Source: an uncultured Ectothiorhodospiraceae bacterium (GTDB lineage Bacteria; Pseudomonadota; Gammaproteobacteria; JAABTG01). From it: a stretch of DNA of 61,678 bases. The notes under the pieces are model-generated. The model worked only from the letters and a program-made list of their open reading frames with translations, searched no databases and was not told the origin of the DNA. How positions within the stretch are numbered: position 1 is the first letter of the stretch; each line of letters opens with the position of its first letter. Position numbers and translations under genes: made by a program. This document shows positions 1 to 61,678 of the stretch, piece after piece. Location of the stretch: contig CALMKJ010000031.1 in NCBI GenBank assembly GCA_937867305.1, positions 1-61,678 of the forward strand, in the 5' to 3' direction.

Positions 1-59
1 GGCAGGAGCGGTTCCTGGAGCGCGTGAAGAGCGGGGGGATCGAGCGGGTGCTGCTGTAG
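1..59 (+). CDS. 3' end of an unidentified gene (partial)
   Basis: An open frame enters from the left edge and ends at a TAG at 57-59. Read from base 3 it gives an 18-residue tail, QERFLERVKSGGIERVLL. This is too short to assign to a family. It is followed by a strong GC hairpin at 76-103, consistent with the end of a transcription unit. The high GC third positions fit a real coding end, but identity cannot be judged from the window. Confidence 0.5.
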   Translation, partial: QERFLERVKSGGIERVLL

Positions 60-75
60 CGGTAGCCGGGGAAGG

Positions 76-103
76 GCGCCCGGGGGCGGTGTGCCCCGGG
101 CGC
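76..103 (+). terminator. terminator-like GC hairpin
   Basis: A perfect 10-bp inverted repeat, GCGCCCGGGG and CCCCGGGCGC, with an 8-base loop, lies 17 bases after the stop of the partial gene. There is no T run on either side, so if it terminates it is not a classical intrinsic site. It also sits just past the point where the decayed GDSL gene on the other strand loses recognisable similarity. Confidence 0.45.
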
Positions 104-119
104 GAATGTGCCGTTCAGG

Positions 120-830
120 GCCTGCGCCGACCGCCTGGTTGAATGCGCCCGTCGCGACGGCCGCGCCCGCCACGGCGGCATCCCCGAACGACCGGATCCG
201 CGGGGTCAGCCCGAGATTCACCATGTTGGGGACCAGGATACTGGTGGCGCCCAGGTCGGCGAGCGTGGTCACAGCCATGCCGATGTTCTGGACTGCAGAC
301 TGGATCACCTGCGGGACCTCGTTGGGGTCGGCGACGCCCATGAAGTCGTTGGGCCCCGCCCAAACCACCTAGAGGGCGCTCGGGTCGACCCCGGCCCCGC
401 CCGGCAGCAGGAACTGAAGGGCGGGGTCGCTACTCCAGTTGCCCTGCAGGGTGGTGACTGCGCTCTGGTAGCGTGTGACCTGGTCGAGCAACCCGGGGAA
501 CGCCGTGGTGCCGTAGCTCCACGAGTTGTCGGTCCCGGTGTGGGCGCCGGCGAAGGCGTCATCGAAGAAGTGGGTGCCCGTGCTCCCGCCCCGAATCAGG
601 AGGTCGGCCATGCGTTCGACGGCGACAGGACCGTTCGACGCCCTTCCCTCGTAGTACCCGTAGGCGGGCGGCATCAGCAGGCTGCCCGTCGCCCTGTAGA
701 GATTGCTGTTGTCGGAAAGGCTGTCGCCGAAGACGTACACACCGCTGAAGGCGGCGCTCGCGGTAGTGCTCGCGCAGGCGAGCGCGACGCCGACCGCGAG
801 GCCGGCGAGGTGCTAACGCTCGCTCTTCAT
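120..830 (-). pseudogene. decayed GDSL/SGNH esterase with two in-frame TAG codons
   Basis: Starting at the ATG at 828-830 the frame reads a signal peptide (LAGLAVGVALACASTTASA) and then VYVFGDSLSDNSN, which is block I of GDSL lipases/esterases with the nucleophile Ser. It continues in frame through WAGPNDF, the block III Asn region. Two amber codons interrupt it. One is codon 6 (813-815), just inside the signal peptide. The other is at 369-371, where relatives normally have Tyr in an LYVVWAG-like strand. Similarity fades near base 120, before the C-terminal Asp-x-x-His block, so the catalytic triad is incomplete. The family normally runs to about 300-350 residues and is secreted. Two stops plus a missing end make a pseudogene far more likely than recoding. 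Confidence 0.85.
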
Positions 831-976
831 GTCTGTCCCCTCCCCATGACCGGGCTGGCCCCCCGGGCCGCCCGGATTCACACCAGGAGGTCTGCACAGA
901 GTCGGCAGGGGTTCAAGTGCGATGCCCTGAGGTAACAGAGGGTGACCCCCCCACCCGCAACGGATAGAGTGATGGC

Positions 977-1246
977 ATGTCCAACCTGACCCTCCGGGGA
1001 CTCGACGAAGAGACCTCAGCCCGCCTGAAACAATTGGCGCAGTCCCGGGGTGTGAGCGTCAACCGCTATGCCCTGGAGTTGCTGCGCGGGGGGCTCGGCC
1101 TGGTGCCGAGAACCCGGGGCGAGCGGTACCACGACCTGGACCATCTGGCTGGGACCTGGTCCGAGACGGACGCCCGGGAGTTTGCCGACGCCCTCGCTGC
1201 CCTGCCGGCAGCCGCCCCGAAGACTTCCTTCCCTGAGCGGCGCTGA
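977..1246 (+). CDS. orphan ribbon-helix-helix (FitA/VapB-like) antitoxin
   Basis: 89 residues. The N-terminus SNLTLRGLDEETSARLKQLA followed by RGVSVNRYALELL is the classic ribbon-helix-helix DNA-binding fold of FitA/StbC-type antitoxins. The C-terminal tail (HDLDHLAGTWSETDAREF) resembles the toxin-binding arm of VapB proteins, including the W-x-x-x-D/E-x-x-x-F pattern. Family members normally precede a PIN-domain VapC ribonuclease that overlaps their stop. Here the next gene, ppnP, ends only 5 bases away on the opposite strand and no PIN ORF is present on either side. The start is the first ATG of the frame; the ribosome site is weak. It may be a relic or a stand-alone repressor. Confidence 0.8.
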   Translation: MSNLTLRGLDEETSARLKQLAQSRGVSVNRYALELLRGGLGLVPRTRGERYHDLDHLAGTWSETDAREFADALAALPAAAPKTSFPERR

Positions 1247-1251
1247 GCGTC

Positions 1252-1575
1252 TCACTCCGCCGGCAGGAAGTGGCAGACGTAGTGATAGGGTGTGCCGGTC
1301 ACCTCGATGTCGAAGCGGGTGTCGGCGGGGACGCGGAAGGACTCGCCCGCCCCGTAGGTACGCCACTCGCTCTCGCCCTCGATCCGCACGCGGCACTCAC
1401 CCGCCACGGTCTCCATGAGCTCCGGCACCCCGGTGCGAAAGGTAACCATGGACGGCAAGATGACCCCCACCGATTTCCTCGTGCCGTCGGGGAGCTCGAG
1501 GGTGTGCGAGACGCACTTGCCGTCGAAGTAGACGTTCGCCTTGGGCAGGACGGTGACGTTGTCGAGCGTGGACAT
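1252..1575 (-). CDS. ppnP: pyrimidine/purine nucleoside phosphorylase (DUF1255 cupin)
   Basis: 107 residues against a family size of about 95-105. It is a small all-beta cupin recognised by [28 protein letters not shown], continuing as [20 protein letters not shown] and ending in YHYVCHF. The family phosphorolyses a broad range of nucleosides to free base and ribose-1-phosphate in the cytoplasm. I chose the ATG at 1573-1575, giving MSTLDNV, because it matches the family start. The frame stays open further upstream but that part looks non-coding. The gene is monocistronic, with the antitoxin converging on it and the McrB-like gene divergent upstream. Confidence 0.92.
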
Positions 1576-1740
1576 GGGGTGACCCCGGGGTGGCAGTGGG
1601 AGGCCCCGATTGTAGGTGAGATCGGCTGGTGGCGCCGCGCCGGCAGGCGCCCTGGCACCGTGGACTCCCCAGCCATGGGCCGGGGCCGGTACGATGTGAC
1701 CGATAACCACCGCTCAGAGACACACCACCAGGAGCCTGCA

Positions 1741-3201
1741 ATGAGCGCGACGAACGAGTTGATCGACGGCATGGCCCAAGGGCGGGAGTGGATCGCGATG
1801 GGCGACAGTGAGTCCGTGCGGACGCTGCTCGGCCGTGTCTATGACGAGCGCTATCACAGCGCCGCACATCACAAGGACCGCTTCCAACTCCGCGTGAACC
1901 TGCAGAAGAAGGACGACGCCGCGTCCTACGCCGGCTGGATCACCGCCGAGAACCCGATGTCCGGACCCTACCAGGGCACCTCGTTCGTCTGGTTCCCTGG
2001 CATGCGAGGGAGCGTCGCCGTGCTGGTGATCGGTACCGATGGATTCGGCGCGGACACGGCCATTTTGGGCAGGCCGGGGCACGCGCGTCGGCTTCGGGCT
2101 CTCTCCCGACTTCATCGGGGGAAGGTGTGGGTCAAGCCGGACCTCCTCGACGTCAGCACTGTGGTCCCGAATGTCGTGGCCGAGCAGTGGCCGGACATCT
2201 CGGCTGCGCTCAAGTCCTACTCGCGTGTGATCTACGCGGCGGTTTCGGTCCGCAGCGACGATGACGGCCGCGCGGTCGAGGACTTGCTCGATCTGTTCTT
2301 CCATGAGCATGCCACGCCGCTCACCGGCAATCCGAGGAAGCATTGGGAGCGTCGCCTCGAGGAGATTGCCGGCGCGGTTTTCCCGGCCGTGACTCTCGAC
2401 GAGGTGCTAGCCATTCTGCGCGAGCGGCGCTTCGTGGTGCTTGAAGGTCCGCCCGGAACCGGCAAGACTCGCCTGGCCTATCAGCTTGCCGACCGAGTCG
2501 GTTCGGCCACGCACGTTCAGTTCCATGCCGCGCGAACGTACGAGGATTTCGTCGTCGGGCTCTTCCCGCGTCCTACCGGCCAGGGTCTCGCCTTCGACGT
2601 CCGGCCTGGCGACCTGCTTGTCGCCAACGCCGCGGCTTGGGAGCGAGAGCACGTGCTGGTCATCGACGAGATCAACCGCGCGGATCTCGCCCGCGTGCTC
2701 GGCGAAGCGGTCGTGCTGTTCGAGGTCGGGGAGTCCAATCGCAGGGTTCGGCTACCGCACGCGCCGGCGGGCCAGGACCACGAGCTGAGGCTCTCTCCCA
2801 AGCTACTCGTGCTCGGCACGCGCAATACCGCGGACCGGACCATCGCTCGCATGGACATCGCCATCCGGCGGCGCTTCGCGTTCGTCGAGATGTGGCCCGA
2901 TCTGCAGGCCGTCGAGCAGGGTGGAGTCGATCTCGCCACGGACACCTTCGCGGACGCCATTCATACCTTCGTCGAGTTCGCCGACGAGGATACGCTGCGC
3001 CTCGTCCCTGGCCATGCCTATTTCCTCGACCCGCGCCCCGACCTCGATGTTGCCGGGCGGGCTGACCGGGTGGCGCGGCGCATGCGGTTCGAGCTCTTGC
3101 CCCTGCTGCGGCACTACCTGGACGAGAAGCTCTGTGGTCCGGCCAGCGAGGCGGTCGCCGGCCTCGCGGACCGCATCGAGTCAAGGTTGATGGACCGCTG
3201 A
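1741..3201 (+). CDS. McrB-like AAA+ ATPase with novel N-terminal domain
   Basis: 486 residues. The C-terminal half is an McrB-type AAA+ motor. It has Walker A GPPGTGKT (236-243), Walker B VLVIDE (305-310) followed by the McrB hallmark NRAD (312-315), sensor-1 GTRNTAD (359-365) and an arginine-finger region IRRRF (375-379). In McrBC the motor uses GTP to translocate DNA and drive cleavage by McrC. The first 200 or so residues, with segments such as FVWFPGMRGSVAVLVIGTD (82-100), presumably recognise the target; I do not recognise the domain. The ATG at 1741 follows AGGAG six bases upstream. The stop overlaps the next start (TGATG), so the two genes are translationally coupled. The DNA is visibly less GC-rich than its flanks, suggesting acquisition. 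Confidence 0.85.
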   Translation: MSATNELIDGMAQGREWIAMGDSESVRTLLGRVYDERYHSAAHHKDRFQLRVNLQKKDDAASYAGWITAENPMSGPYQGTSFVWFPGMRGSVAVLVIGTDGFGADTAILGRPGHARRLRALSRLHRGKVWVKPDLLDVSTVVPNVVAEQWPDISAALKSYSRVIYAAVSVRSDDDGRAVEDLLDLFFHEHATPLTGNPRKHWERRLEEIAGAVFPAVTLDEVLAILRERRFVVLEGPPGTGKTRLAYQLADRVGSATHVQFHAARTYEDFVVGLFPRPTGQGLAFDVRPGDLLVANAAAWEREHVLVIDEINRADLARVLGEAVVLFEVGESNRRVRLPHAPAGQDHELRLSPKLLVLGTRNTADRTIARMDIAIRRRFAFVEMWPDLQAVEQGGVDLATDTFADAIHTFVEFADEDTLRLVPGHAYFLDPRPDLDVAGRADRVARRMRFELLPLLRHYLDEKLCGPASEAVAGLADRIESRLMDR

Positions 3202-4601
3202 TGGCTCGCGGTCAGACCAGGAAGGGGCGATCGCGCGCTGCCCTGATGGCGGCGGTGTCGTCGTCTCGTCCGCTGCTCAAGGCGCACGATCACGGGGAGC
3301 CTATCTCCATCCACGCGCAGCACATCGGCGTTTCTGGAGACCGGTGGGTCGAGCCTTTTCTCGCCGCGAACGCGGCGGGGCTGCGGCGCCTTGGTCTCCA
3401 CCATGAGATCCGCGTGGATCCCGTGCTACGGGTGATGCTGAAGCCAGGCCCTCGCATTGGCGCCGTTCCGCTGCTCAGCCCTGGCACGCGGAAAGTCGCT
3501 GCGGGGCTCCTGATCGAGCCGCGTTTCCGCTGGGCTGCGCTCGGAGCCGTGTTCAACGCGATCGGGTTCTCCGTCGAGCCCAGCCTTGGCGGGGCTCAGC
3601 CCGTACCCGGGTCGGCGCGTGAGGTGCCGCCGTGGATGCTCGCTGGCCCCGTCATCGAGCGGATCGCGGCCTTGCTGCGGCACCGCCGGCGAGGATTCGT
3701 CGAACGCGAGGAGACCCGTACGAGCCCACGCGGGCGCGTCGACTGGACGACATGGGCGACGGCACAGGTCCCACGCGGAGCTTGGGCCACGTTCCCCTGC
3801 TGCTTCTCCGAACCCGATGACGATCCAGATCTGTTCGCCTCCGTGCGATGGACGCTCTCGCGCCTTACAGAGGATCTCTCGTCGGTGGCCTGGTCCCCCG
3901 CTGCGAGGTACTTGCTCGGACGCGCGGCCGAGCTTCGGTCCGTCGTGGGAAATGGCGCCCTGCGGCGTCCGTCTTCGAGTTGGAGCCAGGCTGGTGCTTC
4001 CGCGTGGGTGAGCGAAGCCTTGGAGGCCATGACGTGGGTCGCCGAGGAGCGCGGTCTCGGAGGAGCGCGCAGCCTCGACGGTCTAGCCTGGGACCTGTCG
4101 ATAGATGCCGTGTGGGAGGCTTGGATCGTCGCCTTCACCGCAGACCTCGGACGGCAGCTCGGCATGACGGCGAGCCCCTTCCAGGCGTCGCGAAGACCGC
4201 TGCGCTGGCACGGACCAGCGCAGTCGATGGGCGCGCTCGTTCCGGATGTTGAGCTCCGCGGCGCCGAACGCGTCGTCTGGGTGGATGCCAAGTACAAGGC
4301 GCATCTCGAGCTTCTCTCCCGGCGAGGATGGAGCGGCCTTTCGGACGAGGTGCGCGCCGACCACCGTGCCGACCTGCATCAGGCGCTGGCCTACGCCTCG
4401 CTCGCGGACGCGCCGCAGGTTGACACCCTGCTGGTGTACCCGGACGTTGGCGCGGAGGACCGCTTTCCGGCGACGGTCGCCACGGTGACCTCGGGGAGAC
4501 GTCGCGTGCGCCTCGTGCTCGCGGCCGTGCCGTTCGGCTATCGCAACCCCGAGCACAAGGAACGATGTCTGCGCTCGTTCCGTGAGGTTCTGGCTGCTTG
4601 A
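3201..4601 (+). CDS. McrC-like PD-(D/E)xK endonuclease subunit
   Basis: 466 residues, starting within the stop codon of the McrB-like ATPase gene. The C-terminal third has the ordered nuclease signature: Glu in VWEAW (around 306), Asp in LVPDVELRG (349), and the D-x-K core in WVDAKYKAH (Asp362, Lys364). This is the layout of McrC and related Type IV restriction nucleases. The N-terminal 300 residues carry no motif I can name; in McrC this part docks on the ATPase ring and stimulates hydrolysis. Together the pair looks like a modification-dependent restriction or broader anti-phage module. The longer N-terminus and weak resemblance to canonical McrC leave open a distinct subtype. Confidence 0.8.
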   Translation: MARGQTRKGRSRAALMAAVSSSRPLLKAHDHGEPISIHAQHIGVSGDRWVEPFLAANAAGLRRLGLHHEIRVDPVLRVMLKPGPRIGAVPLLSPGTRKVAAGLLIEPRFRWAALGAVFNAIGFSVEPSLGGAQPVPGSAREVPPWMLAGPVIERIAALLRHRRRGFVEREETRTSPRGRVDWTTWATAQVPRGAWATFPCCFSEPDDDPDLFASVRWTLSRLTEDLSSVAWSPAARYLLGRAAELRSVVGNGALRRPSSSWSQAGASAWVSEALEAMTWVAEERGLGGARSLDGLAWDLSIDAVWEAWIVAFTADLGRQLGMTASPFQASRRPLRWHGPAQSMGALVPDVELRGAERVVWVDAKYKAHLELLSRRGWSGLSDEVRADHRADLHQALAYASLADAPQVDTLLVYPDVGAEDRFPATVATVTSGRRRVRLVLAAVPFGYRNPEHKERCLRSFREVLAA

Positions 4602-4624
4602 TGCTGACTTGAGCAGGGTGACCG

Positions 4625-5581
4625 TCAGCGCGGGAGTCGCCGGCGATAGAAGCGCAGGCCGTCGCGCTCCAGGACCTCGAGGGCGCCCTCGGCGAGGAGG
4701 GTCTCCACCAGGCCCCAGTCGGAGTGGTCCTCGGCGAGCAGGCGGCGCACGGCCACCTCGCGCATGGGGTGCACGGCGGTGATGGCGAGCAGGTCGGAGC
4801 GGGCGTCGCCACTGTGGGCGAAGTCCTGGGTCTCGTGCCCTGCGAGCACCTCGGCCCGCGGCAGGCGCTCCAGGAAGATGGCCCGTGCCCGCGCGAGGGC
4901 GGCCGCGTCCGCGCCCCGGACCGCGGACGCCGCGGTGGGGCGCACCGGCACGGCGAGGTACGCGGTGTGCGGGTGGATCTCGGCCAGGAAATCGGCGGTC
5001 GCGGTGACCCGACCCTCGTCGTCGTTGACCCCCGCGATCAGCATCGTGTCCGAGTAGAGCTTGCCGTGGAACGTGCGGGCGAAGTCCCGGATGCCCTGGA
5101 GGATGACGGGCAGGGACAGCGCGCCGTGGGGCCGGTCGACCCGCCGCCAGGCACCCTCGTCTACCGTGTCCACCTTGACCGAGACCAGGTCCGCTTCGGC
5201 GAGGCGGGCGCGGACCTCCTCCCGCCAGAGCAGGGTGGCGTTGGTGATCACCGCGATCGGGATGCCGAGGGGGCGCAGCGCCCGGATGCTCTCCCCGAGA
5301 CGGCTGTCCAGGGTGGGCTCGCCGTCCGGGACGAAGCTCAGGTAGTCGACGTGCCCGCCGCTCTCACGGACCTTCCGGAGGTGCTCGGAGACGGCCCGCA
5401 GGATCTCCTCGGGCGGGAAGAACTCCCGGGGCTCGACGCTGCGGTGGGTGGTCGGCCCCACCTGGCAGTACCGGCAGGCGTAGCTGCAGGTCTTGGCCGG
5501 GATGTGGTTGATGCCGAGGCTCTGCCCCAGGCGTCGGGAGGGGATGGGGCCGAAGGCGATGTGGTGCTCCTGGTTGTCCAT
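4625..5581 (-). CDS. radical SAM protein (COG0731-like)
   Basis: 318 residues. The cluster-binding motif CSYACRYC (CX3CX2C) lies near residue 32 after FGPIPSRRLGQSLGI, an opening typical of the COG0731 group of Fe-S oxidoreductases. Further SAM-fold landmarks are FVPDGEPTLD and the ITNATLL strand. The family cleaves S-adenosylmethionine to a 5'-deoxyadenosyl radical; the substrate here is unknown. The C-terminal 70 residues (from HSGDAR) look like a small winged-helix-type extension. It is the last gene of a minus-strand run and follows the DUF72 gene by about 30 bases. Confidence 0.85.
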   Translation of the reverse strand: MDNQEHHIAFGPIPSRRLGQSLGINHIPAKTCSYACRYCQVGPTTHRSVEPREFFPPEEILRAVSEHLRKVRESGGHVDYLSFVPDGEPTLDSRLGESIRALRPLGIPIAVITNATLLWREEVRARLAEADLVSVKVDTVDEGAWRRVDRPHGALSLPVILQGIRDFARTFHGKLYSDTMLIAGVNDDEGRVTATADFLAEIHPHTAYLAVPVRPTAASAVRGADAAALARARAIFLERLPRAEVLAGHETQDFAHSGDARSDLLAITAVHPMREVAVRRLLAEDHSDWGLVETLLAEGALEVLERDGLRFYRRRLPR

Positions 5582-5613
5582 GGTGGTGCGGTCCTGCCCT
5601 GTGTCTGCGCGGG

Positions 5614-6381
5614 TTACGCGCCGCGGAGGTCCTCCTCCAGATACTTGCGCATCCCGGCGGCGTTGCGCACGGCATACCCCGCCTGGTCGTTGTCGAAGAA
5701 CAGGAACACGTCCTTCTGGCCCCGCCCCGCCCAGTGGCGCGCCTTGGCGGCCCAGTCCCGCAACTGCCCCTCGCCGTAGCTGCCGGCGTAGGGCGACTCT
5801 CCCGGTCCGTGCAGGCGCACGTAGACGAAGTCCGCGGTCGTGACCAGCGGCGTGGCGACCCCGCCCGTGTCGAAGATGCAGAAGGCGGCGTTGTGCGCGC
5901 GCAGGACGGCGTAGACCTCCTCCTGGTGCCAGCTCGGGTCGCGGAATTCGAAGGCGGACCGCAGTCCCGGGGGGAGGTGGGCGAGCACCTCGGCCAGCCG
6001 GTTCGGGTTCGCGTGCCAGCGCGGCGGCAGCTGGAAGAGGACGGGACCGAGCTTCGGGCCGAGCAGGCGGGCCCGGGCGAGAAAGGCGGCGAGCGGCTCG
6101 CTGCAGTTGCGCAGCTTGTGCAGGTGCGTGACGGTGCGCGGGGCCTTCAGCGCGAACAGGAAGTCCTCCGGCGTCCGGGCCCGCCAGGCGGCGAACGTGG
6201 CCTCCTCCGGGAGCCCGTAGAACGTGGTGTTGACCTCGACCGCGGAAAAATCCCGGGCGTAGTGCGCAAGCCAGTCCTCCGCAGGGAGGTCCCCCGGGTA
6301 ATAGGGGCCCTGCCAGTGGCGAAAGCTCCAGCCGGAGGTCCCGACGCGGATGCCGGGCCCGGTGCGCGAGGCGTGGCTCAT
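5614..6381 (-). CDS. DUF72 (YecE-like) TIM-barrel protein
   Basis: 255 residues from the ATG at 6379-6381. It is recognised by IRVGTSGWSFRHWQGPYYP at the N-terminus, EVNTTFYGLP, FEFRDPSWHQEEV, FVYVRLHGPGESPYAGSY and FLFFDNDQAGYAV, which are the characteristic DUF72 strands. The biochemical role of the family is not established. It lies between a radical SAM gene and a kinase-like gene on the same strand with short spacers (32 and 47 bases), suggesting co-transcription. The open frame extends far upstream across the neighbouring gene, but the N-terminal family motif fixes the start. Confidence 0.92.
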   Translation of the reverse strand: MSHASRTGPGIRVGTSGWSFRHWQGPYYPGDLPAEDWLAHYARDFSAVEVNTTFYGLPEEATFAAWRARTPEDFLFALKAPRTVTHLHKLRNCSEPLAAFLARARLLGPKLGPVLFQLPPRWHANPNRLAEVLAHLPPGLRSAFEFRDPSWHQEEVYAVLRAHNAAFCIFDTGGVATPLVTTADFVYVRLHGPGESPYAGSYGEGQLRDWAAKARHWAGRGQKDVFLFFDNDQAGYAVRNAAGMRKYLEEDLRGA

Positions 6382-6428
6382 GGCAGGGCCGAGGTCGCGG
6401 GTCCGCGGGGCGTCGTCACCGGGGGCCC

Positions 6429-8000
6429 TCAACGGCGGTGCCCGATCTCTCGCGCCAGGGCATCCAGATCCACCGCGCCGCTCGCGTCGATCGGCAAGGC
6501 GACCCCCGCCTCGTCCGCGTCCAACGGCCGCCACGCCTCGATCTGCCGGTCCACCACCGCGGCGGTGGCCTCGGAGGCGTCTCCCCCCGCCCGCTCCCGC
6601 TCGCTCAGTCGGGTCCGCAGGGTCTCCCGGGGGGCGGTCAGGTCGAGGACGAGGAACGGTATCCCCAGCTCCCGGGCGATGGCCGCGAAGGGCTCCCGGT
6701 GGGCGCGCTCGAGGAACACGGCGTCGGCGACCACGGGCAGCCCGGCGGACGCCACCTCCCGCGCCAGCTCCGCCAGCCGTGCGTAGGTCGCCTGGCTCAT
6801 CTCGCGCGTGTAGATCCCGGTGTCGAAGCCCGACCCCGACCGGGCGTCGGGCGCCAGATTCGCCAGCCGCTTGCGCTCCACGTCGGAGCGGACGCGCACC
6901 GCCCCCAGGCGCTCGGCCAGGCCCCCTGCGACCCAGCTCTTGCCGACGCCCGAGGGGCCCCGGGTGATGGCGAGGAAGGGCCGCCCCGCACCGGCATATC
7001 CCTCGGCGAGGCCGAGGTAGCCGAGAAAGGAGGCCTCCGCGGCCGCCCGGTCGGCCTCGGGCAGACCCGGCTGCGCCAGGCGGATGGCGGTCACCTTGGC
7101 GCGCACCATGGCCCGGTAGGCCTGGTAGTAGCGCAGCAGGGCGAGGCCCGCGTAGTCGCCGGTGCGCTCGAGGTACGCGTTGAGGAAGCGCCAGGCATAG
7201 TCGGGACGGCCGCGCTGCTCCAGGTCCATGCACAGGAACGCGACCTCGCTCATGACGTCGATCCAGCGCAGGTTGGCGTTGAACTCGATGCCGTCGAAGA
7301 TCGCGACGTCGCCGTCCACCAGGGCCATGTTGCCGAGGTGCATGTCCCCGTGGCACTCGCGGATGAACCCGTCCCGGCGCCGTGCGGCCATGCGGGGCGC
7401 GAGCCGCCGGTAGGCCTCCTCGCCCGCCGCCTGCAGGCGCTCGAGGCGCGCCACCACCTCCGGTGCGGAGACCAGCGCCAGGGTCTGACGGAAGTTCTCG
7501 GCGACCGGGTAGTGGGCGCGCTCGGGCGTGCCGAAGTCGGTGTCCGCCGGGGCCTGCTCGGCGCGGGCGTGGAAGTCGGCGGCGATGCGGGCGACGCGGT
7601 CGATGCGCTCGGGCGGCAGTTCGCCGCGGGCGATCAGCCGGTCGAGCAGCCCCGCCTCGTCGAACTGGCGCATCTTCACGGCGTATTCCACGGGCTCACC
7701 GGGGCCCCCGAGCACCGGGGCCTCCGGTGTGCCGGTGAGGGCGACGACGTCCAGGTACAGCGAGGGCGCGAGCCGCCGGTTCAGACGCAGCTCCTCCCGG
7801 CAGCAATGGGCGCGCTTGTCGAGCGTGCTGAAGTCGAGGAAGCCGAGATCGAGCGGCTTCTTGACCTTGTAGGCGTAGTCGCCGGTGAGAAAGACCCAGG
7901 AGATGTGGGTCTCCACCAGCCGCAGGCCCCGCACCGGGTGGGGGTAGAAGCCGGGCTCGAGCAGGCGCCGGACGTTCAGTCCGCCGGCGGGGTGCGTCAT
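6429..8000 (-). CDS. APH-fold / P-loop kinase fusion protein
   Basis: 523 residues in two domains. Residues 1 to about 330 have an aminoglycoside-phosphotransferase fold: YAYKVKKPLDLGFLDF near the ATP site, then the Brenner-type catalytic loop CHGDMHLGNMAL, and IFDGIEF with the metal-binding Asp. Residues about 335-523 form a zeta-toxin/gluconate-kinase-like P-loop domain with GPSGVGKS as Walker A, an RSDVERKRL segment and VVADAVFLERAHR. The COG2187+COG0645 fusion is common in Proteobacteria but its substrate is unknown. Its ATG overlaps the stop of the upstream DUF4156 lipoprotein gene by four bases (ATGA), indicating coupling. Confidence 0.9.
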   Translation of the reverse strand: MTHPAGGLNVRRLLEPGFYPHPVRGLRLVETHISWVFLTGDYAYKVKKPLDLGFLDFSTLDKRAHCCREELRLNRRLAPSLYLDVVALTGTPEAPVLGGPGEPVEYAVKMRQFDEAGLLDRLIARGELPPERIDRVARIAADFHARAEQAPADTDFGTPERAHYPVAENFRQTLALVSAPEVVARLERLQAAGEEAYRRLAPRMAARRRDGFIRECHGDMHLGNMALVDGDVAIFDGIEFNANLRWIDVMSEVAFLCMDLEQRGRPDYAWRFLNAYLERTGDYAGLALLRYYQAYRAMVRAKVTAIRLAQPGLPEADRAAAEASFLGYLGLAEGYAGAGRPFLAITRGPSGVGKSWVAGGLAERLGAVRVRSDVERKRLANLAPDARSGSGFDTGIYTREMSQATYARLAELAREVASAGLPVVADAVFLERAHREPFAAIARELGIPFLVLDLTAPRETLRTRLSERERAGGDASEATAAVVDRQIEAWRPLDADEAGVALPIDASGAVDLDALAREIGHRR

Positions 8001-8383
8001 TGCGGCAGCGGCCGGGTCACCGCAGACCCGCTCCCCCCGGAGCGCTCGACCGACCCGATGCAGCGGTATACGCCGAAGACCTGGCGGCCCCCCTCGATGC
8101 CACCCTCGGGTGCAATCGAGTCACCTCCCATCTTCGCGGCCTCGTTACGGCCGAGGTACTGCACCTCCTCGGCGACCGTGGGGTAGCCGCGGCCGATGAA
8201 GCCGAGCACGGTGGTGCTCGTGGTCGCCGTCGTGCGACCGAGCTTCTGGCAGACGGTGACCTCTTCGGGCTTCATCAGGCGCACCCGCTCGCCGCCGGGC
8301 GAGAGGGATACCCAGGAACATCCGGCGATGGCCGTGACGAGGATCGATGCGGGGAGGAGAAGCGCGCGGCGTGGTGTTTTCAC
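7997..8383 (-). CDS. DUF4156 lipoprotein
   Basis: 128 residues. It begins at a GTG (8381-8383), giving KTPRRALLLPASILVTAIAGC with a lipobox (IAGC) that marks it for lipidation. The body shows the DUF4156 pattern: VTVCQKLGRTTATTST, ARNEAAKMGGD-like segment (here LGRNEAAKMGGDSIAP) and GRQVFGVYRC. Members are small envelope lipoproteins of unknown role. The open frame extends upstream of the GTG, but the signal sequence makes the internal start more believable. It is followed by an overlapping kinase gene. Confidence 0.85.
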   Translation of the reverse strand: MKTPRRALLLPASILVTAIAGCSWVSLSPGGERVRLMKPEEVTVCQKLGRTTATTSTTVLGFIGRGYPTVAEEVQYLGRNEAAKMGGDSIAPEGGIEGGRQVFGVYRCIGSVERSGGSGSAVTRPLPQ

Positions 8384-8494
8384 GGTAGTTGACCTGCGGG
8401 GGTCCGGATGCCTGGGCCCATTGTAGTGCAACTCCCACCGCGCCGGCCGCGTGAGCGGGACGCCGGCGGCCACCGCGCGGGCGCGCGCGGAGCC

Positions 8495-10324
8495 TCAGGC
8501 GAGGCTCGCCTCGAAGTCGTACTCGAGCCCCGGGCGGGGCTCCTGGATGTAGTCGCCCTGGGCGTAGTCGACTCCGCAGTGCCACAGGACCGCCAGGCCG
8601 CTCGCCTCCTCGATGCCGCTGGCGATCGTGACCCGCTCCAGGCGGCGGGCGTTGTCCTGGAAGGCGCGCAGGGCCACGCGGCGCTGCTCGTTGCGGGCCA
8701 GACCCTCGACGAAACCGCTGCCGAGACGCACGTAGCGGGCGTCCACGTGGTGCACGAGGCTCAGGCCCGAGGTCCGCGGCCCCGCGTCGTCGGCGATGGC
8801 CGCGGCGCAGCCCAGGCGCTGGAGAGCGCTGACGAAGGCCTGGGCGAAGCGGACCTGGCGGCGCGCGGCGGCCTCCCGCACCTCGAAGACGAACTGGCCC
8901 CCGTCCAGCTGGGTGCGCTGCAGCATGCGGCTGAGGTGCAGGGGCACCGCCTCGCTCTCGATGGCCGAGTCCGAGAGGCGGATCAGCAGGGTCGGCTCGA
9001 TGCCGGCGGCGCGCTGGGCCTGGGCCTCGGCGAGCGCCCGCTCCACCACCCAGAAATCGAGCTTCATGGCGAGCTCGCCGTCGGAGCCCATGCATTCGAA
9101 TGCGTCCAGGGGGAACGGGTTGCCCTGGCGGTCCAGCATGCGCAGCTGGGTCTGGTAAAACGGCTTCGGCCGGCCGTGCAGCGGGATCAGGGGTTGATAC
9201 CACAGGGCCAGACGGTCGTCGCCGAGCGCGCTCCAGACGACGTCCGGGGCCACGGTCCGGCGCAGGCTGCCCACTCCGTCGCCGGCGCTGGCCTCGAAGC
9301 GCCGGACCTGGTTGCCCCCCGCCAGGATGGCGCGCCGGCAGGCCTGATCGGCCCGGCTCAGGACGACCCGGAGGTCAGAGACGCCGGGGGTGACCGCCGC
9401 GATGCCGAGGCTCGCGGTGGTCGCGAAGAACTGGCCTCCGACCTCGGTCACCGTCGCCTTGATCGCGCCCCGGACGCGCTCCGCCCCCTGTTCCACCCTC
9501 GCCGCGTCCTCGTCCGGGGTGAGGATCGCGAAACTGTGGTCGCCGAAGCGCGCGAAAAGGCGCCCCGGGGGGACCTCCCGCCGCACCACCTCGGCCAGCT
9601 CCGCCATGATCGCGTCACAGGTCGTGATGCCCCCGGATTGCCGCAGGGCGCGGAAGTTCTCGAGCTCCACCAGCACCAGGTGGCCGCCGGTGCGCTCCCT
9701 CGGCGGGCGGTCGAGGTAGCGGGTGAGGGCCTCGAGGAAATAACCCCGGTCGGGAAGGCCCGTCAGGTAGTCGCGCCCGGCTTCCCCGGAGCCGGGCAGC
9801 TCGGCCCAGCCGTTCCCTTCAGCGGAGCCGCCCTCCGCTCCGGCAAGCCGGTGGGGCGCCTCGGTGCCGGCGGGGCCACCTCGCGGGGGCCGGTCGGAAC
9901 GCAGCCCGTGGAGTCGCTCGAGGCGCCGCAGGCGCCGGCGGTCTTCGAGGGAGGCCACCTCCCGGCGCACCACGGCGAGGAGGTGGTCGCGGTTCGTGGG
10001 GTCGACGACGTCCCGTGCCCCCAGGGCGAGCAGGGCGACGCCCTCCCCCTCGCGCCGGGCGGGCGCCACCCCCACCAGGGGGAGGTCCCGGTGGGTGGTG
10101 CGCAGCACGGTGAGCGCGCGCGGGATACCGAAGCCGGGGACGCGCTGGGTCGCGAGGACCAGGTCCCAGGGGCGTTCGCGCAGCGCCTCGGCAAGGGCCG
10201 CCGGATTGTCGACCACCGCTCCCGAAATGGCGTACCCCCCCTGGCGCAGGACCGCCAGCAGCTCGTCGGCGCCGGAGTCCGAGCGGTCGATGACGACGAC
10301 GTGCAATCGCTGGCGGGGGTCCAT
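8495..10324 (-). CDS. FimX-like REC / degenerate GGDEF / degenerate EAL protein
   Basis: 609 residues from the ATG at 10322-10324. Residues 5-125 resemble a receiver fold (LHVVVIDRSDSGADELL). About 195-345 is a GGDEF domain whose signature has decayed to ARFGDHSFAIL. About 360-605 is an EAL domain beginning YQPLIPLHG, where the EAL motif is replaced by QTQLRML and the DDFGTG loop by IADDAGP. The end, QGDYIQEP, is the FimX-type terminus. The catalytic residues are missing, so it probably binds cyclic-di-GMP rather than making or degrading it. FimX homologues act at the cell pole in type IV pilus assembly. No pilus genes are nearby. Confidence 0.85.
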   Translation of the reverse strand: MDPRQRLHVVVIDRSDSGADELLAVLRQGGYAISGAVVDNPAALAEALRERPWDLVLATQRVPGFGIPRALTVLRTTHRDLPLVGVAPARREGEGVALLALGARDVVDPTNRDHLLAVVRREVASLEDRRRLRRLERLHGLRSDRPPRGGPAGTEAPHRLAGAEGGSAEGNGWAELPGSGEAGRDYLTGLPDRGYFLEALTRYLDRPPRERTGGHLVLVELENFRALRQSGGITTCDAIMAELAEVVRREVPPGRLFARFGDHSFAILTPDEDAARVEQGAERVRGAIKATVTEVGGQFFATTASLGIAAVTPGVSDLRVVLSRADQACRRAILAGGNQVRRFEASAGDGVGSLRRTVAPDVVWSALGDDRLALWYQPLIPLHGRPKPFYQTQLRMLDRQGNPFPLDAFECMGSDGELAMKLDFWVVERALAEAQAQRAAGIEPTLLIRLSDSAIESEAVPLHLSRMLQRTQLDGGQFVFEVREAAARRQVRFAQAFVSALQRLGCAAAIADDAGPRTSGLSLVHHVDARYVRLGSGFVEGLARNEQRRVALRAFQDNARRLERVTIASGIEEASGLAVLWHCGVDYAQGDYIQEPRPGLEYDFEASLA

Positions 10325-10567
10325 CGCTGCGAGCGGCCTTCGGGAGGCCGGGCTTGCCCTCGGTGCCGCGCAAAGGGGAGCGCAAACAAAAAGAACAGCA
10401 AATTGTGGGCCCGTTCGCAAAAAACGGCCCCGTCACAGTGCTTGCGGAGTGGGGTGGCGGTGTCAGCCGGGGCGGTACTGTAAAGCCTACCGACACGACC
10501 GAGTCCCTCACCGGGATGCGTCGGTGCCCCGGGGCGCGGCGGGGCCCCGGGAGCGCCGGAGGGCAGG

Positions 10568-10590
10568 CCGCCCCCCTGGTCCGGGGGCGG
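10568..10590 (-). terminator. hairpin downstream of rpiA
   Basis: A perfect 8-bp stem, CCGCCCCC and GGGGGCGG, with a 7-base loop sits three bases beyond the rpiA stop. A second 8-bp stem (CCCGGGGC and GCCCCGGG, 528-551 of the same block, that is 10528-10551) follows. There is no T run. The rest of the 10325-10592 gap holds an imperfect AT-containing hairpin near 10407-10430 and no ORF that I would support. Confidence 0.4.
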
Positions 10591-10592
10591 GC

Positions 10593-11249
10593 TCAGGTGA
10601 TCGTGCGGACGCCCCCGTCGGTCCCGAGGATCAGCACGTCCGCGGGGCGGCGCGCGAAGATCCCGTTCGTGACCACGCCCGTGATCTGGTTCAACTCGGC
10701 CTCGACCGCGGCCGGGTCGGTGAGGTTCAGGTTGTAGACGTCGAGGACGATGTTGCCGTTGTCGGTGACGAAGCCGTCACGCCAGATGGGATTGCCGCCG
10801 AGCTTGACGACCTGCCGGGCCACGTAGCTGCGCGCCATGGGGATGACTTCGACCGGCACGGGGAACTTGCCCAGCACGGCGACGAGCTTGGAGTCGTCCG
10901 CGACGCACACGAACTTCTCCGCCGCCGCGGCGAGGATCTTCTCCCGGGTGAGCGCGCCGCCCCCGCCCTTCACCAGCCGCAGGTTGCGGTCCGCCTCGTC
11001 GGCTCCGTCCACGTACACCGGGACCGTGCCCACGCCGTTCAGGTCGTAGACCGGGATGCCGTGGCGGCGCAGGCGCGCCGCGGTGGCCTCGGAGCTTGCT
11101 ACCGTGCCCTCGATGCGCCCGCGAAGGGTGGCGAGCAGCTCGATGAAATGGTTCGCGGTGCTGCCGGTGCCGACACCGATGACGGCATTGTCCGCGACGT
11201 ACTCGAGGGCCGCCCTGGCCGCCGCCTTCTTCTTGTCGTCCTGCGTCAT
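10593..11249 (-). CDS. rpiA: ribose-5-phosphate isomerase A
   Basis: 218 residues, the usual length. It has [17 protein letters not shown] (phosphate loop), DGADEAD (catalytic Asp) and [17 protein letters not shown], the three RpiA hallmarks. It interconverts ribose-5-phosphate and ribulose-5-phosphate in the cytoplasm, feeding phosphoribulokinase (encoded at 43.9 kb) in the Calvin cycle as well as nucleotide synthesis. The ATG at 11247-11249 is preceded by AGGAAG at good spacing, which favours it over a longer frame. It is divergent from ilvA with only about 70 bases between. Confidence 0.96.
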
Positions 11250-11317
11250 GATCGCTTCCTCGTGGCTGCCGTACATGCCATCTTTCCAGTATAGGTCCCT
11301 TCCGCGAAGCCCCTCCA

Positions 11318-12832
11318 ATGCCCCACCAGTACATCGAGCGCATCCTGAAGTCCCGGGTCTACGACGTGGCCCGGGAGACCCCCCTCGAGGCGGCGCGGCT
11401 GCTCTCCGCGCGGCTCGGCAACGCGGTCTTCCTCAAGCGCGAGGACCTGCAGCCGGTGTTCTCGTTCAAGATCCGGGGGGCCTACAACAAGATCGCGGGC
11501 CTGTCGCCGGAGGAGCGGGCGCGGGGCGTCATCACCGCCTCGGCGGGCAACCACGCCCAGGGCGTGGCGTTGTCGGCCCGCCGGCTCGGGATCCGCGCCC
11601 TGGTCGTGATGCCGGAGACCACCCCGCCGATCAAGGTCGCCGCCGTGCGCCGGCTGGGGGGCGAGGCCGTGCTCCACGGCAGCGCCTACGACGAGGCCTA
11701 CGCGCACGCGACGCAGATCGCCCGGCGCGAGGGGATGACCTTCGTGCACCCCTACGACGACCCGGAGGTGATCGCGGGCCAGGGCACGGTGGCGATGGAG
11801 ATCCTGCGCCAACACCCGGCGCCGCTGCACGCGATCTTCGTTCCGGTCGGCGGCGGCGGGCTCATCGCGGGGATCGCCGCCTACGTGAAGACCTTCTGGC
11901 CCGAGGTGAAGGTGATCGGGGTCGAGCCCGACGACGCGCCGAGCCTCGAGCGGGCGCTGGCCGCCGGGAAGCGGGTCGTCCTCGATTCCGTGGGCCTGTT
12001 CGCCGACGGCGTCGCGGTGCGCCAGGTGGGGGAGGAGCCCTTCCGGGTCTGCCGCGAGGCGGTCGACGAGGTGGTGCTCGTGACCGGCGACGAGATCTGC
12101 GCCGCCATCAAGGACATCTTCGACGAGACGCGCTCCGTCGCGGAGCCCGCCGGCGCCCTGGCGGTCGCCGGTCTGAAGAAATACGTCGAGCGCGAGGGGC
12201 TGCGCGGGGCGGACCTCGTCGCCGTCGACTCCGGGGCCAACCTCAACTTCGACCGGTTGCGCTACATCGCGGAGCGCGCCGAGACCGGGGAGCAGCGCGA
12301 GGCCCTTCTCGCCGTCACCATCCCGGAGGAGCCGGGGAGCTTCCGGAGCTTCTGCGAGGCGATCGGCCACCGCAGCATCACCGAATTCAATTACCGCTAT
12401 GCGAGCGCGAGCCGCGCCCACGTCTTCGCGGGGATCGAGCTGCGCGAGGGGCGGGCGGACAAGGAGCGGCTCGTGGGCGAGCTGCGCGAGAAGGGCTACG
12501 CCGTCCTCGACCTGTCGGACAACGAGATGGCGAAGCTGCACGTCCGCTACATGGTGGGCGGGCGGGCCCCCGAGGTGGTGGACGAGGTCCTGTACCGCTT
12601 CGAGTTCCCCGAGCGCCCCGGTGCGCTGCTGAACTTCCTGACCCAGATGGGCTCGCGCTGGAACATCAGCCTCTTCCACTACCGCAACCTGGGTGCGGAC
12701 TACGGGCGGGTGCTCGTGGGGGTGCAGGTCCCGCCCGCGGACGCGGGGCGGTTCCAGAAGTTCCTCGCCGACCTCGGCTATCCCTGGGAGGAGGAGACGG
12801 GCAACCCGGCGTACCGGCTGTTCCTCAGCTGA
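11318..12832 (+). CDS. ilvA: threonine ammonia-lyase, biosynthetic
   Basis: 504 residues, matching the long biosynthetic form. The PLP-binding lysine is in [11 protein letters not shown], the glycine-rich phosphate loop is [13 protein letters not shown], and [11 protein letters not shown] is the substrate loop. Two ACT-like regulatory domains follow from about residue 325 ([14 protein letters not shown] and [14 protein letters not shown]), the site of isoleucine inhibition and valine activation in relatives. It deaminates threonine to 2-oxobutanoate for isoleucine synthesis. thrC follows 33 bases downstream on the same strand, so threonine supply and use are adjacent. Confidence 0.96.
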
Positions 12833-12865
12833 GGCATCCCCGTCCGGCGGGATATACTGGCTCGC

Positions 12866-14281
12866 ATGCGCTACGTATCCACCCGGGGCGGGATGGCGCC
12901 CCTGCCGTTCTGCGACATCCTCCTCGAGGGCCTCGCGCCCGACGGCGGGCTGACGGTCCCCGAGAGCTACCCGCCGGTCGACCGGGCCACGCTCGCGACC
13001 TGGCGGGGCCTCGGGTACCGGGAGCTCGCCTTCGAGGTCCTCTCGCGCTTCATCGACGACATCCCCGCCGGGGACCTGCGGGGGATCGTCGAGCGGACCT
13101 ACACCGCCCGGGCCTTCGGCTCGGAGGCGATCACGCCGCTGCGCACCTTCGAGCCCGGGCTGCACCTGCTGCAGCTCTCGAACGGGCCGACCCTCGCGTT
13201 CAAGGACGTCGCGATGCAACTGCTCGGCAACCTGTTCGAGTACGAGCTCGGGCGGCGCGGCGAGACCCTGAACATCCTCGGGGCCACCTCCGGCGACACG
13301 GGCTCCGCCGCGGAGTACGCGGTGCGCGGCAAGCGCGGCGTGCGCATCTTCATGCTCTCGCCCTACGGCAAGATGAGCGCGTTCCAGACCGCGCAGATGT
13401 ACTCGCTCGCGGACGCCAACGTGTTCAACCTCGCGGTGCGCGGGGTGTTCGACGAATGCCAGGACATCGTGAAGGAGGTGTCCGCGGACCTGGACTTCAA
13501 GGCCCGCTACCGGATCGGCACGGTCAATTCCATCAACTGGGCCCGTCTGGTGGCCCAGGTGGTGTACTACTTCCGGGGCTACTTCGCGGCCACCCGCTCG
13601 AACGAGGAGCAGGTCTCCTTCGCCGTTCCGTCGGGGAACTTCGGCAACATCTGCGCGGGCCACGTCGCCCGCAGCATGGGCCTGCCGATCCGCCGGCTGG
13701 TGCTCGCCACCAACGAGAACGACGTGCTGGACGAGTTCTTCCGCACCGGCGTCTACCGCCCGCGCAGCGGCGCCGAGGTGCACCAGACCTCGAGCCCGTC
13801 GATGGACATCTCCAGGGCCTCGAACTTCGAGCGCTACGTCTACGACGTCGTGGGGCGGGACGCGGGGCGGGTGCGCGAGCTGTGGCGGCGGATGGGCGCC
13901 GAGGGCCAGTTCGACCTCGCCGGCACGCCGGAATTCGATCGTGTGCGCGCGAGCGGCTTCGTCTCCGGCTCGAGCGCCCACGCCGACCGCCTGCGCACCA
14001 TCCGCGAGGTCTACGAGCGCTACGGCTACCTGGTGGACACCCACACCGCCGACGGGATCAAGGTCGCCCTGGAGCACCGGGAGCCCGGCGTGCCCATGGT
14101 GTGCCTGGAGACCGCGCTCGCGGCCAAGTTCGAGGACACGATCCGCGAGGCCCTCGGGCGCGCCCCCGAGCGCCCGCCCGCCTACGCCGACCTCGAGTCG
14201 CGCCCCCGGCGCTTCGAGGTCCTCGACGCGGACACCGCCGCCGTGAAGCGCTTCATCGCGGAGCATGTCCAGGGCGGCTGA
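12866..14281 (+). CDS. thrC: threonine synthase
   Basis: 471 residues, the long class-1 form found in Gammaproteobacteria. The N-terminus MRYVSTRG and LAPDGGLTVPESYP are typical, and the PLP lysine is in GPTLAFKDVAMQ. The ATSGDTGSAA loop binds phosphate. It converts O-phosphohomoserine to threonine. The ATG follows TATACT by 10 bases; this could be a chance -10-like hexamer and no good -35 is visible. Its last 29 bases overlap the 3' end of ubiX on the opposite strand. Confidence 0.96.
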   Translation: MRYVSTRGGMAPLPFCDILLEGLAPDGGLTVPESYPPVDRATLATWRGLGYRELAFEVLSRFIDDIPAGDLRGIVERTYTARAFGSEAITPLRTFEPGLHLLQLSNGPTLAFKDVAMQLLGNLFEYELGRRGETLNILGATSGDTGSAAEYAVRGKRGVRIFMLSPYGKMSAFQTAQMYSLADANVFNLAVRGVFDECQDIVKEVSADLDFKARYRIGTVNSINWARLVAQVVYYFRGYFAATRSNEEQVSFAVPSGNFGNICAGHVARSMGLPIRRLVLATNENDVLDEFFRTGVYRPRSGAEVHQTSSPSMDISRASNFERYVYDVVGRDAGRVRELWRRMGAEGQFDLAGTPEFDRVRASGFVSGSSAHADRLRTIREVYERYGYLVDTHTADGIKVALEHREPGVPMVCLETALAAKFEDTIREALGRAPERPPAYADLESRPRRFEVLDADTAAVKRFIAEHVQGG

Positions 14282-14846
14282 TGTCCTCGCCCCAGCGCTT
14301 GACCCGGCCCACATCGACGTCGAACAGGTCGAGGACCCGGCCCACCGTGTCGTCGACGATGTCGTCCACCGTCTTCGGCAGGGTGTAGAAGGCCGGCACC
14401 GGAGGCATCACCACGGCGCCCGCCTCGGTCGCCGCCAGCATGTTGCGCAGGTGCCCCGCGTGCAGCGGGGTCTCGCGCACGACCAGCACGAGCCGCCGGC
14501 GCTGTTTCAGCACCACGTCGGCGGCCCGGGTGAGGAGCGTCGAGGTGACGCCCGTGGCGACCTCGGCGAGGCTCTTCACGGAGCAGGGGATCACGACCAT
14601 TCCGAGGGTGGGGAACGACCCGCTGGAGATGGCCGCGCCGAGGTCGTCCACGTCGTAGGACACGTCCGCCAGGGCGCGGAGCTCACGGGCCCCGAGGGCG
14701 GTCTCGTGGGCCCGGGTCAGGTCCGCCGCCCGGGACACCACCAGGTGGGTCTCCACCCCGGTGGGGCGCAGCCACTCGAGCAGCCGCACACCATAGACGA
14801 TCCCGGTCGCGCCGCTGATCCCGACAATCAGTCTCCTGGCCGCCAC
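14253..14846 (-). CDS. ubiX: flavin prenyltransferase
   Basis: 197 residues. LIVGISGATGIVYGVRLLEWL is the N-terminal FMN-binding strand-loop-helix, and CSVKSLAEVATGVTSTLLTRAADVVLK and LVLVVRETPLHAGHLRNM are diagnostic for UbiX. It makes prenylated FMN for UbiD decarboxylase in ubiquinone synthesis; ubiD is not in the window. It lies 13 bases downstream of sat on the same strand and converges on thrC with a 29-base overlap. Confidence 0.96.
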   Translation of the reverse strand: MAARRLIVGISGATGIVYGVRLLEWLRPTGVETHLVVSRAADLTRAHETALGARELRALADVSYDVDDLGAAISSGSFPTLGMVVIPCSVKSLAEVATGVTSTLLTRAADVVLKQRRRLVLVVRETPLHAGHLRNMLAATEAGAVVMPPVPAFYTLPKTVDDIVDDTVGRVLDLFDVDVGRVKRWGEDISRPGHAPR

Positions 14847-14859
14847 TGCGCCTCCCCGG

Positions 14860-16059
14860 TCACACCTGGCCTTCGACCTCCTGCCGATAGTAGTCCATGA
14901 GGATCTGCGCCACCTCCGGGCGCGAGAACTCCCGCGGCGGGGCGACGCCCCGGGAGAGCATCTCGCGCACCTTCGTCCCGGAGAGCAGCACGAAGTCGTC
15001 CGGCGTGTGATCCGGGGCGTCGCGCATCATCACCACCCGGTTCAGCTTCTTCGACCAGGCGGTGTGGTCCGCCTTGAAGATCTCGATCTCCAGCGCCCCC
15101 TTCGGCACCTCCTCGTCGAAAATCCTCTGGGCGTCGAAGGCGCCGTAGTAGTCGCCCACGCCCGCGTGGTCACGGCCCACGATGAAGTGCGTCGCGCCCA
15201 TGTTCTGGCGGAACACCGCGTGCAGCACCGCCTCGCGCGGGCCCGCGTACAGCATGTCGAAGCCGTAGCCGGTCACCATCGCGGTGTTCGGCGGGAAGTA
15301 GAGCTCGACCATCTTGCGGATGGCGGCGTCGCGCACCGGCGCGGGGATGTCGCCTGCCTTCAGGCGCCCGAGCAGCATGTGGATCACCACGCCGTCGGCC
15401 CCCACCGCCCGCATGCCCATCTTGCAGAGCTCCTCGTGGGCGAGGTGCATGGGGTTGCGGGTCTGGAAGGCGATCACGCGGCGCCAGCCGCGCTCGGCGA
15501 TCTCGTTGCGGATCTCGACCGCGGTGCGGAAGGTGTCCGGGAATTCGCTCTGGAAGTAGCTGAAGCCGAGCACCTGGATCGGCCCCGAGACGCAGTACCG
15601 GCCGAGCGAGCGGAAGGTCGCCACGCCGGCGTGGGCGGGGTCGAGCGTGCGAAACACCTTTTCCACGATGAAGTCGAGCTCGGGCTCCGCGAGCTCCTCC
15701 ACGTCCTGCACGTCCATGACCGCGAGGACGGGGTGGCCTGCGAGGTTCGGGTCGCGCAGGGCGATGCGCCTCGCGCCTTTCACACTCGCCAGGTCCCGGG
15801 TCAGGTTCAGCACCGGCACCGGCCAGAAGAGCCCGTCCGTGGTGCGCATCCGCTCGGCGACGGAGAGCGCGTCGGCCGCGCTCATGTAGCCGGTCAGGGG
15901 GTTGAAGTAGCCCGTGCCCAGCATCACGGCGTTCGCGGCGGCGGCCGAATTCAGGAGCAGGGACGGCAGGCCCTCGGCCTCCTGCAGCAGCTCCCGGTGG
16001 CGCACCGGGTCGTACACGAAGAGGGGGTTCAGCGTCTCGGAGCCGTGGGGCTTGATCAT
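14860..16059 (-). CDS. sat: sulfate adenylyltransferase, dissimilatory homo-oligomeric type
   Basis: 399 residues. FQTRNPMHLAHEEL carries the RNPxHxxH nucleotide-binding motif and GRDHAGVGDYYGAFDAQ the second conserved loop. The length and N-terminus (a PUA-like domain, then the catalytic domain, with no APS-kinase extension) match the Sat of sulfur oxidisers and sulfate reducers rather than CysDN. In sulfur oxidisers it runs toward ATP formation: APS plus PPi gives ATP plus sulfate. APS reductase genes (aprBA) are not in the window. The ATG follows AGGAGAG at good spacing. ubiX is the next gene on the strand. Confidence 0.95.
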   Translation of the reverse strand: MIKPHGSETLNPLFVYDPVRHRELLQEAEGLPSLLLNSAAAANAVMLGTGYFNPLTGYMSAADALSVAERMRTTDGLFWPVPVLNLTRDLASVKGARRIALRDPNLAGHPVLAVMDVQDVEELAEPELDFIVEKVFRTLDPAHAGVATFRSLGRYCVSGPIQVLGFSYFQSEFPDTFRTAVEIRNEIAERGWRRVIAFQTRNPMHLAHEELCKMGMRAVGADGVVIHMLLGRLKAGDIPAPVRDAAIRKMVELYFPPNTAMVTGYGFDMLYAGPREAVLHAVFRQNMGATHFIVGRDHAGVGDYYGAFDAQRIFDEEVPKGALEIEIFKADHTAWSKKLNRVVMMRDAPDHTPDDFVLLSGTKVREMLSRGVAPPREFSRPEVAQILMDYYRQEVEGQV

Positions 16060-16281
16060 CGTGGGCGTGCTCTCCTGAACGGGCGGGTCCCCGGGGGCGC
16101 CCCCGGCGGCGCGGCGACCCGGAAGGGGCAGCGCGCGAGGCGGGGCCGGCGCGCGGGAAGGCGGTATTCTGACCGGTCACCGGGGGGAAACGCACCCGTC
16201 CTGCCGGTACTGGCCCAGGCCACCGGTCCCCCTACCTCCCGGGGAGCGCGCGCGCTAGCCTTGGGGAGGAGGAGCGAAGGG

Positions 16282-16392
16282 ATGCCCGCAAACCTGACCC
16301 CCGAGTACAAAACGGCCGAGGCCGCCTGCCCCCGGCACGTGGGCCGGGCGCACCCGGTTGCGGGCGGCGACGTGATCGAGCCGCACGCGTGA
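16282..16392 (+). CDS. 36-residue ORF resembling the start of a TGS-domain GTPase
   Basis: A GGAGGAGGAG ribosome site lies seven bases before ATG at 16282. The ORF reads MPANLTPEYKTAEAA and ends at TGA 16390-16392, overlapping the GTG of the EAL gene (GTGA). The opening residues match the conserved N-terminus of Obg-family GTPases of the COG1163/TGS type (MPANLTPEY-like), but the rest (CPRHVGRAHPVAGGDVIEPHA) does not. It is either a fragment of such a gene or a short leader ORF whose translation is coupled to the EAL gene. The 222 bases upstream, back to sat, hold GC-rich inverted stretches but no gene I can support. Confidence 0.45.
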   Translation: MPANLTPEYKTAEAACPRHVGRAHPVAGGDVIEPHA

Positions 16393-18008
16393 GCGCGCCC
16401 CCGAACGGCAAGGGGCCGCGCCGCCACTGGGCCCCCCTCGGCACGCCGGAGGGCAACGGGGTCCTCACCGGCCTCGGCACCGCCCTTGCCGGTGTCGTCC
16501 CCCTGCTCGCGCTCCTCGCGCTCGCCTACCTCTCGGCCCGGGACCAGGTGGCGCGCGAGACGGACATCGCCGTCCGGCTCGCCGTGCGCAACGCCGAGCA
16601 CGTCTTCGACTGGGCGCTGGCCGACCTGAACCGGGTCACGCCGCTCGTCGACGCCCCCTGCTCGCCGCAGACGGTCGAGCGCCTGCGCCGCGTGGTCCTC
16701 GAGTCCGCGGCGGCGCGGGAGGTGGGTCTGTTCCGCGCCGACCTGCAGGTCTACTGCACGAGCCGGGGACCGGCAGGCGTGTACCCCCCGGCGGCGGACC
16801 GGGCCCGTTTCCCTGCCGAAGGCACCTTCGTGGGCTTCTACGAGTCCGAGCTCGTCGACGACCCCGCAGTGGTCGTTCACCGCCGTGTCGCGGGGGGTGC
16901 CGGGGCCGGCGTTCTGGTGTCTCCCTCGGAGTTCCGCAACGACGTCCTCGCCGAGGTGCTCGGCCTCCAGGGTGGCTTCCGGATGGAGGTGACGGACGGG
17001 CCCGTCGTGGCCGAAAACCCCGGCATGGTGCCCGCCGGGACCCGGGGGTACCTCTTCGCCGCCGCGGACTCCACCCGGCATCGGGTCCGGGTCGAGGCCG
17101 CCCGCCCCGACTCCGACGTGCTGGACGCATTTCTCGAGCGCCTCCCGCGGTTCGGGTGGGTGGGGGTGGCCCTGGGCACGCTGGCCGCCGTGGCCTTCTC
17201 CCGCGCCATGCGCCGGCGGCTCTCGCTCGAGACGGAGTTGCGCACGGCGCTGCGCCGGGGGGAGCTCGAGGTCCACTACCAGCCGCTCGTGGACCTCGCC
17301 GCGGGGCGCTGCGCCGGGGCCGAGGCGCTGGTGCGCTGGCGCCACCCCCAGCGGGGGCTGGTGCACCCGGCCCTCTTCATCGCGATGGCGGAGGAGACGG
17401 GGCTCGTCATGCCCATGACGGACTGGATGCTGAGGCGCGTGCGCGACGACGTCCTGCAGTGGTTTCGCGCGCTGCCCGACTTCCACGTTGCGGTCAACCT
17501 GGCGGCCCAGCACTTCGCCGACGAGGCCATCGTCGAGGAGGTCCGGTCGGTCCTGCAGGGGTCCGGGCTCGAGCCCTCGGTGCTGATGCTGGAGGCGACC
17601 GAGCGTCAGCTGATCGAGGGCGGGGAGGGCGCCGCGCGGCGGGTGATGGAGTCCCTGCGCGCGCTCGGTTGCTCCCTCGCCGTGGACGACTTCGGTACCG
17701 GCCAGAGCAGCCTCTCCTACCTCCAGCGCTTCCCGATGGACTACCTGAAGGTCGACAAGAGCTTCGTCGACACCATCGGCACCGACTCGGTGAGCCGCCC
17801 GGTCCTGGACGCGATCATCGACCTCGGCCGCCGGCTCGGTCTCACCGTGATCGCCGAGGGGGTCGAACACCCCCACCAGGTCGAGTACCTGCGGCGGCGG
17901 GGTGTGCAGCTGGCGCAGGGGTTCCTGTTCTCGCCGCCCCTGCCGGCGGCCGAGCTGGCGGACTACATGGCGGCCTGCGACGCCGCCGCGTGGGTCGCGA
18001 AGCGGTGA
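16389..18008 (+). CDS. CSS-motif EAL cyclic-di-GMP phosphodiesterase
   Basis: 539 residues. A membrane segment lies at about 29-50, then a periplasmic domain with Cys91 (APCSPQ) and Cys123 (VYCTSRG; CTS in place of the usual CSS), a second membrane segment near 250-268, and a C-terminal EAL domain. The EAL domain looks catalytically complete: EALVRWRH, NLAAQHF, LEATERQ, DDFGTG, KVDKSFVD, AEGVEH and the terminal QGFLFSPPL. CSS-motif enzymes respond to periplasmic redox or disulfide status, with the two cysteines forming a bridge. It starts at a GTG overlapping the 36-residue ORF. It hydrolyses cyclic-di-GMP at the inner membrane. Confidence 0.9.
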   Translation: MSAPPNGKGPRRHWAPLGTPEGNGVLTGLGTALAGVVPLLALLALAYLSARDQVARETDIAVRLAVRNAEHVFDWALADLNRVTPLVDAPCSPQTVERLRRVVLESAAAREVGLFRADLQVYCTSRGPAGVYPPAADRARFPAEGTFVGFYESELVDDPAVVVHRRVAGGAGAGVLVSPSEFRNDVLAEVLGLQGGFRMEVTDGPVVAENPGMVPAGTRGYLFAAADSTRHRVRVEAARPDSDVLDAFLERLPRFGWVGVALGTLAAVAFSRAMRRRLSLETELRTALRRGELEVHYQPLVDLAAGRCAGAEALVRWRHPQRGLVHPALFIAMAEETGLVMPMTDWMLRRVRDDVLQWFRALPDFHVAVNLAAQHFADEAIVEEVRSVLQGSGLEPSVLMLEATERQLIEGGEGAARRVMESLRALGCSLAVDDFGTGQSSLSYLQRFPMDYLKVDKSFVDTIGTDSVSRPVLDAIIDLGRRLGLTVIAEGVEHPHQVEYLRRRGVQLAQGFLFSPPLPAAELADYMAACDAAAWVAKR

Positions 18009-18072
18009 CCGGGCCTTCCGGACCCAGTGGACCCATGACCCTCGTGCCTGCGCCCTGCCAGGGGTGCGCCCC

Positions 18073-19308
18073 GTGAGCTTTCCCGTCCTGGTGCTGCTCG
18101 CGGTCTTCGCCGCCATCGCCTTCCGCCGGGTGGGGCGCCTGCGCATCCGGATCTGGCAGGCCATGGGGGCTGGCGCACTCGCGGTGCTCCTGAGCGGGCA
18201 CATCTCCCCGGCGCAAGCGCTGCGGTCCATCGACCCGGACGTCATGCTGTTCCTGTTCGGGATGTTCGTGGTGGGCGAGGCCCTGGTGGCGAGCGGGTAC
18301 CTCTACACCCTCGCGTGTCACACCCTGGGCCGGGCCCGGAGCGCCGACTCCCTGGTGCTCGCGGTGCTGTTCGGCGTCGGCCTGGCGTCCGCCCTGCTGA
18401 TGAACGACACCCTCGCGATCGTGGGGACGCCGCTCATGCTGCGGCTCGCCGGGAGGCACCGGATCGACGGCCGCGTGCTGCTGCTGACCCTGTCTTTCGC
18501 CGTCACCACGGGCAGCGTGATGAGCCCGATCGGCAACCCCCAGAATCTCCTGATCGCCATCGGCGGGGGCATGGCCAGTCCCTTCGTCACCTTCCTGCGC
18601 CACCTCTTCCTCCCCACCGTGCTGAGCCTCCTCGCGGCCTATGCGGTGCTGCGGGTGGCCTACCGGCGGGAATTCCACGGGGGCGTGCTGGAGCACGCCG
18701 AGGCCGGCCCCGGTGACCCGGCGCTCGCCCGGCTGGCGCGCCTGGCGCTGGTGGTCGTGGTCCTGATGGTGGTCGCGAAGGTCGCCCTGGTCTGGACTGG
18801 CGCGCCCTTCGAGATGCGCCTGTCCTGGATCGCCCTCGCGGGGGCCCTGCCCGTGCTCCTCGCGAGCCCGCGGCGCGGGGCGATCCTGCGGCGCCTGGAC
18901 TGGCCGACGTTGCTGTTCTTCGCCGCGATGTTCGTGCTGACGGCCAGCGTCTGGCAGACCGGCTTCTTCCAGGACGCCCTCGCGCGCCTCGGCCTCGACC
19001 TGACCGGCACGGGTGCGACCCTGGGTGTGGGGGTGCTGCTGAGCCAGCTCGTCTCCAACGTCCCGCTGGTCGCCCTGTACCTGCCCCTCCTGCAACACGC
19101 GGGGGTCTCCGAGGCGGGGCTGCTCGCGCTGGCCGCGGGGAGCACGCTGGCGGGCAACCTGCTCATCCTGGGCGCGGCAAGCAACGTCATCATCGTCGAG
19201 GCCGCCGACCGGCGCGGGACCCACGTGAGCTTCGCGGAGTTCGCCCGCGTGGGCATCCCGCTCACCCTGCTGCAGGTCGCCATCTTCGGGGTGTTCCTCG
19301 GTGCATAG
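18073..19308 (+). CDS. SLC13/ArsB-superfamily anion permease
   Basis: 411 residues from a GTG at 18073, almost entirely hydrophobic with about 10-11 membrane segments. Superfamily landmarks are DPDVMLFLFGMFVVGEAL, LLMNDTLAIVGTPLML and, in the second half, QLVSNVPLVALYLPLL and GSTLAGNLLILGAASNVI, the duplicated substrate-binding hairpins of DASS/ArsB carriers. Candidates for substrate are dicarboxylates, sulfate or arsenite; sequence alone cannot decide. The 3' end overlaps the histidine-kinase start by eight bases, which ties transport to the two-component system that follows. Confidence 0.82.
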   Translation: MSFPVLVLLAVFAAIAFRRVGRLRIRIWQAMGAGALAVLLSGHISPAQALRSIDPDVMLFLFGMFVVGEALVASGYLYTLACHTLGRARSADSLVLAVLFGVGLASALLMNDTLAIVGTPLMLRLAGRHRIDGRVLLLTLSFAVTTGSVMSPIGNPQNLLIAIGGGMASPFVTFLRHLFLPTVLSLLAAYAVLRVAYRREFHGGVLEHAEAGPGDPALARLARLALVVVVLMVVAKVALVWTGAPFEMRLSWIALAGALPVLLASPRRGAILRRLDWPTLLFFAAMFVLTASVWQTGFFQDALARLGLDLTGTGATLGVGVLLSQLVSNVPLVALYLPLLQHAGVSEAGLLALAAGSTLAGNLLILGAASNVIIVEAADRRGTHVSFAEFARVGIPLTLLQVAIFGVFLGA

Positions 19309-21145
19309 GCGCGCGACCGACCCCGGTTCCGGCACCGGCGCGCGGGTCCGCCCGCTCCCCGTGCTCTCCGTCGCCGTGCCCCTCGGCCTCGCCCTCTGCC
19401 TCCTGCTCGCCCTGCCGTTCCTGCTGCACTATCACCTCGAGGAGACGCGGGCGCGCCAGCACGCGCTCGACAGCGAGAACCGGGTCCTCGAGCTCGCCCA
19501 GCAGGCCGCGGTGCAGGAGGTGGCCAGCGTGCTGTCCGACCTGCGCTTCCTGCACGAGCAGAACGAGATGCGGGACCTGCTGCGCGGGGACGCCCCGGGG
19601 GCGCGGGAGAGGCTCGCCGCCGAGTACCTCACGTTCGTCAGTCAGAAGCCGCGCTACGAGCAGGCCGCGGTCATCGGGGCGGACGGTGGGGAGGTGGTGC
19701 GGGTCGACGGCAACGACGGCCGGCCGACCGTGGCCGGCGCGCCGGCGCTGCAGTGGAAAGGGGACTGCGCGCACTTCCAGGAGACGATGCGCCTCGGACG
19801 CGGCGAGGTCCACCTGTCGCCCCTCGACCTGATCCTGCAGGGCGGGGCTGTGCAGATGCCCCTGAAACCCGTGCTTCGGGCCTCCGTCGCGCTGTTCGGC
19901 GCGGGCGGGGAGCGCCGGGGCGTGCTCACGCTCAGCTACCATGGGCGGCGCCTGCTCACTCGCCTGCGCGCGTACGCGCAGGGGGGGGCGAGCCAGCTGT
20001 GGCTGCTGAACGAGCAGGGCTACTGGCTCGCCGGCCCCGACCCCGCGCTCGAGTGGGGGTTCGCGTTCCCGGAGCGTTCAGACCGCACGCTGGCGGCCCG
20101 GGAGCCCGAGGCCTGGGAGCGCATCCGCGCGGAGGTGGCCGGCACCGTCGACACCGCGGACGGTCTCCTCACCTTCCGCAGGGTCTACCCACTCGCCGGG
20201 GACGCGTCCGCCTCGGACGCGCCGGCGATGGCCTCGCCCCACCGCTACTCCTGGACCCTCGCAACCCTGCTACCCCACGCCGCGCTCTCCAAGCGCATGG
20301 CCGGGCTCGCGGGCACGTTGCTGGCGGTCTACGGAGTCACGGCCCCCCTGCTGTTCGGCGGGACACTCTGGCTCACCTATCGTTCCGCGCGGGGGCGGGC
20401 CCGGCTGCGGGAGGCCCAGCGCCGGGAGCGGGAGCGGATGCTGGAGCTCGCCCACGCCAACCGGCTCGCGAGCGTCGGGGAGATGGCGACCCAGATGGCC
20501 CACCAGGTCAACCAGCCCCTGACCGCCATCGTCACGTACTGCGCGGCGGCGCAGCGCAGCCTGCAGTCCGGGGCCGGGGACCTCTCGCGTGTGCGCGAGT
20601 GGGTTGACGCCATCGGGGAGGAGGCCCAGCGCGTCAGCGCCATCGTGCGCGGGCTGAGGGAATTCGTGCGCCGGGGAAAGATGGCCCCCGTCCCGCTGGA
20701 CCTCGGGGAGGTCGTCGCGGGCGTGGTGGGGGCGCTGCGCCCCGACGCGGACCGCCGACGTGTGAAGCTCGGCGTCGAGACCCCCGCCGGCCTGCCGGCG
20801 GTGCTCGCCGACCGGGTCCTGGTCGCCCAGGCGCTCCTGAACCTCGTGCGCAACGCCATCGAGGCCGTCTCGGTCGAGCCCTCCGAGCGGCGCCGGGTCG
20901 TCGTCTCCCTCGCGCTCGAGGGCGACCGGGTCGTGGTGTCCGTCGCCGACACGGGGCCGGGCGTCGACCCCGGGCTCGCGGGGAGGCTCTTCGAGTCCTT
21001 CGTGACCACGAAGCCCGAGGGCCTCGGCATGGGGTTGTCCATCACGCGGTCGATCGTGGAGGCCCACGGGGGGCAGTTGCGCTACGACCCGGCCCCCTCG
21101 GGCGGGGCGGTGTTCTCTTTCAGCCTGCGGAGGTCAGCGCCATGA
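19301..21145 (+). CDS. DctB-like sensor histidine kinase
   Basis: 614 residues. Two membrane segments (about 20-45 and 330-355) flank a large periplasmic region that resembles a double-Cache ligand sensor (QAAVIGADGGEVVRVDGNDG). The phosphoacceptor region is SVGEMATQMAHQVNQPLTAI with the H-box His, followed by the N-box NLVRNAIEAV, G1 DTGPGVD, F-box SFVTTKPEGLG and G2 GMGLSITRSIV. This HK4 layout (HQxNQPL) is that of DctB/FixL kinases. It overlaps the permease gene upstream and the response regulator downstream (ATGA), so the three are one translational unit. It may sense the substrate carried by the permease. Confidence 0.9.
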   Translation: MHRRATDPGSGTGARVRPLPVLSVAVPLGLALCLLLALPFLLHYHLEETRARQHALDSENRVLELAQQAAVQEVASVLSDLRFLHEQNEMRDLLRGDAPGARERLAAEYLTFVSQKPRYEQAAVIGADGGEVVRVDGNDGRPTVAGAPALQWKGDCAHFQETMRLGRGEVHLSPLDLILQGGAVQMPLKPVLRASVALFGAGGERRGVLTLSYHGRRLLTRLRAYAQGGASQLWLLNEQGYWLAGPDPALEWGFAFPERSDRTLAAREPEAWERIRAEVAGTVDTADGLLTFRRVYPLAGDASASDAPAMASPHRYSWTLATLLPHAALSKRMAGLAGTLLAVYGVTAPLLFGGTLWLTYRSARGRARLREAQRRERERMLELAHANRLASVGEMATQMAHQVNQPLTAIVTYCAAAQRSLQSGAGDLSRVREWVDAIGEEAQRVSAIVRGLREFVRRGKMAPVPLDLGEVVAGVVGALRPDADRRRVKLGVETPAGLPAVLADRVLVAQALLNLVRNAIEAVSVEPSERRRVVVSLALEGDRVVVSVADTGPGVDPGLAGRLFESFVTTKPEGLGMGLSITRSIVEAHGGQLRYDPAPSGGAVFSFSLRRSAP

Positions 21146-21771
21146 GCGCGGGGGACGAGGTGCGGGTGTTCATCGTCGACGACGACGCGTCGGTGCGCCG
21201 CTCGCTGCGGGCGCTGCTCGGGGAGGTGGGAGTCCCGGCCGCCGACTTTCCCTCCGCCGAGGCACTCCTCGAGGTCGTCCACGAGGACACGCGCGGCTGC
21301 GTGCTGCTCGACGTGCGCATGCCCGGGATGAGCGGCCTGCAGCTGCAGGAGGTCCTGCGCGAGCGGGGCCTGAAGCTGCTGGTGATCGTCCTCACCGGGC
21401 ACGCCGACGTCCCCATGGCGGTGCGCGCGATGAAGGCGGGGGCGGTCGACTTCATCGAGAAGCCGTTCAACCCTCAGCTCTTGATCGAGCGGATCCAGGC
21501 CTGCCTCGACGCCGAGGCCCAGGCCCATGCCCGGGGGCAACGGCGCCGGGACGCGGAGGCGCTCCTGCGCTCGCTCTCCACGCGGGAGCGGGAGGTGCTC
21601 GAGCTGTTGGTCACCGGCAAGCCGAGCAAGGTGATTGCCTCCACGCTGGGGATCAGCGAGAAGACGGTGGACGTGCACCGTTCCCACCTCATGCGCAAGA
21701 CCGGCACGCGCTCGGTGGCCGAGCTCGTGCAGTTGTGGGTCGTGGCGTGGGGTAAGGAGCCGGGGTCCTAG
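21142..21771 (+). CDS. FixJ/TodT-type response regulator
   Basis: 209 residues. The receiver domain has the acidic pair in FIVDDDASVRRSL, the phosphorylated Asp in LLDVRMPGMSG, the Thr in VLTGHADVPMAV and Lys in FIEKPF. A LuxR/GerE helix-turn-helix follows (STREREVLELLVTGKPSKVI and ISEKTVDVHRSHLMRKTG). It is the cognate regulator of the sensor kinase with which it overlaps by four bases, and probably controls the upstream permease or other transport genes. A pair of strong hairpins follows. Confidence 0.93.
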   Translation: MSAGDEVRVFIVDDDASVRRSLRALLGEVGVPAADFPSAEALLEVVHEDTRGCVLLDVRMPGMSGLQLQEVLRERGLKLLVIVLTGHADVPMAVRAMKAGAVDFIEKPFNPQLLIERIQACLDAEAQAHARGQRRRDAEALLRSLSTREREVLELLVTGKPSKVIASTLGISEKTVDVHRSHLMRKTGTRSVAELVQLWVVAWGKEPGS

Positions 21772-21794
21772 GGGTGTCCCAGGAGCCCTGGAAC

Positions 21795-21862
21795 GCGCCA
21801 CCGGGCGAGCGCCCGGTGGCGCCGCCTGGGCCTGACCCCCGGCCGCGCGGTTCCGCGGCCGG
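21795..21862. terminator. two strong hairpins between convergent genes
   Basis: Perfect 11-bp stem GCGCCACCGGG / CCCGGTGGCGC (21795-21822, 6-base loop), then perfect 9-bp stem CCGGCCGCG / CGCGGCCGG (21839-21862, 6-base loop). They separate the response-regulator gene from the converging PilZ-like gene. Neither has a T run. Confidence 0.55.
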
Positions 21863-21876
21863 AGAGGGAACGGCGC

Positions 21877-22161
21877 TCAGATCTCGATGGACATCCCGAG
21901 ACCGTCGCTGTGCGTCACGGTCCCCTGGAACATCCGCGGCCGCGCTCCCTCGTACACGCCCATCAGGTCCTCGATGAGGAGCTCGGTGCCCACCGGAAAC
22001 GCGATCGGACCCTGGCGCAGGTCGATCACCTGCTCGCCGGCCTCGCGAATCCCGTACAGGCCGATGGGGTGACCCTGATAGCGCAGGTGCACGAGCGGAA
22101 GCCTCGCCCTCGCGCCGTGCGGTCCCCGCTCGTGCGTCGTCGTCGAGCGTGTGTCCATCAT
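21877..22161 (-). CDS. small PilZ-like protein
   Basis: 94 residues from the first of two adjacent ATGs (22159-22161), preceded by AAAGGAGG at nine bases; this strong site decides the start over a longer TTG frame. The segment VHLRYQGHPIGLYGIREAG, then FPVGTELLIEDL and MFQGTVTHSDGLGMSIEI, has the beta-barrel rhythm of PilZ domains. However, I do not see a clear RxxxR arginine pair or the D/N-x-S-x-x-G loop, so cyclic-di-GMP binding is doubtful. It may be a xPilZ-type adaptor. The neighbourhood, with an EAL gene 4 kb away, makes a cyclic-di-GMP link plausible only. Confidence 0.5.
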   Translation of the reverse strand: MMDTRSTTTHERGPHGARARLPLVHLRYQGHPIGLYGIREAGEQVIDLRQGPIAFPVGTELLIEDLMGVYEGARPRMFQGTVTHSDGLGMSIEI

Positions 22162-22374
22162 CGCCTGCGTCCTCCTTTTCAAGCCCCCCGTACTCCTTAT
22201 ACGGGACCCGGTGCTCTCCCGGAATCGGCGGTTTATCTATGGCAACTAAGGGATCCTTTAGATCCGAGCACCCCCGCATCCGGCGTGCACAGGTGGCCGG
22301 GCTAGGCTATAGAGAATAGTCGGGGCGGCGACGGGCGCGCTGCCACTTCCCACTTGACGGCAAGGAGCATCGAG

Positions 22375-23130
22375 ATGCGCATGCAGGCGAAACACCTTGG
22401 ACTCTTTGTCCTGACCTTCGCGGCGATACCCGTGTGGGCGCAGGGCGGACAGCCCTACCCGCAACCCGACCCGGCGGCCGGTTACGGCCAGGCCGCACCC
22501 TACGGTGCGCCGCCGGCCTATGGTCAGCCCCCGGCTTATGGTCAGCCTCCGGCTTATGGTCAGCCTCCGGCCTACGGTCAGCCCGGCGGGTATGCACCGC
22601 CCCAGGGTTACCCGCCGCCCGGTGCCGGTTACGGGCAGGCGCCTGCCTACGGTGGGAGCGGGCCCGCACCGCTCGCGCCGCGGCGCTACGTGCCGCTGCG
22701 TGAGCTGGACCCCTTCGTGAAGGATGCACCGCCTGCCGCGGGTGGTCCCGGTCAGCCCGCTGCGCCCGGCGCGCCCGGAGCCGCGGCCGGTCCGGGGGCG
22801 GCCCCGGGGGCGGCCCCCTCCGGGGCGCCTCCTGAGAAGAAGACGGGCCCCATGGACAAGATGATGGCCCCGATGGAGAAGATGACGCAGCCCATGCAGC
22901 GGATGACGCAGCCGATGGAAAAGATGATGGGGCCCATGGGGAGCATGTTCGGGGGCAAGGAAGAGCCGGCCGCCCCCGGAGGCTACGGGCCCGCGCCCTA
23001 CGGCGCCCCGGGCTACGGCGCCCCGGGCTACGGCGCCCCGGGTTACGGCGGTGGACCCGGCGTCGGTGGCGCGCCTTACGGTCAGCCCGCCGCCCCGGGC
23101 TACGGTCCGGGGGGGTACGGCGGACGTTGA
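22375..23130 (+). CDS. repeat-rich exported protein (PAYGQP, Met-rich, GYGAP segments)
   Basis: 251 residues from the ATG at 22375, which follows AAGGAG at eight bases. A signal peptide ([19 protein letters not shown]) is followed by a PAYGQP tandem array (residues about 47-70), a linker with [13 protein letters not shown], and a Pro/Ala/Gly stretch. A methionine-rich segment follows (about 159-185) in which MEKMTQP-like heptads recur: [28 protein letters not shown]. The C-terminus is a Gly-Tyr-Gly-Ala-Pro array. I recognise no family. Exported Met-rich proteins can bind copper or iron, and Gly/Tyr/Pro arrays occur in envelope proteins; both are inference. The downstream transglycosylase-like gene follows closely. 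Confidence 0.75.
22513..22584 (+). repeat. four 18-bp in-frame tandem repeats
   Basis: Four consecutive near-identical 18-bp units (consensus CCGGCTTATGGTCAGCCT) encode PAYGQP. The middle two are identical. Because the unit is a multiple of three, copy number can change without frameshift. A second in-frame array of 15-bp units (GGCTACGGCGCCCCG) lies at about 22996-23040. Confidence 0.9.
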
Positions 23131-23204
23131 TCCCCGACGGGGACCGGGCACGGTCGCCGGGGTCGGGTGAGGCATCCGGCCCCGGCGCGTGCACGCCGGG
23201 AGCG

Positions 23205-23828
23205 ATGGCGCGGCCGGGGCGATGGACCCCCGGCCTCGTCCTCGCTGCGATGGCGCTGGTATTGCAGGCGTGCGCTTCCGCGCCGCCCAGGGCGGTCGAC
23301 AACGCCTGTGCGATCTTCCGGGAGAAGCCGGACTGGTGGGAGGCGACCCGCGAGGCGGAGCAGAAGTGGGGCGCGCCAGTGCCCCTGCAGCTCGCCATCG
23401 TCCGCCAGGAGTCGGGCTTTCGCGAGGACGCCAAGCCGCCCCGCGACACGCTGCTCGGCATTCCCATGTGGTGGCGGGTGTCGAACGCCTTCGGCTACGG
23501 GCAGGTGAAGGACGAGACCTGGGATTGGTACCGGGACCGCACCGGCAACCGGTGGGCCGACCGGGACGACTTCGAGGACGTCGCCGACTTCATCGGCTGG
23601 TATGCCGACGTGAGCCACCGCACCCTGGGGATCGGGAAGTCCGACGCCTTCAACCAGTACCTGGCATACCACGAGGGGCACGGAGGCTGGAAGCGCAACA
23701 CCTATCGGGAGAAGGGCTGGCTCGTGGGGGTGGCGCGCAAGGTGGAGCGTTACGCGCGCACCTACGACGAGCAGCTGCGCACCTGCCGCAAGGAACTCGA
23801 GGAAGATCGGAACTGGTGGCCCCTGTAG
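23205..23828 (+). CDS. transglycosylase-like lipoprotein
   Basis: 207 residues from the ATG at 23205. The signal sequence ends in a lipobox (LVLQAC). The core PVPLQLAIVRQESGF has the Glu-Ser of lytic transglycosylase SLT domains, followed by an aromatic-rich NAFGYGQVKDETWDWY that matches the G-x-x-Q-x motif, and YLAYHEGHGGW. Such enzymes cleave peptidoglycan non-hydrolytically between MurNAc and GlcNAc at the envelope. The whole-domain similarity is modest, so activity is inferred from the ES and GYGQV motifs. Confidence 0.75.
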   Translation: MARPGRWTPGLVLAAMALVLQACASAPPRAVDNACAIFREKPDWWEATREAEQKWGAPVPLQLAIVRQESGFREDAKPPRDTLLGIPMWWRVSNAFGYGQVKDETWDWYRDRTGNRWADRDDFEDVADFIGWYADVSHRTLGIGKSDAFNQYLAYHEGHGGWKRNTYREKGWLVGVARKVERYARTYDEQLRTCRKELEEDRNWWPL

Positions 23829-23961
23829 GGTCCCCCCCAGGACCCCCTGCAGGGCCCCTGCAAGGGACCGGAGCCTCCCCGCGCCTCACCGCGGCCCGGG
23901 CAAACGCCGGCCGCCGGGTATTGCCGGCGGCCGGGTGTGGCTCACCCGAGGCGATGGGGGC

Positions 23962-24480
23962 TCACCAGGCGATGTAGGCGTAGCCCTTTTCCTGCAGCTC
24001 CATCAGGTCGGCCGCCCCGACCGAAACCACCTTCACGAACGGCAGCATGTCCTCCGCCTTCCAGTTGAGGCCCTCCATGGTCCGGGCACAGGCGTGGAAT
24101 TCCACGCCGTAGTCCGCGAGGCTCGTGACCCGCTGCCGGATCAACTCCTCCACGGGGCGCCCCGGTTTCTTCGCCACGATGTGGATCCCTTCGCCGAAAC
24201 AGGTCACCACGACGTGGATGTCGTCGGTGTACTCCCGCAGCATGGCCGAGGCCGAGCCGAGCACGTGCTCGTGGTAGGTGTTGTCCGCCTGATTGAACTG
24301 GTAGAGGACCTTGTGCGTGGGCTCGTCGCCCGGGAATTTCATGTCTTCGGCGGCCTCTGCGCGACGTCCGACGGTGCTCGCCACGAGGGCGCCGCTGGTG
24401 CCGAGGAGCGCCGCCAGCCACCGCCTGCGCGTACCACTTACCGTGCCGCTACCCTTCATCCACTCGCTCCACCTGGACAC
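23962..24480 (-). CDS. exported DsrE-family protein
   Basis: 172 residues, with a Tat- or Sec-type leader containing TRRRWLAALLGTSGALVAS. The mature part shows the DsrE fold: KVLYQFNQAD, HVLGSASAMLREY, IHVVVTCFGEGI, and the conserved cysteine in GVEFHACARTM, the position used for sulfur transfer in TusD/DsrE proteins. The GTG at 24478-24480 is preceded by AGGAGGG and is preferred; a downstream ATG (24459) is possible. Exported DsrE-like proteins accompany sulfide- and thiosulfate-oxidising genes. Here it follows fccB and the duplicated protein on the same strand. Confidence 0.85.
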   Translation of the reverse strand: MSRWSEWMKGSGTVSGTRRRWLAALLGTSGALVASTVGRRAEAAEDMKFPGDEPTHKVLYQFNQADNTYHEHVLGSASAMLREYTDDIHVVVTCFGEGIHIVAKKPGRPVEELIRQRVTSLADYGVEFHACARTMEGLNWKAEDMLPFVKVVSVGAADLMELQEKGYAYIAW

Positions 24481-24584
24481 CGCTCCACCCTCCTGTCTCT
24501 GATCATATTCCGGTTAATCGTAGCAGCTGGTCTCCCGGAACTGCAGCGCCGCACGCGGGACCGGCGCCCGGGCGCTGTTCCCGC

Positions 24585-25061
24585 TCAACGCAGACGGCCC
24601 CGGAAGGAAGCTTCGGGTAGCCGGCGGCCCACCTGCTTGCGCACACAGGCCTGCACGGCGCCCGGCAGGCTCTGGGTGAGCACCTGGACGGACACGCACG
24701 CCATGAACCGGAGCATCCAGCCGGCGCTGGCGTTCGTCAGGTCCACCTGCTGTCGGCGCAACTCCTCCAGGATCTCGGATTTCCGATACTTCTTGCGCCC
24801 CAGCTGGCGGGGTGTGGCCCGGGTGGCCGTGCGCCCCAGGCAGGTGGCGACCGCCACGGGCAAGGGCTCGGTCGCACTCCGCCTCGCCACGCAGAGGGAC
24901 AGGCGCAGCATGGCCCCGGCGGACCGGTCGACCACGCGGATGCCCTGGCGGCGCGCCTCCCGCAGGATGCGCACGTGCAGGCTCTCTCGGGGTGGCCGCA
25001 GGCGGCTCACCAGCCGATCGAGGGGCGACTGGCTCTTGCGGAACCGCGGGAGCGGCCCCAT
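24585..25061 (-). CDS. uncharacterised protein made of two homologous halves
   Basis: 158 residues. Its ATG overlaps the fccB stop (TGATG), so it should be co-translated with the sulfide dehydrogenase flavoprotein. Residues 32-84 and 97-149 align without gaps; I count 22 identities in 53 positions. Shared features are IL-x-E-x-RRQ, SAG-x-MLR, CV, LP-x-AV and a second Cys. Each half therefore has two conserved cysteines (57/74 and 122/139). There is no signal peptide and the protein is basic (many Arg). I recognise no family. It is probably cytoplasmic, and the paired cysteines suggest metal or persulfide binding, which is inference. Confidence 0.7.
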   Translation of the reverse strand: MGPLPRFRKSQSPLDRLVSRLRPPRESLHVRILREARRQGIRVVDRSAGAMLRLSLCVARRSATEPLPVAVATCLGRTATRATPRQLGRKKYRKSEILEELRRQQVDLTNASAGWMLRFMACVSVQVLTQSLPGAVQACVRKQVGRRLPEASFRGRLR

Positions 25062-26344
25062 CAGCCGTAGGTGTCCCGGGTGATGTTCTCGTACCAGCTC
25101 TTGCCGTACTCGGCCTCGCGCCGGCGCTGCTCGATGGGTGCGTTCTCCGGCGAGTAGCCCCCGGCGCCCGGCACCTCGATGATCCGGCCCTCCGGCCCGA
25201 TGGTGTAGATGCTTGCGGCCGAGATGCCGTAGTCGGGCGCGAGCAGGCTCCAGCAGGTGTTGGTATAGGCGGGCCGCGGCGGCCGGGTGCCGAGGATGGT
25301 CGAGGCGATGTGCGCGGCCGCCACCTTGGCCTGGGTGTTGGACGAGTAGGCCGCCTTCGCCATCGCCCCGGCGCTGGTGGCGTCGCCGACCACGTACACC
25401 CCTCTGGCGCGGGTGGACTCGAAGCTCTCCGGCACGATGGGGCACCAGCCCCGCTCGTCGGTGAGCCCGGACTTCTCCGCGAGCAGGCCCGCCTTCTGGG
25501 GCGGGACGACGTTCAGCACGTCGGGCCTGTACTCGTCGAACTCGGCGCGCACGACGCGGGTCTTCGGGTCGATCGACTCGACCTTGCCGCCCTCGGCCCC
25601 GGGGCGCCACTCGACCATGTCGCCGTAGTTGTGCTTCCAGCCCTCCAGGAACAGGGGCCTCTTGGAGAAGGAGTCCTTCGGGTCGAGGATCAGTACCTTG
25701 GACTTGCCCTTGCCGTGGTGGGTCAGGTAGTGGGCGATCTGGGCGGCCCGCTCGTAGGGTCCCGGCGGGCAACGGTAGGGGGTGGGCGGCGCGACGATGA
25801 CGAGCAGGCCCCCGTCGCGCATGGCCTCGATCTGGCGCCGCAGCAGGAGCGTCTGGGGGCCGGCCTTCCAGGCGTGGGGTATCGTCTCGCTCGCTGCCTC
25901 GTCGTAGCCCGGGATCGCGTTCCAGCGAAAGGCGATCCCCGGGGCGACGACCAGGAAGTCCGCGGTGAGGGTCTTTCCCCCGCGCGTCTTCACCGTCTTC
26001 GCCGCCGGGTCGAGGTCCAGCACCTCGTCGATCACGACGTGGACACCGCGCCGGGCGAGGCCCGCGTAGCCGAAGGTGAGCGACGCGATGTCCCGCTCGC
26101 CGCTCAGCACCTCGTTGCTGAACGGGCAGCTCACGTAGGCCTCGTCCTTTTCGATCAGGGTGACCTCGGCGTCCGGGGCGTACTCCCGGGTGTACCGGGC
26201 CGCGGTGGCGCCGGCAAAGCCCCCGCCCACCACCACCACCCGTGCCGCTGCCGCACCCCGGGACCGTCTGGGGAGACCGAGCGCGGCGAGAGCCGCCGCC
26301 GCACCCGCCCGCTGGATGAACTCCCGACGCTCGATCATGCTCAC
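25061..26344 (-). CDS. fccB: flavocytochrome c sulfide dehydrogenase flavoprotein
   Basis: 427 residues from the GTG at 26342-26344 (GAGGAG eight bases upstream). A Tat-like leader (ERREFIQRAGAAAALAALG) precedes the FAD-binding motif VVVVGGGFAGATAARY. SCPFSNEVLSG, RCPPGPYERAAQIAHYL and NTCWSLLAPDYG hold the cysteines that form the redox disulfide next to FAD in FccB/SoxF. YVVGDATSAGAMAKAAY is the second FAD segment. It oxidises sulfide to sulfur in the periplasm and hands electrons to a cytochrome c subunit. No fccA (CxxCH protein) is adjacent, so the partner is encoded elsewhere or replaced. It heads a unit with the duplicated protein and dsrE-like gene. Confidence 0.92.
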   Translation of the reverse strand: MSMIERREFIQRAGAAAALAALGLPRRSRGAAAARVVVVGGGFAGATAARYTREYAPDAEVTLIEKDEAYVSCPFSNEVLSGERDIASLTFGYAGLARRGVHVVIDEVLDLDPAAKTVKTRGGKTLTADFLVVAPGIAFRWNAIPGYDEAASETIPHAWKAGPQTLLLRRQIEAMRDGGLLVIVAPPTPYRCPPGPYERAAQIAHYLTHHGKGKSKVLILDPKDSFSKRPLFLEGWKHNYGDMVEWRPGAEGGKVESIDPKTRVVRAEFDEYRPDVLNVVPPQKAGLLAEKSGLTDERGWCPIVPESFESTRARGVYVVGDATSAGAMAKAAYSSNTQAKVAAAHIASTILGTRPPRPAYTNTCWSLLAPDYGISAASIYTIGPEGRIIEVPGAGGYSPENAPIEQRRREAEYGKSWYENITRDTYG

Positions 26345-26514
26345 GGCCTGCTCTCCTCTTGTCGTCACGACCCTGACGTGGCTGCGCCCCTCGCGCTGCG
26401 CCGCCCGCGAGCGGGGGTTGCGTGGGGCGCGCTGCCCGCAGATCATCTTGAGTTTAGCCGTCAGTGTAGCCGCAGGCGGGGGACGCGTCCCGTCGCGACC
26501 CGAGGGACATCTGG

Positions 26515-27873
26515 ATGGTGCACGCAATCCTACGCCTGTGGATCGTTGTCCTGGCCCTCGGCGCGGCAGGCGCCGGCGCGGCCGAGGGCCCCCGCGACGA
26601 TGCCTTCTGGTACGGCACCGCCGCGGACGGCTCGCCGACGGTGCGCCTGCATTTCTTCTGGAGTGCCACCTGCCCCCATTGCCAGGTGGCGAAGCCCTTC
26701 GTCGACTCGCTGCCCGAGCGCTACCCCTGGCTCGAACTGCGCAGCCATGAGATCAGCGGGAGCCAGAAGGCGGTCGATCTCTACGTCGCCGCCGCGCGGT
26801 CGGTCGGTGGCGAGGCCCGCTCCGTCCCGGGTTTCCTCTTCTGCCGCAAGATCGAGGTCGGTTTCCACACCGCCGAGACCAGCGGCGCAGAGTTGGCCCG
26901 CAAGCTCGAGGCCTGCCGGACGGCGCGGGTGGCGGCGCTCGCGGGCGCCGGCTCGGGCGAGCCCGGCGGCACCCCACACGGAGGGACTCCGGCCGCGTCC
27001 GGGGCGGGGGGGGCAGTCGGGGAGACACAGGCGAGCCTGCCGGTGCTGGGCTCCGTCGACCTCGAGCGCTGGTCCCTGCCCGTGCTCACCGTCGTGCTGG
27101 CGTCGCTCGACGCCTTCAACCCCTGCGCCTTCTTCGTGCTGCTGTTCCTGCTGAGCCTGCTGGTGCACGCCCGCAGCCGCGCGCGCATGCTCTTCATCGG
27201 CGGGGTCTTCGTGCTGTTCTCCGGGCTGGTCTACTTCGCCTTCATGGCCGCGTGGCTGAACGTCTTCCTGATGATGGGGGAGATCCGGGGCGTCACCCTC
27301 GCGGCGGGGCTCCTCGCCGTCCTCATCGCGGCGGTGAATCTGAAGGACTACTTCTGGTTTCGCCAGGGGGTGAGCCTCTCCATCCCGGAGTCCGCCAAGC
27401 CCGGGCTGTTCAAGCGCATGCGCGGCGTCGCCACCGCCGGGGGCGTGGTGCCCATGGCGGTCGGCACGGTGCTGCTGGCCGTGGTCGCCAACTCCTACGA
27501 GCTGCTCTGCACGGCGGGCTTCCCCATGGTGTTCACCCGCGCCCTCACCCTGGAGGACCTGGGCGGGGCGAGTTACTACGGCTATCTCGTGCTCTACAAC
27601 GTCATCTACGTGATCCCGCTGGCGCTCATCGTGCTCGCGTTCACCTACACGCTCGGCAGCCGCAAGCTCTCCGAGCGTGAGGGGCGCCTCCTGAAGCTCC
27701 TGTCGGGCTACATGATGCTGGGGTTGGGGCTGATGCTCGTCTTCGCCCCGCAGTTCCTCACCCACGCCGGGTCGGCCATCGCCGTGCTGGCCCTGGCGTT
27801 GCTCGCCACGGGTGTGACCGCCTGGCTCACGCCGCAGGCCGGTCTTCCCGCCGCGCACGGGTCCCGCCCCTAG
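26515..27873 (+). CDS. thioredoxin-like (CPHC) + CcdA/DsbD-type membrane thiol carrier
   Basis: 452 residues. A signal peptide is followed by a periplasmic thioredoxin-like domain with the redox motif CPHC (residues 53-56) in LHFFWSATCPHCQVAKP. A Gly/Ala-rich linker leads to a multi-pass domain whose membrane cysteines lie in DAFNPCAFFVLLFLLSLL and SYELLCTAGFP, the CcdA/DsbD transmembrane pair. It should move reducing equivalents from cytoplasmic thioredoxin across the membrane. Placed beside sox and fcc genes it may reduce SoxY or cytochrome c maturation thiols, a role known for SoxV/SoxW-type proteins. It is divergent from fccB, with 170 bases between. Confidence 0.9.
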   Translation: MVHAILRLWIVVLALGAAGAGAAEGPRDDAFWYGTAADGSPTVRLHFFWSATCPHCQVAKPFVDSLPERYPWLELRSHEISGSQKAVDLYVAAARSVGGEARSVPGFLFCRKIEVGFHTAETSGAELARKLEACRTARVAALAGAGSGEPGGTPHGGTPAASGAGGAVGETQASLPVLGSVDLERWSLPVLTVVLASLDAFNPCAFFVLLFLLSLLVHARSRARMLFIGGVFVLFSGLVYFAFMAAWLNVFLMMGEIRGVTLAAGLLAVLIAAVNLKDYFWFRQGVSLSIPESAKPGLFKRMRGVATAGGVVPMAVGTVLLAVVANSYELLCTAGFPMVFTRALTLEDLGGASYYGYLVLYNVIYVIPLALIVLAFTYTLGSRKLSEREGRLLKLLSGYMMLGLGLMLVFAPQFLTHAGSAIAVLALALLATGVTAWLTPQAGLPAAHGSRP

Positions 27874-27942
27874 GCGGCCGGTTCCGGCAGGGCCCCGGGG
27901 CTGTCGGCCTCCCCGGGGAAAGGGAGAGTGGGAGAGGGCCCC

Positions 27943-28566
27943 ATGGCCATCGCCTGGCGCAACACCTACGAGCGGTACGGGGTCATCGCGAAGGGGCTGC
28001 ACTGGGTGGTGGCGCTCCTCGTCTCCGTGCAGTTCGCCACCGCGGCCCTGATGGCCGGGGCCTGCCCGGGGGGCGGTCGCGGGCCGGGGCCGGGCGAGGG
28101 GCTTCTCCTGGGCACCCACCGCTCGCTCGGGCTGCTGCTGCTCGCCCTCACGGCGGTGCGTGCCCTGTGGCGCTGGGCGGCGGGCCTGCCCCACTGGCCG
28201 CCCGGGCTCACGCCCTGGGAGCGTGAGCTCTCGCGAAGGGCCGACCGGGCGCTCTACGGGGTCCTCTGGCTGCTGCCGTTCTCCGGCCTGCTGCAGGCCC
28301 TGGGGGAGGGCGCGGCGGTCAGCTTCTTCGGGCTCTGGGAACTGTCGCGGCTCGCCGGGGCAGAACCGGCGCTCGCCCGGGTGAGCGTCGTGGGCCACCG
28401 GTTGGCGGCCTGGGCCCTGGTGGCGGCGGTCACCGTCCACCTGGGGCTGGTGGCGAAGCAGCAGGGGGTGCCTCGGGACGGCCCGGTACGAGGTCGCGTT
28501 CCGACCCAAAAAAAGGGCGCCCCGGAGGGCGCCCCTGGTGCTGCGGGTACGGACGATCCGACCTAG
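27943..28566 (+). CDS. cytochrome b561 family protein
   Basis: 207 residues with four predicted membrane helices. The haem-ligand histidines are in AKGLHWVVALLV, GTHRSLGLLL, VVGHRLAAW and VHLGLV, as in YodB/CybB-type b561. Such proteins pass electrons between quinols and periplasmic acceptors. The chosen ATG (27943) gives the family N-terminus YERYGVIAKGLHW. The last 25 residues (from PTQKKGAPEG) are read through the soxZ terminator and end four bases into soxZ on the other strand, so this tail is probably non-functional. Confidence 0.88.
   Translation: MAIAWRNTYERYGVIAKGLHWVVALLVSVQFATAALMAGACPGGGRGPGPGEGLLLGTHRSLGLLLLALTAVRALWRWAAGLPHWPPGLTPWERELSRRADRALYGVLWLLPFSGLLQALGEGAAVSFFGLWELSRLAGAEPALARVSVVGHRLAAWALVAAVTVHLGLVAKQQGVPRDGPVRGRVPTQKKGAPEGAPGAAGTDDPT
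28508..28534 (-). terminator. intrinsic terminator of soxYZ
   Basis: Read on the minus strand, stem GGGCGCC / GGCGCCC (28515-28534, 7 bp) is followed by seven T (28508-28514). It lies about 30 bases beyond the soxZ stop and inside the 3' end of the cytochrome b561 ORF. Confidence 0.8.
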
Positions 28567-28874
28567 CCGACCTTCTCCTCGGCGGAGTCGCTGTCGCCCT
28601 TGTTGTCCTTCCAGGACAGCTTCAGGGTGTCACCCGCCTTCGCGTTCACCTTGAACGCCAGGTACGGGTTCTTGGAGATGCCGGAGCTCCACTGCCCCGT
28701 CAGCACAGGCTTGCCGTTCAGCTCGGCCACCATGTCCTGAATGAAGTGCGCCGGGACGACCTCGCCGGTCGTCTTGTTCTTGCTCATCAGCTCCATCGGA
28801 TGGCTGATGAGTGCCTTGACCTCTGCCACGCCGTCGACAGCCTTGGCGCGGATCTTAATGGTGCCACTGGCCAT
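28563..28874 (-). CDS. soxZ: thiosulfate oxidation carrier subunit SoxZ
   Basis: 103 residues, the standard length. IKIRAKAVDGVAEVKALISHPMELMSK, the NKTTGEVVPAHFIQ stretch and NPYLAFKVNAKAGDTLKLSW are characteristic of SoxZ. It forms the SoxYZ heterodimer that carries sulfur intermediates on SoxY during thiosulfate oxidation in the periplasm; SoxZ has no signal and is co-exported with SoxY. The ATG is preceded by AGAGGTGAG. It follows soxY by 26 bases and ends at a good intrinsic terminator. No soxA, X, B, C or D is in the window. Confidence 0.97.
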   Translation of the reverse strand: MASGTIKIRAKAVDGVAEVKALISHPMELMSKNKTTGEVVPAHFIQDMVAELNGKPVLTGQWSSGISKNPYLAFKVNAKAGDTLKLSWKDNKGDSDSAEEKVG

Positions 28875-28900
28875 ATCTCACCTCTTCTCCGATCTTGCCG

Positions 28901-29368
28901 TTAGCCGCCGCAGCCACCGATGGTGACCTTGACCTCTTTCTTGGCCTCGTAGACCTTGCCGCCGGCCTTCACGAGGGCCTGCACGTTCATCGTCGAGCCC
29001 ATCTTGATGCGGGTCGAGACGTACGGCAGGGCGCCGGCGCCCAGGTCGAAGGACGCGATCAACGGCAGCGCGTTCTTCTCGGCAACGATGGAGATCGACT
29101 GCACGTCCTTCATCGTCGACTCGACGGTGACGGGAACGACTGCACCGTTCTCGGCGATGTCCGGAGCCTTCACGGTGACGTCCGCACTCGCTGCGGCGCC
29201 CGCCAGCCCGAGGGCCTTCAGGGCGTCGCCCACTGCCTTGGCCTCGAAGGCCTCCTTCGACCAGGCAGCCAGCACCTGCTGCGGGGCCAGCAACCCGGCG
29301 CCGACCGCGACGCCGACCGCGCTGCTGGCCAGCGCACCCTTCAGTATCGTCCTGCGCTGAATGCTCAT
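28901..29368 (-). CDS. soxY: thiosulfate oxidation carrier protein SoxY
   Basis: 155 residues. The Tat leader IQRRTILKGALASSAVGVAV is followed by the SoxY domain and ends in KVTIGGCGG, the swinging GGCGG arm whose Cys holds the covalently bound sulfur substrate. Lone soxYZ pairs without soxCD occur in bacteria that also use the Dsr route. GAGGAA lies at good spacing before the ATG. The 350 bases upstream have no gene and should hold its promoter. Confidence 0.97.
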   Translation of the reverse strand: MSIQRRTILKGALASSAVGVAVGAGLLAPQQVLAAWSKEAFEAKAVGDALKALGLAGAAASADVTVKAPDIAENGAVVPVTVESTMKDVQSISIVAEKNALPLIASFDLGAGALPYVSTRIKMGSTMNVQALVKAGGKVYEAKKEVKVTIGGCGG

Positions 29369-29721
29369 GTTGCTAAAATTCCTCGTTCGTTGTCAGTCAC
29401 ACCCAACCGCGTGTAGACCTGCGTGACGGCCCTATCGCCCCGCCATCGACGATGGGGGCCTCGCCGCACCCGTAACGGGCTAACGCTAACGGACTGTCGG
29501 GAGTCTTCACGTCTGTCCACGGCGGCCTCCCCTTCGCCCACCCCAGCAGACAACAGGCCAGGAGAAAGGTTCAAACCGACCGCAAACGCAGGCGCCACCG
29601 TAGTCTGCACCACGAAATCCGGCAGGTCAAACCAGCGCCGGACCCGTAACGGCCGGGGCAACGAGAGAAATTGCGCCCCGTCAAAGGGGGCGCCCGAGGT
29701 GGTGCGGGACAGCCGGTCGCG
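29369..29721. promoter_or_regulatory. 353-base gene-free region upstream of soxYZ
   Basis: This region has lower GC than its neighbours. It holds no ORF I can support, although a poor minus-strand frame crosses it. An 11-base direct repeat, ACCCGTAACGG, occurs at 29468-29478 and again at 29642-29652. The right end contains a terminator-like stem for the protease gene. It is the likely site of soxYZ promoter and control; no sigma-70 boxes stand out. Confidence 0.45.
29673..29693 (-). terminator. terminator-like hairpin after the M48 protease gene
   Basis: Stem GCGCCCC / GGGGCGC (7 bp, 7-base loop) lies about 30 bases past the protease stop. On the minus strand it is followed by AATTTCTC, a weak T-rich tail. 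Confidence 0.45.
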
Positions 29722-31209
29722 TCAGCGCACCGAGCGCCCGGAGCGCCGCTTGGCCTTCAGTTCCGCGAGTTCCTCCTTGAGCGGGGCGAGCCGGGCGTCG
29801 ATGCGCGAGGCGGCGTAGAAATCGTCGCCCGCCTCCTTGCGCGCCCGCTCCAGGTGCTCCACGGCCTCCTGCACCTGGCCCATCTGGTACTGGTACTCGG
29901 CCATCGCCAGGTGCGCCTCGAGCAGGTTCCCGGCCAGCTCCTGGCTGCGGGCGAGGAGGCGATGGTAGTTCGGCCCGGGCTCGCGGTTCCGGCCGTAGGC
30001 GAGCAGTGCGTCCCGCGCCTCGCGGGCCCGGCCGGAGCGCAGCAGTGCGTCCACGTACGCAAAGGTGAGCACCCGGTCCTGGGGGTAGAGTGCGAGCCCT
30101 TCCCGCAACAACTCGAGGGCCTTCGCAGTCTGGCCCGTCGCCTGCTCGAGCTGGGCCCGCTCGGCGCGCAGGGCCACGTTGTCCGGGTCGGCCTGGGAGA
30201 GCGACCGGATCTCGGCCAGGGCCGCGGCAGCCTTGCCCGCGCGCTTCAGGGCGAGCGCGTGGCCGTAGCGGGCCGCCGTGGCCCGGACCCCCTGACTCGC
30301 AGCGAGGGTGCGCTCGAAGTCGCGCTGCGCCTGGACCGGATTGTCCGCCGACAGGGCCTGGATCTTGGCCCGGACCATGGAAAAGGCGAGGCTGTCCGGC
30401 TGGCGCCCGGAGGGGTATTGCTCGGCCCGGGCCCGGCTGTCGGCGATCCGGGACTCGGTCACCGGGTGAGTGCTCAGGAACTCCGGCGGCTTGCGCGCGT
30501 ACTGCGTGCTCTTCTGCAGGCGCTCGAAGAATGTGGGCATGCTCCGCGGGTCGAAGCCGGCCCCGGCGAGCGCGGCGATGCCCACCCGGTCCGCCTCCGC
30601 CTCGTGCGCCCGGGTGAAGTCGATCTGCAGTTGCAGGGCGCCCGCCTGGGTCGCTGCGATGGCGGCCATGCCCGCCTCGCCGCTCTGGGAGGCGAGCAGC
30701 ACCGCCGCCGCCAGGGCGGCGAGCGTGGGGATTGTCATCTGGCTCGCCGCCTCGAAGCGGCGGGCGATGTGGCCCTGGGTCACGTGGGCGACCTCGTGAG
30801 CGAGGACCGCCGCGAGCTCACTCTCGGACTCCGTGGCCAGGATCAGGCCGGTGTGCACGGCCACGTAACCGCCGGGCGCCGCGAAGGCGTTGATGCGGGG
30901 GTCCTGGACGACGAAGAAGGTGAAGCGCTCGGGACCGCCGTCGCTGTGGGCCACGACCCGCTGGCCGAGGCCCTGCAGATAGGTCTCGACCTCGGGGTCC
31001 TCCAGGATCACGGCGTCCCGGCGCAGTGCCCGCATCAGCGCCTCGCCGATGGCCTGCTCGCGCTGGGAGGACAGCACGGTACGCGAGGACGCCCCGATGT
31101 CCGGCAGCTCGATGCGGTCGGCCGCGACGGCCGAGGCGAGCGTCAACGCGGCGCCGGCCAGAACGCCCGCGCCGGCGCGCAGCCGGCGGCTCTTCAAGGT
31201 TCTGAACAA
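29722..31209 (-). CDS. bepA: BepA-like periplasmic M48 metalloprotease with TPR repeats
   Basis: 495 residues. A signal peptide (GVLAGAALTLASAVAADRI) leads to an M48 catalytic domain with zinc site LAHEVAHVTQGH (HExxH) and the third ligand Glu in HEAEADRVGIAAL. PRINAFAAPGGYVAVHTGL is the BepA/YfgC strand. The C-terminal half (from about 290) is a chain of TPR helices. BepA degrades or chaperones stalled LptD and other outer-membrane proteins. The apparent start is a TTG (31207-31209); a second TTG four codons later is equally possible and no ATG fits. It is divergent from pfp. Confidence 0.9.
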   Translation of the reverse strand: MFRTLKSRRLRAGAGVLAGAALTLASAVAADRIELPDIGASSRTVLSSQREQAIGEALMRALRRDAVILEDPEVETYLQGLGQRVVAHSDGGPERFTFFVVQDPRINAFAAPGGYVAVHTGLILATESESELAAVLAHEVAHVTQGHIARRFEAASQMTIPTLAALAAAVLLASQSGEAGMAAIAATQAGALQLQIDFTRAHEAEADRVGIAALAGAGFDPRSMPTFFERLQKSTQYARKPPEFLSTHPVTESRIADSRARAEQYPSGRQPDSLAFSMVRAKIQALSADNPVQAQRDFERTLAASQGVRATAARYGHALALKRAGKAAAALAEIRSLSQADPDNVALRAERAQLEQATGQTAKALELLREGLALYPQDRVLTFAYVDALLRSGRAREARDALLAYGRNREPGPNYHRLLARSQELAGNLLEAHLAMAEYQYQMGQVQEAVEHLERARKEAGDDFYAASRIDARLAPLKEELAELKAKRRSGRSVR

Positions 31210-31339
31210 GGTCTTCGTTACCTCGCCGGGCGGACCCTGGTTACTTTACAATGATGAATCCTTTCCCGCAGGGACAACACGGGCGCCGAGTCGTTCACCC
31301 TGAACCTGCCACCCACCGCCAGCGAGGGAAGAGACCGCC

Positions 31340-32602
31340 ATGCCGAAGAACGCCTTCTACGCCCAGTCGGGTGGAGTCACCGCCGTCATCAACGCGAGCG
31401 CCGCCGGCGTGATCGAGACGGCGCGCCGTCACCCGGACCGGATCGGCAAGGTCTACGCCGGGCGAAACGGCATCATCGGGGCGCTCACCGAGGACCTGAT
31501 CGACACGAGCTTCGAGTCGCCGGAGGCGATCGCGGCCCTGCGCCACACCCCGTCCGGAGCCTTCGGGTCCTGTCGGTACAAGCTGAAGAGTCTCGAGGCG
31601 AGCCAGGCCGAGTACGAGCGCCTGATGGAGGTCTTCAGGGCCCACGACATCGGGTATTTCTTCTACAACGGTGGGGGTGACTCGGCGGACACCTGCCTGA
31701 AGGTCTCCCAGCTCTCCGAGCGGGCGGGTTTTTCGATCCAGGCGGTGCACGTGCCGAAAACGGTGGACAACGACCTGCCGGTCACCGACAACTGCCCGGG
31801 CTTCGGGTCGGTCGCGAAGTACATCGCGGTCTCCACCCGCGAGGCGAGCTTCGACGTGCGCTCCATGTCCTCGACCTCCACCAGGGTGTTCGTCCTCGAA
31901 GTGATGGGACGCCACGCGGGTTGGATCGCGGCCGCGGGCGGGCTCGCCTCGGATGCGACCACGCCCATCCCCATCGTCATCCTGTTCCCCGAGGTCCCCT
32001 TCGACCAGGAGCGCTTCCTCGCCCGGGTGAAGGAGAACGTGCAGCGCTGGGACTACTGCACGGTCGTGGTCTCCGAAGGGACCCGCTGGCCCGACGGCAG
32101 GTTCCTCGCCGAGGCCGGCACCCGCGACGCCTTCGGGCACGCGCAGCTCGGCGGTGCCGCGCCGGTGGTGGCGCAGATGGTGAAGGACGCCTTCGGCTAC
32201 AAGTACCACTGGGCGGTGGCGGACTACCTGCAGCGCTCGGCGCGCCACCTGGCCTCGAGGACGGACGTGGAGCAGGCCTACGCCATGGGCCGGGCTGCCG
32301 TGGAGCTGGCGCTCGCCGGGGCGAGCTCGGTGATGCCCACCATCGTGCGCGAGTCCAGCTCGCCCTACCGCTGGAGCGTCGGCCACGCCGAGCTCAGGGA
32401 CGTGGCGAACGTGGAGAAGATGATGCCGAAGGAATTCATCTCGGCGGACGGTTTCGGGATCACCGACGCCTGCCGGGAATACCTGGTGCCGTTGATCCAG
32501 GGCGAGGACTACCCGCCCTACCACAATGGGCTGCCAGCCTACGTCACCCTGCGCAACGTGGCGGTGGCGAAGAAGTGTCCGGAATTCAAGCTGAAGAAGT
32601 AA
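31340..32602 (+). CDS. pfp: pyrophosphate-dependent 6-phosphofructokinase
   Basis: 420 residues. The donor-site loop YNGGGDSADTCLK and PKTVDNDLPVTD mark the PPi-using clade, as in methanotroph and sulfur-bacteria Pfp. EVMGRHAGWIAAAGG is the fructose-6-phosphate loop. The reaction, fructose-6-phosphate plus PPi to fructose-1,6-bisphosphate, is reversible and can regenerate PPi in autotrophs; some members also act on sedoheptulose and ribulose phosphates. It is followed on the same strand by hppA and ppa, forming a PPi-metabolism cluster. A GC hairpin separates it from hppA. Confidence 0.95.
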   Translation: MPKNAFYAQSGGVTAVINASAAGVIETARRHPDRIGKVYAGRNGIIGALTEDLIDTSFESPEAIAALRHTPSGAFGSCRYKLKSLEASQAEYERLMEVFRAHDIGYFFYNGGGDSADTCLKVSQLSERAGFSIQAVHVPKTVDNDLPVTDNCPGFGSVAKYIAVSTREASFDVRSMSSTSTRVFVLEVMGRHAGWIAAAGGLASDATTPIPIVILFPEVPFDQERFLARVKENVQRWDYCTVVVSEGTRWPDGRFLAEAGTRDAFGHAQLGGAAPVVAQMVKDAFGYKYHWAVADYLQRSARHLASRTDVEQAYAMGRAAVELALAGASSVMPTIVRESSSPYRWSVGHAELRDVANVEKMMPKEFISADGFGITDACREYLVPLIQGEDYPPYHNGLPAYVTLRNVAVAKKCPEFKLKK

Positions 32603-32620
32603 GCAGTGGCAGGCCACGCG

Positions 32621-32640
32621 GCGGCCCCGAACGGGGCCGC
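32621..32640 (+). terminator. hairpin between pfp and hppA
   Basis: Perfect 8-bp stem GCGGCCCC / GGGGCCGC with a GAAC loop lies 18 bases after the pfp stop. There is no T run, so it may only attenuate transcription into hppA. Confidence 0.5.
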
Positions 32641-32708
32641 GGCACTGTAGGGGCGGCGGCGTGGGGACGCCTGTCCGCCTGGTCCACGACCCGTAGGGAG
32701 GGAAGTCG

Positions 32709-34745
<2,037 letters not shown>

Positions 34746-34785
34746 TGGGGCGGGGGCCCGCGGTGGTCGCCGCGGGTGAGGAAAC

Positions 34786-34824
34786 GGGGCCGCACCGGGT
34801 CCGTCCGGTGCGGCCCCGCGTTTT
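34786..34824 (+). terminator. intrinsic terminator after hppA
   Basis: A perfect 13-bp stem, GGGGCCGCACCGG / CCGGTGCGGCCCC with a 6-base loop, is followed by GCGTTTT. It lies about 40 bases past the hppA stop and before ppa, so ppa probably has its own promoter. A smaller 7-bp stem precedes it (about 34756-34775). Confidence 0.8.
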
Positions 34825-34890
34825 CTGCGCGTCTGCCCCCTGGGCCCGGTCGTGGCGCAGCGGGCGGGGCCCCATCTCAGGAGAAGCCCG

Positions 34891-35439
34891 ATGAACCTGG
34901 ACCGTGTGGACTCCGGCCGTGACGTACCGAACGAAGTGAACGTCATCATCGAGATCCCGGCGCACGCGGACCCGGTGAAGTACGAAGTGGACAAGAAGAC
35001 CGGCGCGATGTTCGTCGACCGGTTCATGACCAGCGCGATGCACTACCCCTGCAACTATGGCTACGTCCCCCGCACGCTCTCCCCCGACGGGGACCCGGTC
35101 GACGTGCTGGTGGTGACGCCCTATCCGCTCATCAGCGGCTCGGTGGTCCGCTGCCGGCCGGTGGCGGTGCTGAAGATGACCGACGAGTCGGGTGACGACG
35201 CCAAGGTGCTCGCGGTACCGGCGGCGAAGCTCTGCAAGGGCTACGAGCGGATCTCCTGTGCCCAGGACCTGCCGCAGACGCTCCTCGACCAGATCGCGCA
35301 CTTCTTCGAGCACTACAAGGACCTGGAAGAGGGCAAGTGGGTCCGGGTCCAGGGCTGGGGGTCGGTCGAAGATGCCCGGGCCGAGATCGAGAACGGCGCG
35401 CGGATGTACCGCGAGGCCCCCGAGCGGCCCCAGTTCTGA
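34891..35439 (+). CDS. ppa: inorganic pyrophosphatase (family I)
   Basis: 182 residues. The family signature is complete: [44 protein letters not shown] with the metal-binding Asp cluster, and [15 protein letters not shown]. It hydrolyses cytoplasmic PPi, competing with Pfp, HppA and Sat for the same pool. The ATG at 34891 follows AGGAGAAG. It ends 44 bases before the convergent rlmH-maf gene. Confidence 0.96.
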
Positions 35440-35483
35440 GGGCGGTTCCGGGGGGTGCCCGCCGCCCGCCGCTCGCCAGAGGG

Positions 35484-36635
35484 CTAGGGGGTGCGCGGTA
35501 TCGCGAGCCCTGCCTCGCGCAGGAGCTCCGCCGTCTCGTGCAGCGGCAGCCCCATGACCCCGGAGTAGCTGCCCTCGAGCCGGCTGACGAAGACGGCCGC
35601 GACCCCCTGGATGCCGTAGGCCCCGGCCTTGTCGAGGGGCTCCCCGGTGGCACAGTACGCGGCGCGCTCCGCGGCGGTGGTGTCCCGCAGCCACACCGTG
35701 CTGGTGGAAAGCCGCGCCGCCTCCCGGCCCGGTTTTGCGAGCGCCACGCCCGAGACCACCTGGTGGCTGCGCCCGGAGATGCGCGCCAGCATCGCCGCTG
35801 CGTGGGCCGCGTCACGCGGCTTGCCCAGCACCTCCCCGTCGAGCACCACCTCGGTGTCGGCCCCCAGCACGGGGGTGGAGTCCCCCGGGGCGAGTCCCGC
35901 CCGGCCGGCCCGCGCCTTCGCCCGCGCGAGGCGCTGCACGAGCGCCGCCGGGTCCTCCCCCGGGAGCGGGGTCTCGTCGACCTCCGCCGGAACGACCCGG
36001 AAGCGGATTCCAATCTGGCCCAGCAGCTCCTGCCGGCGCGGCGAGCGGGAGGCGAGGTAGAGGTCCGGGGGGGAGGTGGGTGAGGCAGGCGGGCCCCCGG
36101 CGTCCCGGGCCCGGGGGATGCGCCGCCCCGGCCCGGGAATGGCGCGGGGGGGACGTCCCGCCACCGAGCCCCGGTGGTAGGGGTGGCCGGCGAGGATGCT
36201 CCAGGCGCGGTACAGCTGCTCGGCGACCAGGACCCGCACCAGCATGTGGGGCAGGGTGAGGGCGGAGAGGGACCAGACCTGTCCCGCGGCCTGCAGGCAC
36301 TCGGGGGCGAGCCCGTCCGCGCCTCCCACCAGCAACGCCACGTCTCGGCCGCCCCCGAGCCAGCCCTCGAGCCGGTGGGAGAGCTCGAGGGTGTCCCAGG
36401 GCGCCCCGCGCTCGTCCAGGGCCACGACGCCCGCGCCGGCGGGGACCGCCGCCAGCAACCGCTCACCCTCGGCGGTCCGCCCCTGGCTCGCGGGGAGGCC
36501 CCGCTGGCGCCCCGGCAGCTCCACCTCGCGCAGGACCAGCGTGCACTCCCGGGGCATCCTGCGCGCGTATTCCTGGAAGCCCTCCGCGACCCAGCGGGGC
36601 ATCCCGGATCCCACGGCGATCAGGTGGACGCGCAC
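35484..36635 (-). CDS. RlmH-Maf fusion: 23S rRNA methyltransferase + nucleotide pyrophosphatase
   Basis: 383 residues in one frame. Residues 1-156 are a complete RlmH (pseudouridine-1915 N3-methyltransferase): MRVHLIAVGSGMPRW, the SAM-site LLVGGADGL and the usual C-terminus HPYHRG. In ordinary RlmH a stop follows this motif; here a Pro/Arg/Gly-rich linker (157-191) runs into a complete Maf protein from LYLASRSPRRQELL, with GADTEVVLDGEVLGKPRD and YCATGEPLDKAGAYGIQG. Maf removes non-canonical or pyrimidine nucleotides. The start is a GTG. No stop or frameshift separates the halves. Internal restart at a GTG near residue 158 cannot be excluded. Last gene of the leuS cluster. Confidence 0.88.
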   Translation of the reverse strand: MRVHLIAVGSGMPRWVAEGFQEYARRMPRECTLVLREVELPGRQRGLPASQGRTAEGERLLAAVPAGAGVVALDERGAPWDTLELSHRLEGWLGGGRDVALLVGGADGLAPECLQAAGQVWSLSALTLPHMLVRVLVAEQLYRAWSILAGHPYHRGSVAGRPPRAIPGPGRRIPRARDAGGPPASPTSPPDLYLASRSPRRQELLGQIGIRFRVVPAEVDETPLPGEDPAALVQRLARAKARAGRAGLAPGDSTPVLGADTEVVLDGEVLGKPRDAAHAAAMLARISGRSHQVVSGVALAKPGREAARLSTSTVWLRDTTAAERAAYCATGEPLDKAGAYGIQGVAAVFVSRLEGSYSGVMGLPLHETAELLREAGLAIPRTP

Positions 36636-36641
36636 CGGGGG

Positions 36642-36992
36642 TTATCCCGTGGTCGCCTCCCGGCCGGGCGGCACCGTCCAGAGACGCTCGAGCTGGTAGA
36701 AATCCCGGACCCTGGGCAGCATGACGTGCACCACCACGTCGGCGAGGTCGATCAGGACCCACTCGCCCTCCTGGTCCCCCTCGACCCCGAGCGGCGGCTG
36801 GCCGGCCTCGTCGGCGCGGGTGACCACGTTACGGGCCAGCGCCCGCACGTGCCGGTCGGAGTTGCCGCTCGCCACCACCATGAAGTCGGTCCACGAGACC
36901 TTGCCGCGGACGTCCAGGACGGTCACGTCCAGGGCCTTCAGCTCCTCGAGGGCCGCGACGGCCAGGTCGCGCAGGGATTCAGTTTCGTGCAA
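36642..36992 (-). CDS. rsfS: ribosome silencing factor
   Basis: 116 residues. [34 protein letters not shown] and [30 protein letters not shown] are the RsfS (DUF143) signature. It binds ribosomal protein L14 and blocks subunit joining in starvation. The start is a TTG (36990-36992) that overlaps the nadD end by 14 bases; GAGAGGA seven bases before it supports the choice. rlmH-maf begins six bases past its stop. Confidence 0.95.
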
Positions 36993-37614
36993 GGTACAGT
37001 CCTCTCTCTCGGATGATCTCCAGTACGGGGTCTGGCAGGAGCCAGCGCGGGTCCCGGCCGGCGGCGAGGAGCGCCCGGATGCGGGTCGCCGAGACCTCGA
37101 GCCTCGGCAGGTCCACCAGCACGACCCCGCCGGCCAGGCGCCCGGCCAACCCCTCGGGGCCGTCCACGCGGGCCTGCTGCAGGAGCTCGGCGACGGGGCC
37201 CCGGGCCGGGAGGCGACCCCCGGGGCGCCGGGCGACCGCGAGGTGCGCGAGCGCCGGGATCTCCCGCCAGCGGTGCCAGGTGTCGAGGGCGCGGAACGCG
37301 TCGGCGCCGAGGCACAGGCAGAGCGCCTCGTGCGGGTGCTCGGCGCGCAGCGACGCGAGGGTGTCGACGGTGTAGGAGGGGCCGGGGCGCACGAGTTCCC
37401 GTCCGTCCACCTCGAGGGCGGGGGTCCCCGCCACGGCGGCCTGGAGCATCGCCAGCCGCTCCTCCGGCGTGGCCGCCGGGCCCGGCCGGTGCGGGGGCAC
37501 GCGCGCCGGGACGAGCTTCAGCGACCGCAGCCGGAGCGCCTCGACGGCCTCCAGCGCGAACCGCAGGTGGCCGTGGTGAACGGGGTCGAAGGTGCCCCCG
37601 AGGACCCCGATCAC
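36979..37614 (-). CDS. nadD: nicotinate-mononucleotide adenylyltransferase
   Basis: 211 residues from a GTG (37612-37614) that overlaps the proA stop (GTGA). [22 protein letters not shown] carries the nucleotidyltransferase GGTFDPxHxGH motif, and [17 protein letters not shown] is the second signature (ISxTxxR-like). It makes nicotinate adenine dinucleotide in NAD synthesis. Tight overlaps on both sides place it in one transcript with proA and rsfS. Confidence 0.95.
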
Positions 37615-38867
37615 TGGCGGATGTGCCCGTCCCCCAGGACCACGAACTTCTGGGAGGTCAGCCCCTCGAGCCCGACCGGCCCGCGGGCGTGGAGCTTGTC
37701 CGTGCTGATGCCGATCTCGGCCCCGAGCCCGTATTCGAAACCGTCGGAGAAGCGGGTCGAGGCGTTGACCATCACCGAGCTCGAGTCGACCTCGGCGAGG
37801 AAGCGCCGGGCCCGCGTGAAGTCCTCGGTCACGATCGCGTCGGTGTGGTGCGAGCCGTAGCGCTCGATGTGGTCGATGGCCTCGTCGAGGCCGTCGACGA
37901 CGCGCACGGACAGGATCGGCGCCAGATACTCGGTGCTCCAGTCCTCCTCGGTCGCCTCCCGGGCGTGGGGCAGGAAGGCCCGGGTCTCGGGGCAGCCGCG
38001 CAGTTCCACGCCCGCCTCCCGGTACATCTCCCCCAGGACCGGAAGGATGGACGGCGCGATGGCGCGGGCCACCAGCAGGGTCTCCATGGTGTTGCAGGTG
38101 CCGTAGCGTTGCGTCTTCGCGTTGAAGGCCACCCGCACCGCCTTCTCCATCGCGGCCCGGTCGTCGATGTAGACGTGGCAGATCCCGTCCAGGTGCTTGA
38201 TGACGGGGATCCGGGCCTCCTCGGTGATGCGCGCGATGAGCCCCTTGCCGCCCCGGGGGACGATGACGTCCACGTACTCGCGCATGCGGATGAGCTCGCC
38301 CACCGCGGCGCGGTCGGTCGTCTCCACCACCTGCACCGCGGCCCGCGGCAGCTCGGCGGCGGCCAGGCCCTCCTGGATGCACTGGGCGATGGCGCGGTTG
38401 CTGTGCAGCGACTCCGACCCCCCGCGCAGGATGCTCGCGTTGCCGGCCTTCAGGCAGAGCGCCGCGGCGTCGGCGGTGACGTTGGGTCGGGACTCGTAGA
38501 TGATCCCGATGACCCCGAGCGGCACCCGCATGCGCCCCACCTGGATCCCCGTCGGGCGGTAGGCCATGCCCGTGATCTCGCCGACCGGATCGGGCAGGGC
38601 GGCCACCTCCCGCAGCCCCTGGGCCATGGCCTGGATGCGCGGCTCGGTCAGCGCCAAGCGGTCGAGGAAGGCGTCGTCGAGACCCCGGGCGCGGCCCTCT
38701 GCGAGGTCGCGCTGGTTGGCCTCGCGCAGGGCCTCGGCCTGGGCGAGGAGGGCGTCGGCGGTGCGCAGCAGCGCCAGGTTCTTGGCGCCGGTGCCCGCGG
38801 CGGCGAGGGCGCGGGCGGCGCGCCGGGCGTTGCGCCCGAGCTCGAACATGTAGGCTTGGATGTCCAT
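37611..38867 (-). CDS. proA: glutamate-5-semialdehyde dehydrogenase (gamma-glutamyl phosphate reductase)
   Basis: 418 residues. [35 protein letters not shown], the catalytic-Cys segment [18 protein letters not shown] and [27 protein letters not shown] are all present. It reduces gamma-glutamyl phosphate in proline synthesis. The ATG at 38865-38867 gives MDIQAYM. It sits between holA and nadD, which are normally adjacent. Confidence 0.96.
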
Positions 38868-38928
38868 GGCGGCCTCGCTGGTCGTGAGGCGGCGATCATG
38901 TACCACAAGGGGCGCGGAGGCCACAGCG

Positions 38929-39931
38929 TCACCGGGGCCCGAGGGGTCTTCCCGCGACCTCCAGCGCCAGGCGGGACAGCTCCGTCCAGGGGTCCGCGGG
39001 CTCCAGACCCTTGACCATGCGGTCGATCGAGCCCAGCCGGCGCAGGAGCGCGAGCCACCGGGAGGGGTCGTGGCGCTCGAGGGCGGAGCGCACGGCCCCC
39101 TGACGGCTCTCCCAGATCCGGTAGCGCGGGAATACCCGGGCGAGGGGCTCACCCCGCGCCGCCGCCCGGGCGATGGACGCCAGCGTCCGCAACTCGCGGG
39201 CGAGGGCCCAGACCACCAGGGGCGCCTCGACCCCCTCCGCGCGCAGGCCCTCCAGCACCCGGACGCTGCGCCGGGCGTCGCCGGCCACCGCGGCGTCCAC
39301 CAGGTCGAAGACGTCGTAGCGCGCGCTCTCCCCGGTGCTCGCGAGGACCTCGCGGACGTCGACGCGCCCGCCGGGGTGCAGCAGGGCCAGCTTGTCGATC
39401 TCCTGGGCGCCGGCGAGGAGGTTTCCCTGGGTGCGCTCGGCGAGGAGTGCGGCTGCCTCGGGGCTCAGGTCGAGTCCCGCGCGCCGGCCCCGGGCCTTCA
39501 CCCAGACGGGCATCTCCGCGGGGGCCACCGGACGCGTGGGAACCGAGACGCCGGCCCGGTCCAGGGCCTCGAGCCAGGCGGCGGAGCGCTGCTTCGGCTC
39601 GAGCCTGCCCAGCACCACGAGGACCACCACGTCCGGGGGCGGTTTCCCGGCGAGCCGGGTGAGCACTGCGGCGCCGGCGTGCCCCGGGCGGGAGCCCGGC
39701 AGGCGGACCTCGAGCAGGCGTCGGGCGGCGAACAGGGAGGGGCTCGCCGCCTCGGTGCCGAGCGCGGCCCAGTCTGCGTCGGTCACAGGCTCGAAGGTCA
39801 CCCGCTCCGAGAAACCGCGGTCCCGGGCGCTCGCCCGGATGGCATCGACGACCTCGTCGGTCTGCAGCGGCTCGCCCCCGTGGACGACGTAGACCGGCCG
39901 CAGGCCCGCGGCGAGCTGGCGGGTCAGCTGC

Positions 39932-39948
<17 letters not shown>
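38929..39948 (-). CDS. holA: DNA polymerase III delta subunit
   Basis: 339 residues, the usual size. [24 protein letters not shown] is the N-terminal clamp-loader strand, with the Walker-A-like site degenerate as in delta. [16 protein letters not shown] is the conserved HolA motif. The protein opens the beta clamp within the clamp loader. Its start overlaps the 3' end of lptE by 17 bases. Confidence 0.95.
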
Positions 39949-43191
<3,243 letters not shown>

Positions 43192-43255
43192 CTAGCCGGG
43201 GTGCGAAAAGGCGTTATGCTGCGTCCCCCATTCCCCCGCCTCAGGAGCGTCCAGC

Positions 43256-43933
43256 ATGAACCGTTCCGTACGTACCACCTGTCTCGCCCTCGCCTGCGTC
43301 TTCGGCCTGGGCGCCTGCGCCACCGACGAGTACGGCCAGCGCATGCCCATGAGCGACACCGCCAAGGGCGGCATGATCGGCGCCGGCGTGGGCGCGGCCG
43401 TCGGGGCCCTGGTGGCGAACAAGCACGGCAAGGGCGCGATCATCGGGGCCGTCGGTGGTGGCATCGCCGGCGCCCTCGTGGGCAAGTACATGGACGACCA
43501 GAAGCGCGACTTCCAGAAGGTCCTGCAGCCGGAGATCGCCTCGGGGGCCATCACCCTGCAGGCCCAGCCCGACAACCAGCTCGTGGTCAGCATGACCGGC
43601 GGGACGGCCTTCGACACGGGCTCGGACCGGATCAAGGCCGCCTTCTACCCGAGCCTCGACAAGATCGCCGGGGTGGTGAACCGCTACGGCAAGACCCAGC
43701 TGGCGATCGTGGGCCACACCGACAGCACCGGCACGCTGCAGAAGAACATGGACCTCTCCCAGCGCCGCGCCACCGCGGTGCAGGACTACCTGCTCTCGCG
43801 CCAGGTCATTCCCCAGCGCCTGAGCGCGAGCGGGGTCGGACCGAACCAGCCCCGTGCGGACAACACGACCGAGGCTGGGCGCGCCCTGAACCGCCGCGTG
43901 GAGATCACCATCATCCCGGTGGTCGAGGGCTGA
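43256..43933 (+). CDS. OmpA-family lipoprotein with glycine zipper
   Basis: 225 residues. The signal ends in lipobox LGACATD. A glycine-zipper membrane segment (GGMIGAGVGAAVGALVAN and GAIIGAVGGGIAGALVG) precedes an OmpA peptidoglycan-binding domain: FDTGSDRIKAAFYPSLDKIA, IVGHTDSTGT, LSQRRATAVQDYL, NRRVEITI. It resembles YiaD/Pal-type proteins that tie the outer membrane to the wall. The gene is divergent from leuS and convergent with prk, from which it is separated by a strong terminator. Confidence 0.92.
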   Translation: MNRSVRTTCLALACVFGLGACATDEYGQRMPMSDTAKGGMIGAGVGAAVGALVANKHGKGAIIGAVGGGIAGALVGKYMDDQKRDFQKVLQPEIASGAITLQAQPDNQLVVSMTGGTAFDTGSDRIKAAFYPSLDKIAGVVNRYGKTQLAIVGHTDSTGTLQKNMDLSQRRATAVQDYLLSRQVIPQRLSASGVGPNQPRADNTTEAGRALNRRVEITIIPVVEG

Positions 43934-43940
43934 CCGCCTC

Positions 43941-43979
43941 GGCCCTCGGCTGAGGGCGCGAGGTGCTCAGCCGAGGGCC
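43941..43979. terminator. bidirectional hairpin containing the prk stop
   Basis: A perfect 14-bp inverted repeat, GGCCCTCGGCTGAG / CTCAGCCGAGGGCC, with an 11-base loop. The right arm includes the prk stop codon (43967-43969), so the last prk codons are part of the stem. No T run on either side. Confidence 0.65.
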
Positions 43980-44845
43980 CGCTTGTCGGCCACCAGCTTG
44001 TCGATGAGGGGGCCGAGGATCACTTCCATCGCGAGCCCCATCTTTCCGCCCGGCACGACGAGGGTGTTGCGCCGGGACATGAACGAGTCCCGCAGCATCG
44101 AGAGCAGGTAGGGGAAGTCGACCTTCAGCTTCGCCGGCTCCCGGAAGCGGATCACCACGAAGCTCTCGTCCGCCGTGGGGATGTCCCGGGCGATGAAGGG
44201 GTTCGAGGTGTCCACCGTCGGGACGCGCTGGAAGTTGATGTCGGTGCGGGAGAACTGCGGCGCGATGAAGTGCACGTAGTCGGGCATGCGCCGCAGGATG
44301 ATCTCGGTCACGTCCTCCGGGCGATAGCCCCGTTCGCCGGTGTCCCGGAAGATCTTCTGGATCCACTCCAGGTTCACGATCGGCACCACGCCGATCAGCA
44401 GGTCCACGTGCCGGGCGACGTTGGCCGTGTCGGTCACCACGCCCCCGTGCAACCCCTCGTAGAACAGCAGGTCGGTCCTCTCCGGGATGTCCTGCCAGGG
44501 GGTGAACTCCCCCGCCTTCTGCCGGAAGAGCGCGGCCTCCTCCTCGTCGTGCACGTAGTAGCGCCGCTGGCCTCGCCCGTTCTCGCCGTAGGTGCGGAAG
44601 GTGTCCTCGAGCTTCTCGAACAGGTTCGCGTCAGGGCCGAAATGGCTCAGCGTGCGCCCCTCGGCCTGGGCCTTCTTCACCCGCTCCCGCATCTCGAGGC
44701 GGTTGTAGCGGTGGAAGCTGTCGCCCTCGTAGATCGCCGGGGTGATCCCCTCGCGGCGGAAGATGTGCTCGAAGGCCCGCTTGACGGTGGTGGTGCCCGC
44801 GCCCGACGAGCCCGTGACCGCGACGATGGGGTGTTTGCGCGACAT
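43967..44845 (-). CDS. prk: phosphoribulokinase
   Basis: 292 residues, the proteobacterial (class I) length. Walker A is VTGSSGAGTTTVKRAF, substrate residues are in YEGDSFHRYNR, and DLLFYEGLHGGV and VDLLIGVVPIVNLEWIQKI are diagnostic. It phosphorylates ribulose-5-phosphate to RuBP, the CO2 acceptor of the Calvin cycle, which implies autotrophy. The ATG follows GAGGAG. It stands alone, with no rubisco or cbbR in view. Confidence 0.97.
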   Translation of the reverse strand: MSRKHPIVAVTGSSGAGTTTVKRAFEHIFRREGITPAIYEGDSFHRYNRLEMRERVKKAQAEGRTLSHFGPDANLFEKLEDTFRTYGENGRGQRRYYVHDEEEAALFRQKAGEFTPWQDIPERTDLLFYEGLHGGVVTDTANVARHVDLLIGVVPIVNLEWIQKIFRDTGERGYRPEDVTEIILRRMPDYVHFIAPQFSRTDINFQRVPTVDTSNPFIARDIPTADESFVVIRFREPAKLKVDFPYLLSMLRDSFMSRRNTLVVPGGKMGLAMEVILGPLIDKLVADKRALG

Positions 44846-44952
44846 CGTAGACTCCTCGGTTGGTGGGACGTCCTCGCGCCGGGGCCACTCCGGGACCGGG
44901 TGGCCGCGGCGCGCCCCGCGCCCCGCGCAAGGGCCCGGCTCCGACCGGGAGT

Positions 44953-46974
44953 CTAGTCGAATCGGGTACCGCCCGCGCGGGTGCCCCGGGACTGGCCCCG
45001 GGGCCAGCGGCTGGCCGCGGCGAAGGTGCGCACCAGGAGGCGCAGGCGCTCCAGGTCCCCGCCCGAAGGGGCGTAGCGCACCGCGACGTAGGCGCCTGTG
45101 ACCGACTCGATCGTGCCCGCCTCCGCGGGCAGGGACCGGCTGGCGCGCCGTGCGAAGGCGAGGGGGGCCTCGGCCGGGGCGCGCGCGACGCCCCGGCGCG
45201 CGAGTGCCCGGCAGAACCGGTCGTAGGCCCGGCGCGCCGGGTCCAGCCGCCGCCCGCGCCGCAGGTGCAGGAGCAGCGAGACCACGAGCAACGGGACGCC
45301 GGTGAGCAGGGCCAGGGCGGTCCCGAGCCGGCGCCAGTCGCTCGGGTCGATGCCCACGCGTCCGAGCAGCTCGCGCTGCCGGCGCTGCTCGTAGCCGAGC
45401 ACCCACTGGTTCCACCAGTTGTTGGCGGCATCCCAGCCGTGGCGTATCCCGTGCAGCAGGCGGTAGACGCCGGAGTCCTCGTCGAGCAACAGCCCCGCGA
45501 AGGGTGCGACGGCCTCGGGCAGCGCGGCGTCGAGCCCCCGCTCCACGCGCGCCGGGGACACCGCCCCCGTGGGGTCGACGCGCACCCAGCCCCGTTCCTC
45601 GAGCCACACCTCGGCCCAGGCGTGGGCGTCGCGCTGGCGCACCACCAGGTAGCCGTCGAGCGGGTTGACCTCGCCCCCCTGGTAGCCCGTGACGACCCGC
45701 GCGGGCACGCCCGCGGCGCGCATCAGAACGGTGAAGGCGCCGGCGTAGTGCTCGCAGAAGCCCTTGCGCGACCCGAAGAGAAACTCGTCCACCGGGTCGC
45801 CCAGCAACAGCGGGGGGTTGAGGGAATACACGAACGGCTGCTCGCGGAAGAGCAGGAGCGCCCTCGTCACGCGGGCCTCGGGGTCCGCGCCCCCGGCGAG
45901 CCACCCCCGCGCGAGCGCGACGGCGTCCGGGTGGGCCCCGGGGGGCAGCTCCAGGGCGAGCCGGCGCTGGCGCTCGCCGAGCGCGGGCAGCCGGTAGCGG
46001 GTGGCCGAGGTGGCCTCGTAGCGCATGCGCTGGCGCACGGGAGCCGCCGCGAGGAGCTGCAGGTCGCCACGGACCTGGGTCCCGGGTGGTGGCTCGACGG
46101 GCGCGTCCAGGGCGTAGAGCCAGCGCCGGCCGTGGGGCTCCAGCGTCATCTGGTAGCCCGTGGTCGGGCCCTCGGCGAGGACCTGGGGGGGCGACTCCTG
46201 CCCCCCTTCGCCCGCGCTCCAGCTCCGGCCGTCGGTCGTCCAGAGCACCGGGCCGCGCCAGTAGAGCTCGTCCCGGGAGGGCTGCGCGCCGGAGAAGCGC
46301 ACGCGGAAGGCCACCTCGTCGGACAGCCCGAGCCGACTGATGAGCCCGGGGCTCATGGTGTCGTCGAGGCCGCTGCGGGCGGAGTGGGCGTCGGAGGGCA
46401 GCGCCCACAGGGGGCCGGGCAGGCGGGGGAAGAGCACGAAGAGCGCCACCGCCACGGGGCTCGCCTGCAACAGCAGGGAGCCCGCCAGGCCCAGCTGGCG
46501 GCGGACGGGCCAGGCCGTTCCGGGGGGCAAGGCCAGGGCGGCGAGCGTGGCCGTCAGCAGGGTGAGCGCGGCCGTGAGATAGAGGCCGGTCGGGATCGAC
46601 TGGGTGTAGAGCAGGTTGGTGACCACGAGGAAGTACCCGAGCAGGACCCCCACGAAGGCGTCCCGGCGGCTGTGGGTCTCCACCAGCTTCAAGCCGCTGA
46701 AGGCGACCAGCAGGGCCACCCCGGGGTTGCGCCCGAACACCTGGCCGTAGCTCGCGTACACACCGACGGCCACGGCCAGCGCGAGCGCGAGCCGCACCGC
46801 CCGTCCCGGCGGCGTGGCGCGCCCCGCGAGCTCCGCCAGGCGCCACAGCGCGAGGGCGAGAAACAGCGCCGTGGCCCAGAGCGGGACGCGCCCGGCGTGC
46901 GGTAGCACCACCATCGCGATCGCTCCCACGAGCCAGAGGACCTGGGGGGTGGAGACCCGGGGCGGCGCGTTCAC
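44953..46974 (-). CDS. tgpA: membrane transglutaminase-like protein (DUF3488/TgpA)
   Basis: 673 residues. The GTG at 46972-46974 overlaps the DUF58 stop (GTGA) and is the likely start. About six membrane helices (10-190) carry the DUF3488 pattern (LPHAGRVPLWATALFLALA, LFPRLPGPLWALPSDAHSARSGLDDTMSPG). A periplasmic transglutaminase core follows with GFCEHYAGAFTVLMRAAGVPARVVTGYQGG (Cys), RQRDAHAWAEVWLEERGW (His) and RVDPTGAV (Asp). A further helix and a C-terminal DUF4129-like region end the protein. The MoxR-DUF58-TgpA trio is widespread; TgpA is essential in Pseudomonas but its substrate is unknown. Confidence 0.92.
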   Translation of the reverse strand: MNAPPRVSTPQVLWLVGAIAMVVLPHAGRVPLWATALFLALALWRLAELAGRATPPGRAVRLALALAVAVGVYASYGQVFGRNPGVALLVAFSGLKLVETHSRRDAFVGVLLGYFLVVTNLLYTQSIPTGLYLTAALTLLTATLAALALPPGTAWPVRRQLGLAGSLLLQASPVAVALFVLFPRLPGPLWALPSDAHSARSGLDDTMSPGLISRLGLSDEVAFRVRFSGAQPSRDELYWRGPVLWTTDGRSWSAGEGGQESPPQVLAEGPTTGYQMTLEPHGRRWLYALDAPVEPPPGTQVRGDLQLLAAAPVRQRMRYEATSATRYRLPALGERQRRLALELPPGAHPDAVALARGWLAGGADPEARVTRALLLFREQPFVYSLNPPLLLGDPVDEFLFGSRKGFCEHYAGAFTVLMRAAGVPARVVTGYQGGEVNPLDGYLVVRQRDAHAWAEVWLEERGWVRVDPTGAVSPARVERGLDAALPEAVAPFAGLLLDEDSGVYRLLHGIRHGWDAANNWWNQWVLGYEQRRQRELLGRVGIDPSDWRRLGTALALLTGVPLLVVSLLLHLRRGRRLDPARRAYDRFCRALARRGVARAPAEAPLAFARRASRSLPAEAGTIESVTGAYVAVRYAPSGGDLERLRLLVRTFAAASRWPRGQSRGTRAGGTRFD

Positions 46975-47966
46975 GGTGTCCCCGGCCGGGCGCCATAGAG
47001 CGCCAGCGCGGCGAGGCAGCGCTCGGCGTGGCCCTCGCCGTGCCCGGCGGCGAGCGACGTCCCCGGGAGCTCGAGGGCGTACCGCACCCCCGCCCGCTCG
47101 GCCTCCAGCACCCAGCGGGCAAGCTGGGAGAGACGCTCCTCGGGGCCCCCTGCGCCGGCCTCCGGGAAGCGCAGCGCCACCTCCTGGCCCGCTTCCCCTG
47201 CGAACAACTTGACCGGCAGGTCGCGCCCCCGCGCGGCGGCCTTCCAGTGGATCCGCCGGCTCGAATCCCCGTGTACGTAGTCGCGAAGGCCCGCGAAGTC
47301 CTGCTCCGCGGGACCCCGGGCGCCGGACGCGGGCGCCGGGTCGGGGCTCGCCGGCGCCGGCAGGGGCAGGGCCCCGGCCGGGCGGGGGTAGACGAGGCAG
47401 CCCGTGTCCAGCTCGAGCGGCGACCAGGCCCGCACGAGGCCGAGGGGGTAACGCGTGCCGACCCGCAGGCGCCCCAGCGCGAGGCGGCCGCGGCGGGGCG
47501 CGGGCACGGGCAGCTCGACGCACACGCTCCCCGCCCCGGGCAGGGGGGCGTCCACCTCGTGCCAGCGGGCGCGAGCGGTCCCCGCGTCCGCGCGGCGCCA
47601 GGCCACGGTCACCGCGGGGCGGGGGCCGGGGGCCTCGAGACAGACCCGGAAGAGGGCCTCACCCCCGGCGAAGACCGGCTCCACGCGCGCCGGGCGCAGG
47701 GTGAGCCCGAGGAGGTTGCGGTGGGCGTGCAGGGCGGAGACCAGGCCGAGTCCCGCGAGCAGGAACGCCACCAGGTAGGCGAGGCTGTTGGCGTAGTTGA
47801 TGGCGCCGATCAGGACCGCCCCGGCGGTGGCCCCGAAGGCGTAGCCCTGGGCCGTGGGCAGCACGAAGACCCGGTGCCGGTCGACCGTGTACGCCCCCGC
47901 CGGCGGCGTCGCGCGGCCGACCCCGAAGAAGTCCCGCAGCAGCACGCGCCAGGGGCGCTCGGCCAT
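46971..47966 (-). CDS. DUF58 domain protein
   Basis: 331 residues. Two short N-terminal helices (YAFGATAGAVLIGAINYANSLAYLVAFLLAG) are followed by an extracytoplasmic or cytoplasmic beta region. The DUF58 signature is present (FAGLRDYVHGDSSRRIHWKAAARGRDLPVKLF). DUF58 proteins have a vWA-like fold and act with MoxR ATPases. The ATG at 47964-47966 directly abuts the moxR stop, and its own stop overlaps the tgpA start, so all three are coupled. Confidence 0.93.
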   Translation of the reverse strand: MAERPWRVLLRDFFGVGRATPPAGAYTVDRHRVFVLPTAQGYAFGATAGAVLIGAINYANSLAYLVAFLLAGLGLVSALHAHRNLLGLTLRPARVEPVFAGGEALFRVCLEAPGPRPAVTVAWRRADAGTARARWHEVDAPLPGAGSVCVELPVPAPRRGRLALGRLRVGTRYPLGLVRAWSPLELDTGCLVYPRPAGALPLPAPASPDPAPASGARGPAEQDFAGLRDYVHGDSSRRIHWKAAARGRDLPVKLFAGEAGQEVALRFPEAGAGGPEERLSQLARWVLEAERAGVRYALELPGTSLAAGHGEGHAERCLAALALYGARPGTP

Positions 47967-48923
47967 TCAGGGCACCGGCACGCCGGCGAGGAGCCGCGCC
48001 GGCCCTTCGCGGGAGGACCCGCCGGAGTCGTCCACGAGCCGCAGGCGGTGGCCCACGACCCCGGGCAGCACCGCCTGGACGTCGTCCGGCAGCACGTGGT
48101 CCCGGCCCGCCATGAGTGCCCAGGCCTGGGCGGCGCGCAGTACTGCCAGTCCCGCCCGGGGGGAGAGGCCCGAGCGCAGCTCCGGCGACTCCCGGCTGAA
48201 GCGCACCAGCGCCTGCAGGTAGTCGAGCAGCGCCTCCGAGGCGTGTACCCGGGGGACCGCCCGCTGCACCGCGAGGAGGTCCTCGACCCCCAGGCAGGGA
48301 GCCATCCCCTCGAGGAGCTCCCGGCGGTCCTGCCCCCGGAACAGTTCACGCTCGGCGGCAGGGTCGGGGTAGCCGAGCTGCAGGCACATGAGGAAGCGGT
48401 CCAGTTGCGACTCGGGCAGCGGGAAGGTGCCGACCTGGTGAGAGGGGTTCTGGGTGGCGATGACGAAGAACGGCTCCGGCAGCGGGCGGGTGGTGCCCTC
48501 CAGCGTGACCTGGTGTTCCTCCATGGCCTCGAGGAGCGCGCTCTGCGCCTTCGGGGTTGCCCGGTTGACCTCGTCGGCGAGGACCAGCTGGGCGAAGATG
48601 GGGCCGGGGTGGAACTCGAAGCGCCCGGTCTGCCGGTCGTACACCGACACCCCCAGCACGTCGGCCGGCAGGAGGTCGCTGGTGAACTGGACCCGGTGGA
48701 AGGACAGCCCCAGCGACCGGGCGAGTGCGTGGGCCAGGGTGGTCTTGCCCACCCCCGGTACGTCCTCGATGAGCAGGTGCCCCCGGGCGATGAGGCAGGC
48801 GAGCGAGAGGCGGATCACCTCCCCCTTGCCCAGAACGATCCGGGACACCTGGGTGACGACGGGCTCGAGGAGGTCTCGCATGATGGTCACGGTGGCAGGG
48901 GCAGTCCCGGTGATCGGCGGCAT
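47967..48923 (-). CDS. MoxR-family AAA+ ATPase
   Basis: 318 residues. Walker A is EDVPGVGKTTLAHAL, Walker B LVLADEVNRATPKAQSALLEAMEE, and sensor FFVIATQNPSHQVGTFPLPESQLDRF; these are strict MoxR signatures. MoxR proteins work as chaperones that mature or insert metal into partner complexes, here presumably with the DUF58 and transglutaminase neighbours. Neither the ATG at 48923 nor the one 14 codons later (MRDLLEPV) has a convincing ribosome site; the longer form is listed. Confidence 0.93.
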   Translation of the reverse strand: MPPITGTAPATVTIMRDLLEPVVTQVSRIVLGKGEVIRLSLACLIARGHLLIEDVPGVGKTTLAHALARSLGLSFHRVQFTSDLLPADVLGVSVYDRQTGRFEFHPGPIFAQLVLADEVNRATPKAQSALLEAMEEHQVTLEGTTRPLPEPFFVIATQNPSHQVGTFPLPESQLDRFLMCLQLGYPDPAAERELFRGQDRRELLEGMAPCLGVEDLLAVQRAVPRVHASEALLDYLQALVRFSRESPELRSGLSPRAGLAVLRAAQAWALMAGRDHVLPDDVQAVLPGVVGHRLRLVDDSGGSSREGPARLLAGVPVP

Positions 48924-49013
48924 CCATCCGGTTAGTCGCGGCGCCGGGTGGAAAGTTTAGCTCGCGGCCCCCCGGCGACGCGGCCCCCCTTCCGACTGCT
49001 GGTATCCTTGTCC

Positions 49014-49079
49014 GGTGCCAGGCCGGTGCCAGGCCGGTGCCAGGCCGGTGCCAGGCCGGTGCCAGGCCGGTGCCAGGCC
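49014..49079 (+). repeat. six perfect 11-bp tandem repeats
   Basis: GGTGCCAGGCC is repeated six times without a mismatch, followed by a partial GG-less junction (GACGG). It lies in the 206-base gap between divergent moxR and the DUF748-like gene, about 50 bases upstream of the latter's likely GTG. The unit length, one helical turn, is not a multiple of three, so it is probably not coding. Confidence 0.95.
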
Positions 49080-49129
49080 GACGGTCGGCGGGGGTTGAGC
49101 GGGCGTGGTTCCGCAACGGGGGTGACGGG

Positions 49130-50926
49130 GTGAGGAGGCGGCGCAGGAGGTCCCTGGAGCTCGGGCGACGAGTCCTGAGTGCGCTGTTCTGGACCACCGT
49201 GGCCGCCCTCTCGCTGGTCCTGGCCCTGCCGGCGCTCATCCCCTACGTCGTGCCCTGGGTCGCGGCCCGCTACGGCGTCGACGTCGCCATCGAGCGGGCC
49301 AGCTACGCCCTGCCCGGGCCGGAGCTGCGCCTCCAGGGGCTGCGGATCGGGCCCGCGGCGCAGGCCCTGCAGGCCCGGGACGTGCGCGTCGCCCTCGACG
49401 GGCGCGCCCTGCTCGCCGGTGACCTCGAGCTTGCCGGGCTCGCGCTCGAAGGGGCGCGATTCAACGTCGTGCCCGTCCCGCAGGAGCAGCACCCCGGGCC
49501 GTGGCAGCTCTTCGGGCTGCGCCCGGTTCTCCCCGCCGGCCTCGCCCTGCCGGCGCCGGCTGCGCTCGAGCTGCGGGACGTGGGCCTCACCTTCGCGGAG
49601 GGCGGTGTCCCGGACCTCGAGCTGGACTTCCTCAGCCTCGCGCCGGCGCCCGGGGGGAACCGGCTGCTCGAGGCGACCGCCCGGACCGCGGGCGGCGAGG
49701 TCCGCGTCGCGGGCTCGCTGACCGGTCCCGGCGTGGCGGGGGGCGAGTTGCGGGTCCGGTTGGAGCGGGGCGACCTCGAGGCGCTCGCGGGGCTCCTGTC
49801 GCCCGTTCTCCCGGGGGTGCGGGAGGGCCGCGTCGGGGGAGACCTGAAGGCCGGCTGGTCGTCCGGCCGCGAGCCATTGACCCTGGAGGGCACGCTGGAC
49901 TTCGTCCAGGTCGCCGCGGACCTTGCCGGGTCGCGGGTCGCCGACGCCACCGGGCGCTGGGAGGGCAAGGTCCGCCTGGCGCGGGGGGACGGCGGGGTGA
50001 CCGGCGTGCGGGTCGTGGGGCGGCTCTCGCTGGACCGGGGCGCCCTGTCCACCTCTGCCGGCACCTTCGAAGCGGAGGGGCTCCTCTTCGACGGGCGGAC
50101 CGGCTGGGAGATGAGCGCCGGTGAGCCTGGGGAGTGGACCCTGGACGGCGACGGGGAGGTGGAGCACGCCGCGGTCCGAGAGGGCCCCTGGGCGGGCGTG
50201 CGGGCGCGGCAGACAGCGTTCTGGGGGCTCTGGCGGGGCCCGGGCCGGGAGCTCTCCGTGGGCCAGTTGCGGGCGGCGCGGGTCGACCTGCCCACGGTCC
50301 GGGGCGAGGCGGTGCCGGTCCAGGGTCCGTCCCTGGGCGAGGACGGACTCAGCCTCGACGAGGTGACCGCCGGGCCGGTGACGGTACCGGGCCCGGACGA
50401 CGCCCGCCCGGCGAGGGCGGAGTCCGTGGAGGCCACCCCGGCGCAGGACAGCGGCGTCGGCACCGCCTGGGTCGCACGGGGGCTGCGTCTGCTCGCGGTC
50501 GATCAGGGGCGCGCGCCGGTGGACCTGACCTTCGGCAGCGGCGCGCGCCTGGAGCAGGTCCTTGCGGACGCTCTCGCGGCCGCGCTCGAGTCGGCCTACG
50601 GCGCCGCGGGCCTCACCCGGGCCCAGGCGGTCCAGCTGCTGCAGGAGGGGGCAGTGCCCCTGGCCCGGTTGGAGCTTGCCGCCGAGGGGGAGCCCGGCGG
50701 CACCGGCGCGGCCCGCCTGGAGTCCCTGGCGGCCCTCCTGCGGGGGCACCCGGGGGCCCACCTGGAGGTCTGCGGCCCGGAGCCCGAGGTCGAGCCCGTC
50801 CGTGACCTGTTGGAGCGCGCCGGCCGCGTGCCGGTCACCCAGCTGGAGACCTGCGCCGACGTGCCCGCCGGCGAGCAGGCCCCCGGCTTGCCCGGCGTCG
50901 GCCTGACCCTGCGGGCGGCGCCCTGA
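49130..50926 (+). CDS. DUF748/AsmA-like envelope protein
   Basis: 598 residues from the GTG at 49130. An Arg-rich start and a membrane helix (LFWTTVAALSLVLALPALIPYVV) anchor it in the inner membrane. The rest is a long beta-rich chain (YALPGPELRLQGLRIG, ARDVRVALDGRALLAGDLELAGLALEG) typical of AsmA/DUF748 proteins that bridge the periplasm. Near the C-terminus TGAARLESLAALLRGHPGAHLEVCG echoes the OmpA-like end seen in DUF748. The group is tied to lipid transport or outer-membrane biogenesis. An upstream frame continues through the 11-bp repeats, but I doubt it is translated. uvrD follows 14 bases later. Confidence 0.7.
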   Translation: MRRRRRRSLELGRRVLSALFWTTVAALSLVLALPALIPYVVPWVAARYGVDVAIERASYALPGPELRLQGLRIGPAAQALQARDVRVALDGRALLAGDLELAGLALEGARFNVVPVPQEQHPGPWQLFGLRPVLPAGLALPAPAALELRDVGLTFAEGGVPDLELDFLSLAPAPGGNRLLEATARTAGGEVRVAGSLTGPGVAGGELRVRLERGDLEALAGLLSPVLPGVREGRVGGDLKAGWSSGREPLTLEGTLDFVQVAADLAGSRVADATGRWEGKVRLARGDGGVTGVRVVGRLSLDRGALSTSAGTFEAEGLLFDGRTGWEMSAGEPGEWTLDGDGEVEHAAVREGPWAGVRARQTAFWGLWRGPGRELSVGQLRAARVDLPTVRGEAVPVQGPSLGEDGLSLDEVTAGPVTVPGPDDARPARAESVEATPAQDSGVGTAWVARGLRLLAVDQGRAPVDLTFGSGARLEQVLADALAAALESAYGAAGLTRAQAVQLLQEGAVPLARLELAAEGEPGGTGAARLESLAALLRGHPGAHLEVCGPEPEVEPVRDLLERAGRVPVTQLETCADVPAGEQAPGLPGVGLTLRAAP

Positions 50927-50940
50927 AGAGGAACCACTCC

Positions 50941-53088
50941 ATGGAAGGACATGCTCTCCTCGCCCCCCTGAACGACGCCCAACGCGTGGCGGTGACCGTG
51001 GACGGGCAGCACGTGCTGGTGCTTGCGGGCGCCGGCAGCGGAAAGACCCGCGTCCTCACTCACCGGGTCGCCTGGCTGGTGGACACGGGCCGGGTGACCC
51101 CCTGGGGCGTGCTCGCGGTCACCTTCACCAACAAGGCGGCGGGGGAGATGCGCGGGCGCATCGAGCAGCTGCTCGGGGTGCCGGTCCGGGGGATGTGGGT
51201 GGGGACCTTCCACGGCCTGGCGCACCGGATGCTGCGGGCCCACTGGCGCGAGGCCGGGCTGCCCGAGGGCTTCCAGATCCTGGACTCCGACGACCAGTTG
51301 CGGGTCGTGCGCCGCATCCTCCGCGAGCTCGGCCTGGACGAGGCCCGCTACGCGCCCAAGCAGGCCCAGTGGTACATCAACTCGCGCAAGGACGAGGGGC
51401 TGCGCCCGGGGCACCAGGGCGACCGGGGCGACCCCTGGTCGGCCCAGATGCAGCGGGTCTTCGAGGCCTACGAGGCCGCCTGCCGGCGCTCCGGGCTGGT
51501 GGACTTCGCCGAGCTCCTGCTCGCGAGCCACGAGCTGCTGCGGGGCAACGAGGCCCTGCTCGCGCACTACCGCCAGCGTTTCCGCCACGTGCTGGTGGAC
51601 GAGCTCCAGGACACCAACCCTCTGCAGTACGCGTGGCTGCGGCTGCTCGCCGGGGAGGCCGGGCACCTCTTCATGGTGGGTGACGACGACCAGTCGATCT
51701 ACGGCTGGCGCGGGGCCCGCATCGAGAACATCCAGCGCTTCACCCAGGACTACGCCGACGCCCGCATCGTGCGCCTGGAGCAGAACTACCGCTCCACCGG
51801 GACCATCCTGAAGGCGGCCAATGCCCTCATCGCCCGCAACCAGGGCCGGCTGGGGAAGACGCTGTGGACCGCGGGGCGCGAGGGCGAGCCCCTGCAGCTC
51901 TACCGGGCCTTCAACGAGGTGGACGAGGCCCGCTTCGTGGTGGGCGAGGTCCAGCGCTGGGTCGACGGCGGCGGGCGCTGGGGCGACGCCGCGCTGCTCT
52001 ACCGGGTGAGCGCCCAATCGCGCGTGCTCGAGGAGACGCTCGTCGCCCGGGGCATCCCCTACCGGGTCTACGGAGGCCTGCGCTTCTACGAGCGGGCCGA
52101 GGTGAAGGACGCCCTCGCCTACCTGCGGCTGGTGGCGAACCGCGACGACGACGCCGCCATGGAGCGGGTCATCAACCAGCCGCCGCGCGGGATCGGGGAG
52201 CGCAGCGTGGAGCTCATCCGGGAGCAGGCCCGCGCCGAGGGGATCCCGCTCTGGCAGGCCGCGCTGCGCACCGTGCGGGAGCGGGCCCTGCCGCCGCGGG
52301 CGCTCAACGCCGTGGCGGGGTTCCTGCGCCTCGTCGACGGCCTCGCCGAGGCGACGCGCGGCCTCGCGCTCCACGAGCAGGTGGAGCACGTCGCCGCCGC
52401 CAGTGGCCTCGTCGAGCACTTCCGCGCCGACACCGGCGAGCGCGGGGTCTCCCGTGTCGAGAACCTGGAGGAGCTCGTGACCGCGGCGCGCGAGTTCGAG
52501 GGGGGCGAGGCAGGGGACATGGACCCGCTCGCCGCCTACCTCGCCCACGTGGCCCTCGAGTCCGGGGAGCAGCGCGCGGAGGCGGGCGAGGAGGGCGTGC
52601 ACCTGATGACGCTGCACTCGGCCAAGGGGCTCGAGTTCCCCGTCGTCTTCCTGTGCGGGCTCGAGGACGGCCTCTTCCCGCACCAGCACAGCCGCGACGA
52701 CCCTGCCCGGCTGGAGGAGGAGCGCCGGCTCTGCTACGTGGGGATCACGCGGGCGCGGGAGAAGCTCTATCTCACGATGGCGGAATCCCGGCGCCTGCAC
52801 GGCACCGACCACCCCGGCGTCCCGTCCCGCTTCCTGCGCGAGCTGCCGCCGGACCTCGTGCGGGAGGTGCGCCTCGGGGGCACGGTCTCGCGCCCCGCGC
52901 CGTTCCCGCGCCGGGCGGAGCCCTCGGGGCCTTTCCGCCTCGGCCAGCAGGTGCGCCACCCCCAGTTCGGGGAGGGTACGGTGCTGGACCTGGAGGGCTC
53001 CGGCAGCCAGGCCCGGGTCCAGGTCCACTTCGGCCGCGCCGGCACGAAGTGGCTGGTCGTCGCCTACGCCCGCCTCGAGCCGGTGTGA
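50941..53088 (+). CDS. uvrD: DNA helicase II (UvrD/PcrA type)
   Basis: 715 residues. LNDAQRVAV is the Q motif, LAGAGSGKTRVLTHRVAWL motif I, TFTNKAAGEM Ia, VDELQDTNPLQY II (Leu in place of the more usual Tyr/Phe), DDDQSIYGWRGA III, EQNYRST IV, and TLHSAKGLEFPVVFLCGLEDGLFP V. The C-terminal FRLGQQVRHPQFGEGTVLDLEG is the UvrD Tudor-like end that contacts partners. It unwinds DNA 3' to 5' in nucleotide excision and mismatch repair. The ATG follows GAAGAGGAA. Confidence 0.95.
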   Translation: MEGHALLAPLNDAQRVAVTVDGQHVLVLAGAGSGKTRVLTHRVAWLVDTGRVTPWGVLAVTFTNKAAGEMRGRIEQLLGVPVRGMWVGTFHGLAHRMLRAHWREAGLPEGFQILDSDDQLRVVRRILRELGLDEARYAPKQAQWYINSRKDEGLRPGHQGDRGDPWSAQMQRVFEAYEAACRRSGLVDFAELLLASHELLRGNEALLAHYRQRFRHVLVDELQDTNPLQYAWLRLLAGEAGHLFMVGDDDQSIYGWRGARIENIQRFTQDYADARIVRLEQNYRSTGTILKAANALIARNQGRLGKTLWTAGREGEPLQLYRAFNEVDEARFVVGEVQRWVDGGGRWGDAALLYRVSAQSRVLEETLVARGIPYRVYGGLRFYERAEVKDALAYLRLVANRDDDAAMERVINQPPRGIGERSVELIREQARAEGIPLWQAALRTVRERALPPRALNAVAGFLRLVDGLAEATRGLALHEQVEHVAAASGLVEHFRADTGERGVSRVENLEELVTAAREFEGGEAGDMDPLAAYLAHVALESGEQRAEAGEEGVHLMTLHSAKGLEFPVVFLCGLEDGLFPHQHSRDDPARLEEERRLCYVGITRAREKLYLTMAESRRLHGTDHPGVPSRFLRELPPDLVREVRLGGTVSRPAPFPRRAEPSGPFRLGQQVRHPQFGEGTVLDLEGSGSQARVQVHFGRAGTKWLVVAYARLEPV

Positions 53089-53209
53089 GCGGCGCGGCCG
53101 GGTGTCCTGCGCCCGAAGCGGGGGAGGTCGGCCGTGGCGGAAGGCCCCGCGCGCGCGCCGACGCATGGACGGCGCCCGCCGCCCACGCTATCCTTTGCCC
53201 CCTCGCGTC

Positions 53210-53286
<77 letters not shown>

Positions 53287-53351
53287 TACCGACTTCCCCG
53301 CCGCTGTAACCTGAAACACGCAGGGGGCCGGGACGAAGGCGTCCCCCGGGG

Positions 53352-53987
53352 GTGAGCGTGAGCGAGTCGAAGCCGGACGCCGCGGGCGACCGCTATCTGC
53401 AGGAGCGGCGCCGCGCCCTGCGCTTCTTCAACGGGTCGTCCTTTCTCTACCCCGTCGTGGAGCGGCGACTGGAGCCGGAGTACCGGGCCGTCCTGAACGA
53501 CCTGGACCTCCCCGCAGGCGCGAGTGTGCTGGACCTGGCCACGGGCACCGGCGGGCTCGCGGGCGCGTTCGCCGAGCGCGGCCACGCCGTCATCGGCCTC
53601 GACTTCGCCGAGAGGCTCCTCGCGCGGGCCCGGCGCAGGTTTCCGCAGGTGGACTTCCGCCACTTCGACCTGCTGCACCTGGATCGCCTGGAGGCGAAGT
53701 CCCGGGACGTCGTCTCCATGGCCTATTTCCTCCATGGGCTCTCGCCGGAGTTCCGGCGCTTCGTCCTCGCCGAGTCCGCGCGCATCGCGCGCGAGCACGT
53801 CCTCGTCTTCGACTACTGCTGTGACGGCGGCCTGCTGGTGCGCCTGATCGAGTGGGTGGAGGGCCCGAACTACCCGCTCTTCGTCGCCGAGGACCGGGGG
53901 CGCGAGCTCCTGCGCGCGGGCCTGGAGATCGAGCGAACCGGGCGGGTGTCGAGCTTCGGTGGCTACTGGCTCTGCCGGCCCGCGTAA
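53352..53987 (+). CDS. class I SAM-dependent methyltransferase
   Basis: 211 residues. Motif I is SVLDLATGTGGLAGAFAERG and the post-I acid is VIGLDFAERLLARARRRF. FRHFDLLHLD and VVSMAYFLHGLSPEFRRFVL complete the fold. The substrate is unknown; overall shape resembles UbiE/MenG-like small methyltransferases. It starts at GTG 53352, or at the second GTG two codons later. It ends four bases before a palindromic element. Confidence 0.8.
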   Translation: MSVSESKPDAAGDRYLQERRRALRFFNGSSFLYPVVERRLEPEYRAVLNDLDLPAGASVLDLATGTGGLAGAFAERGHAVIGLDFAERLLARARRRFPQVDFRHFDLLHLDRLEAKSRDVVSMAYFLHGLSPEFRRFVLAESARIAREHVLVFDYCCDGGLLVRLIEWVEGPNYPLFVAEDRGRELLRAGLEIERTGRVSSFGGYWLCRPA

Positions 53988-53990
53988 AAT

Positions 53991-54062
53991 GGGGTCGAAC
54001 TCAATGGATTCCGCAATTGATTCCGCCGGCGTCACCCGCCGGGATCAATTGAGTTCGACCCC
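53991..54062. repeat. palindromic repeat element (REP/MITE-like)
   Basis: Perfect 15-bp outer arms, GGGGTCGAACTCAAT (53991-54005) and ATTGAGTTCGACCCC (54048-54062), enclose a second nested pair, CAATTGATTCC / GGGATCAATTG, and a 6-bp core hairpin CCGGCG-TCACC-CGCCGG. It is AT-richer than its flanks and fills the space between the methyltransferase stop and the OsmC gene. The design resembles palindromes mobilised by RAYT (REP-associated tyrosine) transposases. No transposase is in the window. Confidence 0.8.
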
Positions 54063-54083
54063 GTCAAAAGAAGGACTCCGACC

Positions 54084-54485
54084 ATGAGCGAATTCATCAT
54101 CGACTTTCCCGGCGGCGCCCGCGTGGACGCCCACTACGGCCCGTACACGGTGCGCACGGACCAGCCCCGCTCCGGCGGTGGCGACGACTCGGCGCCCGCC
54201 CCGTTCCTGGTGTTCCTCGCCTCCATCGGCACCTGCGCCGGCATCTACGTGCTCGGCTTCTGTCGTCAGCGCGGCCTGTCGGCCGAGGGGATCCGCCTGG
54301 TGCAGCGCATGGAGATGGACCCGGCAACGCGCCTGGTGCGCAGGGTCTACCTGGACATCCAGGTACCGCCGTCGTTCCCCGAGAAATACCGGGACGCCCT
54401 CATCCGCGCGGCCGACCAGTGCGCGGTCAAGAAGCATCTGGAGAGCCCGCCCCAGTTCACCGTCACGACCAGCGTGACGGAATAG
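54084..54485 (+). CDS. OsmC-family protein
   Basis: 133 residues. APAPFLVFLASIGTCAGIYVLGF and RAADQCAVKKHL place the two conserved cysteines of OsmC/Ohr peroxidases. The N-terminal DAHYGPYTVRTDQP is typical of the OsmC-like (YhfA) branch. It may reduce organic peroxides or bind sulfur compounds. Its promoter must lie in or before the palindromic element. A short hairpin overlaps its last codons. Confidence 0.88.
   Translation: MSEFIIDFPGGARVDAHYGPYTVRTDQPRSGGGDDSAPAPFLVFLASIGTCAGIYVLGFCRQRGLSAEGIRLVQRMEMDPATRLVRRVYLDIQVPPSFPEKYRDALIRAADQCAVKKHLESPPQFTVTTSVTE
54460..54480 (+). terminator. hairpin overlapping the OsmC-like gene end
   Basis: Perfect 8-bp stem CCGTCACG / CGTGACGG with a 5-base loop ends two bases before the stop codon. 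It has no T run. It lies between convergent genes and may help termination, but could be chance. Confidence 0.3.
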
Positions 54486-54510
54486 GGCGGTCTCGGGCCG
54501 ATCGGTCCGC

Positions 54511-55224
54511 TCAGCGTGGCGCCGGGTCCGACCCGGCGCGCGCCTCCCCCAGCTCCTCGTCGATCTCCTCTTCCAGCGCCGTGCCGTGCCGGTGGCGCCG
54601 GTACAGCCACACGCCGAGCAGGCTCGACCCCACGAAGAGCAGGACGGCGAGGCTGATGCGCGTCCCCGGGTGGAAGGTCACGCCGCTGCCCGCGAGGGCG
54701 AAGGCGGCCGTCTGGGGCAGGTACCCCAGCGCCGAGCCTGCGAAGAAGGGCGCTGCAGCGACGCTGGACACCCCCGCCACGAGGTTGGTGACCAGGTTGT
54801 TGCCGATGGGCAGCAGGCGGATGACCAGCGCCATGGTGAAGGGGTGCCCACGCAGGAAGTCGTCGAGCTTGCGGATGCGGCTCGGGAACCGGTGGAGGAC
54901 CAGTCCGCGCCCCAGCCAGCGCGCGTAGCCGAAGGCCAGCCAGGAGCCGGCGGCGGTGGCGAGCAGGGCGAGCGCGGAGCCCCGGGTGAGCCCGAAGGCA
55001 TAGCCGCCGAGGAACGCCACGACCTGGCGCGGGAAGCCGAGCGCGGTGGTGAGCGCGCCCATCGCGAGGAACAGCAGGTCCCCCGTCCAACCCCGGTCCC
55101 GCACCCGGTCGTCGACCCAGTGCTCGGAGAGCATGTCGGCGAGGTCCAGCCGCTCGGAGAGCCAGCCCAGCAGGGCGAGCGAGAGGATGAGCGACAGCCC
55201 CCGGACCAGAGCGCGCAGGCTCAT
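54511..55224 (-). CDS. TVP38/TMEM64 (VTT-domain) membrane protein
   Basis: 237 residues from the ATG at 55222-55224, with about five membrane segments. The VTT core is present: TALGFPRQVVAFLGGYAFG, FLRGHPFTMALVIRLLPIGNN, NLVAGVSSVAAAPFFAGSALGYLP. VTT proteins of the DedA/TMEM41 superfamily act as lipid scramblases or transporters. The C-terminal tail is acidic and cytoplasmic (EEEIDEELGEARAG). An upstream frame extension is proline-rich and unlikely to be coding. Confidence 0.9.
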   Translation of the reverse strand: MSLRALVRGLSLILSLALLGWLSERLDLADMLSEHWVDDRVRDRGWTGDLLFLAMGALTTALGFPRQVVAFLGGYAFGLTRGSALALLATAAGSWLAFGYARWLGRGLVLHRFPSRIRKLDDFLRGHPFTMALVIRLLPIGNNLVTNLVAGVSSVAAAPFFAGSALGYLPQTAAFALAGSGVTFHPGTRISLAVLLFVGSSLLGVWLYRRHRHGTALEEEIDEELGEARAGSDPAPR

Positions 55225-55285
55225 CCGCGGCGGTGGCGGGGGGTGGAGCCCCCTGGCCCCACCCCTCCGCTCTTCGGTGCGGGTG

Positions 55286-56955
<1,670 letters not shown>

Positions 56956-59592
56956 ATGATCGAATCCCCCTTCAGCACCGGCATCCCCGCCCTCGACCGG
57001 GTATTTCGTGGGTTGTTGCCCGGCGACAACCTGGTCTGGCAGGTCGATCACATCGACGACTTCGCGCCCTTGGTGCCCGCCTGCTGCAATGCGGCGCGCA
57101 AGGCCGGGCGCAAGCTCGTCTACCTGCGCTTCGCCGGGCACCCCCCGCTGCTGGAGGCTGGGGACTGCGCGGAGGTGCGCCAGCTGGACGTCTCCAACGG
57201 GTTCGAGCGTTTCATCACCGGCGTGCGGGCGGCGATCCGCGAGGCGGGGCGCGGCGCGTTCTTCATCTTCGACTGCCTTTCCGACCTCGCCGAGACCTGG
57301 TCGAGCGACCGCATGCTCGGCAACTTCTTCATGCTCACCTGCCCGTACGTCTACGACGTGGAGTCGCTCGCGTACTTTCCGATCCTGCGCGGCCTGCACT
57401 CGGCGCAGGCCACCGGGCCCATCACGCACACCGCGCAGATCGTGACCGACGTGTACCGGCACAAGGGCCTGGTCTACATCCAGCCGAGCAAGGTGGAGCA
57501 CCGCTACTCGCCGACCATGTACATGCTGCACGCGTGGGAGGGCGAGGACTTCCGCCCGATCTCGGACAGCTCCGTCATCGCGGAGATCCTGACCGAGCAG
57601 CCCTGGGCGGGACTCGACTCCGTGCGCTTCCGCCTCGGCAAGTGGAACCGCACGTTCCTGCTGGCCGAGCGGGTCTGGGAGGTGCTGCAGCGTGGGGAGA
57701 AGCCGGCGGTGGACCCGGGGCAACTGTTTCGCGCCCTGCTGCGCATGGCGTTCACCCAGGACGAGCGGGTCCTGCAGCTGGCGGAGGCCTATCTCGACCT
57801 CGGCGACGTGCTGAGGATCTGGAAGCGGATGATCGGCACCGGCCTCATCGGCGGCAAGTCGGTCGGCATGCTCCTCGCACGCGCCATCCTGCGCAAGCAG
57901 GATCCGCGCTGGAGCTCGCTGCTCGAGGCGCACGACTCCTTCTACATCGGGTCGGACGTGTTCTACTCGTACCTGGTGGACAACGGCTGCTGGCTGCACC
58001 GCCAGCGCCAGCGCTGCCAGGGCGATTTCACCGACGACCTGCACGAGGCGCGCCGGCGGATCATCACCGGCCGGTTCCCCGACGAGATCGTGGCGGACTT
58101 CGCCGAGATGCTCGACTACTTCAGCCAGTCGCCCATCATCGTGCGCTCGAGCAGCCTGCTCGAGGACAGCTACGGCAACGCCTTCGCGGGAAAGTACGAG
58201 AGCGTGTTCTGCGCGAACCAGGGGTCGCACGAAAAGCGCCTGGACGACTTCATCGCGGCGGTGAAGACGATCTACGCGAGCACCATGAGTGAGAAGGCGC
58301 TGCGCTACCGCGAGCAGCGCGGACTCCTCGATCGGGACGAGCAGATGTCGCTGCTCGTGCAGCGCGTCTCGGGCCGCCGCTACGGCAACCTCTTCTTCCC
58401 GCAGGTGGCGGGCGTCGGGCTGTCCGTGAACCCCTACGTCTGGAACAAGCTGATCGATCCCCGGGCGGGGATGGTGCGGCTGGTGTTCGGGCTCGGCACG
58501 CGCGCGGTGGACCGATCCGACGACGACTACACGCGGGTGGTCGCGCTGAACGCGCCCCAGCGCCGGCCGGAGAGCGACGCGGAGGAGGTGCGCCAGTTCT
58601 CGCAGCGGCGGGTCGACGTGATCGACCTCGACGCGAGCCAGGTGGTGGCGGTGGAGTTCAACGACATGGCCGGGCGCGGCTACGACCTGCCGCTGCAGGT
58701 GTTCGCGTCGCTCGACCAGGGGCTCGTGCGCCGCGCGGCGCGTGACGGTCTGCCGCCGCCGACCGCGCAGCTGCTCACCTTCGAGCACCTGCTCGCGAAG
58801 ACGCCCTTCGTGGCCGACATGCGCCGGATGCTGCAGACGCTGGAGGAGGCCTACCGGTATCCCGTCGACCTCGAGTTCACGGCGAACTTCTTCGACGGGG
58901 ACCACTACAAGATCAATCTGGTGCAGTGCCGCCCGCTGCAGGTGGCCATGGAGGTCGCGGCCGAGAGCCTCCCGGCCGAGCTCGCCCCCGGGGACGTGGT
59001 GCTGGAGGCGTCCGGCGCGGTCATCGGGAAGAGCCGCCAGCACGCGATCGACCGGGTGGTCTACGTCACCCCGTCCGTGTACGGGCAGCTGCCGACGCAG
59101 GAGCGCTACGCGGTGGCGCGTCTCATCGGGCGCATCCTGCACGCGGTCAGGGAGTCACCCGCGCGGCGGGTGCTGCTGGCCGGGCCGGGGCGCTGGGGCA
59201 CGACCATGCCGATGCTCGGCGTGCCGGTGTCGTTCTCGGAGATCGACACGGTCGCGGTGCTCTGCGAGATCGTGGCGATGCGCGAGAACCTCGTGCCCGA
59301 CGTCTCGCTCGGGACGCACTTCTTCAACGACCTGGTGGAGATGGACATCCTCTACACGGCGCTCTTTCCGGGGCGCCCCGGCAACGGGTGGAGCCTCGAA
59401 TTCTTCGAGCAGTCCCCGAACCGCCTGACGGACCTGGTGCCCGAGGCGGAGGAATGGTCCCACGCGGTGCGCGTCATCGACCTTCCGCCGCTGTCGGGGG
59501 GCTCGAGGCTGATGGTCTGGGCGAGCTCCCTCGACCAGCGGGTTCTGTGCTATCGGTCCGGGCCCCTGCAGGGCTCGGGACGGGGAGGTTAG
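56956..59592 (+). CDS. PEP-synthase-like protein with degenerate KaiC/RecA-like N-terminus
   Basis: 878 residues. The first 240 residues have the look of a KaiC/RecA-like domain (STGIPALDRVFRGLLPGDNL, then KLVYLRFAGH, then GAFFIFDCLSDLAETW). However, the Walker A Gly-Lys-Thr is missing: the loop reads WQVDHIDDFAP. Residues about 290-720 match the ATP-grasp nucleotide domain of PEP synthase/PPDK (GLIGGKSVGMLLARAI, IIVRSSSLLEDSYGNAFAGKYES and the VQCRPLQ end). The swivelling phosphohistidine domain motif (TGGxxSHxA) and the PEP-binding barrel are absent. It probably phosphorylates or binds something other than pyruvate. mogA follows 12 bases later. Confidence 0.8.
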   Translation: MIESPFSTGIPALDRVFRGLLPGDNLVWQVDHIDDFAPLVPACCNAARKAGRKLVYLRFAGHPPLLEAGDCAEVRQLDVSNGFERFITGVRAAIREAGRGAFFIFDCLSDLAETWSSDRMLGNFFMLTCPYVYDVESLAYFPILRGLHSAQATGPITHTAQIVTDVYRHKGLVYIQPSKVEHRYSPTMYMLHAWEGEDFRPISDSSVIAEILTEQPWAGLDSVRFRLGKWNRTFLLAERVWEVLQRGEKPAVDPGQLFRALLRMAFTQDERVLQLAEAYLDLGDVLRIWKRMIGTGLIGGKSVGMLLARAILRKQDPRWSSLLEAHDSFYIGSDVFYSYLVDNGCWLHRQRQRCQGDFTDDLHEARRRIITGRFPDEIVADFAEMLDYFSQSPIIVRSSSLLEDSYGNAFAGKYESVFCANQGSHEKRLDDFIAAVKTIYASTMSEKALRYREQRGLLDRDEQMSLLVQRVSGRRYGNLFFPQVAGVGLSVNPYVWNKLIDPRAGMVRLVFGLGTRAVDRSDDDYTRVVALNAPQRRPESDAEEVRQFSQRRVDVIDLDASQVVAVEFNDMAGRGYDLPLQVFASLDQGLVRRAARDGLPPPTAQLLTFEHLLAKTPFVADMRRMLQTLEEAYRYPVDLEFTANFFDGDHYKINLVQCRPLQVAMEVAAESLPAELAPGDVVLEASGAVIGKSRQHAIDRVVYVTPSVYGQLPTQERYAVARLIGRILHAVRESPARRVLLAGPGRWGTTMPMLGVPVSFSEIDTVAVLCEIVAMRENLVPDVSLGTHFFNDLVEMDILYTALFPGRPGNGWSLEFFEQSPNRLTDLVPEAEEWSHAVRVIDLPPLSGGSRLMVWASSLDQRVLCYRSGPLQGSGRGG

Positions 59593-59604
59593 GGGGAAAC
59601 CGCG

Positions 59605-60177
59605 ATGCTTGCCGAGGTCACCATCGGGCTGTGCTCCATCAGCGACCGCGCGTCGAGCGGCGTGTACCAGGACCAGGGCATCCCGGCCCTGGCGGAGTGG
59701 CTCGGTCGGGTGCTCCTGAACCCGATCCGGCGGGTCGAGCGGCTCATCCCCGACGAGCAGCCGCTCATCGAGCGCACGCTCGAGGACCTCGTGGACCGGG
59801 AGGGCTGCTGCCTGGTGCTCACCACCGGCGGCACCGGGCCGGCGCGCCGGGACGTCACCCCGGAGGCGACCCTCGCCGTCGCCGATCGCGTGCTGCCGGG
59901 CTTCGGCGAGGCCATGCGGGCGGTCAGCCTTCGATACGTGCCGACGGCCATCCTGTCGCGGCAGGTGGGGGTGACGCGCGGGTCCTGTCTCATCCTGAAC
60001 CTGCCGGGTCAGCCGAAGGCCATCCAGGAGACCCTGGACGGCGTGTTCGCCGCTGTGCCCTACTGCATCGATCTGATCGGGGGGCCGTGGCTGGAGACCC
60101 GCGAGGAGTTCGTGAAGGCCTTCCGACCGAAGTCCGCACGCCGTCCCCCTCCCCCGGGGGGCAGAGGGGAAGGCTGA
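59605..60177 (+). CDS. mogA: molybdopterin adenylyltransferase
   Basis: 190 residues. IGLCSISDRASSGVYQDQGIPAL, LVLTTGGTGPARRDVTPEAT and GSCLILNLPGQPKAIQETLDG are the MogA/MoaB signature, here of the MogA subtype (ISDRAS-x-G-x-Y-D). It adenylates molybdopterin before molybdate insertion, needed for molybdoenzymes such as sulfite dehydrogenases or nitrate reductases. GGGGGAA precedes the ATG. The C-terminus is a low-complexity Pro/Gly/Arg tail. Confidence 0.93.
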   Translation: MLAEVTIGLCSISDRASSGVYQDQGIPALAEWLGRVLLNPIRRVERLIPDEQPLIERTLEDLVDREGCCLVLTTGGTGPARRDVTPEATLAVADRVLPGFGEAMRAVSLRYVPTAILSRQVGVTRGSCLILNLPGQPKAIQETLDGVFAAVPYCIDLIGGPWLETREEFVKAFRPKSARRPPPPGGRGEG

Positions 60178-60184
60178 GTCCCGG

Positions 60185-61558
60185 TCAGTCGAGCTCAGCG
60201 CGGTTGCGGCCCGCCTGCTTGGCGCGGTAGAGGGCGCCGTCGGCCCGCTCGAAGACGGACGCCGGCGTGTCGCCCGGGCGGAACTCCGCCCCGCCGCAGG
60301 ACACGGTGACCGCGACCCGCTGGTCCCGGTACTGGAACTGCAGCGCCTCGACCGCCTGGCGCAGCTTCTCGGCGACGTTGGCAGCCGCGTCCCGGCCGGT
60401 CTTCGGCAGCAGCGCCACGAACTCTTCGCCGCCGTGGCGGGCGAGGAAGTCCGATTCGCGCAGGGCGCCCGCCAGGACGTCGCTGATGGCCTTGAGCGCC
60501 CGGTCGCCGGCGGCGTGCCCGTAGCGGTCGTTCAGCGCCTTGAAGTGGTCCACGTCCAGGACCAACAGCGAGAGAGGGTCCCCGTAGCGCCGCCAGTGGG
60601 CGAACGCCTGGGCGGCCCGCTCCTCGTAGGCCAGGCGGTTGTACAGGCCCGTCAGGGGGTCCCGCACGGCCCGCTGGCGGGCCCGGTGCAGACGCTCGCG
60701 CAGCCGTCCGGTTTCGGCTACCAGGCGGACCAGCCGTTCGGAGGTCGCCCGTGCCTCATCCTCCGCCTCGGCGTGGCGCTGTCCCTCGACGCGCAGATGC
60801 TCGCCCACGTGGGTCTCGACTGCGGCGAGCCCCGAGCGCACCGCCTCCTTCAGCGCATCCACGTCCCGCGCCCGCTCGACCGAGGCCCGCATCCCGGCGA
60901 CCTCCTGCTTCACCTGCTCGTGCAGGGTGTCGCGGCCCGCCTGGGAGGCCTGGCGGTCGAGGCGGGACCGGGACAGGTTGTCCCCCAGCTCGGCCAGCCG
61001 CTCGCTGACGTCGCTGAGAAGGCTCTCGAGGCCCCGTTTCTCCTCCTCGAGGCCCCTGCGCACCCTGCCCACCAGGTCGGCGACGGCCCCGACGAGGGCA
61101 GGGAGCTCCACCGGCAGAACCGGTCGGCCCAGGCGGTCGAGCAACTCCGCCACGGTGTCGCCCTCCGCCTCCCGGGGCTCCAGGCGATGGAGGATCTCCA
61201 CGAGGACGTCCTCGGGCGTGACCGCCCCGGCCGCGCGGAGTGCGTCCATCGCGGTGCCGCCCTGTCCCTTGCGCGGGGCGGGGGCATGCAGGGCGGCATC
61301 GGCCAGATCGCTCGCGATGGCCGCGAAGCGCGGGCTCTCCGCGTTCTCCCGGTCCGCTTCCCGGAGCCGCTCGAGCTCGGACGCGAGGTCGGGGTGGGCC
61401 TCGACCGCGGCCAACGCCATCCGGCCCAGGGCCCGGCGCAGAAGCCGCTCGACCTCCGACCACCCGCGCTCCTTCTGCTCGATCTCGTTGAGGCTGTGCA
61501 GATAGCGGGTCTTCCAGTGGTCGACCGGGTCTTCGGGCCTGGGTCGCGCTTGTGGCAT
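60185..61558 (-). CDS. diguanylate cyclase with long helical N-terminus
   Basis: 457 residues from the ATG at 61556-61558. The first 290 are mostly helical and charged (RGLEEEKRGLESLLSDVSERL, ERARDVDALKEAVRSGL), a coiled-coil signalling module without a known sensor motif. The GGDEF domain starts at DPLTGLYNRLAYEER and has LDVDHFKALNDRYGHAAGD and the active signature ARHGGEEFVALLP; no RxxD inhibitory site is evident before it. It should make cyclic-di-GMP in the cytoplasm. No good ribosome site is seen before the ATG. It converges on mogA with a seven-base gap. Confidence 0.9.
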   Translation of the reverse strand: MPQARPRPEDPVDHWKTRYLHSLNEIEQKERGWSEVERLLRRALGRMALAAVEAHPDLASELERLREADRENAESPRFAAIASDLADAALHAPAPRKGQGGTAMDALRAAGAVTPEDVLVEILHRLEPREAEGDTVAELLDRLGRPVLPVELPALVGAVADLVGRVRRGLEEEKRGLESLLSDVSERLAELGDNLSRSRLDRQASQAGRDTLHEQVKQEVAGMRASVERARDVDALKEAVRSGLAAVETHVGEHLRVEGQRHAEAEDEARATSERLVRLVAETGRLRERLHRARQRAVRDPLTGLYNRLAYEERAAQAFAHWRRYGDPLSLLVLDVDHFKALNDRYGHAAGDRALKAISDVLAGALRESDFLARHGGEEFVALLPKTGRDAAANVAEKLRQAVEALQFQYRDQRVAVTVSCGGAEFRPGDTPASVFERADGALYRAKQAGRNRAELD

Positions 61559-61678
61559 CTTGGGTCGGACCGGGTGTGGGGGTGACTTCTGTTCCTGTTC
61601 GACCCGAGCGCCCACAACTTTAACCCGACTTCCGCGATTCGACCCGCGCACCGGCGATTTTCGGGTTGGGGGCCGGAC
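61559..61678. other. window end: leader of the diguanylate cyclase
   Basis: The last 120 bases contain AT-containing stretches such as ACAACTTTAACCCGA and CGATTTTCGGGTTGGGG (plus strand). No gene start is visible and the frame of the cyclase stays open, so a longer N-terminus cannot be excluded. Confidence 0.3.

Follow-up and report, generated by a model that had tools for sequence, protein, structure and literature searches.

The stretch of DNA analysed here, 61,678 nucleotides in length and hereafter called the window, contains a two-gene pair that is a variant of the McrBC type, distinguished by an unannotated specificity domain at the N-terminus of its motor protein. With a probability of roughly 60%, we interpret this pair as a restriction module of the McrBC type that stands alone and was acquired horizontally, and by analogy with McrBC it probably destroys foreign DNA, most likely DNA that is chemically modified. 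An initial annotation of the window had proposed the pair as a "new anti-phage system". What holds of that proposal is that the N-terminal domain (N-domain) matches no described domain. The motor, its partner, the operon layout and the lack of a methyltransferase are all of McrBC type, and the exchange of N-terminal domains is how the McrBC family is known to diversify, so the pair is to be regarded as a variant rather than as a new kind of system, with a putative role against phages.

Both open reading frames of the pair are intact, and the overlap of stop and start codons from which the initial annotation deduced translational coupling is present (Table 1). Overlaps at the junction between the motor and nuclease genes also occur in two of the homologous loci described below (L032 and L035). 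Between the window pair and its two closest homologues the dN/dS ratio is 0.09-0.20, a sign of purifying selection that excludes a chance origin of the pair.

Table 1. Features of the two-gene pair and its surroundings, in window coordinates
Feature	Coordinates	Strand	Basis
GDSL lipase pseudogene, in-frame stop	3-740	-	Reading frame
FitA-like RHH antitoxin without toxin	977..1246	+	Pfam 2.4e-7
Left flank, pyrimidine/purine nucleoside phosphorylase (Ppnp)	1252..1575	-	Pfam 7e-33
Inserted segment between Ppnp and radical-SAM genes, absent from sister species	1637..4615 (limits approximate)	.	Synteny with G134/L013
Motor gene, McrB-like AAA+ (predicted GTPase), 486 aa	1741..3201	+	NCBIfam and PDB matches
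N-terminal putative specificity domain, residues 1-205, unannotated family	1741..2355	+	No Pfam match in 15 members; 26 invariant columns
LGRPGH, residues 109-114, most conserved motif of the N-domain; R111-P112-G113-H114 invariant in 15 sequences	2065..2082	+	Alignment A4
Walker A GPPGTGKT, residues 236-243, with Lys242	2446..2469	+	Sequence, alignment with McrB
Walker B / NRAD, VIDEINRAD, residues 307-315	2659..2685	+	Sequence, alignment with McrB
McrB sensor-I signature NTADR, residues 362-366, NxxD class	2824..2838	+	Sequence; class from PMC11090510
TGATG stop/start overlap (translational coupling)	3199..3203	+	Sequence
Nuclease gene, McrC-like, 466 aa	3201..4601	+	Pfam PF10117, hhalign to E. 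coli McrC
PD of PD-(D/E)xK, Pro348-Asp349	4242..4247	+	Invariant in 11 homologues
D-A-K of PD-(D/E)xK, Asp362-Lys364	4284..4292	+	Invariant in 11 homologues
Right flank, radical SAM protein	4625..5581	-	Pfam 2e-15; 94% identical in sister species

The McrB-type AAA+ region of the motor begins at about residue 206, and its core was recovered by three libraries. The motor matches the NCBIfam McrB model PRK11331 (E=5.9e-25), and its residues 204-388 match E. coli McrB (PDB 6ut6, E=3.5e-26). The NRAD motif that had been singled out as McrB-specific is present within the Walker B stretch, but the literature assigns that status to NTAD, which places the motor in the NxxD sensor-I class; all of the motor homologues that cover this position read NTAD, NSAD or NTSD. 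Lys242, named in the initial annotation as an ATPase residue, lies in Walker A and is better assigned a predicted role in GTP hydrolysis.

The adjacent gene encodes an McrC-type PD-(D/E)xK subunit, an assignment that rests on its catalytic core. The match to the Pfam McrBC family PF10117 lies under the Pfam cut-off both for the window protein (E=1e-3) and for its orthologue in L003 (E=6e-5), and an alignment of the nuclease family (A5) matches E. coli McrC over the catalytic core only (hhalign, E=8e-5). The catalytic residues are those that the initial annotation had taken as an intact core. Its description of the nuclease N-terminus as unfamiliar also holds, given that the first ~300 residues have no detectable sequence match, McrC included; an AlphaFold2 model of the protein is of low confidence (pLDDT 35).

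What is observed in this pair is its anatomy, and we infer each step of its action by analogy with McrBC. In this scheme the motor would form a hexameric ring that hydrolyses GTP, and the nuclease subunit would dock on the ring and stimulate the hydrolysis; foreign DNA would be recognised by the N-domain, in all likelihood through a modified base, and cut after translocation. The modified base is thus the presumed trigger of the system and DNA restriction its presumed activity.

Residues 1-205 of the motor, the putative DNA reader, matched no Pfam, PADLOC or NCBIfam domain and no solved structure, in keeping with the earlier remark that the first 200 residues were unrecognisable. A genome scan with the single sequence understated the family, as it returned only two near-identical relatives (85% and 87% identical), one from a Verrucomicrobia MAG (L002) and one from a Deltaproteobacteria MAG (L003) whose host is placed in the Myxococcota by our tree. 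This was corrected by a profile search, which brought the number of homologues to 14, mainly from Myxococcota. In these the domain is fused to the same type of motor, and where the locus is complete the same nuclease comes next. The profile, built from the window, L002 and L003 sequences, found the domain in 13 of 379 genomes of the Myxococcota (E<=2.4e-16). In the window's own phylum (398 genomes, single-sequence query) it was found in the window's genome only, and among 143 genomes of the L002 phylum only in the L002 host (G748). Viral contigs scanned with the motor, the N-domain and the nuclease yielded no relative, and tblastn of plasmids with N-domain queries, two distant members among them, gave no match. 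Across the 15 aligned N-domains there are 26 invariant columns, with the motifs SGxYxGxSxVxFP, VxGTxG and LGRPGH among them. The N-domain is the least conserved part of the motor, with 80% identity between the window and L003 as compared to 92% for the AAA+ part. Two incomplete loci were also encountered: a degenerate copy (L037:8839-10578) in which the N-domain, cut short after ~108 residues, is fused in frame to the nuclease, the AAA+ part being deleted, and a second, truncated motor that has no nuclease (L044:9576-10697) in a genome (G819) that also carries an intact pair (L042).

AlphaFold2 predicts a compact alpha/beta fold for the N-domain from a three-sequence alignment (mean pLDDT 69, pTM 0.75). 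As the initial annotation had recommended, the model was submitted to a fold search, in which Foldseek returned nothing from PDB or BFVD at E<=0.001. DUF1054, the most plausible of the PDB matches with a TM of 0.40, was set aside as insignificant. The N-domain profile likewise found no credible match among PDB sequences, ribosomal protein L20 (E=0.0024) being an unrelated helical match.

The initial annotation would have given way if the N-domain had proved to be a known McrB domain, e.g., DUF3578 (ADAM), with which McrB binds 5mC, and this question was pursued with an MrcB_N (DUF3578) alignment built from 16 sequences. Its profile recognises the N-terminal domain of E. coli McrB by hhalign with a score of 54.7 and a probability of 95.5%, and the comparison therefore has power. 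For the N-domain family, on the other hand, the score against the same profile was 13.8 as compared to a shuffle mean of 12.4, and 24 of 100 column shuffles did as well. It is unlikely in our estimation, though worth weighing seriously, that the pair is a canonical McrBC dependent on 5mC/5hmC, its N-domain being a DUF3578/ADAM domain that has diverged very far and carries an insertion. Structural elements are predicted in the order helices, four strands, helix, strand, helix, strand, helix, which parallels the order read by eye from MrcB_N sequences. In the best hhalign path YAGWI is aligned with the PWIAI strand, and GxSFVxFP with GiYvVYLF; since the strands are paired in the same order, a very distant common origin of the two domains is possible. 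Weak hints in the same direction come from the scores against E. coli McrB-N alone, reached by 1 of 100 shuffles, and against the combined profile, reached by 3 of 60. Set against these are the insignificant score with MrcB_N, the lack of any PF12102 match in the 15 family members, and the fold search, which placed no McrB N-domain among its best 50 rows. On these sequence and model comparisons, membership in DUF3578 is not demonstrated. A further suggestion, possible but doubtful, is that the N-domain has a novel fold for reading DNA, without relation to ADAM, EVE/YTH or B3. It would recognise a base modification or a DNA feature in phages of Myxococcota and other environmental bacteria, and the LGRPGH loop would form part of the binding site.

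Methyltransferases bear on the choice between a modification-dependent system and an LlaJI-like one, in which the motor would read an unmethylated site and the host would be protected by a methyltransferase whose gene lies elsewhere. Restriction of unmethylated DNA by an McrBC-like pair is documented for LlaJI (PMC1459862), and N4/N6-type (amino-) methyltransferases are encoded in 13 of the 14 family-bearing genomes, so that a distant protective enzyme is possible, albeit never one beside the pair. No methyltransferase gene was found to adjoin the pair in the window or in its homologues, save a truncated DruM in L002, which is also the sole C5 methyltransferase of that host. Neither the window's genome nor that of the L003 host gave a match to PF00145, the C5 methyltransferase family; the same search was positive in 10 of 14 control genomes. 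Where this enzyme does occur in Myxococcota, none of the matches lies on a contig bearing the pair. The module evidently needs no C5 partner gene, which argues against an LlaJI-like system and favors a modification-dependent (Type IV) one. In addition, the N-domain profile did not retrieve the B3 domain of LlaJI.R1 from the PDB, and naive hosts would presumably be harmed by a cassette that reached them from another phylum unaccompanied by its methyltransferase. For these reasons we judge an LlaJI-like mode of action quite improbable. We also considered depletion of C5 methyltransferases in the hosts as a sign of 5mC targeting, and rejected it: the enzyme is encoded in 6 of 13 family-bearing Myxococcota genomes (7 have none) and in 151 of 366 others. 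With no depletion, toxicity of 5mC-directed cutting to the host itself is unsupported.

The site of the pair is consistent with acquisition from elsewhere. In a sister species (G134/L013) the flanks are syntenic and 92-93% identical outside the inserted segment, which establishes that the pair is truly part of this chromosome. At the DNA level the window resembles L002 and L003 over the two genes only (1738-4608 and 1730-4604, respectively), and the unrelated flanks in the window genome, the myxobacterium and the Verrucomicrobiota MAG point to horizontal transfer. In the motor tree these three are joined with full support within a clade otherwise composed of sampled genomes of the L003 phylum. 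The initial annotation considered the pair to be clearly less GC-rich than its flanks. This is true of the downstream side and of the window overall (67.8% for the pair vs 72.1% for the rest, with 3% of equally long stretches lower), but not of the upstream flank, which is itself at 68.8%; the contrast lies mainly downstream and in third codon positions, where GC is 0.78-0.79 in the pair and mostly 0.9-0.98 in neighbouring genes. Low third-position GC in these genes is consistent with a recent arrival.

The pair does lie beside a pseudogene and an orphan antitoxin gene, as had been noted (GDSL lipase, 3-740, and FitA-like, 977-1246). The sister species encodes an intact PIN toxin of 141 aa exactly where the window misses ~408 bp, and it largely lacks the lipase region (window 3-740). 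Its slot matching that of the pair contains the remnant of an MTaX1-Vsr fusion (L013; G134 contig 9, reverse-complement 8449-9696), which in this one comparison suggests that the slot is a site collecting restriction-type genes. Elsewhere in the window (14860-31209) are genes that by eye resemble ATP sulfurylase and SoxY/SoxZ (28563-29368) and suggest a sulfur-oxidising host.

Homologues of the pair were surveyed for defence genes in their vicinity, and several reside beside restriction, abortive-infection, toxin-antitoxin or mobile-element genes, contrary to the prospect, raised initially, that they might never do so. Their neighbours include AbiEii, a serine recombinase and, directly 3' of the nuclease gene, a HIT/PLD helicase (L041); an integrase and VapE (L035); an HNH nuclease (L033); HigB (L044); PIN (L034); a RecG-C/Fic-like gene and a sub-threshold match to DUF2326 (L038); and the remains of a Druantia system (L002). 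Around L032, L039 and L042 there are mostly ordinary genes. As judged from these lists of neighbour genes, the defence association of the family is suggestive, not statistical. In L002 (2533-12290) the pair is situated between DruM, a C5 methyltransferase that has lost its C-terminal part, and the DruE helicase, followed by DruK. Druantia I and II have been described with inactivated McrB-like GTPases (PMC12458937). The state of DruM, together with the loss of the first ~490 residues of DruE, led us to reject a working Druantia-McrBC hybrid; a gene swap or an assembly-chimeric contig is possible.

McrBC systems differ from one another chiefly by their exchangeable N-terminal readers, and each reader that has been solved has brought a new target into view (5mC, 6mA or a specific site). 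The family described here is well bounded, with a sharp conserved signature, a concentration in Myxococcota and a compact two-gene cassette that crosses phyla, and the ligand of its N-domain may bring to light a modification of phage DNA that is as yet undescribed from Myxococcota hosts. A census of nearly 34,000 McrBC homologues has documented modular N-terminal specificity domains as well as branches that are DISARM-like, methyltransferase-associated, or of the NxD (CoCoNuT) type (PMC11090510). None of the characterised McrB readers, DUF3578, YTH and B3 (PMC7680126), was detected in the window's motor, and, as judged by sequence against the domain databases and these readers, we file the pair as McrBC-type with an unassigned reader.

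Among known systems, CoCoNuT resembles the window's pair in combining an McrB-like GTPase with an McrC-like partner, and for that branch action on RNA, DNA ends or an infection-specific structure has been proposed. The N-domain, having neither an assigned fold nor an assigned ligand, would accommodate such a target, and a stand-alone distribution is in itself no proof of modification dependence. The window's GTPase nevertheless carries NTAD, of the NxxD rather than the NxD class, its N-domain is modelled as compact, PD-DxK is intact in 11 of 11 aligned nucleases, and the accessory RNA-linked genes of CoCoNuT are not seen beside the pair; we regard a target of this sort as very improbable, and an McrBC-type restriction module as the preferred reading. 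LlaJI, a Type II restriction-modification system, shares the McrB-like motor and the PD-(D/E)xK partner, but has a B3-domain reader and adjacent C5 methyltransferases, whereas the window's pair has no match to B3 and no such adjacent genes. TgMcrB likewise joins an McrB core to an exchanged N-terminal reader, in its case a YTH/EVE-type reader of 6mA, to which the N-domain has no match by Pfam (in 15 members), PDB sequence profile or fold. The closest likeness in overall design is to the Type IV McrBC of E. coli K-12, with its two overlapping genes, NTAD-bearing AAA+ core of McrB, PD-DxK core of McrC and no dedicated methyltransferase; the window's pair departs from it in an N-domain that is not detectably DUF3578 and in a longer, unmatched N-terminal region of the nuclease (about 300 aa).
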